Assembly: GCA_958295645.1 (NCBI GenBank)
Contig: OY282361.1
Span: 2,198,501-2,262,500 of the forward strand
Direction of reading: 5' to 3'
Source of the DNA: Longimicrobiales bacterium
Lineage (GTDB): Bacteria; Gemmatimonadota; Gemmatimonadetes; Longimicrobiales; Gaopeijiaceae
DNA length: 64,000 bases
Part shown: positions 1 to 64,000 of the stretch, piece by piece
Numbering within the stretch: the first letter of the stretch is position 1
Layout: the number at the start of each line of letters is the position of its first letter
Position numbers and translations under genes: made by a program
The notes under the pieces: model-generated
Told to the model about the DNA's origin: nothing
Seen by the model: only the letters and a program-made list of their open reading frames with translations
Database searches by the model: none

Positions 1-1603
<1,603 letters not shown>

Positions 1604-1941
1604 CGCGGGGGGTTGGCCGGGGAAGCGGAAGAGGGTGCGGGACGCGTGAACGCCGCCGTCCGGGTGCGCACGTCGAGGATGGGCTGGCGCCTGTCCGGGC
1701 GCCCTCGGTGCGCGGAGTAGTCTAACGGAACATCGCTGGGGATTCGCTCGTTCCGGCTTCGGCGGGCCGTGGACGAGCTGCCCGGCCTTCAAGCCATGTA
1801 ACCAAAACGGCCTCTCGTGGTATCTACAGGATACGTCGTGGCGGAACGCGATGGTTTTCGCCACGGTTCAATCCTGCATTCCGAGAGGGCTCCAGCGCCC
1901 GTGCTCCCGCCGGCGCGCCTGCCGACGAATCGCCGGCGCAC
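1604..1941. other. Intergenic region between the ABC exporter and dnaE2
   Basis: This 338-bp stretch lies between two leftward genes. I see no convincing open frame. It contains an inverted repeat (described separately) just downstream of the dnaE2 stop, and any promoter of the ABC gene must lie here, but no clear -35/-10 pair stands out. Confidence 0.5.
1837..1865 (-). terminator. Possible hairpin downstream of dnaE2
   Basis: Arms CGTGGCG (1837-1843) and CGCCACG (1859-1865) form a 7-bp stem around a 15-nt loop, about 80 bp after the dnaE2 stop. There is no T-tract, so terminator function is a guess. Confidence 0.3.
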
Positions 1942-4900
1942 TCAATGAAAGAACCGTCCGCGGGCGACGAAGGACTCCGCGCTCCCGCCGGGTTGCGAAG
2001 TTTCCAGCGCCGCCAGCCACCCGTTGAGCGCTTCGATCTCTTCGGCGACCACGTGAATCACACCGTCTTGGGCCTGCACCTTGCCGCGACAGACCATCAG
2101 GCGCGCCGTCAGGAGGTTGCGCCGCCATCGTTCCCGCACCGGCGGCAAGACGACCAGGTTGGCGACGCCGGTCTCGTCCTCCAGCGTGACGAACATGACC
2201 TTGCCGGGCCCCGGACGCTGCCGCACCAGCACTATCCCCGCCACGACGACCCGGGCGCCTCCGGGCAATCCGTCCAGTTCCGCCGCAGAACGCACTCCCG
2301 GGGCGGCTAGACGTTCGCGCAGAAACGCGACCGGATGCCGCTTGAGGGACAGGCCCGTCGCGCGATAGTCGGCTACCACGTGCTCGCCGTCGGACATGGC
2401 GGGCAGCATGAGCTCGATCTCGATTCGAGGACGGGCGGCCGGTCCCCCGGGGCTCTCGAACAGCGGAAGCGGCCCCCCGGCGTCCAGCGCCTTGGCCACC
2501 CAGGCCGCCTGGCGCCGATCCAGTCCCATGGACCCGAAAGCGTCCGCGTTGGCCAAGCGCACCAGGGTCGCGCGCGAAATCCCCGACCGTCTCCACAGGT
2601 CCTCCGGCGACAGAAAATCCGCGCCGGGCGTTCCCCCTCGCGCCGCCAGCAGCAACGCCGCGTCCTCCTCCCGAAGCCCCCGAACTTGGCGCAGACCCAG
2701 CCGCAGAGCGAAGCGTCCAGAGCCTGCCGATTCGGCGCCAGCGGTTCGCCTCGGCCGCTCCAAGCTGCTGTCCCACTCCGAGCGGTTCACGTCGGGGGGA
2801 CGCACCTCCACGCCGTGGTCGCGGGCGTCGCGGACGATCTGCGCGGGAGCGTAGAATCCCATCGGCTGGCTGTTGAGAAGCGCGCAGGCGAAGACCTCCG
2901 GGTAGTGGCGCTTGATCCACGAAGAGACATAGGCCAGCAGGGCGAAGCTGGCCGCGTGGCTTTCCGGGAAGCCGTAGTCGCCGAAGCCCTCGATCTGGCG
3001 GAAGCAGCTTTCGGCGAAGGCGCGTTCGTATCCCCGCCGCGTCATGCCCTCGACGAACTTGTCCCGGAAGCGGTGGACGGCACCGTGGTTGCGGAAGCTG
3101 GCCATGGCCCGGCGCAGCTGGTCGGCTTCGGCCGGAGCGAAGCCCGCCGCCACAATGGATATCTTCATGGCCTGCTCCTGGAACAGAGGCACGCCCAGGG
3201 TCTTCTTCAGCACGCCGCGCAGCTCCTGCGAGGGATAGCGCACAGGCTCCAGCCCTTTGCGGCGGCGCAGGTACGGATGCACCATGTCGCCCTGAATCGG
3301 CCCCGGACGCACGATCGCCACTTCGATCACCAAGTCGTAGAAAGTCTTCGGCTTGAGCCTGGGCAGCATGGCCATCTGCGCCCGGCTCTCGATCTGAAAG
3401 ACGCCCACCGTGTCGGCGCGCTGAATCATTTCGTACACCGCCGGGTCCTCCTGGGGAACGTTCGCCAGCGTGCGGCGGACGCCGTAGTGAGCTTCGATCA
3501 GATCGAAGGCGCGGCGAATGCACGACAGCATCCCCAGCCCCAGCACGTCCACCTTGATCAGGCCCAGCGCCTCCAAGTCGTCCTTGTTCCACTCGATCAC
3601 CGTGCGATCCGCCATGGCCGCGTTCTGAATCGGGACGATCTCGCACAGAGGCCCCCGCGACATCACGAAGCCGCCCGTGTGCTGCGACAAGTGGCGCGGA
3701 AAGCCGCACAGCTCCCGGGCCAGCTTCAGAGCCAGCGACAGGCGCCGGTCGGAGGGGTCGAAGCCTTGTTCGCGGGCCTGCTCCTCGCCGGCCGGACCCG
3801 ACCACCACGAGACCATGGACAGCAGACGGTCGGCCACGTCCTTGCTCAGCCCCATGGCCTTGCCCACGTCCCGCAGCGCGCTCCTGGGTCGGTAGGTGAT
3901 CACCGTCGCGGCCAGCCCGGCCCTGTCGCGCCCGTACTTGCGGTAGATGTACTGGATGACTTCTTCGCGGCGTTCGTGCTCGAAGTCCACGTCGATGTCG
4001 GGAACTTCGCCGCGCTCGACCGAGATGAAGCGCTCGAAGAGGAGATCGATCTGCGTGGGATCGACGGACGTGATCCCCAGGCAGTAGCACACCGCCGAGT
4101 TGGCCGCCGAGCCCCGTCCCTGGCACAGGATGCCCAGGTTGCGCGCGGTCCGAACGATGTCGTCCACGGTGAGGAAGTACGGCGCGTAGTCCAGCTTGCC
4201 GATCAGCGAAAGCTCGTGTTCGAGGACGGCGCGAACCTTGGACGGAACCCCCTCGGGATAGCGGCGGGCCGCTCCCTGCCGCGCCAGCGTTTCGAGCCGC
4301 TCTTGGGGCGCGGCGCCGCCGGGGACGGTTTCGTCGGGATACTCGTAGCGGAGTTCGTTCAGGGAGAAGCGGCAGCGTTCGGCGATCTCGGCCGCGTTGG
4401 CCAGGGCCTGCGGATGGTTGCGCAGGAGGCGCGCGACTTCCGCCGGCGGCTTGACGTGGCGTTCGGCGTTGGGCGCCAGCCGCCAGCCCGCCTCGTCGAT
4501 GGTGCAGCGCTCGCGGACGCAGGCGAGAAGGTCGTGCAGGCGGCGGCGCGCGGGATCGTGCATCTCGGCCTCTCCGGTGGCGGCCAGCGGAACGCCGCAG
4601 GCCCGGGACAGGGAGGCGAGACGGGCCAGCCGACGGTCGTCGTCGCCCTGGAGGCAGTGGGCGGCGCCCAGGTAGAGCGGGGCGTCCAGGTGGTCGCGGC
4701 ACCAGGCGAGGTGGTCGGCGAAGGGGGTGGGCGCGGGGATGGCGGAGCGGGCCAGGACTTCCGGCGGGACGGCGACGAAGACTTGCCCCCCCGCGGCTTC
4801 GGGCAGGTCTTCGCGTCGCAGGTGGCATTCGCCCTTGGGTGCGCGGCGACGGCCCGTGGTGACGAGGCGGGCCAGCCGACCGTACGCGGCGCGGTCGGTG

Positions 4901-5181
4901 GGCAAGCACAACAGGCTGGGGCCGTCCAGCAGGTCGAGGCGAGCGCCCGGAATGAAGCGCAGGTTCGTCCGTTTCGCGGCCATGTGCGCCCGCACGACTC
5001 CGGCCAGCGTGTTGCGGTCGGTCAAGGCCATGGCCCAGTAGCCCAAGGCGGCGGCCCGGTCCACCAGCTCCTCCGGGTGGGAGGCGCCCCGAAGGAAGGA
5101 GAAGTTGCTGGTGACTTGGAGGAGGACCGGGCATCGGACCACCCTTGGAAGGCCGCCCGCTTTTGTCGCCGACCCGGTCAT
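1942..5181 (-). CDS. dnaE2: Error-prone DNA polymerase III alpha subunit DnaE2 (ImuC)
   Basis: This C-family polymerase of about 1079 residues performs translesion synthesis with ImuA and ImuB in the mutasome. An N-terminal PHP domain opens with LLQVTSNFSFLRGASHPEEL. The polymerase core carries the catalytic acidic motif PDIDVDFE near residue 310, followed by HTGG and the fingers/thumb regions. Near the C-terminus is an OB-fold stretch (VVAGIVLVRQRPGPGKVMFV), and the chain ends GRFFH, close to the SRDFH-like end usual in DnaE2. The ATG at 5179-5181 is preferred over upstream in-frame starts because it overlaps the imuB stop as ATGA, implying translational coupling, and because the upstream residues are arginine-rich and unlike the family. 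Confidence 0.95.
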   Translation of the reverse strand: MTGSATKAGGLPRVVRCPVLLQVTSNFSFLRGASHPEELVDRAAALGYWAMALTDRNTLAGVVRAHMAAKRTNLRFIPGARLDLLDGPSLLCLPTDRAAYGRLARLVTTGRRRAPKGECHLRREDLPEAAGGQVFVAVPPEVLARSAIPAPTPFADHLAWCRDHLDAPLYLGAAHCLQGDDDRRLARLASLSRACGVPLAATGEAEMHDPARRRLHDLLACVRERCTIDEAGWRLAPNAERHVKPPAEVARLLRNHPQALANAAEIAERCRFSLNELRYEYPDETVPGGAAPQERLETLARQGAARRYPEGVPSKVRAVLEHELSLIGKLDYAPYFLTVDDIVRTARNLGILCQGRGSAANSAVCYCLGITSVDPTQIDLLFERFISVERGEVPDIDVDFEHERREEVIQYIYRKYGRDRAGLAATVITYRPRSALRDVGKAMGLSKDVADRLLSMVSWWSGPAGEEQAREQGFDPSDRRLSLALKLARELCGFPRHLSQHTGGFVMSRGPLCEIVPIQNAAMADRTVIEWNKDDLEALGLIKVDVLGLGMLSCIRRAFDLIEAHYGVRRTLANVPQEDPAVYEMIQRADTVGVFQIESRAQMAMLPRLKPKTFYDLVIEVAIVRPGPIQGDMVHPYLRRRKGLEPVRYPSQELRGVLKKTLGVPLFQEQAMKISIVAAGFAPAEADQLRRAMASFRNHGAVHRFRDKFVEGMTRRGYERAFAESCFRQIEGFGDYGFPESHAASFALLAYVSSWIKRHYPEVFACALLNSQPMGFYAPAQIVRDARDHGVEVRPPDVNRSEWDSSLERPRRTAGAESAGSGRFALRLGLRQVRGLREEDAALLLAARGGTPGADFLSPEDLWRRSGISRATLVRLANADAFGSMGLDRRQAAWVAKALDAGGPLPLFESPGGPAARPRIEIELMLPAMSDGEHVVADYRATGLSLKRHPVAFLRERLAAPGVRSAAELDGLPGGARVVVAGIVLVRQRPGPGKVMFVTLEDETGVANLVVLPPVRERWRRNLLTARLMVCRGKVQAQDGVIHVVAEEIEALNGWLAALETSQPGGSAESFVARGRFFH

Positions 5182-6800
5182 CCGAAGACTCCGTGGAGAA
5201 ACCAGCGGGAGGCCGACGCGCTTCCGCCGGAAGCCGGCCGAGCGTCCGGGGGCGGGAGTTCGCGGTAGAGCCAATAGCGGCGGCCGTCTTCGTCTTCGGC
5301 CACGTAGTAGTCGCGAGCCGGGGCGTCCTCGCGCCACCATTCGGCCTCCAGGCGCTCGGGGCCTTCAGCACGGCGCAGCCAGTGGAGACGGCCACGGCGG
5401 CGGAAGGAGACCGGGGGCCCGCCCTTCCGGGACACGGCGACTTGCACGGCTTCCGGGGGCGACGTCAACCGCACGGGGCGAGGACGGCCCGCGGGCCAGC
5501 CGACAACGGCCGACGCCAGCCGGTGGACCTCCAGCCGATCACCGGCCTCCGGCTCGTCCCGGCTTCGAGGCTGCCGCGCCGACGTCTCCCAACGGTCGAA
5601 GGCGCAAAGCCGAACGGCGCGCTCGGGCATCCAGCTCCGCTGCGGCACGGGACGGGCAATGCGCTCGAAGCCGAAGCGGTTCCCCAGCCGGTCGACGAGG
5701 GCGGCCAGCTCGCGCGCCTCCTCGAGGACGGGCACCCAGCCGACTTGTTCTTCGGCGAGGGTTTCGGCCACTTCCGCCGCCAGCGTCATCTCCTCGATGC
5801 CGAAGCCGGGCGCCACCTGCTCCAGTTTCTCGGCGAAGAGCCTCGTGAGGGACTCCTTGCGGCGCGTGGGACGGCTGGTTCCGACTTCGACGGCCTGCGG
5901 CTCTCCGTCCACCCGGTGGCAGACCAAGCGAATCCGGCGGGCGCCTTCTCCCATGCGGCGCAAGGTCGCACAGAGGTCGTCCAGCAACTCGTCCAGGGCG
6001 GCGCGGAGGTCTTCGGCGCGGGAGACCGGCTCCGCGAACGCCCGCCTCGCCTTCCGCGAAGGAAGGGGCCGAAGAGGTGCGATCGGATCTGCAAGCAATC
6101 CGAGAACCTGCGCCAGCCGCCGGGGCAGCTCGGGGCCGAAGCGCTTGGCCAGCTTGACGGATTCTATGTCAAATAGTGCATGGATTCTGTCCAAGCCGAA
6201 AGATGCGAGGGATTGGGCCATGCCGTCGTCCAAACGAAGGGCGGCAACGGGCAAGCTTCCCAGCGCCCTCTTCCGTTCCGCGAGTCCGGCGTGGGCCGAC
6301 ATCACGCCCAAGACGTCGTCGCCGTACCGAGCCAGCGCCCAAGCCGCCCCCGGAGTGTCGGCCAGCCCCGCCCGCGTAGTAAGACCGAATCCCTTCAGAC
6401 TCGCACGCACCGCCGCCACCAACGCCCGTTCGCCGCCGAAGAGATGCGCGCAGCCGCCCACGTCCAGGAGAATCGCGTCCGCCCCAGCCAGCGCGACCCG
6501 CGGCGTGAAGCGAAACGCCCAGCGGGCCAGCGACTCCAGCGCACGAGCGTCGGCGTCGGAATCGGCAGGACGGACAACCACTTCCGGGACGACCGCCCGC
6601 GCGTCCGCCAAAGACATGCCCGGCGCCAGTCCCGCTTGAACGGCCCAGCGGTTGGCCGCCGCCACCAACTGCCGACCCCGAACGTCCGAAACAGCTACGA
6701 AAGGGCAGCCGCGAACCTCGGGACGATGCCGGACCAGCCGCTCGACCGGCCACCAAGGCAGCCACACGGCCAAGATGCGGCGCGAAACGGTGTGTGACAT
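5178..6800 (-). CDS. imuB: Y-family polymerase-like mutasome protein ImuB
   Basis: This 540-residue protein has the DinB/Y-family fold but is the inactive adaptor ImuB, which links DnaE2 to the sliding clamp. The N-terminus reads ILAVWLPWWPVERL where active Y-family polymerases have the acidic HxDxDxFF-type motif. The second catalytic motif is replaced by ILLDVGGCAHLFGGE, typical of ImuB. The C-terminal region is proline-rich and ends in an ImuB-like tail (SRWFLHGVFG). It is the first gene of an imuB-dnaE2 unit with a 4-bp ATGA overlap. The ATG at 6798-6800 lies directly behind a promoter-like motif that is also found before imuA. imuA is not adjacent as usual but about 4 kb upstream. Confidence 0.93.
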   Translation of the reverse strand: MSHTVSRRILAVWLPWWPVERLVRHRPEVRGCPFVAVSDVRGRQLVAAANRWAVQAGLAPGMSLADARAVVPEVVVRPADSDADARALESLARWAFRFTPRVALAGADAILLDVGGCAHLFGGERALVAAVRASLKGFGLTTRAGLADTPGAAWALARYGDDVLGVMSAHAGLAERKRALGSLPVAALRLDDGMAQSLASFGLDRIHALFDIESVKLAKRFGPELPRRLAQVLGLLADPIAPLRPLPSRKARRAFAEPVSRAEDLRAALDELLDDLCATLRRMGEGARRIRLVCHRVDGEPQAVEVGTSRPTRRKESLTRLFAEKLEQVAPGFGIEEMTLAAEVAETLAEEQVGWVPVLEEARELAALVDRLGNRFGFERIARPVPQRSWMPERAVRLCAFDRWETSARQPRSRDEPEAGDRLEVHRLASAVVGWPAGRPRPVRLTSPPEAVQVAVSRKGGPPVSFRRRGRLHWLRRAEGPERLEAEWWREDAPARDYYVAEDEDGRRYWLYRELPPPDARPASGGSASASRWFLHGVFG

Positions 6801-6808
6801 GGTTTCGC

Positions 6809-6837
6809 AAGATACCGAACAAAGGCCGTAGTATCAA
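6809..6837 (-). promoter_or_regulatory. Candidate DNA-damage-inducible promoter/operator of imuB
   Basis: Read leftward, TTGATA (6837-6832), a 17-bp spacer and TATCTT (6814-6809) resemble -35 and -10 boxes. They overlap ACGG-N4-TGTTCGGTATC (6829-6811). The same arrangement precedes imuA. The -10 ends about 8 bp before the ATG, so the transcript would be nearly leaderless. A LexA-type operator is an inference from the shared motif and from known SOS control of imu genes. Confidence 0.5.
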
Positions 6838-7115
6838 TTCGACTGCACACCGGGGACGGGCGGCGGGCCATCGCCCAGCCGTCAGGGCCGCCGCAAGATC
6901 AGCGACGCCAAGCGTCGGACCCAGGGATGCCGGAACTCACCTGGACTCCCAGTCCTCGCCCGCGGCCAAGTTCCGCAACAACACCGCCGCCGGGGGTCTG
7001 CCAACACGATTCGCGACAGAGCATCCGCCCAGTCCGAGTCCGCTACAAGCGCAAGCGCGAACGACGAGCGGCCGTCGCCGTCGGCCGTTTCCGCCATATT
7101 GAAGTGCTGGGAGAA

Positions 7116-7175
7116 GAGCGGAACGCAGTAATGGTCGCTTGCCGCCACCGGGCCGGACGTGTTGAAGTAGCGCAT
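7116..7175 (-). pseudogene. N-terminal remnant of an AAA-like ATP-binding protein
   Basis: An ATG at 7173-7175 opens a peptide of the pattern MRYFNTSGPV followed by SDHYCVPL. This closely resembles the characteristic start (M-x-x-FNTxGPV-x-DHYC-x-P) of a widespread family of AAA-like ATP-binding proteins. After about 20 residues the resemblance ends and no Walker motifs follow, so only the 5' end survives. Recognition is from memory of the family start. Confidence 0.4.
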
Positions 7176-7222
7176 GGGCGCATGGTCGCACGGGGAGAGC
7201 GGCTCTCGCAACTTCATGGGCT

Positions 7223-7302
7223 GGACACCATCACCAGCCGCCCCGGCGCGATTCCGTAGCGCACCAGTCCCGGCGGATACAGTCCGTCGTCCGCGACCAG
7301 CC
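7223..7302 (-). pseudogene. imuA fragment, 80-bp near-copy of 11125-11204
   Basis: Aligned by eye, the 80 bases match 11125-11204 inside the intact imuA with 4 mismatches. The source segment encodes the ImuA stretch around GLVRYGIAPGRLVVVSG. Beyond 7302 weaker similarity may continue after a gap of about 24 bp. On the imuB side the similarity stops abruptly. It lies in the orientation and roughly the place expected for an original imuA upstream of imuB. Confidence 0.75.
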
Positions 7303-7361
7303 CCGCACGTAGTTCGGGTAGCGCCGCGGCAGAAATCGCCATTGCGCCCCCGTGTGCAGTT

Positions 7362-8816
7362 CTAGCCTCTTACTGGCTTGACACCCCCCCGCCGCCCCAG
7401 ACCGTAGCCCACCCTGAACACGTCGGGAATGTTGACGCGGTCGTCAAGCAGTCGTCGAAAGATGCTCAATGCCTCTAGGTCGTCACGCACGCCTTGAGCG
7501 CCACGGTCGATTTGACGTGGCGTCGACTTGACGGCATCCCGTGCCGTATCGCCGCCGACCAACTGAGGAAGCACGTCCTGCTCCTGCCATCGCTGCTCGA
7601 TTTCCTCGAAAGAACAGGGCACCACCATGCCCTCTAGGGCCGTCAAGACGCGGTGCACCCATGGATAGTCCTCTCGGAATTCCTCAACACGAATCTTGGA
7701 AGCCTCCTGAACACCCAGTTTAATGCTGTCAAAATGAAGGGCGTATTCGTGCTCCGGATGCCGCTCGTCAGTATCGCTAGCGGCGGTCTTAAGCGCGGCG
7801 AGAAACGAACGAGGACTCACCTTTCCCTCGGTATCCGCCAAGTGGTTGGGTATCCACGTGTACGGGAACCCTCGCCGCGGGTCCCTGCCCATCCAGGGCC
7901 CTGCGATGTTATGAAACATGTCGCGCTGAGTCTGCTCGGTAAAGACAAGTTGTCTCGGCACGGCGAAGACAGTCTGCCCCTGTAGCTCCAGCGGGTCCCA
8001 TTTCTTATTGGTCAGAAGAGACCGCATGTCCGCTCCGGCGGGACCATTGGCCAGCAAGTGCCACAGGAGACCGTACAGCTCATTAGGAGGCCAGTTCAGT
8101 TCGGCCTGTGACGACAAAATCTTTGACGCATCCGGAAAGTCGCGAATTCTGGGATCCGCAACTTGATCCGTCCGCAAGAACGCTTTTACCCTTATTCGCC
8201 TGTACGAACGCATATCCGACGCAAGTCGCATCAGCCCCTGAATCAACCGGTACATGTCCCTCCACCCGTCGGCACACCGGTCCAAGGCGTCAAACAGTAT
8301 CAACAGGTATGTCCCGTGGTCGTCCAGCTCGACGTCTCGTTTGCGTAACAGGATGTCGATCTCCTCCGGTTGTGACCTAGCGTGCTCACATCGTTCCCGC
8401 CAGGAAGCCAACTGCCGCAGAGGACCGACCTCTGGGGACAAATGCCGAGCCAACACAGTTCGCCAAACGAGTCGCGGGTTTACGTTGTCCGCCAAGAGGT
8501 TTGCCAACACGTCCTTGCTCGGATAATCTTCGGGCTTTGCGCTGACACCGAACCCTACCTTCACCTCGGTGGCATCAGTCAGGCGCGAAAGTTCGCTCTT
8601 CCCCACAAGGAGGCGGACGTTGCTGTTTTGGAGGGCTTGCCACCAGAACGTCTTGCCTGCACCCCGCATGCCGACCACGACCGAGGCGTCCGGATCCATC
8701 GCTTTGAGGTGAGACCGAGGCAGGTAGACGTTGGCAACCGACAAGTCGGCGTCACCATGGGACGTGCCCTCTGGGAGGTCGGCAAGTGCCTGGCGAAGGA
8801 TCTGGGCCGGGGTCAC
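7362..8816 (-). CDS. P-loop ATPase, third gene of a HEPN/KGGVGR/ATPase operon
   Basis: This 484-residue protein has a clear Walker A GMRGAGKT (residues 49-56) and a Walker B-like LLILFDALDR (171-180). A later strand RVKAFLRTDQ (about 215) recalls the sensor region of STAND/KAP-type NTPases. The C-terminal half has no motif I recognise and may be an effector or sensor. There is no signal peptide or membrane segment. Its ATG (8814-8816) overlaps the stop of the upstream ParA-like gene as ATGA, so the two proteins are probably made together. A role in anti-phage or stress response is inferred from the partners only. Confidence 0.8.
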   Translation of the reverse strand: MTPAQILRQALADLPEGTSHGDADLSVANVYLPRSHLKAMDPDASVVVGMRGAGKTFWWQALQNSNVRLLVGKSELSRLTDATEVKVGFGVSAKPEDYPSKDVLANLLADNVNPRLVWRTVLARHLSPEVGPLRQLASWRERCEHARSQPEEIDILLRKRDVELDDHGTYLLILFDALDRCADGWRDMYRLIQGLMRLASDMRSYRRIRVKAFLRTDQVADPRIRDFPDASKILSSQAELNWPPNELYGLLWHLLANGPAGADMRSLLTNKKWDPLELQGQTVFAVPRQLVFTEQTQRDMFHNIAGPWMGRDPRRGFPYTWIPNHLADTEGKVSPRSFLAALKTAASDTDERHPEHEYALHFDSIKLGVQEASKIRVEEFREDYPWVHRVLTALEGMVVPCSFEEIEQRWQEQDVLPQLVGGDTARDAVKSTPRQIDRGAQGVRDDLEALSIFRRLLDDRVNIPDVFRVGYGLGRRGGVKPVRG

Positions 8817-10081
8817 TGAGCCGTCGCCGGACGAAGCTGGCTGTCAAATGACTGCAGGAAGGCGGAATAGGCAAGCGTCACGGGAGCAACGTCGATCCTG
8901 TTCAGGAAAGTGCCAGCAGCCATGCCTCGGTTCCAGTAGATCGGAAGTGGGCGATGGGGAGCAGGAACATCGTGCAGGTCAAAGGAAAAGTCGTCGCCAG
9001 CGTACGGCGGCGCAACGTCGTCGTACAGGTGATCGCGAAACAAGTGCCAGGAACGCTCCGCAAACCCCGAAAGGTATTTTTCGGTGTTGATCTCCGGAGT
9101 GAGGGCGGACACGATGGACAACCGTTCTCTCATTTCTCTGGCGAGTTCGTGGTTGTGCCAATGCGCAAAAAGTATCTTGTAGTCGGTCCAGGCACTTTCC
9201 GAGTCGGTGGCAAACAGCAAGACTTCGGCACCAAGATCCATGACTGTCGCTGCGGCGATATCGTGCAGACCGCTGCGGCTCTCGATGAGCACCACCGTTG
9301 GTCTCCATGCCTTCTCGAGTTGCGTGATCATGCTGTTGATCCGTTCGGTCCACGGCGCGTCCGTATCCAGGTACACCCTCCCGAGCTTCGTCAGGTATTC
9401 GCCAGGGTCACGTCCATGCGCAGGAACAACTGTGACGGCCCCTTCCAGGTCCCTCGCCCAGGTCGGCGTTCCCGTCATCCGCTCAATGACGTAGTGGCCC
9501 TGGCCGACCGAGTCCTCCACGAACCAGTCTACGACTCCGAAGTCGGGTTGTGCATCTTGGTCTAGTGCGGCCGAGCCCAGACCCGGAGACTCGACGTCCA
9601 AGTCCACAACGAGGACCCGTTCTCCCTGGCGGGCTAGGTGCCATGCGAGAACCACAGCCGTGGTGCTTCTTCCGACGCCGCCCTTGACGGAGAACAACGT
9701 GTAGCGGCTGAGCTGCGATTGCCGCTCATCGACGTTCCACCATCCAGAGTTCGTCACCATGCGATCGACCCAGAAGATGCCGTCAGTTATTTCTCTGGCG
9801 GAGCGGCCGCGCAAACGAAACGCAGAAATGTCGAGTGTCAGCAAGGAATCGTCTGGCGGATGTCCGTGGGCACCTAGCTCATGACTCAACCGTGCGGCCA
9901 AGTCCGCGAGTGCACTCCGCGCTGATTCGTTAATCGGTTCGTCGGCGATGATCCGGACCCTGCCATAGAGATTGCGAACGAGGTAGACATCGTTTCCCTG
10001 AAGCGAAGCCAAATCCATGGACTCTAGAATCGTGCGGGCTCGCTGCTGTACGCTGTCGAACGACACGAAGTCTTCTTTCAT
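8813..10081 (-). CDS. ParA/MinD-like ATPase with variant KGGVGR P-loop
   Basis: This 422-residue protein has an N-terminal domain of about 120 residues of unknown type, then a deviant-Walker ATPase core. The P-loop is KGGVGRST (133-140), with arginine in place of the usual second lysine of KGGVGKT. The next motif is VLVVDLDVESPG (157-167), matching the MinD/ParA Walker A' strand. A VVLIESRSGLHDI stretch is the expected third strand. Plasmid partition is unlikely: there is no ParB partner or parS-like repeat, and the gene sits in a coupled operon with a HEPN-like protein and another P-loop ATPase. The 4-bp overlaps on both sides suggest fixed stoichiometry. Its role is unknown; conflict or defence is my inference. 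Confidence 0.85.
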   Translation of the reverse strand: MKEDFVSFDSVQQRARTILESMDLASLQGNDVYLVRNLYGRVRIIADEPINESARSALADLAARLSHELGAHGHPPDDSLLTLDISAFRLRGRSAREITDGIFWVDRMVTNSGWWNVDERQSQLSRYTLFSVKGGVGRSTTAVVLAWHLARQGERVLVVDLDVESPGLGSAALDQDAQPDFGVVDWFVEDSVGQGHYVIERMTGTPTWARDLEGAVTVVPAHGRDPGEYLTKLGRVYLDTDAPWTERINSMITQLEKAWRPTVVLIESRSGLHDIAAATVMDLGAEVLLFATDSESAWTDYKILFAHWHNHELAREMRERLSIVSALTPEINTEKYLSGFAERSWHLFRDHLYDDVAPPYAGDDFSFDLHDVPAPHRPLPIYWNRGMAAGTFLNRIDVAPVTLAYSAFLQSFDSQLRPATAQ

Positions 10082-10551
10082 GGCACGCCGTCCATTGTTG
10101 CGAGATGCACGATGTGGGCGACGTCCTCGGTCGCTTTCCGGTAGCGGCCTACTACGTCCGGGCCTACATGGTTGCGACTGGCGTAGCGATTATGATGCGA
10201 CCAATCGTGGAATGGATTCCCATCGTCCAAGAATGGACTGCCAGGGGCAAGCCTGTACCTCGCTCCACGTCGGTCGCGGGCGAGATCCGCGAAGAGTGGC
10301 CATATCTCCTGGATGTGTCTTCGGTGCTCAGGCTGCTGAGGTGTGCCCTTGGCGTCTACGGGCATCCAGCCGAGTGCTTGCATTACGGCCTTCAGTCCGC
10401 ATTCGGCACTGAAGCCGAGAAGATAGGCGGCGTTGGCCCACCTGTCATGGTCGCAGAGAAGGTTGCCGTCTTCCCAATGCCGCCGGTGGGCATCGACGAA
10501 GTCGGGCGGGTGCTCCGCGCCGGGCGGGTTCGGTTGGATGGCGGCTCCCAT
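10078..10551 (-). CDS. HEPN-like small protein, first gene of the operon
   Basis: This 157-residue soluble protein contains the helix pattern HRRHWEDGNLL followed by RWANAAYLLGFSAECGLKA (about 37-55), which resembles HEPN proteins of the HEPN/MNT and related systems. A later HDWSHHNRYASRNH (about 114-127) carries conserved-looking aromatic and basic residues. A classic catalytic R-x4-6-H is possible in the RYASRNH region but not certain. HEPN domains are often ribonucleases or substrate-binding helical bundles. It is the promoter-proximal gene and overlaps the ATPase start by 4 bp. The 222 bp upstream, between here and imuA, show no gene. Confidence 0.75.
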   Translation of the reverse strand: MGAAIQPNPPGAEHPPDFVDAHRRHWEDGNLLCDHDRWANAAYLLGFSAECGLKAVMQALGWMPVDAKGTPQQPEHRRHIQEIWPLFADLARDRRGARYRLAPGSPFLDDGNPFHDWSHHNRYASRNHVGPDVVGRYRKATEDVAHIVHLATMDGVP

Positions 10552-10773
10552 GGGTCAATCCGCCTACCCCTTCCCCGCGGCGTCGGTCAGCAGGCCGAGG
10601 GAAGCTGGGATTGGTCTGGCCACTTCAATCCTCCTCCATTGTCCACCGTCGCCCACCGCTTGGGCCAGTCGCGAACCGCGACCGTTGCTCCCCGGCAACT
10701 TCGGCCCATTCGCAGCCCGGGTCAAGATTCCGGGGCCCGAGCCAGCGCGCCGTCGGCGAAGGACTGGCATCCG

Positions 10774-11481
10774 CTAAGTCCCCTCGTTTCCCCAGACGAC
10801 CGTGCACTCGAACGGCCTGCCGCCACGGCAGTGCAGAAGTTCGACGCGCCAAGCCGTTGGCTGGGCCTCCGCGTCCAGGTCAAGCGGCGGTCCCGGAATG
10901 GAAGCAACCCTCCACCGGCTGGCCGCTGTCGGCACGGCCGCCACGCGGTTGCCGGTTCTTGGCGCGAGCACCAATCCCACCACCTCCGACCCCTCGGCGG
11001 CGAGCATCAAGCGCCGCGACGCCGCGACCCCCAGCGGCGCACTTTCCGCGACCACCCCCTTCACGGCCGAGCAACGCAACGCTTCCTCCAAGGTCCACGC
11101 CACGTCTCCGGGCCGCCGCAGCCCGGACACCACCACCAGCCGCCCCGGCGCGATTCCGTAGCGCACCAGCCCCGGCGGATACAGTCCTCCGTCCGCGACC
11201 AGCCACAGCAACGAGCCTCCCGACGCCCCCGCACGCGCCAAGACGGCCGCGCAAAAGCCCGTGGCCGCCGCGTCCCCGCCCACCTCGTGAACGCACCCCC
11301 TGCGCAGCCCGCCGCCCGGCAGCGCCCCGTCGATCCCGGGAATGCCCAGCGGCAGATGGGACTGCTCGCCACCGGCCGCCACGTCGATGCGGGCGATCGC
11401 GCGGCGCAGCGCGTCGTGTGGCGTCTCCGCGTGCGCCAGCGGCACGGCTCGTCCACCGGAAGTCTTCGTCGTTCGAGACAT
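10774..11481 (-). CDS. imuA: Mutasome regulator ImuA (RecA-like)
   Basis: This 235-residue RecA-like protein works with ImuB and DnaE2 in damage-induced mutagenesis. Typical ImuA features are LPLGIPGIDGALPGGGLRRG followed by VHEVGGDAAATGFCAAVLA (a degenerate P-loop region), a LLWLVADGGLYPPGL strand and GRLVVVSGLRRPGDVAWTLEEAL. It ends VVWGNEGT. I chose the ATG at 11479-11481, 19 codons inside the longest frame, because it falls just behind the promoter motif shared with imuB. The gene appears intact but is separated from imuB by an inserted operon, and a second partial copy survives at 7223-7302. Confidence 0.88.
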   Translation of the reverse strand: MSRTTKTSGGRAVPLAHAETPHDALRRAIARIDVAAGGEQSHLPLGIPGIDGALPGGGLRRGCVHEVGGDAAATGFCAAVLARAGASGGSLLWLVADGGLYPPGLVRYGIAPGRLVVVSGLRRPGDVAWTLEEALRCSAVKGVVAESAPLGVAASRRLMLAAEGSEVVGLVLAPRTGNRVAAVPTAASRWRVASIPGPPLDLDAEAQPTAWRVELLHCRGGRPFECTVVWGNEGT

Positions 11482-11490
11482 GGGTCGAAC

Positions 11491-11520
11491 ACGATACCGA
11501 ACACAAACCGTACATGTCAA
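11491..11520 (-). promoter_or_regulatory. Candidate DNA-damage-inducible promoter/operator of imuA
   Basis: Leftward, TTGACA (11520-11515), an 18-bp spacer and TATCGT (11496-11491) form a good sigma-70-type promoter overlapped by ACGG-N5-TGTTCGGTATC (11511-11493). The element is matched before imuB. The -10 box ends about 10 bp before the start codon, implying a nearly leaderless mRNA. LexA control is inferred. Confidence 0.55.
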
Positions 11521-11633
11521 CGCGCACCAGCTGGCCACCGCGCGGTGTGCGCTGGGCGGATTCGCGCCTTCCTACCTCGGCCCGCTTGCATCCCCGGCGT
11601 TCGCGTGTTCCCTTGGCCCTGCACGATCCGGCA

Positions 11634-11801
11634 ATGGGAAGCAGGTTCACCCCGCAAGGACAGGACGCCTTGGAGCGAAGGCCGGCCAACATCCAGACCG
11701 AGCATCTGGACCAGGAGTTCGCCACGGACGCGCTTCGCACGTTGCCGGAGTTCATATCGGACGCGCGCGAGCTCGCCGAAGCAATTCGGGGTTCCCCTTG
11801 A
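11634..11801 (+). CDS. Small 55-residue protein coupled to a nucleotidyltransferase
   Basis: The short frame begins ATGGGAAGC and encodes a soluble, acidic, helical-looking protein whose second half (LDQEFATDALRTLPEFISDARELAEAI) suggests one or two helices. Its TGA overlaps the TTG start of the nucleotidyltransferase as TTGA, the main argument that it is real. It occupies the place of the partner gene in HEPN/MNT-type pairs but is too short to be a full HEPN domain. It is transcribed divergently from imuA, 152 bp away. Function is unknown. Confidence 0.5.
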   Translation: MGSRFTPQGQDALERRPANIQTEHLDQEFATDALRTLPEFISDARELAEAIRGSP

Positions 11802-12130
11802 CCGAACGACTGCACTTGGCGCCCCGCCACGAAAAGATGCTCGTCGAGCTATTGCACCGGCACGTCCCCGAGGCCGAAGTGTGGGCCTACGGCAGCCGCG
11901 TCAACGGCCGGAGCCACGACGCCAGCGACTTGGACATCGTGCTGCGGGCGCCCGAGCACGACCGGATCCCCGTGCGCCGGCTGTCGGCCCTGATGGACGC
12001 CTTGACCGATTCCAACATCCCGTTCCTCGTGGACGTCCGCGACTGGAGCCGGTTGCCCGACGCCTTTCGGCAAGAGATCGAGCGCGGCTACGTCGTGCTG
12101 GCCAGGGGGCGTGAGGAGACGCTGGGCTGA
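11798..12130 (+). CDS. Minimal nucleotidyltransferase (MNT/MntA-like)
   Basis: This 110-residue protein carries the DNA-polymerase-beta-type signature AYGSRVNGRSHDASDLDIVL, i.e. GS-x10-DxD, the metal- and NTP-binding core of minimal nucleotidyltransferases. Members of this family often act as antitoxins that AMPylate a HEPN toxin. The TTG start at 11798 is chosen because it overlaps the upstream stop (TTGA). No full HEPN partner is adjacent; the nearest HEPN-like gene is at 10078-10551 on the other strand, beyond imuA. Confidence 0.8.
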   Translation: MTERLHLAPRHEKMLVELLHRHVPEAEVWAYGSRVNGRSHDASDLDIVLRAPEHDRIPVRRLSALMDALTDSNIPFLVDVRDWSRLPDAFRQEIERGYVVLARGREETLG

Positions 12131-12361
12131 TTGGGCGCAGGATGCCGTTCGCAGGGCCGCGGAGCTCATGGAGACATGCATCCGTCCCATGCGGCCATTT
12201 GCGCCTGCCGTCACGCAGGCGAACTTCGGATTCCCGCCCGTCGCGTACGCTTCCCGCGCTTTCCTCCGCCGTGACTTGCGCGGAAGCTTCCAGGAAAGTA
12301 GGATCAAATGGCCGCACCGCAAATCGCTCCACGCTCGCACCGCCTCTCGACCTGGAGACTC

Positions 12362-13471
12362 ATGTCCGACCGCGACCGGCAAGGAGAGGTTCTGATTCGG
12401 ACTCGAATCGGCCGGGCCGTGCTCGGTGATTCTCTCGACTACATGGCGGCGATGGACGACCACTCGGTTGATCTCATCGTCACCAGTCCGCCCTTCGGGT
12501 TACTTCGGAAGAAGGACTACGGGAACGAAGAAGCGGATCGCTACGTGGACTGGTTCCATGCCTTCGGCGAACAGTTCAAGCGCATTCTGAAGCCGCAAGG
12601 CAGTCTTGTCATAGACATCGGCGGGGCATGGAAGAAGGGAACACCGACACGAAGCCTGTACCACTTCAAGCTCTTGATCATGCTTTGCGAACAAGTCGGC
12701 TTCCACTTGGCCCAGGAATTCTACTGGTGGAACCCCTCCAAGCTCCCGACGCCGGCAGAATGGGTCAACATCAGGCGGGTGCGAGTCAAGGACGCGGTCA
12801 ATTCGGTTTATTGGCTGTCCCCCACCGAATGGCCGAAAGCCACGAACCGGCGAGTCCTCCATCCCTACAGCAACAGCATGCGTAGTTTGCTGAGAACCGG
12901 ATACAAGGCACAGAAACGACCTAGTGGACATAGCATCAGCACGAAGTTCACGCGCGACAACGGTGCTGCGATTCCACCCAATCTCATCGCTTTGGCCCAC
13001 ACCGAAAGCAACTCTCGCTACCAGCGCTACTGCAAGAGCCGTGGCATAAGTCCTCACCCCGCGCGTTTTCCAGCCGAGCTTCCCGAGTTGTTCATTCGAA
13101 TGCTGACCGACGAAGGAGATGCCGTGCTGGATCCGTTTGGCGGATCCTGCATTACTGGCGAGGTCTGCGAACGGCTAGGCCGCAACTGGGTCTGCGTGGA
13201 GCGCGTCGAAGAATACCTGGAAGGCGCGAAGGGGCGCTTCGACAAACCGGTTGCCCCCAAAGGAGCCAAGGACGTGGACGATCTCGGCAACTACTACAAG
13301 ATACCGAGACCCGACCTCCTCTGGAACGGCCCGCCCACGGAGCCGCTTGCGGCCGACGGCGGTCGACGACGTCCTCGGAGAATGCCAAACGCGGCGGACG
13401 AGACGCGTCCGATCGACGACAGCAAGGCTTTGCCGCCGGCCCAGGGCGACCTGCTGAGCGTGGAGCAATAG
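12362..13471 (+). CDS. Type II DNA methyltransferase, beta class (probably N4-cytosine)
   Basis: This 369-residue enzyme shows motif IV TSPPFGL (residues 41-47) near the N-terminus and motif I-like LDPFGGSCITGEVCERLGRNWVCVE near residue 258. That permuted order is typical of beta-class methyltransferases; SPP[FY] favours N4-cytosine, though N6-adenine members also exist. The start ATG at 12362 has a GGAG about 6 bp upstream. It converges with a putative restriction endonuclease gene 40 bp away, making a type II restriction-modification pair. The 231 bp upstream contain no gene I can support. Confidence 0.88.
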   Translation: MSDRDRQGEVLIRTRIGRAVLGDSLDYMAAMDDHSVDLIVTSPPFGLLRKKDYGNEEADRYVDWFHAFGEQFKRILKPQGSLVIDIGGAWKKGTPTRSLYHFKLLIMLCEQVGFHLAQEFYWWNPSKLPTPAEWVNIRRVRVKDAVNSVYWLSPTEWPKATNRRVLHPYSNSMRSLLRTGYKAQKRPSGHSISTKFTRDNGAAIPPNLIALAHTESNSRYQRYCKSRGISPHPARFPAELPELFIRMLTDEGDAVLDPFGGSCITGEVCERLGRNWVCVERVEEYLEGAKGRFDKPVAPKGAKDVDDLGNYYKIPRPDLLWNGPPTEPLAADGGRRRPRRMPNAADETRPIDDSKALPPAQGDLLSVEQ

Positions 13472-13511
13472 CCGGGCCGGGATTTCCGCGGGTTCACGTC
13501 GGCAGGAAAGC

Positions 13512-14894
13512 TCAAAGCTTGAAAAGGACAGGTCGGCCGACATCGAGCATTGAAGCGGACTCGCGAGCCAAGATGTCCGTGATCTTGGCAGGATTCGAAC
13601 GGAGCGCATCGAAGTCTTGGCGATCCAGGAGATACACGCCCACCGACGTGGCCTTCACCACCTCTCTGGCGTACCGTCTGGCATCGTCGGAAAACGAGGC
13701 GTTCGCGACGAACAGGATGTGCGTGGCTCGCGTGAGCGGCAACAAGCCAACTTCCTTTGCTACGTCCTCTAGCCGGACCGAACTGCTGGGCGTGTTCTTG
13801 CACTGGATCTGCCACCGCGTCGCCACTGGGCCCAGAACGCCTTCCAGCACGGCATCCACTTCGGCCTCGGCTCGCTTTCTCCAGCCCACGAAGCGCAGGC
13901 CCATGAGGCGCATGACGTAGATGGCAAACGCCTCGAGCGCTTGACCCTTGACGTGGCGGTTCTTGGATTCAAGCCCTGCGTATATGTCTTCCGGCCGCTT
14001 TCGGTAGTACGCGCTGACCGATGCGTCCAAGTCGCGAATCGTCTTCGTCACGAAGGGCCGAAGGACTTCCCTGTCGAATCGCTTCGTTACCTTCAGGAGC
14101 GATGCCTTGCCCCCGCCGGTTCCCTTGGTTCGGTATTCTATGAGCCCCGACGCCTGGAGCACGTTGAGAACTTCCTTGGGCAGCGAGCTGCGACCGAACG
14201 AGACGCCGCGAAACGTCTCTGCCCAGTCGCGCACTCCGCTGGCGGCTATCCATCCGTCAGGCCGAAGTGCGCACAAGCCCTCGACGAAGGCCGCCTGCGC
14301 GGGCGTCAGGCTCGCCAGCGTCAACATTTCTTCGTCGTCGAAACCCAGGAGTCGTTCTTTGGCGGCGGTGTCGACGCGCCATGCACGGGCACGGCCGCGG
14401 GGAAATATGCCGGCTTCGGCGAGCCACATGCGAAGCGTGTTGACGGCGGTGTTGTGTTCCACGACGTGAAACCCCTGCGCGGTCAGATACCGTGCTAATG
14501 CATCTGCCGCCACCTTGAGTCCATCGGCCTGCATCTGCTGAACGGCTTCGACCACGCGCAGGCCGCCGCAGTTGAGAAGGATGTGTCTGGCGAAGCGGTC
14601 GAACAGGTCTGCACCAGCGAGGCCGGACAGGCTTTGAGCCAAGTCGGTGGCCCTGTAGTCGCCGGGCGTGAGGAGCCCGTACTGCACTGCCGCTTCCAAC
14701 GGGAGGCGCGCCCTTCTCTTCGTCGGCGCCCTGTCCACTGGGCGAATCCGCACGGGGGGCGACCATACGGCTTCCTCCAGCGCCGCCGTGTCGCCGGAAT
14801 GGCGAATCAGCCCGGCGATGAAGTCGGGAAGAGAGATCAATCGAGGGGAGAACTGGCTCCCTACCGGTATCCGGCTAGGCTGGCGGCTCGGCAT
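13512..14894 (-). CDS. Putative restriction endonuclease, PD-(D/E)XK (Mrr-like) fold
   Basis: The protein is about 460 residues. The N-terminal 250 residues look like winged-helix DNA-binding segments. The C-terminal third carries a nuclease pattern: GQALEAFAIYVMRLMG (E about residue 321), AEVDAVLEG (D about 347) and a WQIQCKNT strand ending in the catalytic Q-x-K-like motif, as in Mrr-type enzymes. Its partner is the convergent methyltransferase at 12362-13471. I took the ATG at 14892-14894, with a GAGGG about 8 bp upstream, over two in-frame TTG codons just before it. The recognition site cannot be predicted from sequence. Confidence 0.8.
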   Translation of the reverse strand: MPSRQPSRIPVGSQFSPRLISLPDFIAGLIRHSGDTAALEEAVWSPPVRIRPVDRAPTKRRARLPLEAAVQYGLLTPGDYRATDLAQSLSGLAGADLFDRFARHILLNCGGLRVVEAVQQMQADGLKVAADALARYLTAQGFHVVEHNTAVNTLRMWLAEAGIFPRGRARAWRVDTAAKERLLGFDDEEMLTLASLTPAQAAFVEGLCALRPDGWIAASGVRDWAETFRGVSFGRSSLPKEVLNVLQASGLIEYRTKGTGGGKASLLKVTKRFDREVLRPFVTKTIRDLDASVSAYYRKRPEDIYAGLESKNRHVKGQALEAFAIYVMRLMGLRFVGWRKRAEAEVDAVLEGVLGPVATRWQIQCKNTPSSSVRLEDVAKEVGLLPLTRATHILFVANASFSDDARRYAREVVKATSVGVYLLDRQDFDALRSNPAKITDILARESASMLDVGRPVLFKL

Positions 14895-14969
14895 CAACAA
14901 TCGCCCTCGGCCCGTTCGAGAAGTCGGCCACGGCCACGCTTGGGGTTCCAGCAGGCCGTGCCCCGCCCC

Positions 14970-15515
14970 TCAGCGATAGTTGTACAGCTCACCCCCGTCG
15001 AACATCGAATTGCCGTTGACCGACGACTCGGGAATCGGACGCTGGTTCACGTCCCAGTGCTCGACGATCATGCCGTCTTCCAGGCGGAAGAAGTCCGCCA
15101 CGGCGCCGGAGCCGGGCGCCCAGTCGTTGCCCCTGTCCGCTTCGGCCCCGGTGTAGTGCGAGTGCACGACCACCAGGTCGCCTTCGGCCACGATCCGCTT
15201 CACGTCCGCGTGAATCTCGGGGAACTGCTCGAACATGCCGCCGAAGAAGGCCTTCAGGCCGTCGCGCCCGTTCGGCTCGCCGGGGTTGTGGGCGATCCAG
15301 TCGGCCGCCATCACCTCGTCCAGCACGTCCAGGTCTTGCTGGTTGACGACCTCCTCCATGTAGCGCAGCACGACGGCGCGGTTCCGGTCCTCCACGGATT
15401 CGGTCTCGGAGGCGGCCGCTTCTTCGGAGGTGGCCGCCTCGCCGGCAGGTTGCTCGTAGGCGCAACCCGCGGCAAGGACGAGGACGAGAATGCTGGCGGT
15501 GCCGACGCGCTTCAT
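14970..15515 (-). CDS. SnoaL-like (NTF2-fold) exported lipoprotein
   Basis: This 181-residue protein has a lipoprotein signal ending in lipobox LAAGC and a Glu/Ala-rich linker. An NTF2/SnoaL-like domain follows: VLRYMEEVVNQQDLDVLDEVMAADWIAHNPGEPNGRDGLKAF and the closing strands VADFFRLEDGMIVEHWDVNQ. These domains form small alpha+beta barrels that bind or isomerise small molecules. AGGAG stands 7 bp before the ATG. It is the last gene of the leftward operon that starts at 22401, separated from the previous gene by 85 bp. Confidence 0.85.
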   Translation of the reverse strand: MKRVGTASILVLVLAAGCAYEQPAGEAATSEEAAASETESVEDRNRAVVLRYMEEVVNQQDLDVLDEVMAADWIAHNPGEPNGRDGLKAFFGGMFEQFPEIHADVKRIVAEGDLVVVHSHYTGAEADRGNDWAPGSGAVADFFRLEDGMIVEHWDVNQRPIPESSVNGNSMFDGGELYNYR

Positions 15516-15600
15516 GGCTGGTCTCCTGTGGGCCGGTGGGGATTCATGTTCGAGCGAACCGACGGCGGCAAGGCCCGTCCGCCGCGGCCTGCCAATCTAT

Positions 15601-16392
15601 CTACTCCAAGTCCTCGCCCGACAGCCCCAGCCGCTGCAGAACTTCGGGCGGCGGTCCGTCGAAGCTCGGCAAGGGGACGTTGCCTACGTAGCCCAGGTCG
15701 CGCATTCCCTCGTCGGTGGTCCAGTAGCCGGTGGAGACCAGGTCGCGGAAGAGGTCGAAGAAGCGGGCCTGCGGCTTGAGAGAGGGCAGCGCGGCGGGCT
15801 CGAAGCAGACTTGGTCGCATATCTCGCGCTGCTGATCGGCGGATATGTCGGCGAAGCCCGCGCCGAACCGTTCTTGCGCGGTCCGGTTGAGCCAGACCAA
15901 GCCGCCCCGCACCATCGCGAGCAGCTCCTCGTGGCCGGGAGCGGAGACGAACTCGTCCACGTAGTCCACCACGCCCACGGCGCTGGCCGGGGGAGAGCGG
16001 TCGTCGCCGGGCAGGATCACGTCGGCGAGGACGGAGGCGAGGCGGCGTTCCTCGTCGGTCAGCACGAAATCCCAGGGGACGGACGGGGCCAGCAGATCCG
16101 GGTCCGTCGGCGTTCCGGCCGCCAAGGGGTTGCGAGGCGGAAGCGGATCGAATCCGGACAGCGCCTCGTGGGCCGACGGCTCCTCTTGGGGCTCCGCGCA
16201 GGAGATGCCGGCGGCGCCGCCCAACGCGGTGGTCGTCGCAATCACCTTCAGCACGGCGCGGCGCGTCATCCCGTCTTCGAGCGCGGGTTCCGGCGCAGGC
16301 GCGGGGGCGGGTGCAGGCGCGGGCGCAAGCGCGGATGCGGGCGCGGGTTCCGGGGCAGGCGCGGGCGCGCTCTTTCGCCTGTCGTCGCTCAT
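15601..16392 (-). CDS. Gluconate 2-dehydrogenase subunit 3-like protein, partner of the GMC oxidoreductase
   Basis: This protein of about 263 residues begins with an Ala-Pro repeat (residues 8-37), then a Tat-like segment TRRAVLKVIATTTALGGAAG with Cys soon after. The mature domain (DEERRLASVLADVILPGDDRSPPASAVGVVDYVDEFVS) is the subunit 3 pattern and helps export and anchor the flavoprotein subunit. The start at 16392 overlaps the oxidoreductase stop as ATGA. An internal ATG at 16267-16269 would place the twin arginines near the N-terminus and could be the real start. The Pro-Ala tract is encoded by a GC-rich near-microsatellite (about 16283-16367). Confidence 0.88.
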   Translation of the reverse strand: MSDDRRKSAPAPAPEPAPASALAPAPAPAPAPAPEPALEDGMTRRAVLKVIATTTALGGAAGISCAEPQEEPSAHEALSGFDPLPPRNPLAAGTPTDPDLLAPSVPWDFVLTDEERRLASVLADVILPGDDRSPPASAVGVVDYVDEFVSAPGHEELLAMVRGGLVWLNRTAQERFGAGFADISADQQREICDQVCFEPAALPSLKPQARFFDLFRDLVSTGYWTTDEGMRDLGYVGNVPLPSFDGPPPEVLQRLGLSGEDLE

Positions 16393-18170
16393 CCGATGTT
16401 TCGCTGCGCCATCTGGTCCACGATGTATTCGCTCGCGCGCCAGGCGATGGCCATGATCGAGAGGGTCGGGTTCTTGTCCGCGTTGGAGACGAAGCAGGCG
16501 CCGTCGGTCACGAACAGGTTGGGCACGTCCCAGGACTGGCAATACTGGTTGAGCACGGAGTCGCCGGGGGATTCTCCCATCCGCGCCCCGCCGACTTCGT
16601 GTATGATCTGGCCGCCCCTGGCGATGGCCTTGGCGCCGTCGGACTGGAGGGGGGTGAGCGTCTTCCCTCCCATCTCGTCCACGATGGCGGCGAACGTGCT
16701 GTGCATGTGCGCGGCTTGGCGCAGTTCGTGCTCCGACCACTTCCAGTGGAACTTGAGGACGGGGATTCCGTAGCGGTCCACCTTGTCGCCGTCGATCTCG
16801 CAGTAGCTGTCCTCGTTGGGGATCATCTCGCCGCGTCCGTCGAAGTGCAGGAAGCTGCCGTAGTAGCGGCGGCAGTCGTCCTTGAACTGCTGTCCGTAGC
16901 TGCCTTGCGTGAGCGGCTCCAAGCCGGAAAAGGCGCCGGCCCCGGGCATTCGCCGGCCCCCGCCGAACTCGATGTGATAGCCGCGCGCGAATCCGAGCCG
17001 GCCCGCCAGCTGCTCGCCGTACTGCCACCACGGCATGTACATGTGCATGGCCGAAGCGCCGTCCTCGTTGTGGGGCGGCAGGCCCGCCAATGCGGGGACG
17101 TGGGCCTGCACGCCGGCGCCCACGGTGTCCATCACGTACTTGCCGACCAAGCCCGACGAATTGGCCAGGCCGTCGGGGAAGAGGCCGCTCTTGGAGTTGA
17201 GGAGGACGCGGGCCGACTCGCAGGCGCTCGCCGCGAGAACCACGACCCGCGCGCCCACGAACTCGTCGAGAAGGGTCTCCCCGTCGACGTAGTGGACGCC
17301 GCTGGCCTGCCCGTTGGCGTCCACCGCGACCTCCCGGACCATTGCGCCGGCCCGCACTTCAAGGTTCCCCGTGGCCAGCGCGGGAGGCAGGAGCACCGTG
17401 GTGGACTGGAAGTTGGCGCGAATCGAGCAGCCGCGCCCGCACGGCGTGGCCCAGTAGCAAGCCGCACGGCCGCGCATGGAGTCGGCGGTCACGCGCTGGG
17501 CCAGGGCGTTGCCGGGAAACAGCTGGCGCGGCAACTGGTCGGCGTCCTGTGTCCGCGTGAGAATGGCCAGGTGCGACGGCACGACCGGAATCCCCATGCG
17601 ACGGCAGGCCTTGCGAGCCAGAAGCTCGTAGCCGCGCGGCCTGGGCGGCGGCTGGAGCACGCCGGGAGAGGAGTCGGGCGTGTTCTCCAGGCCTTCGTTC
17701 GTGCCGTAGACGCCGATCAGGGCCTCGGTCTTGTCGTAGTAGGGCGCCAAGTCGGCGTAGTTCATGGGCCAGTCGAAGCCGAGCCCGTCCCTGCTCCGCG
17801 GCTTGAAGTCGTACTCGCCCATGCGCAGCGAAATCCGGCCCCAGTGGTTGGTCCGCCCGCCCAGCATCCGCGAGCGCCACCAGAGGAAGTCCGATCCCTC
17901 GGCAACCGAGTACGGCTCGCCCGGCACCTCCCAGCCGCCGTCCACCGTGGCGTCGTAGAAGCCGAAGGGCTTGTCCTTCGTCCCGGCCCCGCGCAACGGC
18001 GCCTCGCGAGGCAGCTGGAACATCGGGGTCTCGCGCAAGGGGTCGTAGTGGCGCCCCGCCTCCAGCAACAACACCCGCAACCCGGACGCGGCGAGAATGA
18101 ACGCCGTCATGCCACCCGCCGCCCCCGAACCAACCACGACCGCGTCGTAGCGTTCCTGGCGGCGGCCCAC
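16389..18170 (-). CDS. GMC-family FAD-dependent oxidoreductase
   Basis: This 593-residue flavoprotein opens with the Rossmann motif VVVGSGAAGG (about 10-19) and ends with the GMC C-terminal pattern VTDGACFVSNADKNPTLSIMAIAWR. The flanking LGGRTNHWGR and EVGGARMG match the large subunit of membrane-bound gluconate/sugar dehydrogenase complexes. It oxidises an alcohol or sugar; the substrate is not evident. It lacks its own signal, consistent with piggy-back Tat export with the subunit 3 partner encoded next. The start is GTG at 18168-18170, 6 bp after the previous stop. Confidence 0.92.
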   Translation of the reverse strand: MGRRQERYDAVVVGSGAAGGMTAFILAASGLRVLLLEAGRHYDPLRETPMFQLPREAPLRGAGTKDKPFGFYDATVDGGWEVPGEPYSVAEGSDFLWWRSRMLGGRTNHWGRISLRMGEYDFKPRSRDGLGFDWPMNYADLAPYYDKTEALIGVYGTNEGLENTPDSSPGVLQPPPRPRGYELLARKACRRMGIPVVPSHLAILTRTQDADQLPRQLFPGNALAQRVTADSMRGRAACYWATPCGRGCSIRANFQSTTVLLPPALATGNLEVRAGAMVREVAVDANGQASGVHYVDGETLLDEFVGARVVVLAASACESARVLLNSKSGLFPDGLANSSGLVGKYVMDTVGAGVQAHVPALAGLPPHNEDGASAMHMYMPWWQYGEQLAGRLGFARGYHIEFGGGRRMPGAGAFSGLEPLTQGSYGQQFKDDCRRYYGSFLHFDGRGEMIPNEDSYCEIDGDKVDRYGIPVLKFHWKWSEHELRQAAHMHSTFAAIVDEMGGKTLTPLQSDGAKAIARGGQIIHEVGGARMGESPGDSVLNQYCQSWDVPNLFVTDGACFVSNADKNPTLSIMAIAWRASEYIVDQMAQRNIG

Positions 18171-18176
18171 GCGGCT

Positions 18177-19082
18177 CTAGCCTCCCTCTTCTTCGTCCGG
18201 CGCCGCGGGCGCGATTCGGTTGGCCCGGAAGGCGGCCACCACGAACACGTACGGACTCGCCGGAGTCGCGACCCGGAAGGTGCCGTCGTCGTCGGCAATG
18301 GCCAGCGAGGCGATCTCGGTCCCCTCCGCGTCGAAGGCCTGGACGGCGCGGTCGGGGAGCGCGGGCATCTCGTCGTCGGGCGGCGCGAAGCTGGTCGCGC
18401 GCAGGTGCGCCATCTCCTGAAGGATGCCGCGCATCGTGGCGGCCTCCACCTCGGCCCCGTCCGTGGTCCAGACGGAGTCGCCGCGTTCGTAGGTGGTCGC
18501 GACGCCGTCCCTCGTCACCCGCACGGTGGCCACCAGGGCCGTGTCCGTGCGGAGCACCGTCTTGTCGCGCCAATCCGAAAGCGAGCGCGCGGTCGCGGAA
18601 CGCAGGTCGCCGGCCAGCAAGCTCGTCACGTCTTCGCCGGGCATTCGCGCGAAGGCGGTCCGATAGCGCGTGCCGGGCTTGCCGAGGAGGACGGACGGCC
18701 CGTCGCCGACCGAAAGCGTCCAGGCGCTGTCCGCGTCCACCCCGAGCCGGGCGTGGTTGGCGGGATTGGTGGAGGCCACGGAACCCACCTCGGTCTCGTC
18801 CAAGGCTCGAAGGAACCTCTCCACCGCGGCCGAGTCCGCCGTGAATCCGTTGGCCGTCCACGCGCCGTCCTCGCGCTCCAAGCGGACGGTGTCGGCCGGA
18901 CCCGCGATCTCGGCGAGCGACACCTCGTCCCGGTCGATGCCTTCAAGGGCGTCCGCCAGCGCGGCACTTCCGGATGCGGAGGCGCCTCCCCCGCCCTGCC
19001 CTCCGGCCAGCGCGACCACCAAGTACAGCGCCACCGCGCCGACCAGCGCGTAGAGCGACCTGCGCAACGTTCTCTCGGTCAT
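18177..19082 (-). CDS. DUF4340-family membrane-anchored protein
   Basis: This 301-residue protein has one N-terminal membrane helix (RRSLYALVGAVALYLVVAL). The rest is extracytoplasmic and pattern-matched to DUF4340: IAGPADTVRLEREDGAWTANG, a repeat-like DWRDKTVLRTDTALVATVRVTR and a C-terminal AFRANRIAP. Such proteins are found next to GldG-like ABC permeases. The ATG overlaps the GldFG stop (ATGA), so it belongs to that exporter complex. Function is unknown. Confidence 0.82.
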   Translation of the reverse strand: MTERTLRRSLYALVGAVALYLVVALAGGQGGGGASASGSAALADALEGIDRDEVSLAEIAGPADTVRLEREDGAWTANGFTADSAAVERFLRALDETEVGSVASTNPANHARLGVDADSAWTLSVGDGPSVLLGKPGTRYRTAFARMPGEDVTSLLAGDLRSATARSLSDWRDKTVLRTDTALVATVRVTRDGVATTYERGDSVWTTDGAEVEAATMRGILQEMAHLRATSFAPPDDEMPALPDRAVQAFDAEGTEIASLAIADDDGTFRVATPASPYVFVVAAFRANRIAPAAPDEEEGG

Positions 19083-21331
19083 GACTCGGCTCCTTCTCTC
19101 CCCGCTGCCTCCGCTTCCTTCCAACGCCGTTCCGCCCGCCCCGCCCTTCCCGTCACCCGCACGAATCCGACGGCTACGAAGAGCAAGGGCATTCCGGCCA
19201 GCATCCCCCACTTGAGGGCCGTCTTGCCGAACTCGGACTCGAAGGCCAGCGCCGGGGGCGTCCGATCCTTGGAGCGGATCGCGATGAGCGCCTCTTCCTG
19301 GGCCAGCCAGTCGATCGCGTTGGCGGCGAAGATCAAGTTCTGGGAGTTGGCCTGGGCGAACCGGTCCTCCAGGAAATCGGCGTCGCCGACCGCGACGATC
19401 CGGCCGCCCGCAGCGCCCGCGCTGTCGCCCGCCTCCACCGCGACGGCCAAGGACCGCACGCCCAGCTCCTCCTCGCTGGCGCCCAGATCCATCGAAGGAT
19501 CGATCAGCCCGCCGGCCGGCCTCGTCCCCCCAGCCTCGGTCGTCGTCCACAGCGAGACGATTCCCGCCGCCGAGTCCGGCCACGCAAAGGGAGCGACCCA
19601 GCCGAACGTCAGGTTGTCCAGGCCCCGGTTGGTGGGATGGTCTTCGCCTCGAAACGCAATCGGCCAAAGCGGATAAGGCCGAATCACGTCGAAGAACCCG
19701 CTGCGCCCGACCGACACGTGCTGCGAGGACGCCAAGTCGAAGACGAGTTCGCCCGCCGCCTCGACGCCCCGGTCGGCCAAGATGCCTTCCAGCCCCGTTT
19801 GGACGGGCATGGAAACGGGATTCTGGGGATCGATGGCGTGCCTCTCCATGAGGAAGAAGGCCGTGCCCCCGGCGTCCAGGTAGGCGCCGACCGCCTCCGC
19901 CGCATCGGGCGACACCGGCGTGGTGGGGGCCGCCACCACGAGCACGTCCACAGAATCCGGACGGAGAACGCCGGCGGAATCGTTCGCCACGTCCAGTGTG
20001 ACGACGTGGTAGCGGTCGGCGATGCTCTCGCGGAAGGCGCGGTAGTGGAAGGCCTCCTTCGCCCCGAAGCCCGACATGAAGGCTACGGTCGGCTGCCGGT
20101 CCGCGGTCATCTTGGCGATGGCCGACACCAGGCGGAACTCCAGGTCGTCGACGCGGGAGACCACCGGGGTGACGTCCTGCTCGTCGGCGTACGTCACGGC
20201 CAAGCCGAAGTAGCCCCGCTTCACCTGCAGCTCGTCGTCGCGGAGGACGTTGAACTCGATTGGGGAGATGCCCAGCGAGGAGGCCTCTTCGGCCGCGTCC
20301 TCGTCCTTGTCCGGGTTCAGCTCCTCGGCGGCCAGCATCCCGTTGGAGGCGCCCGCCAGGTCGGCGACCAAGTCCCTCACGTCGCGAATCAGGAGCTGGA
20401 CGGCGGGCGGCAGGTCGTCGCTCACGAACAGCCGCAGGTTCACGACGTCGTCGAGTTCGCCCAGGATGTCGCGGCTCCCCTGGGACAGCGTGAAGAGGTC
20501 GTCCCGCGTCAGGTCCAGCCGGCCTCGGAGGCGCCCGCCCGCCAAGTTCGCGAGCAGCACCGTCGCCGCGATCACGCCGACGCCGATCCGCAGACGGCGG
20601 AAGGCCGCGCCGACGGGGCTCAGGCGATTGCGGCTCAGCATGGCCGTGGCCAGCAGGAGGAACAGGCCGGCCGTGGAGGCGAAGTAGAGCAGGTCGCGCA
20701 GGTCGATCACGCCGCGCGCGATGTTCTCGAAGTGGCCGATGACCGCGAGCTGCGCCACCCATCCGCCGATCGTCCCCGGAAGGCCGATCTGCACGACGGG
20801 CGTGCCCGCCAGGACGAGCGCGAAGCAGGTGAACGCGCCCAGGATGAAGGCGGTGATCTGGTTGGTGGTCGTCGCGGAGGCCCAAAGCCCGATGGCGATC
20901 ATCTGCGCCGCCAGCAACGCGGCTCCGGCGTACTGGGCCACCATGATGCCCGGATCGGCCTCCGAGGCCGCCAGGACGCCCACCGCCGCGGGCAGAGTTC
21001 CCGCCAGCGTCACCCCGACGAAGGCCCAGACCCCCAGGAACTTGCCCAGAACGATCTCGGTCTCGGTGAGGGGCTGGGCGACCAGCCATTCCATCGTCCT
21101 GCTGCGCCGCTCCTCCGCCAAGCTCTTCATGGCCACTGCGGGAATGAACACCACGAACAGCCACGGCAGCAGGTCGAAGAGCGGACGAAGCGTGGCCGTG
21201 CTCGTGGCATAGAGCGACCGGAACGTCAGGTACAGGCTCAGCCCCAGGAACGCCACCGCCAGCACATACGCCGTGGGCTGATCGAAGAAGCTCCGCATCT
21301 CCTTGCGGGCCACCAGCAGAATCTGCTTCAT
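19079..21331 (-). CDS. GldF-GldG-type fusion: ABC-2 permease plus extracytoplasmic domain
   Basis: This 750-residue protein starts with an ABC-2 permease of about six helices (first 240 residues; EERRSRTMEWLVAQPLTETEIVLGKF is the conserved cytoplasmic loop). A second membrane anchor leads into a GldG-like region (LTRDDLFTLSQGSRDIL, then VAFMSGFGAKEAFHYRAF) and a final C-terminal helix. GldF and GldG are separate genes in gliding Bacteroidota; here they are one polypeptide. Both ends overlap neighbours by 4 bp. It should form an exporter with the ATPase at 21328-22401. Gliding is not implied by these genes alone. Confidence 0.87.
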   Translation of the reverse strand: MKQILLVARKEMRSFFDQPTAYVLAVAFLGLSLYLTFRSLYATSTATLRPLFDLLPWLFVVFIPAVAMKSLAEERRSRTMEWLVAQPLTETEIVLGKFLGVWAFVGVTLAGTLPAAVGVLAASEADPGIMVAQYAGAALLAAQMIAIGLWASATTTNQITAFILGAFTCFALVLAGTPVVQIGLPGTIGGWVAQLAVIGHFENIARGVIDLRDLLYFASTAGLFLLLATAMLSRNRLSPVGAAFRRLRIGVGVIAATVLLANLAGGRLRGRLDLTRDDLFTLSQGSRDILGELDDVVNLRLFVSDDLPPAVQLLIRDVRDLVADLAGASNGMLAAEELNPDKDEDAAEEASSLGISPIEFNVLRDDELQVKRGYFGLAVTYADEQDVTPVVSRVDDLEFRLVSAIAKMTADRQPTVAFMSGFGAKEAFHYRAFRESIADRYHVVTLDVANDSAGVLRPDSVDVLVVAAPTTPVSPDAAEAVGAYLDAGGTAFFLMERHAIDPQNPVSMPVQTGLEGILADRGVEAAGELVFDLASSQHVSVGRSGFFDVIRPYPLWPIAFRGEDHPTNRGLDNLTFGWVAPFAWPDSAAGIVSLWTTTEAGGTRPAGGLIDPSMDLGASEEELGVRSLAVAVEAGDSAGAAGGRIVAVGDADFLEDRFAQANSQNLIFAANAIDWLAQEEALIAIRSKDRTPPALAFESEFGKTALKWGMLAGMPLLFVAVGFVRVTGRAGRAERRWKEAEAAGREGAES

Positions 21332-22401
21332 TGCGCGGCCTCCTTCGTGGCGGCCGGGGCCTTCGTGGCGGCCGGATCCTCCGTCGCGGCTGGGGTCTCC
21401 GCTGCGGCCGAGTCCTTGGCGGCAGCCGGCGCCCCCGTCGCGGCCTCTTCCTCCACGACCACCGCCGCCTCGCCCTCGTCCGGCGCCGCCGTCAGCTCGT
21501 GGAACACCTGCTCCAGCGTCGCCTGTTCGCGCCCCAGCTCCCACAACACCCAGCCCTCGGCCGCGGCCAGATTGAAGATGCCGGGTCGCAGCTCCGCGCC
21601 GTCCACGCTCTCGAGGCGCACCTTCGTCCGGCCGTTCGCGGCGGTCGTCTCGCAACTCGCCACGCCGGGCAAGGCCCGCAACGCCGCTGTCACCCCGTCG
21701 CCCTCGATCTCGGCGGTGTAGCGGGTTCGGCCGCGTCCGCCTTCCATGAGTTCGGCCACGGTGCCGTCCGCCACGATGGAGCCGCGCGAAATCACCAGCA
21801 GCCGGCCGCAGGTGGCCTCGACCTCCTGCATGACGTGCGTGCTGAGGATCACCGTCCGCTCGCTGCCCAACGAACTCACCAGCTTGCGGATCTCGACGCG
21901 CTGGTTCGGATCCAGGCCCTCGGTGGGCTCGTCCAGAACCAGGATCTCCGGGCGGTGAAGGATCGCCCCGGCCATGCCCGTGCGCTGCCGGTAGCCCTTC
22001 GATATCTCGCTGACCGGGCGGAAGAAGACCTCTTCCAGCCCCGTCTCGTCGACCGCCGCGGAGATCGCCGACCGCACGGCCGGGCCGGACAGATCGCGAA
22101 GCCTGGCCACGAACTCCAAGTACTCGCAGACCAGCATCTCGTCGTAGAGCGGGTTGGCCTCGGGCAGGTAGCCGATGCGGGCCTGGGCCGCCGTCAGGTC
22201 GTCGGCGACGGGCCGCCCGTCGAACAGAATCTCGCCCTCGTCGGGCTGCAACGTGCCCGTGATCATTCGCATGGTCGTCGTCTTGCCCGCCCCGTTGGGC
22301 CCGAGAAAGCCGACCACCTCGCCCCGGCCCACCTCGAAGCTGGCTTGGTCCACCGCGACGATCGAGCCGAAGCGCTTCGTCGCGCCTTTGACGGAAATCA
22401 T
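21328..22401 (-). CDS. ABC transporter ATP-binding protein (GldA-like)
   Basis: This 357-residue ATPase has Walker A GPNGAGKTT, a signature replaced by the GldA/CcmA-style SEISKGYRQR, Walker B ILVLDEPTEGLD and the switch STHVMQEV. After about residue 300 a C-terminal tail becomes an Ala/Thr/Glu/Lys low-complexity repeat (AATEDPAATKAPAATKEAA), encoded by a degenerate tandem repeat at about 21331-21420. It is the first gene of the six-gene leftward operon ending at 14970. The ATG is at 22399-22401. Confidence 0.92.
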   Translation of the reverse strand: MISVKGATKRFGSIVAVDQASFEVGRGEVVGFLGPNGAGKTTTMRMITGTLQPDEGEILFDGRPVADDLTAAQARIGYLPEANPLYDEMLVCEYLEFVARLRDLSGPAVRSAISAAVDETGLEEVFFRPVSEISKGYRQRTGMAGAILHRPEILVLDEPTEGLDPNQRVEIRKLVSSLGSERTVILSTHVMQEVEATCGRLLVISRGSIVADGTVAELMEGGRGRTRYTAEIEGDGVTAALRALPGVASCETTAANGRTKVRLESVDGAELRPGIFNLAAAEGWVLWELGREQATLEQVFHELTAAPDEGEAAVVVEEEAATGAPAAAKDSAAAETPAATEDPAATKAPAATKEAAQ

Positions 22402-22693
22402 TCGTCCCCTTCTCCCATTCGCGTCATGCTGGAAACCATTTTCTGGAGCCCCGGCGTCGGCCTTGGAGCCGCCGATTCCGGGCTTCCGGGGAAAGATTAT
22501 AGGACTCTTGGCGTTGCCTGTCCAGGCCCGATTCGCGGAATCGCTGCCGGAGCGTTGCCGGCGCCTTGCGCCAACAGCCGTAGGGTACCGTAGATTGGAT
22601 GGTGCCGGGGGCAGTTCGGGATGCGCGCGCAGGCAAAGCGGGTTCGGGCGGCCCCACAAGACGAAACTCGGTACTCAAGGAGACGAGGCCAAG
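22402..22693. promoter_or_regulatory. Divergent intergenic region between the ABC operon and the TonB receptor
   Basis: These 292 bp must hold promoters in both directions. Rightward, TTGCGC (22566-22571) and TAGATT (22591-22596) are 19 bp apart, a weak candidate. AAGGAG (22677-22682) is a plausible ribosome-binding site for the receptor. No gene is seen. Confidence 0.4.
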
Positions 22694-25441
22694 ATGAAGG
22701 TCACGCGTGCGTTGGTTCCGTTGCTGCTGGTCGCCTTCCCTGCGGGAGCACAGGAGAATGGCTCGGTCACCGGCTCGGCGACGGCGGAAGGGGCGGGGTT
22801 GGAAGGGGTTCAGGTGGTGGTCTCCCACACCGAGACCGGGGCGGAATACGGAGGGCTGACCAACGCCAGGGGCCGGTTCAGCGTGATGGGCGTGCCGGCC
22901 GGCCGCTACTCGGTGACGGTTCGCTTCATCGGCTTTGCGCCGGAATCGCGGGAGGTGGTGGTCGAGGCCGGCGGCGCCGTGGTGGCCGACTTCGAGATGA
23001 CGACCGAAGCCGTGGCGCTCAGGGGACTCGAGGTGCTGGCGGAACGAGCCGAAGAGCGGCGAACGCCGGTGGCCTTCACCGACGTGGAGAAGGCCCAGAT
23101 TCAGACGCAGCTGGGCTCGCGGGACCTGCCCTTGGTGCTGAGCGTCACGCCGTCGGTGTACTCGACGGCCCAGGGCGGCGGAGCGGGCGACGCGCGCATC
23201 AACGTGCGCGGGTTCAGCCAGCGCAACACGGCGGTCATGATCAACGGCGTGCCCGTCAACGACATGGAGAACGGTTGGGTCTACTGGTCCAACTGGGACG
23301 GGCTGGGCGACGCGGCCACGAGCATTCAGCTGCAGCGCGGCCTGAGCGCGGTGAACTTGGCCACGCCGTCGATCGGCGGAACGCTCAACGTGATCACCGA
23401 CCCGAGCCAGCAGAGGCCCGGCTACAATCTGAAGCAGGAGTTCGGGAGCGGGAACTTCCTCAAGACGACCATGACCGCTTCGACCGGCCAGATCGGAAAC
23501 TTCGCGCTGACGGCGTCGGGCGTCCGCAAGACGGGGGACGGCCTGATCGACGGCACCTGGACGGACGCCTGGTCGTACTACGTCGCCTCGCAGTACAAGA
23601 TCGGCGACCGCAACCGCATCGAGCTCTACGCCGTAGGGGCGCCGCAGAGACACGGACAGAATCTCTACAAGCTCAACGTGGCGACCGTCGACCGGGACTT
23701 CGCGGCCAGCCTCCCCGGCTACGATCCGGCGGGCCTGCAAAGGTTCTCGACCGAAGCGGGCCGCTACTGGAGCCCCAACGTCGGCGGCGTGGACCCCAGC
23801 TACACCGGCCGGCAATACTCGAGCAGCGGACCCGGCAACGGCGTCTTCAGCCGGCACAGCCGCGACTTCATCAACGAGCGCGAGAACTACTTCCACAAGC
23901 CGCAGGTCAACCTGAACTGGTATTCGGCCTTCGGAAGCGGATGGACGCTGAACACCGTGGCCTACTACTCGGGCGGCGAGGGCGGCGGCACGGGGACTTA
24001 CGGGTCGCTCGTGTGGGACTACACGTACGGCCAGCGCTTCGCGAACTGGAACGCGACCATCGCGCGCAACCGCAGCGCAAACGGGGCGTCGCGGGGCATC
24101 CTCCGCAACTCGGTCAACAACCAGAGCACCTACGGCGCCATCGTCAAGCTGCACAAGGACTTCGAGGGCGACTGGGTGACCGAGGCCGGTCTCGACTGGC
24201 GCACGGCCACGATCGAGCACTACCGCGAGGTACGCGACCTGCTGGGCGGCTCCTTCTACAACGACTGCTTCCGGGGTTGCAGCTCCGAGTTCTGGTCGGA
24301 GGCCGAAGGCGACCGAGGCCTGGGCGACAAGATCAACTACCACAACGAGAACAACGTGAACTGGCTGGGCGCCCATCTGCAGGCGGAGCGCTCGACGCTC
24401 GACGGTTCGTTCTACGGCATGGTCGGCGCCTCCCGGCTCTCGTACGACTACACCGACTTCTTTCGGCGCGGCGCGGCCGGCGGGCCCCTGGAGCTCACCA
24501 GCGGGGGCCTGACCGGGTACCAAGTCAAGGGCGGCGCCGTGCGCAACCTCAACCCGGAGTGGTCGGTCTACGGCAACGCGGGATACGTGTCCAAGGTGCC
24601 CATCTTCGACGGCGTCATCGACGACAACAACGGCATCCTCAACCCCGATCCCAAGAACGAGACGTTCGTTTCGTTGGAGGCCGGCACGCGGTTTCGTTCG
24701 TTGAACCGGCGGTTCTCGTTCGACGGCAACCTCTACTTCACGCAGTGGAACGACCGCACGCGCACGCGGCGAGTATTCAATCTGATCGAGGACGGCCGGG
24801 ACGGCCTGATCAACCTGACCGGCGTGGACGCGCGCCACATGGGCGTGGAACTCGAAGGCGCCTTCCAGCCTGCCGACTTCCTGCGGTTCGACGCCGCGCT
24901 GTCCTGGGGCGACTGGAAGCACACCAATACGGCGACGGGCCAGTACAAGCCCGACGACCGGCAATCGGCGACGGAACAGTACACGTTCTACATCGACGGC
25001 CTCTATGTCGGAGACGCCCCGCAGTTCCAGGTCGCTTACGCCGTCTCGCTCTTCCCGGCAGGAGGACTCTACGTGCAGGCCGTGGGCAAGACATTCGGAA
25101 AGCACTACGCGAACTACAACCCGTTCGACCGCACCGACGACACGGACGAAGGCGTGCAGTCTTGGCAGCCGCCGGGATACACGGTCTTCGACGCTCATGT
25201 TTCGTACAGGCTGGCCTCGGACGCCGCAGCCGTCTTCGGCGGCAACGTGCGGCTGTTCATGCACGTCTTCAACCTGTTCAACACGGTGTACGTCCAGGAC
25301 GCGACGGACAATTCCAGGTTCAACGGCTACCGAGACGCCGCGGAGCGCGAGCGGGGCAGGTTGAGCCACAAGGCGGACGATGCGGAAGTCTTCCTCGGAT
25401 ACCCGCGTTCGTTCAACTTCGGGTTCCGGATTTACCACTGA
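22694..25441 (+). CDS. TonB-dependent outer-membrane receptor with N-terminal carboxypeptidase-regulatory-like domain
   Basis: This 915-residue protein starts with a signal peptide (LVPLLLVAFPAGAQ). A CarboxypepD_reg-like beta-sandwich follows (GVQVVVSHTETGAEYGGLTNARGRFSVMGVPAGRYSVTVRFIGF), then a plug domain (INVRGFSQRNTAVMINGVPVNDMENGWVYWSNWDGLG) and a 22-strand-type barrel ending SFNFGFRIYH, with the terminal aromatic expected of barrels. This is the SusC/RagA-like layout common in Bacteroidota and Gemmatimonadota; no SusD partner follows. The ligand is unknown. It is followed by a strong hairpin. Confidence 0.93.
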   Translation: MKVTRALVPLLLVAFPAGAQENGSVTGSATAEGAGLEGVQVVVSHTETGAEYGGLTNARGRFSVMGVPAGRYSVTVRFIGFAPESREVVVEAGGAVVADFEMTTEAVALRGLEVLAERAEERRTPVAFTDVEKAQIQTQLGSRDLPLVLSVTPSVYSTAQGGGAGDARINVRGFSQRNTAVMINGVPVNDMENGWVYWSNWDGLGDAATSIQLQRGLSAVNLATPSIGGTLNVITDPSQQRPGYNLKQEFGSGNFLKTTMTASTGQIGNFALTASGVRKTGDGLIDGTWTDAWSYYVASQYKIGDRNRIELYAVGAPQRHGQNLYKLNVATVDRDFAASLPGYDPAGLQRFSTEAGRYWSPNVGGVDPSYTGRQYSSSGPGNGVFSRHSRDFINERENYFHKPQVNLNWYSAFGSGWTLNTVAYYSGGEGGGTGTYGSLVWDYTYGQRFANWNATIARNRSANGASRGILRNSVNNQSTYGAIVKLHKDFEGDWVTEAGLDWRTATIEHYREVRDLLGGSFYNDCFRGCSSEFWSEAEGDRGLGDKINYHNENNVNWLGAHLQAERSTLDGSFYGMVGASRLSYDYTDFFRRGAAGGPLELTSGGLTGYQVKGGAVRNLNPEWSVYGNAGYVSKVPIFDGVIDDNNGILNPDPKNETFVSLEAGTRFRSLNRRFSFDGNLYFTQWNDRTRTRRVFNLIEDGRDGLINLTGVDARHMGVELEGAFQPADFLRFDAALSWGDWKHTNTATGQYKPDDRQSATEQYTFYIDGLYVGDAPQFQVAYAVSLFPAGGLYVQAVGKTFGKHYANYNPFDRTDDTDEGVQSWQPPGYTVFDAHVSYRLASDAAAVFGGNVRLFMHVFNLFNTVYVQDATDNSRFNGYRDAAERERGRLSHKADDAEVFLGYPRSFNFGFRIYH

Positions 25442-25452
25442 TCCAGGGCAAC

Positions 25453-25483
25453 GGGCGGTCCGGCTAGGTTGGCCGGGCCGCCT
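25453..25483 (+). terminator. Strong hairpin after the TonB receptor gene
   Basis: GGCGGTCCGGC (25454-25464) pairs with GCCGGGCCGCC (25472-25482) with one G-T wobble around a 7-nt loop, and an extra wobble extends the stem at each end. It starts 11 bp after the stop. No T-tract follows, as is common in high-GC genomes. Confidence 0.55.
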
Positions 25484-25598
25484 TCGCCCAGGGGTTTGCG
25501 CCGTGCCTCCGCAGGCCGGCGACTGTAGATTGTCCGAGTACGTTCCCCGCCCGCTGGACGGCGGCCAGGACGACGCCTCTTCTGCCACGGGAGCCCGC

Positions 25599-26981
25599 AT
25601 GTCGCACCGAACCCGCCTCTTCTTGCCCCTCTCGGCCCTGGTTCTGGCCTCGGCCGCCTTCGCCGCGCCCGCCTTAGCCCTCTCGCCCGCCGGTTCCGTC
25701 TCGCCCGCCGTCGCCCAATGGACCCCGTCCAAGCCGGGCAGCGACAACATGGAGGTGCTGGGCCACGTCCCCTTGGGCCCGCGCCTCTCGGTGTCGGACC
25801 TGGACTTGGAGCAGGAACTCGCGCGGCCCTACGCCTACGTGGGCAGGATGGTGTACGGAGACACCGGCCCCAAGGGCCTCGACATCGTCTCGATCTCGGA
25901 TCCCGAGAATCCGGAGCTGCTGTACGAGTGGCGGATCGAGAACCAGGACCTGCACATGCGCACCGGCGGCATGGACGTAAAGCACTTCAAGGTGGACGGC
26001 CGCTACTACGTGGTGCAGTCGCTGCAGTTCGGGCAGGGCGGCCCCAACACGGACCTGGGCGCGGTGGTCCTCGACGTCACCGGGCTTCCCGACGCCTCGA
26101 CGGTCCGCGAAGTCGCCCGCATCCGCGAACCCGAGCTGCCCGGCGGCTTCCACAACATCTTCATCTACAAGCATTCCGACGGACGGGTTCTGCTCTTCGC
26201 CACGGTGCGCGGCCCGTTCGCGCAGGTCTACGACTTGGCCAAGATCGTGGCCGGAGACTTGGAGAACGCGCTGGCGGGACGCGTGCCCGTGCCGGAATCG
26301 CCGGAGGGCAGCGGCTCGGGGCGCGGCTATCACGACTTCTACGTGGGCTACCACCCGGACACCGGCGAGGACCGCTTCTACGGCGGCGGAACTGGAGGCT
26401 ACTACGTGTACGACGTCACCAACCTCGACTCTCCGCAACTTCGCGTGTCGCTCGCGGGCGTCAGCGGCGTCCGCTACGGCCACACCTTCACGCCGAGCCC
26501 GGACGGGCGCTACGTCATCGCCGAGACCGAGTACCAGTACGCGCCCATTCGCATCTTCGACCTGCAACCGGCCCTCGACGGCGAAGTCACCAATGTCAAC
26601 CGGCCGCTTTCCGCATGGACCGCGGACTGGAAGAACTTGGTGCACAACCACGAAGTCCGCTGGCCCTACGTCTTCGCTTCCGGCTACTTGGACGGCCTGC
26701 AGATCTTCTCGCTGATGGACCCCGAGAACCCGGTCACGGTGGGCTACTACGACACCTACGTGGGGCCGCCGAACAAGGATCGCTACTCCATGTTCAACGG
26801 CGCGTTCGGAATCGACGTCCGCAACGCCGACGGCCTGATCGTGGTCAGCGACATGACCACCGGCTTCTGGACCTTCAAGATGGAGGGCTTCAGCGGATGG
26901 AACGGCGAGAAGTGGGGGATGCCGAACATCTCCTCGGCCCAGAACTGGGACGAAGGGCCTGTGAAGCGGCCCATCAGCTGA
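25599..26981 (+). CDS. Exported LVIVD-repeat beta-propeller-like protein
   Basis: This 460-residue protein has a signal peptide (LSALVLASAAFAAPALA). The body holds LVIVD-type repeats such as GLDIVSISDPENPELLYEW and LQIFSLMDPENPVTVGYYD, which build a choice-of-anchor propeller. Histidine-rich patches (GFHNIFIYKH, GYHDFYVGYH, NLVHNHEV) may bind metal. It follows the TonB receptor by 157 bp in the same direction and precedes a small exported protein and a multicopper oxidase. Enzymatic function is unknown. Confidence 0.85.
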   Translation: MSHRTRLFLPLSALVLASAAFAAPALALSPAGSVSPAVAQWTPSKPGSDNMEVLGHVPLGPRLSVSDLDLEQELARPYAYVGRMVYGDTGPKGLDIVSISDPENPELLYEWRIENQDLHMRTGGMDVKHFKVDGRYYVVQSLQFGQGGPNTDLGAVVLDVTGLPDASTVREVARIREPELPGGFHNIFIYKHSDGRVLLFATVRGPFAQVYDLAKIVAGDLENALAGRVPVPESPEGSGSGRGYHDFYVGYHPDTGEDRFYGGGTGGYYVYDVTNLDSPQLRVSLAGVSGVRYGHTFTPSPDGRYVIAETEYQYAPIRIFDLQPALDGEVTNVNRPLSAWTADWKNLVHNHEVRWPYVFASGYLDGLQIFSLMDPENPVTVGYYDTYVGPPNKDRYSMFNGAFGIDVRNADGLIVVSDMTTGFWTFKMEGFSGWNGEKWGMPNISSAQNWDEGPVKRPIS

Positions 26982-27010
26982 GGTTGAGCCGAGTGAGGCT
27001 GCCCTGCCGC

Positions 27011-27616
27011 ATGGCTCCAGTGCGCTGGATTGCGGTTGCGTGGGTCGTTGGCGCGGGTGTGGCGATGTCTCCCGCCGGAGGGTCCCCCGCCGGAGCGTTC
27101 GGAAGCCGGGTCTCCGCGACTCCGGAGGAGCCAACCGTCGCGGCCAGGTGTTCCACGGCGGGCGTAGCCGGGCCGGAGTACTACCGCTTTCCGCTGGTCT
27201 CGACTCGGCGGGTGCCGGGCACTGGGCGAGCGGCGGGAACCGGCGAAGTGACGTTCTCCCCGTCGCCCTACGGCATCGCGCTGGGCGAAGACGGAAGCTA
27301 CGCCTACGACTTCACGATCCGCTTCGAGCGGTTGAAGCTGCCGAAGCAAGGGAGCTTCGTCGTGTGGACGGCGACCCCGGCGCTGGACCAGGTGGCGCTC
27401 GCCGGCGAGATGGCGGATCCGACGGCCTTCTCCGGGAAGGTGGCATGGAACAAGTTCCTGGTCGTCGTGACGCTGGAGCCCGAGTTCGACCCGGCCGCCG
27501 AGCTCTGGAGCGGCCCGGTCGTGATCCGAGGCATGTCCCGCAGCGGCATGATGCATACGATGGCCGGCCATGGGGCGTTCCAGCAGGAGAACTGTGCGGC
27601 CTACGGCTACGAGTAG
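27011..27616 (+). CDS. Exported hypothetical protein (RskA-like C-terminal domain possible)
   Basis: This 201-residue protein has an N-terminal hydrophobic segment (WIAVAWVVGAGVAMSPAGG). The mature region (DFTIRFERLKLPKQGSFVVWTATPALDQVALAGE and VVTLEPEFDPAAELWSGPVVIRGMSRSGMMHTM) vaguely resembles the extracytoplasmic domain of anti-sigma factors of the RskA kind or a small beta-sandwich. It is separated by 29 bp from the LVIVD protein and its 3' end overlaps the methyltransferase start, so it is probably cotranscribed. I do not assign a function. Confidence 0.65.
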   Translation: MAPVRWIAVAWVVGAGVAMSPAGGSPAGAFGSRVSATPEEPTVAARCSTAGVAGPEYYRFPLVSTRRVPGTGRAAGTGEVTFSPSPYGIALGEDGSYAYDFTIRFERLKLPKQGSFVVWTATPALDQVALAGEMADPTAFSGKVAWNKFLVVVTLEPEFDPAAELWSGPVVIRGMSRSGMMHTMAGHGAFQQENCAAYGYE

Positions 27617-28520
27617 CGAAGGGCTCGCCACCTTCGCGGACCTGTTCTGCGGCATTGGCGGGTTCCATGTCGCGGCCACGCAGGCTGGGCTCGCGGGGGT
27701 GTTCGCCTGCGACATCGACGCCGACGCCCGGCGCTGGTACGAAGCCAATTTCGGTCTCCGTCCGGCGGGCGACATCACGTCCGTGGACGCCGAGGCCGTG
27801 CCGGACCACGACATACTGTTCGCGGGCCTGCCTTGCCAGCCGTTCAGCATCATCGGCGCCCGGGCCGGACTGCTGGACAAGCGAGGCGGCCTCTTCGGAG
27901 AAACAGCCCGGATCATCGCGGCCAAGCGGCCTCGCGCCGTAGTGATCGAGAACGTCCGCCAGTTCACGACCAACCGAAGGGGCGAAGCCATTCGGTGGGT
28001 CGTCGAGACGCTGAACGACCTGGGCTACCACGTGGACTGGAAGGTGTTGAACGCCTTGGAATTCGGCCTTCCGCAGAAACGGGAGCGGGTCTTCATCGTG
28101 GCAAGCGAGGAACCGTTCGGGCAACGATTTCCATGGCCGAACGGCGGTGTTCCGATGGCGCCGTTGTCCTCGATCCTGGAGCCCAGCCCAGGGCCGGAGC
28201 ACTACGTGTCTCCGCGCATTCGCGAGAAGCGGGCAGCGCAGCACCGAGCCAAGTGCCGTCCTGCCGTCTGGCACGAAAACAAGAGCAGCAACATCTCCAG
28301 CCACCCCTACTCCTGCGCTCTGAGGGCCGGCGCCAGCTACAACTATCTGCTCGTGGACGGCGAGCGACGGTTCACCTCCCGCGAGCTCTTTCGGCTGCAG
28401 GGCTTCCCGGACTCGTTCGACGTCCCCCCGAAGACCTCTTTGGCGCGGAGACTCACCGGCAACGCGGTGGCCGTGCCCGTGGCGCGGGCGGTCATCCAAA
28501 GCGTCAAGCAAGCCAGCTAG
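27594..28520 (+). CDS. C5-cytosine DNA methyltransferase, no cognate endonuclease visible
   Basis: This 308-residue enzyme shows the family motifs in order: I FADLFCGIGGF, IV FAGLPCQPFS with the catalytic Cys, VI VIENVRQF, VIII QKRERVF, IX/target region RELFRLQGFP and X GNAVAVPVA. The GTG at 27594 has AGGAGA 3 bp upstream and overlaps the previous gene by 23 bp; an ATG at 27570 is the alternative. It lies between exported proteins, and its stop directly abuts the next ATG. With no endonuclease beside it, it may be a solitary epigenetic or anti-restriction methylase. Confidence 0.9.
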   Translation: MRPTATSSEGLATFADLFCGIGGFHVAATQAGLAGVFACDIDADARRWYEANFGLRPAGDITSVDAEAVPDHDILFAGLPCQPFSIIGARAGLLDKRGGLFGETARIIAAKRPRAVVIENVRQFTTNRRGEAIRWVVETLNDLGYHVDWKVLNALEFGLPQKRERVFIVASEEPFGQRFPWPNGGVPMAPLSSILEPSPGPEHYVSPRIREKRAAQHRAKCRPAVWHENKSSNISSHPYSCALRAGASYNYLLVDGERRFTSRELFRLQGFPDSFDVPPKTSLARRLTGNAVAVPVARAVIQSVKQAS

Positions 28521-30215
28521 ATGCGCAGGCTCCCTGCGCTGACGGCGCCGCTGGCCCTTCACCTCTTGGCGTCGCTCGCCGCGACCCCCGCTGCCGCCCG
28601 GCAGATGGACCACGGCGCCCACGCCATGCACGACATGGGCGCCGGCTGGCGGATGCCGCCGATGGACCCCAACATGCCGATGATCCCCGGCCTGGAATCG
28701 GCCCTGCCTCCGGTCGGCGCCTTTCTCGCGGCGGCCGGCATCGACCTGGCCACGCTCCCGGAGGCCGAGCCCAGCCGAGTCGTCCGCATGGAGCACGGCG
28801 ACACCCTGGCGGTGGACGTGGCCATCGTGCGCCGCACGCTGAACGGCCGCACCGTGGCCATGTACGGCTACAACCGCCAGTACCCCGGTCCCTTCATCCA
28901 GGCCCCGCAGGGCGCCACCGTGGTGGTTCGCGTCACCAACCGCATCGAGAGCGCGACCACCGTGCACTGGCACGGCCTTCGCCTGGACAACCGCTTCGAC
29001 GGCGTGCCCGGCCTCACGCAGGACCCGATCGCCCCGGGCGAGTCCTTCACCTACGAGCTGCGCGTGCCCGACGCCGGCATGTTCTGGTATCATCCGCACG
29101 TGCGCGAGGACGTGCAGCAGGACCTGGGGCTCTACGGCAACCTCCTCGTCTCCTCGCCCGACCCGAACCACTATGGCCCCGCCCACCGCGAGGAGCTGCT
29201 GGTCCTCGACGACATCCTGATGGACGACCAGGGCTTGGTCCCCTGGGGCGACGAAGCGCCGACGCACGCGCTCATGGGGCGTTTCGGCAACGTGATGCTC
29301 GTCAATGGCGCGACGGGCCACTCTCTGGACGCGGCCCCCGGCGAAGTGATCCGCTTCTTCATCACCAACGTGGCCAACACCCGCACCTTCAACGTGACGT
29401 TCGGCCCGGCCCGCGTGAAGCTGGTGGCCTCCGACGTGGGCCTGTTCGAGCGGGAGACCTGGGTGCGGAGCGTGGTCGTCGCTCCCGCCGAGCGCTACGT
29501 GGTGGACGTGTCGTTCCCCGAGGCCGGGCAGGTGGCGGTCGCCAACACGATCCAGGCCGTCAACCACTTCCGGGGCGAGTTCTATCCGCACGTGGACACG
29601 CTCGCGCTGGTGAACGTCTCCGGCCCCACCGTTCGGGACGCCGTGACCGAAGCGCACGCCACGCTTCGCCGAAACGAGGCCGTGGCCGCCGAGACCGCCC
29701 CGCTCCGGGCCCACGCGGCCCGCCCGCCCGACTACACCTTGGAGGCCACCGTCCGCGTCCAAGGCCTTCCGCTCCCCATCGTCCGCTCGATGGAGGCCGA
29801 CAGCCTGTACGTGCCGCCCATAGAGTGGAACGACGCGATGCCGATGATGAACTGGCTCTCGACCGGCGCGCAGGTGAAGTGGATTCTCCGAGACGCCGAG
29901 ACGGGCCGCGAGAACGAGGACATCCACTGGACCTTCCGCCGCGGCGATCTCGTGAAGATACGCGTCTTCAACTCGCCCGACTCCTTCCATCCCATGAACC
30001 ATCCGGTGCACGTTCACGGGCAGCGCTTCGTCGTCCTCGCCCGCGACGACGTGCCCAACGACAACATCGTCTGGAAGGACACCGCCATCGTCCCCGTGGG
30101 CTCCACGATGGACATCCTGGTGGAGATGTCGAATCCCGGCGACTGGATGCTGCACTGCCACATCGCGGAGCACCTGCACGCGGGGATGATGATGCATTTT
30201 GCGGTCGAGGGCTGA
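28521..30215 (+). CDS. Exported multicopper oxidase
   Basis: This 564-residue protein has a signal peptide (LALHLLASLAATPAAA) and a His/Met-rich N-terminus (DHGAHAMHDMGAG plus PPMDPNMPMIPG). Cupredoxin domains carry the copper ligands HWHG (about 148), WYHPH (about 188), HPMNHPVHVHG (about 490) and HCHIAEHLHAGMM (about 544), giving the T1 and T2/T3 sites. The Met-rich segment suggests copper or metal oxidation like CueO/CopA, but laccase-like substrates are possible. Its ATG follows the methyltransferase stop with no gap. Confidence 0.93.
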   Translation: MRRLPALTAPLALHLLASLAATPAAARQMDHGAHAMHDMGAGWRMPPMDPNMPMIPGLESALPPVGAFLAAAGIDLATLPEAEPSRVVRMEHGDTLAVDVAIVRRTLNGRTVAMYGYNRQYPGPFIQAPQGATVVVRVTNRIESATTVHWHGLRLDNRFDGVPGLTQDPIAPGESFTYELRVPDAGMFWYHPHVREDVQQDLGLYGNLLVSSPDPNHYGPAHREELLVLDDILMDDQGLVPWGDEAPTHALMGRFGNVMLVNGATGHSLDAAPGEVIRFFITNVANTRTFNVTFGPARVKLVASDVGLFERETWVRSVVVAPAERYVVDVSFPEAGQVAVANTIQAVNHFRGEFYPHVDTLALVNVSGPTVRDAVTEAHATLRRNEAVAAETAPLRAHAARPPDYTLEATVRVQGLPLPIVRSMEADSLYVPPIEWNDAMPMMNWLSTGAQVKWILRDAETGRENEDIHWTFRRGDLVKIRVFNSPDSFHPMNHPVHVHGQRFVVLARDDVPNDNIVWKDTAIVPVGSTMDILVEMSNPGDWMLHCHIAEHLHAGMMMHFAVEG

Positions 30216-30374
30216 CGGGTTCGCGATGCCCTTCGGCCCATGCTCGCTCGCCATTCTCCCTGCCGTCAAGCCGTGCGCGGAGAGCGTTGGCACAAAATGA
30301 CCCATCGAAAACGGGCGTGCTCGCCATTGAAGAACGGTAGGATAGGCGCAAGCCCTCAGAAGGAGCATGGAGCC

Positions 30375-31475
30375 ATGCTGCAACGCACTCGACTCGCCCG
30401 CATGAACCGTCGCAAGAGCGCAGGAGCGTCGCGGACGCCGCTCTACGTCACGCACGTTGCCGCGTTCCTGGTCGTCAGCTGTGCCGGCTGCGTGCCCGCG
30501 GCTGCCCACGACGAGACTGGCCTGCAGGAGCCGGTGCCAGTCCTCCCGGATTCCGTCTTTGAACACGTCGAGACGATCGTCCTGGAAGAGAACGACGACG
30601 TCATCAACGTGACTCCCGACGTGACGGTCCAAGCAGACGGTTCGTTCTTGATCGCCGACGGCCGAGAGGCGCGCATCCGAATCTATGATCGAGGCGGCAA
30701 TTTCGTCACGCAATTCGGCCGCAAGGGTGAAGGGCCGGGTGAGTTTGGTCTACCTGTAAAGGCGTCACGTCGTCCTGACGGCTCGTTGTTGGTTGTGGAT
30801 TTCTCTCGAGGCCTCCTTGAGTTTGATTCCTCCGGCACACGCTTCCTCAGAAGAACGCAGCCACCAATCATGCCTTTGTACGACGCACAGCAGATGAACG
30901 ACAACGAGTTTCTGGTCGCCGGCCTTCATCAGGGAGCCACGCACCCCAGACCGTTGATGCACATATGGGACGCACAAAGCGACACGGTGCCGTTCAGTTT
31001 CTTTCCCACGCCCGGTGATTCGCTCGTGAGGCTCGCGGCGAGAAATTTCGGATCGTCCGAGTTCGCTCGCCGGGGCGATACCATTGCAGCCATTGCCGCG
31101 TTCTCGGACACCATATACCTGTTTGACGGTTCCGATTACGATCCGCTCGCGAAAGTTCCGTTGCCGATGAGGGGCTTCAAGCGGATGACGACCTACGATC
31201 CGACCGGAGGCCCCCTTGAGTTCGACAAATGGCTCGCGGAACTGAATCTTCTGGTCAACATCTACTGGCTCGAGGATCGAACGCTTCTGGTGCAATACCA
31301 GCAACCTCGCGGAACCGACAACGAGTGGAGCTTGTTGCACACCACCATTGACGGCAGACGCTACTTCGACCTGCGCAATACGCCAAAGCTGCTCGCGGTA
31401 GACGGAGACTTGCTTTTCTTCGTGCATCCAGAATCCTACACGCCGAACAAATGGGCCGTCGTGAGACTGCGCTAG
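30375..31475 (+). CDS. 6-bladed beta-propeller lipoprotein
   Basis: This 366-residue protein has a hydrophobic stretch ending VVSCAGC that serves as lipobox. Propeller repeats follow, e.g. DVTVQADGSFLIADGREARIRIYDRGGNFVTQFGRKGEGPGEF, the hallmark of 6-bladed TolB-like/NHL proteins common in Gemmatimonadota and Bacteroidota. AGGAG (30361-30365) supports the ATG at 30375 against longer in-frame starts. It stands alone 159 bp after the oxidase. Its role is probably binding or scaffolding in the periplasm. Confidence 0.82.
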   Translation: MLQRTRLARMNRRKSAGASRTPLYVTHVAAFLVVSCAGCVPAAAHDETGLQEPVPVLPDSVFEHVETIVLEENDDVINVTPDVTVQADGSFLIADGREARIRIYDRGGNFVTQFGRKGEGPGEFGLPVKASRRPDGSLLVVDFSRGLLEFDSSGTRFLRRTQPPIMPLYDAQQMNDNEFLVAGLHQGATHPRPLMHIWDAQSDTVPFSFFPTPGDSLVRLAARNFGSSEFARRGDTIAAIAAFSDTIYLFDGSDYDPLAKVPLPMRGFKRMTTYDPTGGPLEFDKWLAELNLLVNIYWLEDRTLLVQYQQPRGTDNEWSLLHTTIDGRRYFDLRNTPKLLAVDGDLLFFVHPESYTPNKWAVVRLR

Positions 31476-31636
31476 CGTCGGGACTGGCGATTCTGGACTT
31501 GGCCGGGGGAGTGTCCCCGAACATCGCCGCAGCGGGCGCCGTCGGGCTTCTCGCCGCCACCGTCAGCGCTTGGCTCGGTCACCGTCGGTCGGCGCCAGCC
31601 TTGCTTCCGGCGTCCAATCGCCACGCGACCCCTTGA
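31451..31636 (+). CDS. Possible small membrane protein coupled to the HTH regulator
   Basis: A 61-residue frame overlaps the end of the propeller gene and contains a hydrophobic segment (ILDLAGGVSPNIAAAGAVGLLAATVSAWLG). Its TGA overlaps a TTG that is a reasonable start for the regulator (TTGA). This is the only support, and it may be spurious. Confidence 0.25.
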   Translation: MGRRETALASGLAILDLAGGVSPNIAAAGAVGLLAATVSAWLGHRRSAPALLPASNRHATP

Positions 31637-32460
31637 GCCGCAGGCCGACCCCGCCTCTTCTCGCACTTCAAGGGAGCCCGCAACATCGGGAACGGTTGCG
31701 CGTGGCCATCGACCACGGATCCGCCTCCGGAATCATCGGACCGACGATCTTCGCTTCGGGCTGGCAGGAACTCGGTGAACTGGCCAAGTCCCACGCCGGC
31801 TCGCCCGCCGTGGTGGATCCTGGGTTTCGGAGTCCAGCCGACCCCCCTGCGGCAGACTCAATCCGGCTGCTTCAGGGCCTGCCCACGGCTCTGATCTGCT
31901 ACGCGGCCTCGACTGCTCCGCCGAAGCCGCGATTCGAACAAGCGGCCGTCCCCTTTGCGGCAGTGCTGCAACCGGGTGTCAACGACGACTTCAACGCCAT
32001 CGAGTCGGCCGTCTTGCGAGCTGCCGACGCGCGCCGAGTACGCTGCTTGCTGGACGATGTGGCGAGCCATGCGCCCCGGGAGGTCGAACGGATTCTCGCC
32101 GGAATCCTCGCTGCCTCCGTCCGGCCGGCCACGGTGCCAAAGCTGGCGGCGGAGCTTGGACTCTCGACCCGAACGCTCTTCCGCCGATGCGCCACGTCAG
32201 GTATTCCGTCTCCGAAACGACTGTTCGCCCTCGGGCGAGTATTCACGGTGGAGCGACTGGCGGAGTGGAGCGGGCAGCCGTCGGGCGCGGTGGCGCTCAC
32301 GCTGGGCTTCTCCGACTACGCCAACTATCGGCGGGTCGTCCGGCGCGCGCTTGGCGCTCCGCCGTCGGTCGTTCGGCAGCGAGGCGGGGCGGATTTTGTG
32401 TGTGCAGTCATCTTGGGGGAAGTGGCAGCGGCTGGGTGCCAGGGCCTTGGGGCGTCTTAG
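31633..32460 (+). CDS. Helix-turn-helix (AraC-like) regulator
   Basis: This protein of about 275 residues has an N-terminal half resembling a receiver-like alpha/beta domain (PPLLALQGSPQHRERLRVAID, then AVVDPGFRSP and LPTALICYA) without obvious phosphoacceptor motifs. The C-terminal half is a DNA-binding domain with two helix-turn-helices: VPKLAAELGLSTRTLFRRC and ALTLGFSDYANYRRVVRRALG, the AraC pattern. The start is uncertain: TTG at 31633 overlaps the upstream small frame, a TTG at 31570 gives a longer form and a GTG at 31702 a shorter one. Its 3' end overlaps the convergent DUF234-like gene by 4 bp. Confidence 0.65.
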   Translation: MSRRPTPPLLALQGSPQHRERLRVAIDHGSASGIIGPTIFASGWQELGELAKSHAGSPAVVDPGFRSPADPPAADSIRLLQGLPTALICYAASTAPPKPRFEQAAVPFAAVLQPGVNDDFNAIESAVLRAADARRVRCLLDDVASHAPREVERILAGILAASVRPATVPKLAAELGLSTRTLFRRCATSGIPSPKRLFALGRVFTVERLAEWSGQPSGAVALTLGFSDYANYRRVVRRALGAPPSVVRQRGGADFVCAVILGEVAAAGCQGLGAS

Positions 32461-34070
32461 GCTGTCGAGTTGCGCGAAGCTGCCAGTTTCGGCGGCGTCG
32501 CCAACGTCTTGGGATCGGCCAGTCGCACGAAGCGGCTCCGGGCGGCTTCGCGACGCAACGGCTCCGTGAAGCCGTTCAGCGAGACGAGAAGGCGGATGCG
32601 GGCTTGGCGTCCGCGGCCGTAGCGGGTTCGGCGCATCTGCGCTTCCAGGGCTTCCAAGGCCTCCAGGTCGGCCGGATCGGGACCAGCGTGGGTGTGGGCG
32701 TAGCAGACCGCGCCGTTTTCGAGCGTCGCGGCGACGGGGAAATCGAAGCCTTCGCCCCATAGAGGGCCGGCGCGGCGGGCGGTGGCGCCCAGCAGCGACT
32801 CGCAGCCGAAGCGCAGGAAGTTGCGGCAGATCTGGGGCAAGACGGCATCGAGAGCAGAGGGCAGGGATGCCTCGATTCGATCTCTCCACGCTTGGCCGGA
32901 CTCGCTCGGAGAGAGGAGTTCGGAACGAATCGGGTGCAACGCGCTCCACCACAGGGTCTCGAACGGGTCCGACAGGCGATACCGGGTTCGCCGACCGGAG
33001 GGAGATGCCCCCAGGGGTCGCTCGGCCACGACGAGGCCCAGACGGCGGAGGCGTTGCAAGTAAGGGCCGACGGCGCCACGGCTGCTCGATCCGCCCAGCG
33101 CGTCGGCCACCTGACGCCATCCGGTCGCGCCGCGGGCGACCGCGCTCAGGATGGCAGCGTACCGATGGGTCTTCTGGACTCGTTGCTCCAGGCGGTCCCT
33201 CGGCGCCGACCCCAGCGGACTGCCTGCCCAGGCCAAGTTGGCGCGTAGAGTCTGGGCCGGGTCCCCAAGGCCGGACGGCGCCTCGGCCACCAGCGGCGCG
33301 GCGCGGCTGTACGATGGCGCAACGGCGCTGTCCGACCGCGCGGCCGCCACTGTCGCGGCAGTCCGCATCGCCGACCACGTGGCCGGCAACCCGCCGAACA
33401 GCGCCCATCCGAGCAGGAGGTCTCGTCCGCGCCACTCGGGAACGGCCGCCGCCAAGTCGTAGTGGCTGCCCGGGTCGGCCTGCACGATGTCGGCCGGGTC
33501 CGGGACCGGTCGCGGGGCGAGGCTCGCGCCGGGGTCGCGGAAGGGGGAGCCGGGAGCGTTGAGCCGTCGGCCCAGTCCGCGTTCGGAGCTCACGAGGATC
33601 AGGTGTACGCGCTGGCCTCGTCGGCGCACGGCCAGCCATGCTTCGCCGAGCATCTTCCAGAAGCGCCGGTTCACCGCTGCAAGGCCTGCCGGCTCGTTGA
33701 CGACGAGCGTGAGGGGCGCCGTCTGCGGAAGAGCCGCCAGCAGAGTCGGCCAGTCGGCGGAAGACAGCCTGGCGGAGGGCGAACGAGCAACGGCGCGGCG
33801 CGGCGCCTCGGAACGATACCGCCATGCCGGAAGCTGGCCGTCCGCTCTGGGCCGCCGTGCCGCGAAAGGCCGCAGCCGCTCGCCCAGGGCTTCCCGATTC
33901 CCTTGGTCGGTCAGCCGGGGCGGCTCGAACACCAGCCGCCGCGCGGGGTCGGTCGCCTCGAGCACGAAGGGCAGCGGCGAGAGGCCGGGACGCCCTTCCA
34001 CCGAGACCAGCACGGGGCCGGGCCGCTGGGCCAGTCCGCGAAGCCGTTCCGTCACCGAAGAAAATATCAT
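32457..34070 (-). CDS. DUF234-type ATP-binding protein with degenerate P-loop
   Basis: This protein of about 537 residues is laid out like archaeal-type ATPases with a C-terminal DUF234 domain. There is an N-terminal NTPase-like half, a winged helix (GWRQVADALGGSSSRGAVGPYLQRLRRLGLV), the linker RRTRYRLSDPFETLWW and a C-terminal nuclease-like domain (FGCESLLG, then EGFDFPVAATLENGAVCYAH). The expected GRRRVGKT Walker A is replaced by EGRPGLSPL, so ATP binding is doubtful. The ATG at 34068-34070 is preferred; a second lies at 34091. The upstream DNA is strikingly AT-rich (about 34062-34104) and likely holds the promoter. Confidence 0.65.
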   Translation of the reverse strand: MIFSSVTERLRGLAQRPGPVLVSVEGRPGLSPLPFVLEATDPARRLVFEPPRLTDQGNREALGERLRPFAARRPRADGQLPAWRYRSEAPRRAVARSPSARLSSADWPTLLAALPQTAPLTLVVNEPAGLAAVNRRFWKMLGEAWLAVRRRGQRVHLILVSSERGLGRRLNAPGSPFRDPGASLAPRPVPDPADIVQADPGSHYDLAAAVPEWRGRDLLLGWALFGGLPATWSAMRTAATVAAARSDSAVAPSYSRAAPLVAEAPSGLGDPAQTLRANLAWAGSPLGSAPRDRLEQRVQKTHRYAAILSAVARGATGWRQVADALGGSSSRGAVGPYLQRLRRLGLVVAERPLGASPSGRRTRYRLSDPFETLWWSALHPIRSELLSPSESGQAWRDRIEASLPSALDAVLPQICRNFLRFGCESLLGATARRAGPLWGEGFDFPVAATLENGAVCYAHTHAGPDPADLEALEALEAQMRRTRYGRGRQARIRLLVSLNGFTEPLRREAARSRFVRLADPKTLATPPKLAASRNSTA

Positions 34071-34203
34071 AAGCAAAAATAACTTAAACAAACTCGTACT
34101 AAATGGCGTGCCAACCTCGCCCGGCCACGCCCATGTTTAGTCGCGACGGGCTCGCATCCCATCATCCCATCCCACCCCCTCCAAAGAGGACCACCCACAG
34201 GAC

Positions 34204-36390
34204 ATGATCACCACCCAAGGCCGTTTCGACTCCTTGAGGGCCGCCAAGACGTGGCGCGCCGACGCCGAGACCTCCCGCCCGGCGGATCCGGGCTACCTGG
34301 AACGCCTGTTCGGCGAGAACTGCTTCGGCATCCCGCAGATGCGCGCATTTCTGCCCGGCGACGTCTTCGATCGTCTCACCGCCACGATCCGCGACGGGAG
34401 CCGCTTGGACCCCTCGGTCGCGGGCGTGGTGGCCGAGGCCATGAAGAAATGGGCGCTTGCGCGCGGGGCCACGCACTACACGCACTGGTTCCAGCCTCTC
34501 ACCGGGAGCACGGCCGAGAAGCACGACTCCTTCCTCAAGGTCGGCGCCGAGGGCAAGGCGATCACCTCGTTCGGCGGAGACGAGCTGGTCCAGGGCGAGC
34601 CCGACGCCTCGTCGTTTCCGTCCGGCGGACTCCGCGCCACCTTCGAGGCGCGCGGCTACACGGCCTGGGACCCGACCTCTCCCGCGTTCATCCTCGAGGG
34701 CGAGGCGGCGACCTTCCTGTGCATCCCGACGGCCTTCTCCAGCTGGGCCGGGGACAGCCTCGACAAGAAAATCCCCCTCCTCCGGTCCATGGACGCGCTG
34801 GATCGGGCCACCCGTCGCGCGCTCCGGCTGTTCGGCGAAGAGAGCAGGCGCGTCACCGCCAGCTTGGGTCCCGAGCAGGAATTCTTCCTCATCGACCAGG
34901 AGTTCTACTACCGCCGGCCCGACATGATGACCGCCGGACGGACGCTCTTCGGCGCGGAGCCGCCGCGGGGCCAGGAGCTCGACGACCACTACTTCGGCTC
35001 GATCCACGACCGCGTGCTCGCGTTCATGCAGTCGGTGGAGATCGCGCTGTACCGGCTCGGCGTCCCGATGAAGACCCGGCACAACGAGGTCGCGCCGCAC
35101 CAGTTCGAGATGGCGCCGGTGTACGAGAACGCCAACGTGGCCTCGGACCACCAGCAGCTCATGATGCGCATTCTGGAGAAGAACGCGCGCAAGTACGGCT
35201 TCGTGTGCCTGCTGCACGAGAAGCCCTTCGCGGGGCTCAACGGGAGCGGCAAGCACCTGAACTGGTCGTTCGGAACCGCCGACCGGAACCTGCTCGAACC
35301 GGGCGACACGCCGCACGACAACGAGAAGTTCCTGTTCTTCTGCACCGCCGTGCTGCGGGCGGTCGAACGCCACCAGGATCTGCTGCGGGCCTCCATCGCG
35401 AGCGCCGGCAACGACCACCGCCTCGGCGCCAACGAGGCTCCGCCGTCCATCATCTCGGTGTTCTTGGGCGACCAGCTTCAGGACATCTTCGAACAGCTCG
35501 AGCAGTCCGGCTCGGCTCGTGCGGGGCGCCGCGAGGGACTGCTGGGCCTCGGGGTGGACGTGTTGCCCGACCTCCCCAAGCATTCCGGCGACCGGAACCG
35601 CACCTCGCCCTTCGCGTTCACGGGCAACAAGTTCGAGTTTCGGGCGCTCGGCTCGTCCATCAGCGTGTCGTTCCCGGCCACCGTCTTGAACACGGTGGTG
35701 GCCGAGTCCATAGACGAATTGGCCGGACAGCTGGAGACCGCCTTCGACTCCGGGGCCGACCCGAAGGACGCGCTTCGCAAGCTTCTGGCGCGGGAGGCCA
35801 GGTCCTTCAAGCGAATCGTCTTCAACGGCGACAACTACTCCTCCGACTGGGCGGCCGAAGCCGAGCGGCGCGGACTGCTCAATCTGCGGACGGCGGTGGA
35901 GGCGCTCCCGGAGATGACGTCGCCCAAGAACCGCGCGCTCTTCGAGAAGTTCGGCGTCCTGGCTCCGCGCGAGCTCGAGTCGCGCCTCGAAGTGCGCATG
36001 GAGCAGTACTTCATCAGGGTGAACATCGAGGGCGAGACCGCCGCCAACATGGCCCGCACCATGATCCTGCCCGCCGCGGTTCGGTATCTCGACCAGCTGC
36101 TCTCGGCCTGCGAGAAGGCCGAGAACGCCGGGGTGCCGTCGTCGGGCGTCTCCTCTTCGGCCCACCGAATCGCGGCGCTGGTGGACGATCTCGCGGCGTC
36201 CCTGGACGTGCTGGACGCCCAGAACGCGGAACTCGGAGGCAACGACATGGCGTCCAAGACCATCCATATGAGGGACAACGTGATCCCGGCCATGAACGCG
36301 GTGCGCGAGGTGGTGGACCGCCTGGAGGCCGTGGTCCCCGACGACATGTGGCCCCTGCCGAGCTACCGCGACATGCTGTTCGTGAAGTAG
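34204..36390 (+). CDS. glnN: Glutamine synthetase type III
   Basis: This 728-residue cytosolic enzyme converts glutamate, ammonia and ATP to glutamine. The length and motifs identify GSIII: ASLGPEQEFFLID (glutamate/metal-binding strand), HNEVAPHQFEMAPVYENANVASDHQQ, FAGLNGSGKHLNWSF and SPFAFTGNKFEFRALGSS. The C-terminal helical extension (ENAGVPSSGV through DDMWPLPSYRDMLFVK) is typical of the GlnN type. It follows an AT-rich intergenic region shared with the divergent DUF234-like gene. No nitrogen-regulatory partner is adjacent. Confidence 0.96.
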   Translation: MITTQGRFDSLRAAKTWRADAETSRPADPGYLERLFGENCFGIPQMRAFLPGDVFDRLTATIRDGSRLDPSVAGVVAEAMKKWALARGATHYTHWFQPLTGSTAEKHDSFLKVGAEGKAITSFGGDELVQGEPDASSFPSGGLRATFEARGYTAWDPTSPAFILEGEAATFLCIPTAFSSWAGDSLDKKIPLLRSMDALDRATRRALRLFGEESRRVTASLGPEQEFFLIDQEFYYRRPDMMTAGRTLFGAEPPRGQELDDHYFGSIHDRVLAFMQSVEIALYRLGVPMKTRHNEVAPHQFEMAPVYENANVASDHQQLMMRILEKNARKYGFVCLLHEKPFAGLNGSGKHLNWSFGTADRNLLEPGDTPHDNEKFLFFCTAVLRAVERHQDLLRASIASAGNDHRLGANEAPPSIISVFLGDQLQDIFEQLEQSGSARAGRREGLLGLGVDVLPDLPKHSGDRNRTSPFAFTGNKFEFRALGSSISVSFPATVLNTVVAESIDELAGQLETAFDSGADPKDALRKLLAREARSFKRIVFNGDNYSSDWAAEAERRGLLNLRTAVEALPEMTSPKNRALFEKFGVLAPRELESRLEVRMEQYFIRVNIEGETAANMARTMILPAAVRYLDQLLSACEKAENAGVPSSGVSSSAHRIAALVDDLAASLDVLDAQNAELGGNDMASKTIHMRDNVIPAMNAVREVVDRLEAVVPDDMWPLPSYRDMLFVK

Positions 36391-36445
36391 GTTGCTTCGC
36401 GAAGCAGGCGCTGTGCGTCCCTCGATACGACGAGCGAGAACGATT

Positions 36446-37633
36446 ATGAGCAAGATGGCGACGAGCATGAGAAGATTGGCCTTGGCGGGCATCGCGGCGG
36501 CCGCCGGTTGTGGAGAGGTCGGAACGGAAGCCGGGGCGGAGGCGGCCTCGCTGGGCCAACCGGAAGTGGCCTACTCGGAAGCCTTCGCGGTCGTTCAGAC
36601 GGTGCGGGAAATGCCGGACGGGCGCGTGCTGGCGGCCGATCCGCTGGCCCAGGTTCTGGTTCTCGTGGACATGGACGCGGGCACGGCCGACACGCTGGGC
36701 GCAGTCGGCCAGGGCCCGGACGAATACCAGCAACCCGACGCGGTGTGGCCCCTGCCCGGCGGCAAGACCCTGCTGGTCGACCTGGGCAACGCGCGCCTGA
36801 CGGAGATGAGCGCCGACCTGGAGTTCGGAGACACGCGCCCATACATGATCGGCGAACTCGATTTTGGCCGGCCGCCCATTCTGGCCCTTCCGTCTGCCGT
36901 GGACAGCGAGGGAAGGGTCTACGTTCGGGGCTTCGGCGACATGACAAGCATCCCGGATTCCGTGCAGGTGCTTCGCCTCGATCTGGCGAGCGACGCCGTG
37001 GATTCGATGGCAACGGTCAAGACGCCGGAGAGGAGGAGAACGACGACGGGCAGCGGCAACAACCAAAGCACGTCGATCACTCAGGTCCCGTTGTCGCCCG
37101 TGGATGCTTGGGGGGTCGCCGAGGACGGCCGCGTAGTCGTCGCTCGTTCCGCGGACTACCGCGTGGAATGGCTGATGCCGGACGGCTCGCGGATCCAGGG
37201 TCTGCCCGTCCCCTACGAGCCGATCCCGATCGGCCAAGCCGAGAAGGAAGATTGGCAGGCCGCCCAGTCCGAAGCCGGCGGCGGCATGAGCCTCAGCGTG
37301 ACCGCGATCGGCGGAGCGGTGACGATGCAGGCGTCGCGGGGCGGGCCGAGCAGCGGGCAGGACCTCGACCAGTTGCCCTGGCCGGAAACGCTGCCCCCCT
37401 TCTACGGCAACACGATCTTGGTCGATCCCCGCGGCCGCGCGTGGGTGCGCGCTCACGTGGGCGCGTCGGGAGCCCCGCCCGCCTACGATCTCTTTGGCCC
37501 GTCGGGCGACCGGGAAGAGCGGATGGAGCTCCTCCCGGGCCGGCGCATCGTCGCGTTCGGCGACAGCAAGGTCTACGTCGTGCGAATGGACGATCTGGGG
37601 ATGCAGTTCTTGGAGCGCTACGCCTTGCCGTAA
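36446..37633 (+). CDS. Propeller-type lipoprotein
   Basis: This 395-residue protein has lipoprotein signal MRRLALAGIAAAAGC. The body has NHL/6-bladed propeller patterns (AVVQTVREMPDGRVLAADPLAQVLVLVDMDAGTADTLGAVGQGPDEYQQPDAVWPLPGGKTLLVDLGNARLTEM). It is similar in design to the protein at 30375-31475. The ATG at 36446 with GAG-rich leader is chosen over a TTG at 36392. It ends 45 bp before the convergent AcnX small-subunit gene. Confidence 0.8.
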   Translation: MSKMATSMRRLALAGIAAAAGCGEVGTEAGAEAASLGQPEVAYSEAFAVVQTVREMPDGRVLAADPLAQVLVLVDMDAGTADTLGAVGQGPDEYQQPDAVWPLPGGKTLLVDLGNARLTEMSADLEFGDTRPYMIGELDFGRPPILALPSAVDSEGRVYVRGFGDMTSIPDSVQVLRLDLASDAVDSMATVKTPERRRTTTGSGNNQSTSITQVPLSPVDAWGVAEDGRVVVARSADYRVEWLMPDGSRIQGLPVPYEPIPIGQAEKEDWQAAQSEAGGGMSLSVTAIGGAVTMQASRGGPSSGQDLDQLPWPETLPPFYGNTILVDPRGRAWVRAHVGASGAPPAYDLFGPSGDREERMELLPGRRIVAFGDSKVYVVRMDDLGMQFLERYALP

Positions 37634-37678
37634 GGCGATTCGGCGCCGTGGATTGGCGGACCGCCTGCGACGCCTCCG

Positions 37679-38131
37679 TCAGCTTCCCGCTGGACTCGAT
37701 CCAACGCCGACCATGAGCCGCCCGTCCGCCACTTCGGCCCACTTGCCCTCGCATTCGCCGAGCCGCTCGACCCCCGCCTTGCCCACTTCGAGAAACGGGA
37801 TCGTCGGACATCCCAGTTCCTCCGCGACCAAGACGCCCAAGACAAGGATCGCGTCGGGTTCCCCCACCACCACGGCAGCCGGCGCAGCCCGATTGCGGAG
37901 CAACTCCAGCATGACCGCGCTGGACGAACTGGACCCGATCGTCCGCTCCATCGCCAAGACGCATCCGCCCAGCGTCGCCCCGTGGCGCGGATGACGCGGA
38001 TCCGTAACGACTCCCGACACCGGATCGACACCGCCCCAAAAGCTCAGCGGCTCGCCGACGACAAGAAGCGGGCCGCTAGCGGCGCCGCTGTGGAGTTGGC
38101 GGCCGGTTAGGTGGATTGGGGTGTTGGGCAA
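37679..38131 (-). CDS. AcnX small (swivel, DUF126) subunit
   Basis: This protein of about 150 residues carries the swivel-domain signature GAASGPLLVVGEPLSFWGGVDPVSGVVTDPRHPRHG, SLAMERTIGSSSSS-like ATP-independent loop (LAMERTIGSSSSSAVMLELLRN) and AEELGCPTIPFLEV. With the large subunit (39984-41297) it forms an aconitase-superfamily hydro-lyase, e.g. cis-3-hydroxyproline dehydratase in bacteria. The only nearby start is TTG (38129-38131), which lies inside the 3' end of the TOPRIM-like gene (25-bp overlap), as though the native start were displaced by an insertion. The subunits are normally adjacent; here they are 1.85 kb apart. Confidence 0.88.
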   Translation of the reverse strand: MPNTPIHLTGRQLHSGAASGPLLVVGEPLSFWGGVDPVSGVVTDPRHPRHGATLGGCVLAMERTIGSSSSSAVMLELLRNRAAPAAVVVGEPDAILVLGVLVAEELGCPTIPFLEVGKAGVERLGECEGKWAEVADGRLMVGVGSSPAGS

Positions 38132-38670
38132 AGCCGTCGCAGGGTATCGAGAAAGACTGTGAAACTGCGGGATCTGTTGTCACGGAGGGACAGTTCCCTC
38201 CCGATCGCTCTCGATCCCAGAAGCTTCTGATAGCGGTCGTCCGTGAGTCTCGAAAGCTCCTTGGCAGGTGCGGCGATGTCGTCGGGATTTCGATATTTTC
38301 TCTTCTTCTCATGCTTAACGAGATTGGACAACCCGAGTCCTTTCTCAACGGCGTCCAAGTCGCCGAAATACCAACTTTCCAATTCGCGACACGCGATTCT
38401 GACGATGCATTCAGGTCTTCCCGCGTCGTCGCATTTCTTCCTGAGCCTGCTCTTGACCACCCTGCAATCGTCGTGATCCTGATCTCTCAAGACTACGAAG
38501 ATGCTGTCGCGATTCCAGCGGCGCAATCGACGAACGATGTTCTTCTCCATATCATGCTTTCCTTCAAACACAATATACGTCACGTCCACGCTAGGCGTCA
38601 GCACCCGAGGCAAGAGCCCTTTCAACATCTCCTTGGCAGATCGCTCCTCCAGGAAGAAGACCAGGTTCAC
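38107..38670 (-). CDS. DUF4276-family TOPRIM-like nuclease, partner of the upstream ATPase
   Basis: This 187-residue protein has TOPRIM-like residues: LEERS (7-11), VVLRDQDHDD (59-68) and ACRELESWYFGD (93-104). Acidic residues in these positions bind metal in TOPRIM nucleases. It is coupled by a 4-bp ATGA overlap to the SMC/OLD-like ATPase, a gene order seen in anti-phage systems such as PARIS, though the nuclease family differs. Its base composition is visibly more AT-rich than flanking genes (e.g. 38281-38340). Its 3' end overlaps the AcnX swivel gene. Confidence 0.82.
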   Translation of the reverse strand: MNLVFFLEERSAKEMLKGLLPRVLTPSVDVTYIVFEGKHDMEKNIVRRLRRWNRDSIFVVLRDQDHDDCRVVKSRLRKKCDDAGRPECIVRIACRELESWYFGDLDAVEKGLGLSNLVKHEKKRKYRNPDDIAAPAKELSRLTDDRYQKLLGSRAIGRELSLRDNRSRSFTVFLDTLRRLCPTPQST

Positions 38671-39857
38671 GTCTCGGGATCAATGCCGGTGAAAAAGCCC
38701 TGTCTCCAAAGATGTCCCATCTTGCCTCCGTCGTCCATGTAGGCTCTGACTTGTTCGTCGTCCTGAGCTCGCTTTATCTCAGTGTAGCCTTTCACCTTTC
38801 GAAGGCAATAGACTTCTTCTAGTCTAGCTGCGTTGAGAAAATCCGGCGAATGCGTGGACACGAATACTTGCCCGCCACGATTCGCATACAGTCGGAATTC
38901 TTCCGCTAGTTCTTCCAGTAGAGTCGGATAGAGCTGATTCTCGGGTTCTTCCACACACATCAGTGGATGAGGGTTGGGATCGTACAGCAAAGTCAGATAG
39001 GCGAGCATCTTGATGGTGCCGTCGGACACGTGGCGGGCGAGAAACGGCCTCCGGAAGGCTTCGTCCTGGAACTTCAACAGTATCCGTCCTTCCTCCGTCT
39101 CCTTGGCCTCCACTTGGGAGATGCCCGGTACACGGGCTTGCAATCGGTCGAGAATCTTGGAGAAAGTATCGGGATGATACTGATGGAGATACTCGACGAC
39201 AAGCGGAAGATTGTCTCCCTCGCGAGACAAGTGTTCAGCGTATCCAGAGTCTTGTTCGCGTCGAGCTTCTCTTATGTGAAAATCCGAAATGTGCCAGCGC
39301 TCGACCAAGTTGCCCAGCGCGACGACGGCCGGGAAGCGCTCGAATTGCGCCAGCCCCTTGATCGCCAAGAGATCGGGCGACTTCAGGTTTTGGGTGTCGC
39401 GCTCGAGCTCCTGCGCTCTAGCCACGTCCGCCACTTCGTTCGTAACGGCAAAGCCTTTTCCGTTGTTGAAGTCGAGGAAGTGCCAGGGTTTCCCGTATCG
39501 AGAGCGGCGATACCGCAAGACTTCACGGCTCACCACCGGTCTTCCGCCAACCTCGTCGATGAAGAGCAAGTAGGTCGCGAGCGGCTCGCCGGCCTTGGGC
39601 CGATACTTGATTTCGATCTCGATCGGCCCCTCCGCGCCACGACTTCGAACCTCGGAGAACCCCCGGCTTCCTCCGAGCTTGGACAGAGCAACCTTGACGT
39701 TGGTGTTCATGGCGTCGCGGAGGAACCCGAAGACCGACAGCAAAGTGGACTTGCCCGTGCCGTTGGCGCCGACGAGGACGGCTAGTCGCGGGAGGTCGGG
39801 CAACGTGACGTCCTTGAAGGCCCGAAAGTTCTTGATTCGGATCTGCTCAATGCGCAT
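38667..39857 (-). CDS. SMC/OLD-like AAA ATPase (AAA_21-type)
   Basis: This 396-residue ATPase begins IEQIRIKNFRAFKDVTLPDL and has Walker A VGANGTGKST. Walker B lies in LMCVEEPENQLYP, the switch histidine in VSTHSPDFL, and a signature-like region SDGTIKMLAYLTLL is typical of OLD/RecF-like ABC ATPases. The ATG at 39855-39857 starts the canonical beta strand; a longer in-frame start lacks family similarity. It forms a coupled pair with the TOPRIM-like gene, placed between the two AcnX subunit genes. Such pairs commonly sense phage infection. Confidence 0.88.
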   Translation of the reverse strand: MRIEQIRIKNFRAFKDVTLPDLPRLAVLVGANGTGKSTLLSVFGFLRDAMNTNVKVALSKLGGSRGFSEVRSRGAEGPIEIEIKYRPKAGEPLATYLLFIDEVGGRPVVSREVLRYRRSRYGKPWHFLDFNNGKGFAVTNEVADVARAQELERDTQNLKSPDLLAIKGLAQFERFPAVVALGNLVERWHISDFHIREARREQDSGYAEHLSREGDNLPLVVEYLHQYHPDTFSKILDRLQARVPGISQVEAKETEEGRILLKFQDEAFRRPFLARHVSDGTIKMLAYLTLLYDPNPHPLMCVEEPENQLYPTLLEELAEEFRLYANRGGQVFVSTHSPDFLNAARLEEVYCLRKVKGYTEIKRAQDDEQVRAYMDDGGKMGHLWRQGFFTGIDPET

Positions 39858-39983
39858 GGAATCGCTTCGCGGGATGGCGTTTGGCACGCACACGAGGGCG
39901 TTTCGGCGAACCTGCTCTATTGTAGCGAAGACGCCCGCCGGGCATCAAATCGCCTCCAGCACCTCCGCGTCCGGCCCGCTTCG

Positions 39984-41297
39984 TCAGCTCCACAGAGTCT
40001 CGTCGCGAACCACGCGGCCTCGGACGGCCGAGACAACGCAGTCTTCCAGGCTGCCGTAGACCACGCCGTAGCCGGTGTTGGCGGGAGTATAGTGTGCGAA
40101 CTTGCCGGAGTTGGTCATGAGGACGCCGCCCCGGGCGGGGAGAATCGGCGTCACGACGACGCACGTGTCCACGACGACATGCACGCCGGCGTCTTCGAGG
40201 CGCTGGAGGCGGCCGGCTTCTTGCAGACGTCCGTGCTCGTGCCTGCCGGTGCAGACGTAGAAGGGGACGTCGAACGAGGTGGCGGGAAGCAAGGCTTCGA
40301 GGTCGGCGAACTCGCGGAGAGAGAAGTGCGGACTGCCCAGGGCGACGGCGTCGATCGAGCCTGCGCGGGTGGTGCTCAAGTCGTCCCGAACGCGGCGGAG
40401 CTCGGCAGGCTCGGGCTTCAGGACCTCGTGCGGGGGCAGGCCGCCCAGCGCGGCGTCGAGGGTGGGCGCTTCCGGAGTCGCGCCTTCGACGTGGAAGAGG
40501 CCTACCGCGCCTGAAGAGGCCGCTGCGGCGCCCATGGCCTTGAGCTGGTCTTCGGTCGCGGTCGTGGGAAGACCCGCGATCACGGCCACGCGGTCGGCGG
40601 CGGCGCGGCCCAGCCAGGTGCCGAGGACTGGATAGAAGACGTCGCGCCTCTTCAGAGCGGGGGCGACGGCGCAGGTGTCCACGACCACGGTGGCCCGGCG
40701 TCCTTCGTCCAGATGGAGCCCGGTGCGGGGCGCCCGTCCAGCCAGGGCGCAACAGATGTCCATGAAGTCGCCGTAGCGGTTCGTGCGAGCGCCCAAGACC
40801 GAGTTGGCGAAGGCGACGGCGTTGCTCTCGCCCCAGGCCACGTGCTCGCCCCGGCGGGGCCGGTGTCCCGCTTGGTACGGCGCGCATGTCCAGGTAGGGC
40901 GGCATCCCATCGATTCGTAGGCCCGCATTTGCCGGAGAGCCATGTCGCGGCGGCGGCCCGCAGCCCGAACCCGATCCGGATGAAGCAGGTCCAGTGCGCC
41001 CACGTTCAGAGTCGAAGGAACGCGCACGGTCCCGCCGAGCCCCACCAAGCGCTCGGCGAACTCCACGCCGCCGTCGCCGTGGTACAGGCATCCGTCGATA
41101 TGGGCGGATGCGATCTTCACCAAGTCGCCGGCGCCCAGAATCTCGCCCATCCGCACCACGATCCTCATGGCTAGCGCCACGGCCGGGCCGGCGCTGCCTT
41201 CGAGCATCGCCTGTTCCTCGGAGGAGAGGCGCAGGCGGGCTCCGGGTTCCCGGTCTGGGCCGGGCGTCCTATCGTGCGTTGTCCTTTGGCGCTTCAT
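39984..41297 (-). CDS. AcnX large (catalytic) subunit
   Basis: This 437-residue aconitase-superfamily protein carries the AcnX signature TPILPARGGVLMTNSGKFAHYTPANTG near the C-terminus and earlier blocks HIDGCLYHGDGGVEFAERL, TWTCAPYQ and ESNAVAFANSVLGARTNRYGD. Cysteines in MDICCALAG and VDTCVVV may bind an Fe-S cluster. In bacteria the two-subunit enzyme can dehydrate cis-3-hydroxy-L-proline; the actual substrate here is inferred. The ATG at 41295-41297 has AGGA about 7 bp upstream. It is divergent from the M14 peptidase gene, 87 bp away. Confidence 0.93.
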   Translation of the reverse strand: MKRQRTTHDRTPGPDREPGARLRLSSEEQAMLEGSAGPAVALAMRIVVRMGEILGAGDLVKIASAHIDGCLYHGDGGVEFAERLVGLGGTVRVPSTLNVGALDLLHPDRVRAAGRRRDMALRQMRAYESMGCRPTWTCAPYQAGHRPRRGEHVAWGESNAVAFANSVLGARTNRYGDFMDICCALAGRAPRTGLHLDEGRRATVVVDTCAVAPALKRRDVFYPVLGTWLGRAAADRVAVIAGLPTTATEDQLKAMGAAAASSGAVGLFHVEGATPEAPTLDAALGGLPPHEVLKPEPAELRRVRDDLSTTRAGSIDAVALGSPHFSLREFADLEALLPATSFDVPFYVCTGRHEHGRLQEAGRLQRLEDAGVHVVVDTCVVVTPILPARGGVLMTNSGKFAHYTPANTGYGVVYGSLEDCVVSAVRGRVVRDETLWS

Positions 41298-41384
41298 GGC
41301 AGTTCCTGCCGCGGGCGCAGGGCCGGAGGCGGCGAGAGGCCGGGGACGGGCGAGAGGCCGAGATGCTCGCAAGGAGGGGGCGGC

Positions 41385-42644
41385 ATGCAGTCGGACACAG
41401 CCATGTATAGTCGGGAGGCCGCGGCTATTGCGGCAAGCGGCGACGGCGTTGCGGCGATGGAGCAGATCGGGCGGTCGCGGGAAGGGCGTCCCATTCGGGC
41501 ATGTCGCATCGGCGACGGACCGCTTCGGGTCAGCCTGCTGGGCGGATGCCATGCGGACGAGCCGGTGGGTCCTCGCTTTCTGGACTGCTTGGCCCGGTAC
41601 TTGAGCAGTCCGGCGGGCGCAGAACTCCGGAGGATCGCGACATGGCACATCGTCCCCCATCTCAACCCCGACGGGGCCGTCCGCAACGCGCAGTGGCAGA
41701 GGCCGGGGGCGACCCGGTACGACTTCGTCTCGTATCTGCGCCATCGAGTTCGCGAGTTGCCCGGCGACGACGTCGAGTTCGGATTCCCGGCGGGGCTTGG
41801 CGGCGGCGGTCGTACCGATCCAGGCGCAGGGGCCGACGCTGGAGGCCCGACGAGGGGCAGCCCCGCGTCGGAGGCCGGCGCGCGTCCCGAGAACTTGGCC
41901 GCGGCGGCGTTCTGGAGCGAAGCCGGACCGTTCGATCTTCACGCCAGCCTTCACGGAATGAGCGTTGCGGCGGGACCCTATTTCCTGTTGGAGCGGTCGT
42001 GGTGGCCCCGCTTCGGGGAGATGGCCCGCTTCCTGGCCGGGGAGGTTCGCGGCGCGGGCTACGTCCTGCACGACGTGGAGAGGCATGGAGAAAAGGGATT
42101 CCACCGTCTCGCGCCGGGCTTCTGCAGCCGCCCGGACTCCCGGGCGATGAAGCGCCACTTTCTCGACCGAGGCGAGCCGGATGTGGCGGCGCGTTTCCGG
42201 CCCAGCTCGATGGAGGCGATTCGGGCATTGGGCGCCGATCCGCTCACGCTGGTCAGCGAGATGCCGCTGTTCGTCCTGCCGGGGGTGGGCGAGACGTTGG
42301 GGCCTCCGGATCCCGCGCTGGTACGCTGGGGCGAGCGAATAGCGGAATGGGACGCCCGCATCCAGCGAGCGGCGGCGGGCTTGGTGCGGGCCCGAGAGGC
42401 GGGGATCGAGGGCGCGGCGCTGGTCCGGGACGCGGGGCTCGAGGGCGCGAGCACGGGCGGGGCGGCCTCGGGCGACCGGGAGGCTGACCGGGAAGGCGCT
42501 CGGGAGGTCCGCTGCGAGGCCGACGAAGTGCGCCGGGAAGCCGACGAGGCGGGGCTGGCGCCGATGCCCGTGGCTCATCAGATGCGCTTCCAGTGGGCCT
42601 TCATCCGGGCAGGTTTGGCGGTCGTGCGACGCGAGCGGGCCTGA
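41385..42644 (+). CDS. M14-family zinc carboxypeptidase-like protein
   Basis: This 419-residue protein shows GGCHADEPVG, the HxxE zinc motif of M14 peptidases, a conserved WHIVPHLNPDGAVRN segment and FDLHASLHG for the third zinc ligand. There is no signal peptide. An Ala/Gly-rich insert (about 150-175) and a charged low-complexity C-terminal section (ADREGAREVRCEADEVRREADEA) are unusual. AAGGAGG (41371-41377) lies 7 bp before the ATG, a near-perfect Shine-Dalgarno. Peptide or amide hydrolysis is likely; the substrate is unknown. Confidence 0.87.
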   Translation: MQSDTAMYSREAAAIAASGDGVAAMEQIGRSREGRPIRACRIGDGPLRVSLLGGCHADEPVGPRFLDCLARYLSSPAGAELRRIATWHIVPHLNPDGAVRNAQWQRPGATRYDFVSYLRHRVRELPGDDVEFGFPAGLGGGGRTDPGAGADAGGPTRGSPASEAGARPENLAAAAFWSEAGPFDLHASLHGMSVAAGPYFLLERSWWPRFGEMARFLAGEVRGAGYVLHDVERHGEKGFHRLAPGFCSRPDSRAMKRHFLDRGEPDVAARFRPSSMEAIRALGADPLTLVSEMPLFVLPGVGETLGPPDPALVRWGERIAEWDARIQRAAAGLVRAREAGIEGAALVRDAGLEGASTGGAASGDREADREGAREVRCEADEVRREADEAGLAPMPVAHQMRFQWAFIRAGLAVVRRERA

Positions 42645-42659
42645 GACGACGGAGTGCGT

Positions 42660-42813
42660 CGCGATGGCGCGGGAGACATCCGAGGGCGTCGCGACGGCGC
42701 GGGAAACGACCGAGCCCGACGCGACCGCGCCCGAGACGACCGATCCCGCCGTGATTGCGCCCGACGCAACCGCGCTGGAGACTCGCCGTAGTTCTCGCCG
42801 CAAACTACCTTGA
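42660..42813. repeat. Degenerate tandem repeat between the M14 gene and thiC
   Basis: GC-rich units such as GACGCGACCGCGCCCGAGACG and variants recur about every 30-36 bp. A 49-codon frame (ATG at 42664, TGA at 42811-42813) reads as Thr/Ala/Glu/Asp repeats and is probably not a gene. No TPP riboswitch elements (e.g. CTGAGA with an ACC-TGAT region) are seen in this leader. Confidence 0.5.
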
Positions 42814-44685
<1,872 letters not shown>

Positions 44686-44735
44686 GGGGAGGCGCGGCGA
44701 GGGGCGAAGCGGGCGGATCGGCCTACGTGCGCTCG

Positions 44736-46061
44736 ATGGGCGGGGCAAGGGTCGTTTGGGCCGTGGTGCTTTGGGTCGTTGCGGCAGGTTGCGCGGACGA
44801 GCCTCTCTTGGACCCCCGCGCCGACTTGGTCGTGTACGGCGGCATGGTCTGGGATGGAACTGCCGGGGCAGAGGTTCGCGGGCCGTCGCTGATGCAAGTG
44901 GGCGACGGGCGCGTGTTGTCGGTGACGCCGCTGGCGGAGAGCGCGCAAGTGGTTTCGGCCGCCGCGGAAGCCGGAGTCGTCGCTGTGGACGCCATGGGGC
45001 ACTGGGTGATTCCGGGCCTGGTGAACGCCCATGGTCACGTGGGCGGCACGTGGAGGCCCGACATGGGCGTGGAATACGGGGACTACGTGGCCGCGGAACT
45101 GCAACGCTACGCGCGCTTCGGCGTGACCACGGTGAACAGCTTGGGCGGGGCTCGCGAGCCTGCGTTTGCGTTGCGCGACGCGAGCTGGGGCCGAGATGCG
45201 CCGGGCCAGGCTCGCCTCCTGGTGGCGGGTTCCGTCGTCACGGGCGCGACGCCCGACGAAGCGGCGAAGGCGGTGGATGCCGTGGCCGCTCTGGACCCCG
45301 ATTGGGTGAAGATCCGCGTCGACGACAACTTGGGCACGATCCCCAAGATGCCGCCGGATGTCTACAGCGCCGTGGTTCAAGCCGCCCGCGCCCACGAACT
45401 GCGCGTGGCCTCGCACCTGTTCTACCTGGAGGACGCCAAGGGACTGTTGCGCGCGGGCACCGGGCTGGTCGCCCACAGCATTCGCGACGCGGCGGCGGAC
45501 GACGAGACCATCGGCCTGTTCCTGGAGACCGGCGTCTGCTACGTGCCCACGCTGACCCGCGAGGTGTCCGCGTTCGCCTACGACGGCCGCCCGGCCTTCT
45601 TGGACGACGAGTTCCTGCTGGCGGACGTGGACTCGGCGCAAGTCCTCGCGGTGAGCGACCCGGCCCGCCAGGAGCGGCTGCGAAACTCGCCCCAGCCCGC
45701 GGCGTACCGGGCGGCCCTCGAAGTGGCGCAGCAGAACCTGAAGCGTCTTTTCGACGCCGGCGTGGTCGTGGCCTTCGGCACCGACTCGGGGCCGCTAGGC
45801 CGCTTCCAAGGCTACTTCGAGCACATGGAGATGGAACTGATGGCCGAGGCCGGCCTCTCGTCCGCGACGATCCTGCACTCCGCAACAGGGGCCGCAGCCG
45901 ACTGCCTGGGCCGCGACGACATCGGCACTTTGGAGTCCGGCCGCTGGGCCGACTTCGTCGTGCTCCGAGCCGACCCGCTGGCGGACGTGCGGAACGCGCG
46001 GGCTATCGAGTCGGTCTGGGTGGGCGGGGGACGGGTGCGGAGGTTGGGCGACGGGGGTTAG
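44736..46061 (+). CDS. Amidohydrolase-family lipoprotein
   Basis: This protein of about 441 residues begins MGGARVVWAVVLWVVAAGC, a lipoprotein signal, and carries the amidohydrolase metal-site start VIPGLVNAHGHVGG. Further metal-ligand strands are VASHLFYLE (His) and VVAFGTDSGPLG (Asp), and it closes with the typical GTLESGRWADFVVLRADPLADV. Family members include imidazolonepropionase-like and prolidase-like hydrolases. A GTG at 44682 overlaps the thiC stop and would give a longer N-terminus, but the signal peptide favours ATG 44736. The 139 bp that follow up to the next gene look empty. Confidence 0.9.
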   Translation: MGGARVVWAVVLWVVAAGCADEPLLDPRADLVVYGGMVWDGTAGAEVRGPSLMQVGDGRVLSVTPLAESAQVVSAAAEAGVVAVDAMGHWVIPGLVNAHGHVGGTWRPDMGVEYGDYVAAELQRYARFGVTTVNSLGGAREPAFALRDASWGRDAPGQARLLVAGSVVTGATPDEAAKAVDAVAALDPDWVKIRVDDNLGTIPKMPPDVYSAVVQAARAHELRVASHLFYLEDAKGLLRAGTGLVAHSIRDAAADDETIGLFLETGVCYVPTLTREVSAFAYDGRPAFLDDEFLLADVDSAQVLAVSDPARQERLRNSPQPAAYRAALEVAQQNLKRLFDAGVVVAFGTDSGPLGRFQGYFEHMEMELMAEAGLSSATILHSATGAAADCLGRDDIGTLESGRWADFVVLRADPLADVRNARAIESVWVGGGRVRRLGDGG

Positions 46062-46200
46062 GGGGCCGAGACGGTGTTTGTCGGCCTTGCCCGACGACGC
46101 CTCACGACCCGGAGTCACCACCGTCGTCGCCGGTCTTCCTTCGAATGTCGTTGGCGGGAATGAGGCGCGCTACTATCGGGTCATGCACTGCCGCTTTTCC

Positions 46201-46764
46201 TCAAACAAGTGCTGCGATCCGTTCGGCCAGGACACCGAAGTCTTCGGGACATCTTTGCCGAATCGCCTCAACACGACGGGCCGCTTCTTCGCCCAACGGC
46301 TTCCGTCCGCCGCCTGGATGATCCGCCAGTCCACGCTCCTGCGCAAGCGGCTCGAAGTATCGTTCCTTGACCGACACCTCGGCCCGTATCTTGGACCACC
46401 TCCATCGCTTGGATAGCTTCAGGCCGGCGAGCATCCAGGTTTCCATTTCTTCCCACGCGTTCTCTGCAAAGAAGTCTCGGCCGTCTCCAAACTCCTCTTC
46501 GATCGCGTCGAGTCTTTGCCGCCGGTTCTCGTCACCGTCCCTGTCCACGCACAGGACGAAGAGATCGATCATGCCGTCGTAGCGCTCGACGATCTCGGCT
46601 AGGCGCTCGCTCTTGAGGGCCTCGCCGATGCCGCCCAGCAACGGGTCCTGGCACACCACAACCTTGGCCCGCGGCCTGTCCAGTCTTCGAAGCAGTCGCT
46701 GGAACAACGGTCGGAGAATGTACTGGTCGTTGCGGAAGTCCTCGGGGATGATCAACACCTTCAA
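46201..46764 (-). CDS. TOPRIM-like small nuclease, partner of the ATPase at 46761-48056
   Basis: This 187-residue protein has IIPEDFRNDQ (E8), an acidic LCVDRDGDENRR (71-82) and ENAWEEMETWMLAG (101-114). It has the E, DxD and E positions of TOPRIM-type nucleases, but the sequence differs from the DUF4276 protein at 38107-38670, so it represents a separate family. The ATGA overlap with the ATPase gene indicates coupling. It lies between an amidohydrolase and a VPS10 protein gene. Confidence 0.72.
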   Translation of the reverse strand: MKVLIIPEDFRNDQYILRPLFQRLLRRLDRPRAKVVVCQDPLLGGIGEALKSERLAEIVERYDGMIDLFVLCVDRDGDENRRQRLDAIEEEFGDGRDFFAENAWEEMETWMLAGLKLSKRWRWSKIRAEVSVKERYFEPLAQERGLADHPGGGRKPLGEEAARRVEAIRQRCPEDFGVLAERIAALV

Positions 46765-48056
46765 TCGACGACCTCCGGCTGGTCGTTCTGGTCATTCAAG
46801 AAGACCGCGTCTTCCAGCCACCCCGATTCATGAAGCCTGCCGAGGCCCTGAGTGGACCGCAGTTTCTCAACTTTGGGAAGACTTGCGACCTGCCGTATGA
46901 CGGCATCGTCGGTATCGGGTCGGCGGCAGACGACGGCGGTGTTCGCAAACGTCTCGTCACCGACCATCGCCAGCAGTCCTGGAGAATGAGTGGTCGTCAG
47001 TATCTGCGTCTGGCCGCGCTTTGTTTGGCTCTCGATCAGATCAAGCAACAACCGCAGGCGGGACGGGTGTATGCCGGTGTCGATCTCTTCGAAGAAATAA
47101 AACGCCGCGGGGTTCTTTCCCAGCAGAGCCGCCAAGATGGCCAGGAATCGCAAGGTGCCGTCCGAAGCAGAATAGGCTGATATTCTCCGACCGTTTCTCT
47201 CTACGAATATCAACTGAACTCGGCCGGTTACCTGATCCTTGACGAATTCAAAATCTCGCACGTCCATCGGGGTCAGTTCCCGGGTCCATCCGATCAAGGC
47301 CTCGCGACGCTCCAAATCGTCGCACATCTCTTTCAACACCGTCGGCAAGTTGTCACCGCGGTCGCCTAAAATCGTCTGTCCAGGAAAAGACGGCTGCCGC
47401 AACCTCGTAGGCGATGGATCGAGAAACCGCATGTTGGAGAAGGCATCGACGACTGCCTTGGCTCGCTCCTTGTGAACTCGCAATATCTTATTGTGCTCTT
47501 TCAGTTGCGTCAACGCCGGTTGATCTAGACGCACCGCAACTCGGTGGCCATACTTTCTTTGCGACCGAGACTTGCCCATGCGCAACAACAAGTGCGTGTC
47601 GTCGTCTTGATCGCGCACAGGATCCGGGGCTTCTGGATGACTGTCGTAGACGACGGCCCCGGATCTAGAGCTGAATGGCAGTTGTCCTAGGCGCTCCTTC
47701 GATACGTGATACTCGCTGTTCTTGCTTGCACCGATTTCGTACTTGCTTGCCTGGACGTCCGCGCTTCGTCCGTCGTTCACCTCGATCGCGATCTCAAACC
47801 AATCTTCACCGGCTCGCGCGACTTCGTTTGGTGCGCCGCGTATCCCCTCCCACTGGACTTCTCCGCCCGACCCGTATCTTTCGCCCAGAATCTCGGCGAG
47901 CGTATACCCCCGGCCCACGCCGTGAAGGAAACGCAGTGCGTCCCGGATGTTGCTCTTGCCGCTGGCGTTGGCCCCGGCCACGACCGTGAAGGGACCCATT
48001 CGCAAGCTCTCGCAAGCGAAGTTCTTGAAGTTGGTCAGCCGAAGCGACTTGATCAT
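46761..48056 (-). CDS. SMC/OLD-like AAA ATPase (AAA_21-type), second pair
   Basis: This 431-residue protein starts with IKSLRLTNFKNFACESLRMG and has Walker A VAGANASGKS. Walker B is FYFFEEIDTGIHPSRL and the switch is TTTHSPGLLAMVG; SDGTLRFLAILAALL is the signature-like segment. A long central insertion (about 90-200, with KYGHRVAVRLDQPALTQLKEHNK) holds predicted helices. Partner of the TOPRIM-like gene. GC content looks lower than that of the flanking genes. It starts 51 bp beyond the VPS10 stop on the same strand. Confidence 0.88.
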   Translation of the reverse strand: MIKSLRLTNFKNFACESLRMGPFTVVAGANASGKSNIRDALRFLHGVGRGYTLAEILGERYGSGGEVQWEGIRGAPNEVARAGEDWFEIAIEVNDGRSADVQASKYEIGASKNSEYHVSKERLGQLPFSSRSGAVVYDSHPEAPDPVRDQDDDTHLLLRMGKSRSQRKYGHRVAVRLDQPALTQLKEHNKILRVHKERAKAVVDAFSNMRFLDPSPTRLRQPSFPGQTILGDRGDNLPTVLKEMCDDLERREALIGWTRELTPMDVRDFEFVKDQVTGRVQLIFVERNGRRISAYSASDGTLRFLAILAALLGKNPAAFYFFEEIDTGIHPSRLRLLLDLIESQTKRGQTQILTTTHSPGLLAMVGDETFANTAVVCRRPDTDDAVIRQVASLPKVEKLRSTQGLGRLHESGWLEDAVFLNDQNDQPEVVD

Positions 48057-48107
48057 GTCAGGCCACCTGAAGATCGTATGCGGAATCCGGCGCGGAGTCG
48101 GGCTGGG

Positions 48108-51100
48108 TCACGCCGCGGGCCGCCCCTCCCCCACCTCCACTGGCGGCAGCCCCAGCCTCGCCAGTTCGCTGTTGACCGCGGCCAAGTCCGTTCGCCACAC
48201 CGCGTCCAGGCGGTTCATGTGGCGTTGGAGCTCGTCGGTCATGATTTGGAAGACTTGGCGCATTCCGTCATTGGGACGCCCGTCGCCGCGCTCTACCATG
48301 GACAGCAGGTTGGCTAGGCGGTTGTTCACTTTGATGGGAAAGTTGAGCGGGTCCTGATTGCTCCGGTTCTTGACTTGGTAGATGTCGGCTTCGACGGCGG
48401 AGGCGTTGGCCCGCAGCCGGTCGGCCGCCTCCGACAGGGGCGCGTCGTTGTTCGCCTGCTCCAGCCGGGCGGCCACCTGCTCCTTGACTCGCCGCACCTC
48501 GATCACGGCCCGGTTGGCTTCGTCCACGCGGTCCCAGACGGCTCGCGCGAACTCGTACTGCGCCGCCAAGTCCTCGTCGGTCACGTCTGCGATCCAGGGG
48601 TGGCGCCGCACCTCGACCTCGGTGGTCGCGACCTGCCCGTCCGCGGTCAGGCGAACCTCGTAGCGGCTCGGCGGAACTGTCGGCGCCAGGGTGCGCACGC
48701 CCCACAGGATCATGCCCGGGAAGGTGGCCGCGGGCTGGGTCTTCAAGTCCCAGTGAATCTGGTTGAGTCCATTGCGCGAGGGCATGGCTGGACCGGCCCA
48801 GCGGTCGCGAGCGGGGGGAGTCGCAACGCTCGTGTCCTCGGTTCCCGGCTCGCCGTCCTCTTCCGCGGCAGGCTCCGCAGGCGCCTCGGGCAGGAAGGTT
48901 CGCAGCACTTCGCCGTCCGCCGACAGAATTTCCAGCTTGGCCTCGTCCGGCACTTCGGCGAACCACCACGAGAGCATGATGCCGTTGGCCGACCGGAACG
49001 CCGCGGGCGGGTCGAAGAGCATCATGGGCTGCCGGGCCAAGTCCGGCTGTGCTTGACGCAAGGGCGCAACGTTGTCCAGCACATAGAAGCCGCGGCCGTG
49101 CGTGCCGATCACCAGCTCGTTGTGCTCGGGCAACACGTCCACGACGGGAATGCTGGGCAGCCCCGGATTCAGTTCCTGCCAGTGCGCGCCGTCGTCGTAG
49201 GAGACGTACACGCCGAAGTTGGTACCGGCGTAGAGCAGACCTTCGCGGCGCGGGTCCTCGCTGACCGCGTTGACGTAGGCGCCGTGCGGAATCCCGTCGA
49301 CGATTCGCGTCCACGTCTGCCCGTAGTCGGCGGATTTCCAGATGTGCGGCGCGCGGTCGTCCAGCAGCGCGCGGCGGACGGACATGTACGCCTTGCCGGC
49401 GTGGAAAGCGGAAGGATCGATGCGGCTCACGCGGCCGAACTCGGGCATGTCCGGCGGGGTGACGTCGTCCCAGTTGGCGCCGCCGTCGCGAGTGACGTGC
49501 GCAAGGCCGTCGTCGGAGCCGGTCCAGATGACGTCGGCGTCCACCTTGCCCAGGCCTACGGCGAAGATGGTGGCATAGACTTCCGGGCCGTTCATGTCGC
49601 CTGTGATGGGGCCGCCGGAATGGCCCAACGTGGCCGGATCGGCTCGGGTCAGGTCGGGGCTGAGGCGCTCCCAGGAATTGCCGCCGTCGGTGGTTCGCCA
49701 GAGCCGGTTGGAGGCCGCGTACAAGGCGCCCGGGTCCAGGGGCGAAAAGAGGATGGGAAACGTCCACTGCCAGCGTTCCACCATGTCGGCGGCCGGCTCG
49801 CCCGAATAGAACCAAGGATAGGGATTCACCTCGCGCGTGGTGCCCAGCCGGCGGTCGTACTTGTCGATGTAGCGGCCGTTGTTCACGCCGGAATAGAACA
49901 AGTCGAGATTGCGCGGATCCGGCGCGATGTAGCCGGGTTCGCCGCCCCCGGCCCGGTAGGCCACGTTCATGGAGCCCCGGGTGATGCTGCTGGGCTGGGC
50001 ACCGAAGCGAGGACGGCTTCCGAAGCCCATGCGGCTCGCGTTCCACGCCGACGGCAGGCACAGCGTGCTGTTGTCCTGTTGCGACCCGCAGACGTGGAAG
50101 GGCACGTGGGCAGTGGTCACCGCGTGATAGAACTGGGCCGTGGAGAAGTCCTGGCCCGTCCAACGCGCGCCCGTGTCGAAGCTCACGGCTCCGCCGCCGT
50201 CGTTGCCGACGACGACGTGAGACGGGTCGCCGGGGTCGATCCAGAAGTCGTGAAAGTCGCCGTGCGTGCCGTTGTTGATGACTTCGTAGGTCGCGCCGCC
50301 GTCCTCGGACCGGAAGAACGAAGTGTTCTGCACGTACACCACGTCCTCGTCCGCAGGGTCGGCGAAGACGTGCGTGTAGTAGAAGGCCCGCTGGCGAATG
50401 CGGCGCTCGTCGTTGATCAGCTCCCACGTGGCGCCGCCGTCGTCGCTTCGGAAGAGGCCGCCGTCCGCGTGCTCGAACAGAGCGTAGACGCGATTGGAGT
50501 TGGCGCCCGAGACCGCGATCCCGATGCGCCCCACGACGCCCTCCGGCGGCATCCCCGGATTGCGCGTGATCTCGGTCCAGGTCTCGCCGCCGTCGGCGCT
50601 CTTGTACATGCCGCTGCCCGGCCCGCCCGACGACATCGTGTACTCCTTGCGGAAGGCCTCCCACAGCGTCGCGTAGATCACGTTCGGATCGTTGCGGTCG
50701 ATGGCGATGTCGATGGCCCCGGTGCGCTCGTCGCGGAACAGAACGCGCCGCCACGTGTCGCCCCCGTCGGTGCTCTTGTACACGCCGCGTTCCTCGCTGG
50801 GGACGCTGTACTTTCCGAAGGACGCCACGTATACGATGTCGGGATCCGTCGGATGAACCCGCACCTTGGAGATGGCGTCGGAGTTCGAGAAGCCGACATG
50901 CTCCCAAGTCTCGCCGGCGTCGCGGCTGCGGTAGAGGCCGTCGCCCGGCAGAATGTTGCCGCGAATGCAGGTCTCGCCGGTGCCGATGAAGACGAGGTCC
51001 GGATCCGTTTCGCTGACCGCCACGGCCCCGACCGACGCCGACGCGATCTTGAAGTCGGTGACGGGGAACCAGTCCTCGCCGCCGTCCGTCGTCTTCCAGA

Positions 51101-51398
51101 GGCCGCCGCCGGTCGCGCCGAAGTAAGCCTCCATCGGACGCCCGGCCACGCCGCTCGCGGCTATGGAGCGGCCGCCGCGGTCGGGGCCGAGGTTGCGCCA
51201 TTTGTAGGCGGAGAGGAAGGTGGAGTCGAGGGGGACGGCGGGGAATTCGCGCTGCACCGATATCGACGCCTCGGCTGCCGTTGTCACGGGGGCAGGCTGC
51301 TTGCCCGGGATCAGCGAGGCGTCTGCGTGGTGCGACGAACCCAGCACGGCAGCAACGAACGCGAGGGCTCCAGGGACGCCCAGTTTCATGCTCGTCAT
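48108..51398 (-). CDS. Exported VPS10/sortilin-type beta-propeller protein
   Basis: This protein of about 1096 residues has a signal peptide (GALAFVAAVLGSSHHADA). It contains many BNR/Asp-box repeats, such as LWKTTDGGEDWFPV, LYRSRDAGETWEHV, VYKSTDGGDTWRRV and MYKSADGGETWTEI, building VPS10-like propellers. A C-terminal region (FDPPAAFRSANGIMLSWWFAEVPDE) is a beta domain followed by a coiled-coil-like part (EANRAVIEVRRVKEQVAARLEQAN). These proteins are frequent in Gemmatimonadota and Bacteroidota and may bind glycan or peptide. The ATG at 51396-51398 has AAGGA about 9 bp upstream and begins the signal. Confidence 0.92.
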   Translation of the reverse strand: MTSMKLGVPGALAFVAAVLGSSHHADASLIPGKQPAPVTTAAEASISVQREFPAVPLDSTFLSAYKWRNLGPDRGGRSIAASGVAGRPMEAYFGATGGGLWKTTDGGEDWFPVTDFKIASASVGAVAVSETDPDLVFIGTGETCIRGNILPGDGLYRSRDAGETWEHVGFSNSDAISKVRVHPTDPDIVYVASFGKYSVPSEERGVYKSTDGGDTWRRVLFRDERTGAIDIAIDRNDPNVIYATLWEAFRKEYTMSSGGPGSGMYKSADGGETWTEITRNPGMPPEGVVGRIGIAVSGANSNRVYALFEHADGGLFRSDDGGATWELINDERRIRQRAFYYTHVFADPADEDVVYVQNTSFFRSEDGGATYEVINNGTHGDFHDFWIDPGDPSHVVVGNDGGGAVSFDTGARWTGQDFSTAQFYHAVTTAHVPFHVCGSQQDNSTLCLPSAWNASRMGFGSRPRFGAQPSSITRGSMNVAYRAGGGEPGYIAPDPRNLDLFYSGVNNGRYIDKYDRRLGTTREVNPYPWFYSGEPAADMVERWQWTFPILFSPLDPGALYAASNRLWRTTDGGNSWERLSPDLTRADPATLGHSGGPITGDMNGPEVYATIFAVGLGKVDADVIWTGSDDGLAHVTRDGGANWDDVTPPDMPEFGRVSRIDPSAFHAGKAYMSVRRALLDDRAPHIWKSADYGQTWTRIVDGIPHGAYVNAVSEDPRREGLLYAGTNFGVYVSYDDGAHWQELNPGLPSIPVVDVLPEHNELVIGTHGRGFYVLDNVAPLRQAQPDLARQPMMLFDPPAAFRSANGIMLSWWFAEVPDEAKLEILSADGEVLRTFLPEAPAEPAAEEDGEPGTEDTSVATPPARDRWAGPAMPSRNGLNQIHWDLKTQPAATFPGMILWGVRTLAPTVPPSRYEVRLTADGQVATTEVEVRRHPWIADVTDEDLAAQYEFARAVWDRVDEANRAVIEVRRVKEQVAARLEQANNDAPLSEAADRLRANASAVEADIYQVKNRSNQDPLNFPIKVNNRLANLLSMVERGDGRPNDGMRQVFQIMTDELQRHMNRLDAVWRTDLAAVNSELARLGLPPVEVGEGRPAA

Positions 51399-51441
51399 CA
51401 ACGTTGGTCCTTGAGGAAGGTGGAAGAAAAGGGGTCGGAAA

Positions 51442-51661
51442 CTACGGCGACATCGAACATCCTGTCTTACGTGCCCCGCCCCGTTGCATCGTTCGGCATC
51501 CGAGTTCGGCCACCCGCTCGACGAAGTACCGCGCACTGGGGCAACACGGATGCTCGGCAGCGACACGCAAACCGACCGACTCTAGCCATTCCTTTGAATC
51601 GTTCACTCTCAATAACTCGTCTATCCGCCGGGCCTTCTACTATAAAGCCAACGCTCACCAT
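51442..51661 (-). pseudogene. Frameshifted and truncated TOPRIM-like nuclease gene
   Basis: The frame opens VSVGFIVEGPADRRVIESERFK, the TOPRIM start of the DUF4276-like partners. After AAA (51595-51593), dropping one G gives FK-EWLESVGLRVAAE, which fits such proteins, whereas the actual frame reads FKGMARVGRFAC. So a single extra G at 51591-51592 breaks the gene. The restored frame stops at 51442, far short of about 187 residues. The start overlaps the ATPase stop by 7 bp. Confidence 0.75.
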
Positions 51662-52794
51662 GGCAAACCGCCGTCAAACAAATTGGCCAGCCACGCCTTC
51701 TCCATGCCAAATCCGTCAAAATCGGATTCCTCGAGGTTCCCAGAAGCCACCTGTTTCATTGAAGTGCGGCCGTCCTTCTTGTCGACGAGAACGAGTTCTG
51801 GCAAACGAAGATGGCGAACGACGGATTCGCTGTGCGTGGTGATCCAAATCGGCCTCACCGTGCTTGCCATCTCCCTGAGGAAGCCGATGAACTCTCCGAT
51901 GGCCAAGGGGTGCAATCCGCGTTCCGGCTCCTCGATCAACGTCAGGCAATCCCGATCGCGCCGGTCGAGAATCGCTACCAAGAGGCTGAGCGCGTAGAGC
52001 GTCCCGTCGGACATCAGTCGCGCCGGAAAGCGCTTCTTCGTTCCTCGTTCCTTGAATAGAACAGCAATGTGACCATCTATACGCGTTCGTTGCGTCTCGA
52101 TTTTCTCGACGCCAGGTACCAACATTTCAATCCATTCGCTAATCTGGGTTCGCAAATGTGAATCCGATTCCATGCGACTCAGAACCGATGCCAAGTTGCT
52201 TCCTCTGCCGTTGAGGCTGGAAGGGTCGGTATGGGACGCGTCGGGTTCCTTGGCAGATTGCGGATCGATCCTATACAGCGTAATGCGGCTCAGCAGGCGC
52301 GAGAGAGGATGGGTCGGGAACAGAAACAATGCCGAACGCGTGGAAGGCAATGTTCTGACTGGCTCTTCAGCGAGACCGACGGCCACTTTCACTTCGTCGT
52401 CAGGCCGGTGCACCAAACTAGTGCCGTTGTGTCGTAGTGTTTCCGTAATTCGAGGAAAATCATGCAACTCGTCGATGGTCAAGTTGTATCGAGCCACCGC
52501 TGACGGAGGCGCGAATGCGGGCAATGTCCAGTCCATCGAGAACTCGAATCGCCGGTTGTACGGTGCGTAGCGCTTGGCTGAGCGAATGCTTTCGGCACCG
52601 CCATGCGCGCGCAATGCGGCTTCGACATCGACCCGTACTACGCGCCCCACGAAGTCCAACGCGTCTAAGAAATTGCTCTTGCCGGAGCCGTTCGGGCCTG
52701 CGAAGACAACGAACGGGCCGAGCTTCTGGATCTCCAGCTGGTCGATGCTCTTGTAGTTTGTGATCTTCAGATCGAAGCTGGTGCTGTCAGACAT
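51655..52794 (-). CDS. SMC/OLD-like AAA ATPase (AAA_21-type), third pair, partner nuclease broken
   Basis: This 379-residue protein starts DLKITNYKSIDQLEIQKLGPFVVFAGPNGSGKS (Walker A), with Walker B LTLIEEPERGLHPLAIGEF, the switch ITTHSESVVRHL and the signature-like MSDGTLYALSLLVAILDRR. It appears intact, while its downstream nuclease partner at 51442-51661 is frameshifted and short. The ATG (52792-52794) lies 6 bp after the stop of the exported-protein gene, so it may be read from that promoter. Confidence 0.87.
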   Translation of the reverse strand: MSDSTSFDLKITNYKSIDQLEIQKLGPFVVFAGPNGSGKSNFLDALDFVGRVVRVDVEAALRAHGGAESIRSAKRYAPYNRRFEFSMDWTLPAFAPPSAVARYNLTIDELHDFPRITETLRHNGTSLVHRPDDEVKVAVGLAEEPVRTLPSTRSALFLFPTHPLSRLLSRITLYRIDPQSAKEPDASHTDPSSLNGRGSNLASVLSRMESDSHLRTQISEWIEMLVPGVEKIETQRTRIDGHIAVLFKERGTKKRFPARLMSDGTLYALSLLVAILDRRDRDCLTLIEEPERGLHPLAIGEFIGFLREMASTVRPIWITTHSESVVRHLRLPELVLVDKKDGRTSMKQVASGNLEESDFDGFGMEKAWLANLFDGGLPW

Positions 52795-52800
52795 GTTCCC

Positions 52801-53433
52801 TCACCCCGGCGGCGACGCCCGCTCCCACCGAACCACGTCGATGGCGTCGGCGTCTCCGCAGGAGCCCGGCACCGCGACCACGCCGTCCACGACCACTTCG
52901 TCGCCCGGCTTCAGGCGGCCTAGGTCTCCGGTCAGGGCGTACATGTACTGGTCCGTGTCGCGGAGGCTCATGCAGGGGAGTCCTTCGTCGGTGATGCGGC
53001 CGGTGCGGCGGATCATGCCGTCCTCGTCGGTGACGTGGAAGGGGTCGGAGATGCCGATGGGGCTGAAGTTGCCGTTGAAGACGATGAACACGAGGGGGCG
53101 TTCCCAGGTGGCGTAGGCTGGGATGCGCGCCGTGGCGGAGACTTCGCCCCAGACGCCCTGGGTGCCTTCGGCCAGGGCTTCGAAGCCGGCGCGCATGGCG
53201 CCCACGCCGACGTGTATCTGCGCTTGGAGGGGCAGGTTCTCGGAGAAAATCTGGACAAGCGTTCCAGGCGGGCCGCTTCGGGGCTCGACCGACTGGATGT
53301 GGCGTAACGAGTCGATCGAGGCGAAGATGCGCTGGGCTTGGCCGTCCTGGGGGGCAACTGCGACGACGGCGGCGGCCGCCAGCGTGGCGAGCCGGCGGCG
53401 CCAGCGGCTCGCGATTGAACGACGAACGGACAT
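52801..53433 (-). CDS. Exported protein with IPT/TIG-like domain
   Basis: This protein of about 210 residues has a signal peptide (LATLAAAAVVAVAPQDGQAQ). The mature part opens IQSVEPRSGPPGTLVQIFSENLPLQAQIHVGVG, the IPT/TIG immunoglobulin-like start. A second part (MYALTGDLGRLKPGDEVVVDGVVAVPGSCGDADAIDVVRWE) looks like an OB-type or DUF5818-like tail. The ATG at 53431-53433 is chosen because the signal follows directly. Function is unknown. Confidence 0.72.
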   Translation of the reverse strand: MSVRRSIASRWRRRLATLAAAAVVAVAPQDGQAQRIFASIDSLRHIQSVEPRSGPPGTLVQIFSENLPLQAQIHVGVGAMRAGFEALAEGTQGVWGEVSATARIPAYATWERPLVFIVFNGNFSPIGISDPFHVTDEDGMIRRTGRITDEGLPCMSLRDTDQYMYALTGDLGRLKPGDEVVVDGVVAVPGSCGDADAIDVVRWERASPPG

Positions 53434-53659
53434 CGGCTTCCCCTTACCCGTCGCGGAAACGGCTCCAGGCTCCAAAGTGCGGGCAAACGAGCCGGAAGGC
53501 CAGTCCTAGCGTCGCTGGGACGGCCTGGGTCGCTGAGGCGGCCCGGACTGTAGCTTTACATGCAGGCGCGGCTCGCCGGGACCAAGCAGCGAAGGCCCAA
53601 CGGCTCGCGCCAGCAGCCAGCCACACTTGCCCACACCCTGCCAACCACTCGGAGAAGTC

Positions 53660-56140
53660 ATGCGACGGCGAATCCGCGGGCCCAAGGAGACCACATTCGG
53701 CCGAACCAGTCGCAGGCCGACCGCGGTCCTGCCGATCGCGACCGCCCTCTGCTCGGCCGCCCTCCTGGCGCTCGCGGCCTGCGCCCCCGATGCGCCCCAA
53801 CGCACCGACCAACCCCAGGCACGCCAAGGCTACGCTCATGCCGCCGATGCCCTCGCCGGCCTGATCGAGCGCGAACGGGCGCAGAAGGACCTGGCCGCCG
53901 TCTCGGTCGCCGTGGTGGATCGCGAGGGCCTCGTTTGGGCCGCCGGCTTCGGGGAGCAGTCCCCGGGCGTCCCGGCCAGCGCCGAGACCGTCTACCGGGT
54001 CGGCTCGGTGTCCAAGCTGTTCACCGACATCGCCATCATGCAGCTCGCCGAGGCGTCCGAACTCGACATTGACGCGCCCGTCGCCGACTACTTGCCGGAC
54101 TTCGCTCCCGGTGGCGCGGCGGCCGACAATCCGATCACGCTGCGCCAGCTCATGTCGCACCGGGCGGGGCTCGTTCGAGAGCCGCCCGCAGGCCACTACT
54201 TCGACGATACGGGCACCACGCTCGCGGCCACGGTCGCCAGCCTGTCCGGGGTGCCGCTGGTGTACGAGCCGGGCTCCCGCACCAAGTACTCCAACGCCGG
54301 AATCGCGGTGGCGGGATACGTCCTCGAGGCCACACAAGAGGAGCCGTTCGCCGCATACGTGAAGCGCGCCGTGCTCGATCCGCTCGGCATGACCAGCAGC
54401 GCCTTCGCGCCCGATCCGGACATTGTGAGCGACCTCGCGAGCGCCTACATGTGGGGACTGGACCGGCCCCGGTTCGCAGCGCCCGGCTTCGAGTTGGGGA
54501 TGGCGCCGGCGGGCAGCATGTACTCGACCGTGCTGGACTTGGCCCGCTTCATGGAGGCGATGTTCCGGCGAGGCGAAGGCGAGCACGGGCGGATTCTCGG
54601 CGCCGAGACGCTGGAGTCCATGTGGGAGCCGCAGTACGCCGAGCCGGGCGCGACGACGGGCTACGGGCTGGGGTTCCGCGTGGCGGAGGGTCTCGGCCAG
54701 CGGTGGATTGGGCACGGCGGGGCGATCTACGGGTTCTCGACGCAGCTGTTGTTCGCGCCCGATGCCGAGATCGGCGTCGTGGTGGCGTCGGCGGTGGACG
54801 GCACGAACGCCTTCACGAGCCGGGTCGCGGCCGCCGCGCTGACGCTGGTGCAGGCCGCGCAGGACGGCACGCTTCCCGAAGAGCCATTGCCCGCGCTCAG
54901 CGGCACCGACCCCCTGGCGCCGGACATCGCCCGCGAACTCGACGGCCTGTACGGCGAGGGCGAGGGCGACAGCGACACCGCCATCGAACTCGACGAGCGC
55001 AACGGCCGCCTGTTCCTGACCCCGCTGCGCGGCGGCTTCACGGTCGAGGTCCGCGCACGAGGAGACACGCTGGTCGCGGACGGCAAGCTGGACTCGGGCG
55101 CACGCTACCTGTGGGACGGCTCCGGGTTGGCGCAGCTCTCGGCGCAAGCCGACGCCCCCCTCTCGTTGGCCCGCCGCCCGTCCCAGGGGCTCCCTCCGCC
55201 GCTGCCCAGTCGCTGGGCCGGCTTGGTCGGCGAGTACGGATGGGACCACAACGTCCTCTACATCCTGGAGCGGCACGGGCAGCTTCACGCGCTGATCGAG
55301 TGGTTCTTCCTGTATCCGCTGGAGGAGATCGCCCCCGACGTCTACGCATTTCCAGATGGATGGGGCCTGTATCACGGCGAGCGGCTCCTCTTCTCGCGCG
55401 ACGAGGCCGGGCGCGCCGAGTCGGTCGAGGCGGCCTCCGTGCTCTTTCCGCGCCGCGAAGTGGGCACGGTGGCGGGCGAGACGTTCCGGATCGACCCTGT
55501 TCGCCCGGTGTCCGAGCTGCGCGCCGAGGCCCTCGCCGCCTCTCCGCCCGCCGAAGCCGGTTCCTTTCGCGACCCCGAGCTGGTCGACGTGACCGAGCTG
55601 GAGCCAGGCCTCCTCCTGGACGTCCGCTACGCGACGACGAACAACTTCATGTCCTCCGTGTTCTACGATCGGCCGCGGGTCTTCCTCCAGCGTCCCGCCG
55701 CCGAAGCGCTGGTTAGGGCGCACCGGGCGCTGGCCGAGCACGGCTACGGCCTCCTCCTGCACGACGGCTACCGCCCCTGGCACGTCACCAAGACGTTCTG
55801 GGACGCCACGCCCGAGTCGCAGAAGCTCTTCGTCGCGGACCCCGCGAGCGGATCGCGCCACAACCGAGGCTCCGCCATCGATCTCACGCTCTACGACCTC
55901 GCCACCGGCCGCCCCGTGGACATGGTCGGCGGCTACGACGAGTTCTCGCCCCGGTCGTTCCCCGACTACCCCGGCGGAACCTCGCGGCAGCGATGGCTTC
56001 GCAAGCTCCTCCGGCGCGCCATGGAGGCGGAAGGCTTCACCGTCTACGAGGCGGAGTGGTGGCACTTCGACCACGAGGACTGGAGGGAGTATCCGATCCA
56101 GAACGCGACGTTCGAGGAGGTGGAGGGGAACGGTCGCTGA
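53660..56140 (+). CDS. Fusion of serine beta-lactamase-family hydrolase and D-Ala-D-Ala dipeptidase (VanX/DdpX)
   Basis: This protein of about 826 residues has a lipoprotein-like signal (ALCSAALLALAACA). The N-terminal half is class C beta-lactamase/PBP-like: VGSVSKLFTDIAIMQLA (SxxK), TKYSNAGIAVAGYVLE (YSN) and WIGHGGAIYGF. A middle domain follows. The last 200 residues match VanX/DdpX dipeptidases: SRHNRGSAIDLTLYD and EAEWWHFDHED carry the SxHxxGxAxD and ExxWH zinc ligands. Both parts act on D-Ala-D-Ala-type bonds of peptidoglycan. The fusion suggests cell-wall turnover. GGAG lies 5 bp before the ATG. Confidence 0.9.
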   Translation: MRRRIRGPKETTFGRTSRRPTAVLPIATALCSAALLALAACAPDAPQRTDQPQARQGYAHAADALAGLIERERAQKDLAAVSVAVVDREGLVWAAGFGEQSPGVPASAETVYRVGSVSKLFTDIAIMQLAEASELDIDAPVADYLPDFAPGGAAADNPITLRQLMSHRAGLVREPPAGHYFDDTGTTLAATVASLSGVPLVYEPGSRTKYSNAGIAVAGYVLEATQEEPFAAYVKRAVLDPLGMTSSAFAPDPDIVSDLASAYMWGLDRPRFAAPGFELGMAPAGSMYSTVLDLARFMEAMFRRGEGEHGRILGAETLESMWEPQYAEPGATTGYGLGFRVAEGLGQRWIGHGGAIYGFSTQLLFAPDAEIGVVVASAVDGTNAFTSRVAAAALTLVQAAQDGTLPEEPLPALSGTDPLAPDIARELDGLYGEGEGDSDTAIELDERNGRLFLTPLRGGFTVEVRARGDTLVADGKLDSGARYLWDGSGLAQLSAQADAPLSLARRPSQGLPPPLPSRWAGLVGEYGWDHNVLYILERHGQLHALIEWFFLYPLEEIAPDVYAFPDGWGLYHGERLLFSRDEAGRAESVEAASVLFPRREVGTVAGETFRIDPVRPVSELRAEALAASPPAEAGSFRDPELVDVTELEPGLLLDVRYATTNNFMSSVFYDRPRVFLQRPAAEALVRAHRALAEHGYGLLLHDGYRPWHVTKTFWDATPESQKLFVADPASGSRHNRGSAIDLTLYDLATGRPVDMVGGYDEFSPRSFPDYPGGTSRQRWLRKLLRRAMEAEGFTVYEAEWWHFDHEDWREYPIQNATFEEVEGNGR

Positions 56141-56141
56141 C

Positions 56142-57068
56142 GTGACGGGCTCTCGTCGGACAAGCGCCGACGCCGGACTCGTCCTCGTCGCGCTCATATG
56201 GGGTCTCAACTTCGTAGTCGTGAAGGACGCGCTCGACGAACTCACCCCGCTGGCGTTCAACGCGCTCCGCTTCATTCTGGCGTCGGTGACGGTGGCCATG
56301 CTGCTGCGCGCGCAAGGCAGGCGAATGCTGCCGCCGCGGCCCCGGGACTGGAAGAAGATCGTGCCGCTGGCGCTGGCCGGGCACGTGGCCTTTCAGTTGT
56401 GCTTCATCTACGGGCTGGATCGGACGCGGGCAGGGAACGCGGCGTTGCTGCTCGCGACGTGTCCGCTCTGGGTCGTGGTCCTGAGCGGTCTGCTCGGGCG
56501 CGAGCGCTTCAGCTGGGCCGTGGCCTGCGGAGCCGTCTGCACGTTCGCGGGCACGATCCTGCTGGTCGTGGGGGGGGCGGATGCGGTCGGCAGCAGCGCC
56601 GAAGGCGATCTGATCATGGTCGGCGCGGCCGTTCTATGGGCGCTCTACACGATTTTCGGGCGGCGCATGGTCAAGCGTCACGGGTCGCTGGAGGTTACGG
56701 CGTGGACGCTGTGGGCGGGGACGCCGATCGTGGTCGTGGCGGGGCTGCCGGGGATGGCGCAGGCCGGGCTGGGGTCGCTTTCGCTCTCGACGTGGATCGC
56801 GCTCTTGCACTCGGGCTTGCTGGCCATCGCCGTGGCGTACTCGATCTGGTATCGGGCGGTGGGCGCCATCGGACAGAGCCGGACCGCGGTCTACCAGAAC
56901 TTGGTGCCGGTGTTCGCGCTCGCGGCGGCGTGGGCTTGGTTGGGGGAGACGCCGGGCTTGGTCCAGCTTGCGGGCGCGAGCGTCATTCTGGCTGGTCTCG
57001 TCGTGGCGCGCAGGGGAGGGAGACGGAAGTCGCGCAGGGTCGCCGGACAGGGGGACGCCCGGCGGTGA
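56142..57068 (+). CDS. EamA/DMT-family transporter
   Basis: This 308-residue integral membrane protein has about ten helices arranged as two EamA repeats: GLVLVALIWGLNFVVVKDAL with FNALRFILASV at the start, and GDLIMVGAAVLWALYTIFGRR as the second repeat, ending GETPGLVQLAGASVILAGLVVARRG. Substrates of the family are metabolites and amino acids; none is evident here. The start is GTG at 56142, two bases after the previous stop. Its end overlaps the uvrA GTG start by 4 bp. Confidence 0.93.
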   Translation: MTGSRRTSADAGLVLVALIWGLNFVVVKDALDELTPLAFNALRFILASVTVAMLLRAQGRRMLPPRPRDWKKIVPLALAGHVAFQLCFIYGLDRTRAGNAALLLATCPLWVVVLSGLLGRERFSWAVACGAVCTFAGTILLVVGGADAVGSSAEGDLIMVGAAVLWALYTIFGRRMVKRHGSLEVTAWTLWAGTPIVVVAGLPGMAQAGLGSLSLSTWIALLHSGLLAIAVAYSIWYRAVGAIGQSRTAVYQNLVPVFALAAAWAWLGETPGLVQLAGASVILAGLVVARRGGRRKSRRVAGQGDARR

Positions 57069-60028
57069 AGGATGCCATCCGCATCCGCGGCGCCCGCCAG
57101 CACAACCTCAAGGGCGTCGACCTCGACATCCCCCGCAACTCGCTGGTCGTGCTGACCGGTCCGTCCGGATCGGGCAAGTCCACCCTCGCGCTCGACGTGT
57201 TGTTCGCCGCCGGCCAGCGACGCTACATCGAAGCGCTCTCGACCTACGCCAAGCAGTTCCTCGAACGCCTGGAGAAGCCCGACGCGGACGCGATCGAGGG
57301 ACTCTCCCCGGCCGTGGCCATTCAGCAACGCAGCCCGGCGACGGGCAACCGCTCGACCGTCGGCACCGCCACCGAGATCCACGACTACCTCCGCCTCCTG
57401 TACGCCCGGGCCGGCCGCCTGCTCTGCCCGCATTGCAGCGCCGAGGTGCGTCCCGACACCGTGTCGTCCGCCGCCGACCGCCTCGCCGCTCTCCCGGACG
57501 GCCTCCGTCTCCTCGTCGCCTTCCCGTTGCCGCGCAGCGCCCGCACCAGCCACGCCCAGATCGCCAGCAACCTCCGCGCCCTCGGGTTCGTCCGGGCGCT
57601 CGCGGACGGTGCGCTCCACAACCTTGCCGACGAACCACCCACGCCCAGCCCCGATCTCGCCGCCGCCAACAGCGTCCTGGTCGTCGTGGACCGCCTCGTC
57701 GTGCCCGCGAAGCCCGACAAGAGCTGGACCGACCGCCTCGCCGACTCGCTCGCCACCTGCTTTCGCGAGGGCGAAGGCCAAGCGGTGGCCGTCCGGGCGG
57801 GCGAGACGGCGCCCTTCGTCCGCTTCTCGGAGCGCTTCCTCTGTCCCGAGCATCCGGAGACGGCATTCCTGGAGCCCACGCCGCGGCTGTTCTCGTTCAA
57901 CAATCCCTACGGAAGCTGCCCTGCCTGTTCGGGCTTCGGCGCCACGCTCGAGTACGATCCCGCCCTGATCGTGCCCAACGAGGAGCGGTCGATCGACGAG
58001 GGCGCGGTGGACCCGTGGGCCAAGCCGCGCTACGGCCGCGAGCGAGAGGCCCTGCGCCGTTTCGCGGTTCGCGAGGGCGTGCCGCCGCACGCGCCGTGGA
58101 GACTGCTCCCGCGATCCTTCCAGGAGGCCGTGCTCTACGGAAAGGGCGAGTTCCAAGGCATAATGGGCTTCCTGGCGGGCAAGGAGAGGCGGCGGTACAA
58201 GCAGTACATCCGCGTCTTCCTGCGCCAGTATCAGCGGCCGCGTCCCTGCCGGGCCTGCAAGGGCTCCCGGCTGCGGCCGGAGGCGAGGTGGGTGACGGTC
58301 GGGGGCCGCGACATCGGCGAGGCGAGCGTCATGCCGGTCGGCGACTTGGGGGGATGGCTCGCCGGGCTCGACCTGCGACCCCAGGAGAGGCGGATTGCGG
58401 CGCCGATCCTCAGGGAGCTCGAAGGGCGCACCGCATTTCTGGCCGACGTGGGACTGGGCTACCTGACGCTCGCCCGTCCGACGCGGACGCTGTCGGGCGG
58501 CGAGGTGCAACGGATCGCGCTGGCCAACTCGCTGGGCTCGCGGCTGGTGGACACGCTCTACGTGCTGGACGAGCCTTCGGCCGGGCTTCACCCCAGCGAC
58601 GCCGGCGCCCTGATCGAGCAGCTCAAGCGGTTGCGCGACGCGGGCAACACGGTGCTGGTGGTGGAGCACGACGCGGATGCGGTCCGCGCGGCCGATCACG
58701 TGGTGGAGCTGGGGCCGGGAGCGGGCGACGCCGGAGGAGAGGTGGTCTTCGAAGGCCCCCCGTCTGCGCTGGCGGCCGCCGACACCGCCACCGGGCGTCA
58801 CCTTGCAGGGCGCCACCACCTCGCGGGGCGCCACTTGACGGACTTGACGGGCCAGGCCGGGTTCGGAGGCGACGAGGCCGAGCAGCGCCGACAACCCGGA
58901 AGACGGCGGCCCCAGCGGCACGGTCGGCACGGTCGGCCTCCGGGCAACGGCGCGGCCTCCCGCAGAAGTCCCGTGGACGGCGCCCGCATCCGTCTCGAGG
59001 GCGCGACTCTCCACAACTTGGCGGAGGTGGACGCCGAATTCCCCGTGGGCGCCTTCACGGTGGTGACGGGCGTCTCCGGATCGGGCAAGTCCACCCTCGT
59101 GCACGACGTGCTCTACCGGGCGCTGGAACGCGAACTGGGAAGGGGCGAGACCTCCGCCAAGGAGCACCTGGGGGATGCGGTCGGCGCCTACCGCGCGCTG
59201 GACGGCCTCGAGCACGTGGACGCGGCGGCGCTCGTGGACCAGAGTCCCATCGGGCGCACGCCCCGGTCCAATCCCGCGACCTACGTGGGCGCCTGGAGCG
59301 AGATCCGCGGCTTCTACGCGCGCCAGCCGTCGGCGCGGACCGCGGGGCTGAGCGCCCGCAGCTTCTCGTTCAACGTGGACGGCGGCCGCTGCCCGGCCTG
59401 CAAGGGCCTCGGAACGGTGGAGGTGGACATGGTGTTCATGGCCAACATCCACGTGGAGTGCGAGGTCTGCCGGGGGCGGCGCTACCGGCCCGCCGTGCTC
59501 GAAGTGAAGGTGCGAGGACTGAGCATCCGCGACGTGCTGGACTTGACGATCGACAGGGCGATGCGGTTCTTCGCGCGGGAGCACAAGCTGGGGCGGGCGC
59601 TCTGGCGCCTGGGGCAGACCGGCCTGGGATATCTGCGGCTGGGCCAGCCCGCCACCACGCTCTCCGGCGGCGAGGCTCAACGGCTCAAGATCGCCAGGGA
59701 GATGATTCCCGCTCGCGGGCGGCGCGGGCGGACTCTGTACATCCTGGACGAGCCCACGACCGGCCTGTCGGGCGAAGAGGTGGCGCAGTTGATCGGAGTC
59801 CTGCGCAAGCTCGTCGAGGGCGGCAACACGCTGATCGTGGTCGAGCACGACCTCGACGTGGTGCGGGCGGCGGACTGGGTGGTGGACATGGGACCGGGCG
59901 CCGGGCCGGGAGGGGGCCGCGTCGTGGCGGCGGGCCGTCCCGAGGACGTGGCGGCAGCTCCGGAAAGCGTGACCGGGCAGTTCCTGACTGCGGCATGGAG
60001 GGCCCAGGCCGCCGCGCCCGCTTCGTGA
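57065..60028 (+). CDS. uvrA: Excinuclease ABC subunit A (UvrA)
   Basis: This protein of about 987 residues has two ABC modules. The first has Walker A GPSGSGKST near the N-terminus and signature TLSGGEVQR; the second has GVSGSGKST and TLSGGEAQRLK. A CPHCSAEV pair starts the UvrB-binding/zinc region, FNNPYGSCPACSGFG and CPACKGLGTVEVDM are further zinc-module parts. UvrA recognises DNA lesions for nucleotide excision repair. An unusual linker between the modules (about residues 572-637) repeats LAGRHH-like units and is rich in Arg and Gly. The GTG start overlaps EamA (GTGA). A stray paralogue cannot be excluded. Confidence 0.93.
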   Translation: MKDAIRIRGARQHNLKGVDLDIPRNSLVVLTGPSGSGKSTLALDVLFAAGQRRYIEALSTYAKQFLERLEKPDADAIEGLSPAVAIQQRSPATGNRSTVGTATEIHDYLRLLYARAGRLLCPHCSAEVRPDTVSSAADRLAALPDGLRLLVAFPLPRSARTSHAQIASNLRALGFVRALADGALHNLADEPPTPSPDLAAANSVLVVVDRLVVPAKPDKSWTDRLADSLATCFREGEGQAVAVRAGETAPFVRFSERFLCPEHPETAFLEPTPRLFSFNNPYGSCPACSGFGATLEYDPALIVPNEERSIDEGAVDPWAKPRYGREREALRRFAVREGVPPHAPWRLLPRSFQEAVLYGKGEFQGIMGFLAGKERRRYKQYIRVFLRQYQRPRPCRACKGSRLRPEARWVTVGGRDIGEASVMPVGDLGGWLAGLDLRPQERRIAAPILRELEGRTAFLADVGLGYLTLARPTRTLSGGEVQRIALANSLGSRLVDTLYVLDEPSAGLHPSDAGALIEQLKRLRDAGNTVLVVEHDADAVRAADHVVELGPGAGDAGGEVVFEGPPSALAAADTATGRHLAGRHHLAGRHLTDLTGQAGFGGDEAEQRRQPGRRRPQRHGRHGRPPGNGAASRRSPVDGARIRLEGATLHNLAEVDAEFPVGAFTVVTGVSGSGKSTLVHDVLYRALERELGRGETSAKEHLGDAVGAYRALDGLEHVDAAALVDQSPIGRTPRSNPATYVGAWSEIRGFYARQPSARTAGLSARSFSFNVDGGRCPACKGLGTVEVDMVFMANIHVECEVCRGRRYRPAVLEVKVRGLSIRDVLDLTIDRAMRFFAREHKLGRALWRLGQTGLGYLRLGQPATTLSGGEAQRLKIAREMIPARGRRGRTLYILDEPTTGLSGEEVAQLIGVLRKLVEGGNTLIVVEHDLDVVRAADWVVDMGPGAGPGGGRVVAAGRPEDVAAAPESVTGQFLTAAWRAQAAAPAS

Positions 60029-61188
60029 CCGCAAGCGCCTCCCGGCCGGAGGGGCTGCAACCGGGCGCTCCGAAATCCGCCCGCACAAAAGCTGGACGGC
60101 CTCGAAGCGCGGCTCCTCTCGCGCTCCGAGGGGGCACGGCGCCGCCCCTCGTCACCGTCCTGCTCCCGGTCCGCAACGGAGCGGCGACCTTGGAAGCGTC
60201 CCTCGAATCGCTCTCGGCCCAAACGTTGCCGAGCTTCGTCGTCGTGATCGTGGACGACGGCTCCAGCGACCACAGCGCGGCAATCGCCCAGGCTTGGATC
60301 AGCCGCTTCGCCACGAACTCGGAACCCGCCGGCACGGCCTCGCAGCCTTCGCGCCGCGCCCACCTGATCCGCACACCGCCCGACGGCATCGTCCCGGCCC
60401 TCCAGCGCGCCTTGGCCGAAGTGCGCACGCCCTACACGGCCCGCATGGACGCCGACGACCTCTGCCGCCCCGAACGCCTGGCCGCCCAGCTGGCCTATCT
60501 CGAAGACCGTCCCGAAATGGCCGGATGCGGCGCGCGGGTGCGCCTCGTCCCGCAATCCGCCGTCAGCGAGCGGGCGGCGCAATACGCGGACTGGCTGAAC
60601 GGCCTCACCCGTTGGAGCGCGGTGCAACGCGACATCTTCGTCGAGTGCCCGCTGGCCCATCCCACCTTCATGTTCCGCACCTCCGTGCTGCGCGAAGCCG
60701 ACGGCTACCGCGACCGGGGTTGGCCCGAAGACTACGACCTGCTGCTTCGCCTGTGGCGGGCCGGGCGCCGCTTCGCCTCGCTGCCGCGAACGCTGCTGGA
60801 CTGGACCGACCACGCAACGCGCACCAACCGCACCCACCCCGCCTACTCGCAGGACGCCTTCCGCAGATGCCGCGTCCATCACCTGCGCCGAAGCCGTCTG
60901 GCCGGGCGGCGCGGCGTGGTCGTCTGGGGCGCGGGACCCACCGGCAAGTCCCTCGCCAAGGAGTTCGTTGCGCAGGGCGTGCCGCTCCTCGGCTTCGTCG
61001 AAGTCGATCCTCGCAAGATCGGCCAGCAAATCCACGGCGCGCCGGTGGTCTCGCCCGCCGGCGCCGGGGACTTCCCGCAAGCCTTCCATGCAGGCGCCGT
61101 AGCGCGCGCCAAAGGCCGCCGGGCCGTCCGCCGGGCAGCCGCCGAAGCCGGCCTCGAAGACGGCGTGGACTTCGTCGCGATGGCGTAG
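60025..61188 (+). CDS. Family 2 glycosyltransferase with C-terminal Rossmann-like domain
   Basis: This protein of about 387 residues has the GT-A opening VTVLLPVRNGAATLEASLESLSAQTL, VVIVDDGSSDHS and the ARMDADDLCRPERL DxD motif. Further along, WPEDYDLLLRLWRAG is the acceptor-side motif. The last 100 residues are a separate domain with a GAGPTGKSLAKEF Rossmann loop and GFVEVDPRKIGQQIHGAPVV, similar to nucleotide-sugar or PglD-like regulatory domains. The GTG start overlaps the uvrA stop as GTGA. The product sugar is unknown. Confidence 0.88.
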   Translation: MTASASRPEGLQPGAPKSARTKAGRPRSAAPLALRGGTAPPLVTVLLPVRNGAATLEASLESLSAQTLPSFVVVIVDDGSSDHSAAIAQAWISRFATNSEPAGTASQPSRRAHLIRTPPDGIVPALQRALAEVRTPYTARMDADDLCRPERLAAQLAYLEDRPEMAGCGARVRLVPQSAVSERAAQYADWLNGLTRWSAVQRDIFVECPLAHPTFMFRTSVLREADGYRDRGWPEDYDLLLRLWRAGRRFASLPRTLLDWTDHATRTNRTHPAYSQDAFRRCRVHHLRRSRLAGRRGVVVWGAGPTGKSLAKEFVAQGVPLLGFVEVDPRKIGQQIHGAPVVSPAGAGDFPQAFHAGAVARAKGRRAVRRAAAEAGLEDGVDFVAMA

Positions 61189-61280
61189 CCGGCAGGCACC
61201 GGGCCGCCCGGCGGCCGTCGCATCCCGCCAGCGTCCGAGCGGTCGTCCGGATCAGCGCCAAGCACCCCTCCTTCGCTCGC

Positions 61281-61288
61281 TATATTTG
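61281..61288 (+). promoter_or_regulatory. Possible -7 element upstream of gyrA
   Basis: TATATTTG fits the TAnnTTTG -7 box of Bacteroidota promoters and is the only AT-rich spot in the 170 bp before gyrA, 71 bp before the ATG. No convincing upstream (-33) element is seen. Confidence 0.3.
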
Positions 61289-61358
61289 AGGGGGCGCATC
61301 GCCTTCCTCGCCCCTCTTCCCCCTCCGCCTTCGCCCGCCTCGGGCCGACCCCCGCAAC

Positions 61359-63956
61359 ATGCGCGAAACCGACCAGAGCGACGCCGGCGAGAGAATCCTG
61401 GATCGGGTCCTCGAACAGGAGATGCGCGACTCGTTCATCGACTACTCGATGAGCGTCAACATGCAACGCGCCCTGCCGGACGTGCGCGACGGCCTGAAGC
61501 CCGTCCACCGGCGCATCCTGTACGCGATGTACGAGCTGGGCCTGACCCCGGGCCGCGCCCACAAGAAGTGCGCGACCGTCGTCGGCGAAGTCCTCGGCAA
61601 GTACCATCCCCACGGCGACTCCGCCGTGTACGATGCGCTCGTGCGCATGGTGCAGGACTTCTCGCTCCGCTACCCGCTGGTCGACGGACAGGGCAACTTC
61701 GGCTCGATCGACGGCGACTCGGCAGCCGCCTACCGCTACACGGAAGCGCGCCTGCAACGACTCACCATCGAGCTGCTGACCGACATCGACAAGGAGACCG
61801 TCGCCTTCGCCGAGAACTTCGACGGCCGCCTCGAAGAGCCCACGGTTCTCCCTTCCAAGGCGCCCAATCTGCTCGTCAACGGCTCCTCCGGCATCGCGGT
61901 GGGGATGGCGACGAACATTCCGCCCCACAACCTGCGCGAAGTGGTCGCCGCCCTGCTCGCCCTGATCGACGAACCCGATCTGCCCCAAGAGCATCTCGAG
62001 GCCATTGTCCAAGGCCCCGACTTTCCTACCGGCGGCTACATCTGCGGCCGCGCAGGCATACGAGACGCCTACCGCACCGGCCAGGGACGCATCGTCATGC
62101 GCGCCAAGGCGGACATCGAGGAAGCGGGCGACGGACCGCCGCGGATCGTGGTGAAGGAAATCCCCTTCATGGTGAACAAGTCTCGCCTCATGGAGCAGAT
62201 TGCGAGCTTGGTTCGCGACAAGAAGATCACGACCATCCGCGACATGCGCGACGAATCGGATCGCGACGGCCTGCGCATGGTGCTCGAGCTCAAGCGGGAC
62301 GCGGTCCCCCAGATCGTGCTGAACCGGCTCTACAAGCACACGCAGATGCAGTCCACGTTCGGCGCCATCTTCCTCGCGCTGGTCAACGGCGTGCCCCGGA
62401 CGATTCCGCTGCGCCAGATGCTGCTGCACTTCGTCGGCCACCGCCACCAGGTCGTGGTCAAGCGAAGCGAGTTCGACTTGGCGGCGGCGCAGGAACGCGA
62501 ACACGTCCTCGAAGGCCTTCGGATCGCCGTCGAGAACATCGACGAAGTGGTCAAGATCGTCCGCGGCTCGCGCGACTCGGAGGAAGCCTCCGTGCGGCTC
62601 CGCACCACGTTCGATCTCTCGGAGCGCCAAGCCCGCGCCATCCTCGAAATGCGGCTGGCCCGCCTCACCGGGCTGGAGATCGAGAAGCTGGACGTCGAAC
62701 TCGCCGCCGTGAAGGCCCAAATCGCGGAGCTCGAGAGGATTCTGGGCAGCAAGAGCGTCCGCATGGGCATCATCAAGGACGAGCTGCGGGAGATCGCGGG
62801 CCGCTTCGGCGACGAACGGCGCTCCGAGATCGTGGGGGCGGTGCGGTCCTTCGACGTGGAAGACCTGATCGCGGACGAGGAGGTCGTCATCACGATCTCC
62901 CGCGAGGGCTACGTCAAGCGCATTCCGGTGGACACGTACCGGACGCAGAGGCGGGGAGGGAGGGGCCTGCGCGGGATGAGCACCAAGGCCGAGGACTGGG
63001 TGGAGCACCTGTTCGTGGCCTCCACGCACGACTACTTGATGGTGTTCACCGACTGGGGACGCTGCCACTGGATCAAGGTGTGGGCCATCCCCCGGGGCAG
63101 CCGCCAAGCCAAGGGCAAGCCGATCGTGAACATGCTCGGGCTGGGGGCGGGCGAAGGCGTGGCCGCGGTCGTGGCCGTGCGCCAGTTCAGCGAGGACCGG
63201 TTCCTGCTCTTCTGCACCAAGAACGGCGTGGTCAAGAAGACGCCCCTGGCCGCGTACAAGAACGTGCGCGCCGTCGGCATCATCGCCATCAACATCAGGG
63301 AGGACGACAGGCTGATCGACGTGCGCGTCACCGACGGGTCCAACGAAGTCCTGCTGGGCACGCGCTACGGCAAGGCGATCCGCTTCGGCGAGGGCGACGC
63401 TCGTCCGCTTGGGCGCGTGGCGCACGGCGTGCGGGGGATTCGGCTCGCCGCGGGGGACGAGGTGGTCGGGATGGTGGTGGTCCGGCGGCCCAACGCCTCC
63501 GTGCTGGTCGTGACCGAGCGGGGGATGGGCAAGCGGAGCGAGGTGGGCAAGTACCGGCACCAGCATCGCGGCGGGAAGGGCGTGATCAACTTGAAGCTGT
63601 CCGGCAAGACGGGGCCGGTGGTAGCGGTCAAGTCGGTGACCGACGCCGACCAGCTGATGATGATCTCGCGCAACGGCGTCGTGAACCGCCAGCACGCGTC
63701 GGAGATCTCGGTGATCAGCCGGGCGACGCAAGGCGTGCGCTTGATGAACCTGGACGAAGGCGACGAAGTGGTGGACGTGGCGCGCTTGATAGGGGAGGAC
63801 GAAGGGGAGGAGGTGGTGGACGTGGCGCGCATGGTGGGGGAGGACGAAGGCGAGGAGGGGGTGGACGAGGCGCGCTTGGTGGGGGAGGACGAGGGCGACG
63901 AGGTAGTGGACGTGGCGCGCTTGGTGGGGGAGGACGAAGGCGAGGAGTCGGCGTGA
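61359..63956 (+). CDS. gyrA: DNA gyrase subunit A
   Basis: This 865-residue type IIA topoisomerase subunit introduces negative supercoils with GyrB. The catalytic tyrosine is in [11 protein letters not shown] (about Y127). The quinolone-resistance region [10 protein letters not shown] keeps the wild-type Ser88 and Asp92. The GyrA-box QRRGGRG (about 530) opens the C-terminal propeller. After the last blade, the C-terminus is an acidic tail of a 15-residue unit repeated four times. The ATG at 61359 has no clear Shine-Dalgarno. Its stop overlaps the next start (GTGA). Confidence 0.96.
63750..63955 (+). repeat. 45-bp in-frame tandem repeat encoding the GyrA C-terminal tail
   Basis: Four and a half copies of a 45-bp unit encode [15 protein letters not shown] with small changes. 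The first copy is the normal end of the GyrA propeller ([13 protein letters not shown]), so the tail seems to have grown by duplication of the gene's own terminus. Confidence 0.9.
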
Positions 63957-64000
63957 GCGGCCATCTGCTGGCTTCGCTCGACGACGTTCGCGGCGCGGCG
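63953..64000 (+). CDS. Start of an unidentified gene, cut by window edge
   Basis: GTG at 63953 overlaps the gyrA stop (GTGA) and begins [16 protein letters not shown] before the window ends. Too short to identify. Confidence 0.5.

What the first reader, a model, noticed from the sequence alone, without database searches (positions are those of the whole stretch)
37679..41297. ATPase/TOPRIM pair inserted between the two AcnX subunit genes
Large and small AcnX subunits are normally encoded side by side. Here 1.85 kb with an AAA ATPase and a DUF4276 protein separates them. The small subunit now begins at a TTG inside the 3' end of the TOPRIM-like gene (25-bp overlap), so it may depend on that gene for translation. 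This could tie a metabolic enzyme to a defence module, an arrangement that would favour retention.
Basis: partly seen in the sequence, partly recalled or inferred. Interest (0 to 1): 0.6.

Follow-up and report, generated by a model that had tools for sequence, protein, structure and literature searches.

The report
Defence gene pair inside enzyme operon
A two-gene cassette resembling a split OLD-type anti-phage system (ATPase plus nuclease-like protein) has inserted between the genes for the two halves of one metabolic enzyme, and the second half now starts inside the cassette's last gene; related bacteria lack the insertion, and the same cassette type sits inside a secretion operon in unrelated bacteria, so operon junctions may be exchangeable homes for immune genes.

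Summary
In window 37679-41297 (minus strand) the order is AcnX large, AAA_21 ATPase, DUF4276, AcnX small. The small-subunit gene starts at a TTG and overlaps DUF4276 by 25 nt; no other canonical start precedes its conserved core. The layout is derived: in all 63 other genomes of the family with both genes on one contig, large and small lie -1 to 119 nt apart (here 1873). The insert is low-GC and matches PADLOC candidate system HEC-01 (E 7e-192, 1.7e-76). DUF4276 folds like the TOPRIM domain of OLD and Gabija nucleases and keeps its invariant E/D/D residues. The small subunit evolves at a normal rate, so it is probably still used. Its ancestor overlapped the large-subunit stop by 10 nt; the insertion apparently swapped its coupling partner for DUF4276.

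It is not a one-off. In one Methylococcaceae genus, HEC-01 sits between gspG and gspH of the type II secretion operon in three of seven species, a PD-T4-4-type pair occupies that junction in two, and two are empty. Restriction-modification pairs inside metabolic operons, even between glutamate synthase subunits, are published, so this is a new variant of a known kind. Co-expression, defence activity and retention are untested.

The parts
39984..41297 (-). AcnX large subunit gene (437 aa)
   Evidence: PF04412 E 2e-140; matches AtAcnX 7cnq E 2e-85 and TkAcnX 7cnr; 74-80% identical to closest family members
39982..39993 (-). relict of the ancestral large/small overlap: GTGGAGCTGAC, the old small-subunit GTG start stranded upstream of the insert
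   Evidence: identical to the junction CTGTGGAGCTGAC(C/G)GG of several close relatives
39957..39982 (-). left end of the insert; 26 nt that match the reverse complement of small-subunit codons at 38065-38090 at 20 of 26, including 11 exact
   Evidence: about 1e-4 of random window 26-mers match as well; possible footprint of the joining event, found post hoc
39919..39948 (-). promoter-like site TTGATG-18-TACAAT in the 126-nt leader of the ATPase gene
   Evidence: consensus match only
39847..39993 (-). short open frame from the relict small-subunit start, ending 11 nt inside the ATPase gene (48 aa); possible leader, speculative
38667..39857 (-). AAA_21 (OLD/ABC-type) ATPase of the HEC-01 pair
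   Evidence: PADLOC PDLC04144 E 7e-192; Walker A GANGTGKST and EEPEN/STHSP motifs conserved in A2; up to 77% identical relatives
38107..38670 (-). DUF4276 TOPRIM-fold protein of the HEC-01 pair, 4-nt overlap with the ATPase
   Evidence: PADLOC PDLC04143 E 1.7e-76; invariant E8, D63, D65 in 66 sequences; AlphaFold2 pLDDT 95; OLD nuclease C-terminal region Z 11.7
38107..38113 (-). right junction CTAACC: DUF4276 stop codon TAA lies where the large-subunit stop TGA lay relative to the small subunit; CTGAC/CTAAC could be a 5-bp target duplication
   Evidence: chance of a 4/5 match about 0.015
37679..38131 (-). AcnX small subunit gene (150 aa), new TTG start inside DUF4276, 25-nt overlap
   Evidence: PF01989 E 1.5e-23; only canonical start before the conserved core; not accelerated; region of the AtAcnX general-base Ser70 kept as GSSSSS
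34204..37633 (+). conserved neighbours downstream: glutamine synthetase III (34204-36390) and a protein without a Pfam match (36392-37633)
   Evidence: same order in G090 and G054
41274..44685 (+). conserved neighbours upstream: M14 peptidase (41274-42644) and a conserved gene at 42817-44685 (ThiC by recognition, not scanned)
   Evidence: same order in G090 and G054

Best explanation
A horizontally acquired HEC-01 cassette (ABC-type ATPase plus a TOPRIM nuclease-like protein, in effect a split OLD nuclease) was joined into the overlap between the AcnX large and small genes by non-transposase recombination. The old small-subunit GTG start stayed upstream, fused to the insert. The small gene kept its body and gained a TTG start in the last 25 nt of DUF4276, so its translation is now most likely coupled to DUF4276 instead of to the large subunit. 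The cassette brings a promoter-like site of its own. Shown: derived insertion, junctions, open frames, normal evolutionary rate of the small subunit, predicted fold of DUF4276. Inferred: the defence function, coupled translation, co-transcription, and that loss of the cassette would tend to damage the enzyme and so favour keeping it.
For: 63 of 63 relatives are contiguous. The same neighbourhood with an empty site is present in G090, G054 and G011. Low GC of the insert. PADLOC HEC-01 matches for both genes. Homology to HEC-01 DNA of L111 runs from 39851 to 38149 and stops near the gene ends. Ancestral 10-nt overlap and junction sequence. TTG is the only usable canonical start. Relative rate of the small subunit is normal: mean identity 0.617 to genus g37, against 0.642 between g37 and g12; large 0.778 against 0.768. 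DUF4276 fold matches the OLD and GajA TOPRIM domains. HEC-01 also sits inside other operons.
Against: No transcript or protein data. An internal promoter-like site in DUF4276 (38601-38572) could express the small gene alone. No Shine-Dalgarno is seen before the TTG, so how well it starts is unknown. The genome is a single unnamed assembly and no second genome searched carries this insertion. No test of HEC-01 activity was found in the papers held.
Confidence: 0.75

Rival explanations
1. The small subunit is expressed independently from a promoter inside the cassette, so the insertion is neutral and the defence pair and the enzyme are not tied together.
For: Promoter-like sites inside the ATPase (39202-39174) and DUF4276 (38601-38572) genes on the same strand.
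Against: No start codon other than the TTG in the overlap and no ribosome-binding site before it. The consensus scan is weak evidence in itself.
Confidence: 0.2
2. Assembly or binning artefact: a foreign contig end joined at this place.
For: Only one genome carries it; GC shift at the borders.
Against: Single 2.9 Mb contig; both sides continue in conserved order; precise gene overlaps and an intact small-subunit frame across the junction are not expected of a misjoin.
Confidence: 0.04
3. The pair is not a defence system but a regulator or maturation factor of AcnX recruited into the operon.
For: Co-operonic position in this genome.
Against: The pair is absent from the AcnX junction of all 63 relatives with both subunits on one contig, and elsewhere lies beside DNA methylase and helicase genes or in secretion operons.
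Confidence: 0.04
4. The cassette moves as a transposable unit with target duplication (CTGAC/CTAAC).
For: 5-bp near-duplication at the two junctions.
Against: No transposase in the insert and no terminal inverted repeats of the cassette; the 26-nt inverted match is to host small-subunit codons.
Confidence: 0.12

Closest known systems
HEC-01 (Hma-embedded candidate, PADLOC; Payne et al. 2024 preprint doi 10.1101/2024.01.29.577857, known here only through reference 15 of PMC12988326; that HEC-01 itself is described there is recalled, not read)
   Same: Both proteins match HEC-01 profiles over full length; related pairs in G011 and G240 lie between a DUF1156-type methylase gene and a DUF499-like gene
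   Different: Here it is embedded in a metabolic operon, between two subunits of one enzyme, not in a defence operon
PabI restriction-modification pairs inserted in metabolic operons (PMC4615327, PMC10273834)
   Same: An immune gene pair on the same strand between glutamate synthase large and small chain genes or in a histidine operon; competing systems at one operon site; operon maintenance proposed
   Different: An R-M pair, not an OLD-like ATPase/TOPRIM pair; start-codon capture is not described in the passages read
OLD family nucleases and Gabija GajA
   Same: ABC-type ATPase plus TOPRIM domain; DUF4276 model matches 6nk8 (Z 11.7, 3.6 A, 166 aligned) and, less strongly, GajA 8j4t (Z 7.6)
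   Different: Two separate polypeptides here; no GajB-type helicase gene next to it
[quoted passage not shown]
   Same: Separate large and small subunits as in type II; sequence closer to type I in PDB searches; catalytic regions conserved
   Different: Substrate of this bacterial two-gene form unknown; one of the two nearby Fe-S cysteines of AtAcnX does not align with a Cys
PD-T4-4
   Same: AAA ATPase plus small partner occupying the same gspG/gspH junction as HEC-01 in sister species
   Different: Different family; not present at AcnX

Membership tests
HEC-01 | ATPase component matching a HEC-01 profile over its length | tested here: met
   PDLC04144 E 7e-192, residues 13-407 against 1-395 of 395
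HEC-01 | DUF4276 partner adjacent | tested here: met
   PDLC04143 E 1.7e-76; 4-nt overlap with the ATPase
HEC-01 | Embedded in an Hma operon (origin of the name, not part of the PADLOC profiles) | tested here: not met
   Flanked by AcnX genes; Hma-like context seen in G011, G240 and G397. Filed as HEC-01 by protein families only
HEC-01 | Anti-phage activity | not testable with these tools
   No assay; candidate status in the literature
OLD-type nuclease | TOPRIM fold with acidic E...DxD residues | tested here: met
   Model pLDDT 95, Foldseek best hits OLD (E 1.3e-4), VIA Z 11.7; E8, D63, D65 invariant
OLD-type nuclease | ATPase and TOPRIM in one chain | tested here: not met
   Two genes; hence 'works like a split OLD', not filed as OLD
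OLD-type nuclease | Nuclease activity | not testable with these tools
   No assay
Operon-inserted immune gene pair (as for PabI R-M) | Same-strand pair between functionally linked genes, empty site in relatives | tested here: met
Operon-inserted immune gene pair (as for PabI R-M) | Imposes operon maintenance by killing on loss | not testable with these tools
   No assay; nothing found that says HEC-01 is addictive
AcnX | Both AcnX domains with catalytic regions kept | tested here: met
   PF04412, PF01989; aligned with 7cnp/7cnq including the GS motif of Ser70 and the NSGK(F/Y)AHY motif

The most novel reading that the evidence does not exclude
Junctions inside conserved housekeeping operons are recurrent, exchangeable slots for compact immune cassettes: HEC-01 at AcnX large/small here; HEC-01, a PD-T4-4-type pair or nothing at gspG/gspH in seven species of one genus; HEC-01 between a CbbQ/NorQ-type ATPase gene and a VWA gene in a gammaproteobacterium. 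Translation of downstream housekeeping genes may be captured by the cassette, which would tie immunity to host functions.
Probability: 0.5. Interest if true: 0.72.

Novelty: new variant of a known kind. Interest (0 to 1): 0.55.

Why it matters
Searches for immune genes look in defence islands and mobile-element hotspots; cassettes tucked between housekeeping genes are easily missed. A slot with known empty, HEC-01 and PD-T4-4-type states (gspG/gspH) and a start-codon capture (AcnX) make it possible to test directly whether operon embedding stabilises defence genes, how they move without a transposase, and whether host enzyme output is changed by the immune cassette.

Tried and rejected
Ancestral layout: rejected, 0 of 63 relatives. 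Degrading small subunit: rejected, no rate increase. Long target duplication, as reported for some R-M insertions: none found, 5 bp at most. Transposon: no transposase or terminal repeats in the insert. Other ATPases of this type in the same genome (877 kb, 542 kb and weaker ones) as further operon insertions: the loci read lie mostly between genes of mixed orientation, so they were not used as support. Solved relatives of DUF4276 by sequence: none. An early note of a 13-nt ancestral overlap was wrong: it is 10 nt (L047 3817-3826). HEC-01 by name in papers: nothing that describes the system. The 2010 paper on mobile R-M forms is not held. L163's VWA protein had no NCBIfam match, so CbbO/NorD identity is a suggestion from its CbbQ-type neighbour.
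Full report
WHAT IS THERE. On the minus strand the window carries AcnX large (39984-41297), an AAA_21 ATPase (38667-39857), DUF4276 (38107-38670) and AcnX small (37679-38131). The ATPase start is taken as the ATG at 39857, because the HEC-01 profile begins there (residue 13 of the longer ORF matches profile position 1). ATPase and DUF4276 overlap by 4 nt (GTGA); DUF4276 and the small subunit overlap by 25 nt. The small subunit has no ATG, GTG or TTG between the upstream in-frame stop and the TTG at 38131, and the next in-frame canonical start is at residue 38, past the conserved SFWGGVD motif.

IS IT DERIVED. In the bacterial family of this genome, 121 genomes were searched with each subunit. 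In 64 of them both genes lie on one contig and strand. The distance from the last aligned codon of the large gene to the first aligned codon of the small gene is -1 to 119 nt in 63, and 1873 nt in the window's genome. The neighbourhood is the same in G090 and G054: glutamine synthetase III, the gene at 36392-37633, AcnX small, AcnX large, M14 peptidase and the gene at 42817-44685. The insertion therefore happened on the lineage of this genome. Its GC is 0.53-0.57, against 0.68-0.70 for the small and large genes.

THE JUNCTIONS. Most close relatives read CTGTGGAGCTGA at the junction, where TGA stops the large gene and GTG starts the small gene, an overlap of 10 nt. In the window the left side keeps GTGGAGCTGAC and then departs; the right side reads CACCTAACCGGC, where CTAACCGGC corresponds to CTGACCGGC of several relatives. 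So the old GTG start is stranded upstream, and the DUF4276 stop TAA sits where the large-subunit stop sat relative to the small gene; the change CTG to CTA is silent in the small-subunit frame. CTGAC/CTAAC could be a short target duplication (chance of a 4/5 match about 0.015). The first 26 nt of the insert match the reverse complement of small-subunit codons at 38065-38090 at 20 of 26 positions, reached by about 1e-4 of random 26-mers; this was picked out of a list of many repeats, so it is only a hint of a templated joining event. No transposase or cassette terminal repeats were seen. DNA similarity to the closest HEC-01 locus (L111) spans 39851-38149, and the last residues of the DUF4276 model are its only low-confidence part, in keeping with a junction-derived tail.

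WHAT THE CASSETTE IS. Both proteins match PADLOC HEC-01 profiles. A scan of GTDB genomes with an ATPase alignment found 509 stretches encoding relatives; the best 80 span many phyla, the closest 77% identical in a gammaproteobacterial MAG. In 66 DUF4276 sequences E8, D63 and D65 are invariant. The predicted structure (pLDDT 95) has the OLD nuclease C-terminal region as best match (Foldseek E 1.3e-4; VIA Z 11.7, 3.6 A over 166 residues), then GajA. By architecture it works like a split OLD nuclease; nuclease and anti-phage activity are inferred. The paper held says that several HECs, among them HEC-06, were active in assays; it does not speak of HEC-01.

IS THE ENZYME STILL USED. The small subunit is on average 0.617 identical to genus g37 and 0.616 to g12, against 0.642 between g37 and g12; the large subunit gives 0.778, 0.757 and 0.768. 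To outer genera the small subunit is no less conserved than that of other genera (0.580 against 0.535-0.571). Motifs corresponding to the general base Ser70 and the substrate-binding Lys530 of AtAcnX are kept. So the small gene is probably translated, which needs the TTG or a non-canonical start. Neither this TTG nor the ancestral-type GTG in G011 has a Shine-Dalgarno match, so a start coupled to the preceding gene is likely in both, with the partner changed from the large subunit to DUF4276. A promoter-like site (39948-39919) in the leader and others inside the cassette leave transcription open.

IS IT UNIQUE. [quoted passage not shown] the tight neighbours that were tested are mostly DNA methylase and helicase genes of Hma-like kind. 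L171 and L175 (Methylococcaceae) differ: HEC-01 lies between gspG and gspH of a type II secretion operon. In the seven held species of that genus, G422, G423 and G425 have HEC-01 there; G428 and G426 have another AAA ATPase plus partner at the same junction, matching PD-T4-4 in the copy tested (G426; E 4e-112 and 3e-18); G427 and G424 have gspG and gspH about 110 and 90 nt apart. G426 and G423 also carry an ATPase pair with a HEC-01B-like partner just before gspF. L163 has HEC-01 between a CbbQ/NorQ-type ATPase gene and a VWA gene; no empty relative was checked there. Embedding in non-defence operons has thus happened more than once.

WHAT IS KNOWN. PabI restriction-modification pairs lie between glutamate synthase large and small chain genes and in histidine operons of Helicobacter and Campylobacter, with competition between systems for one operon site and proposed operon maintenance. 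The AcnX case is the same kind of event with a different immune family and with capture of the downstream start codon. Hence 'new variant of a known kind'.

HOW IT MOST LIKELY WORKS. Shown: insertion, junctions, open frames, conservation, predicted fold. Inferred: HEC-01 defends as an ATP-controlled nuclease; its translation drives the small subunit; deleting the cassette without care would lower AcnX. The last step, that this favours retention, is a hypothesis; with one genome it cannot be tested here. The gspG/gspH slot, where cassettes differ between sister species and are missing in two, warns that embedding need not prevent loss.

Noticed in passing
L204, L205, L206, L207, L208, L209, L210 (genus of G422): gspG/gspH junction of a type II secretion operon holds HEC-01 in 3, a PD-T4-4-type pair in 2 and nothing in 2 of 7 species; a second variable site lies just before gspF.
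   Followed up: partly
L163:5921-10903: HEC-01 between a CbbQ/NorQ-type ATPase gene and a VWA gene, a pair of the kind that is normally adjacent; empty relatives not checked.
   Followed up: partly
L046 and L101 (G011, G240), L108 (G397): Closest family relatives of the pair are embedded between a DUF1156-type methylase gene and a DUF499-like gene; in G397 ATPase and DUF4276 ends appear joined in one shortened frame.
   Followed up: partly
window 46201-48056 (-): Low-GC ATPase matching PDC-M07A (E 4e-68) with a 187-aa partner without any family match, overlapping by 4 nt.
   Followed up: no
window 51655-52794 (-): Another HEC-01A-type ATPase (PDLC04176 E 9e-126), low GC, with no partner recognised.
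   Followed up: no
window 7362-10081 (-): Low-GC pair matching PDC-M28 B and C (E 1e-130, 5e-172).
   Followed up: no
window 12308-13471 (+) and 27570-28520 (+): Type II-like DNA methyltransferases; the second also matches DrmMII and DruM profiles.
   Followed up: no
L045:6051-7606 (G000 877 kb): Second HEC-01 ATPase of the same genome (57% identical) whose DUF4276 neighbour is shortened to 64 aa.
   Followed up: partly
G000 whole genome: 15 stretches match the HEC-01 ATPase at E up to 0.001 in a 2.9 Mb genome (some are pieces of one gene), more than in any of the 38 relatives searched alongside.
   Followed up: no
window 39847-39993 (-): The stranded small-subunit start opens a 48-codon frame that ends 11 nt inside the ATPase gene, so large gene, relict frame, ATPase, DUF4276 and small gene form an unbroken chain of overlaps.
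   Followed up: partly
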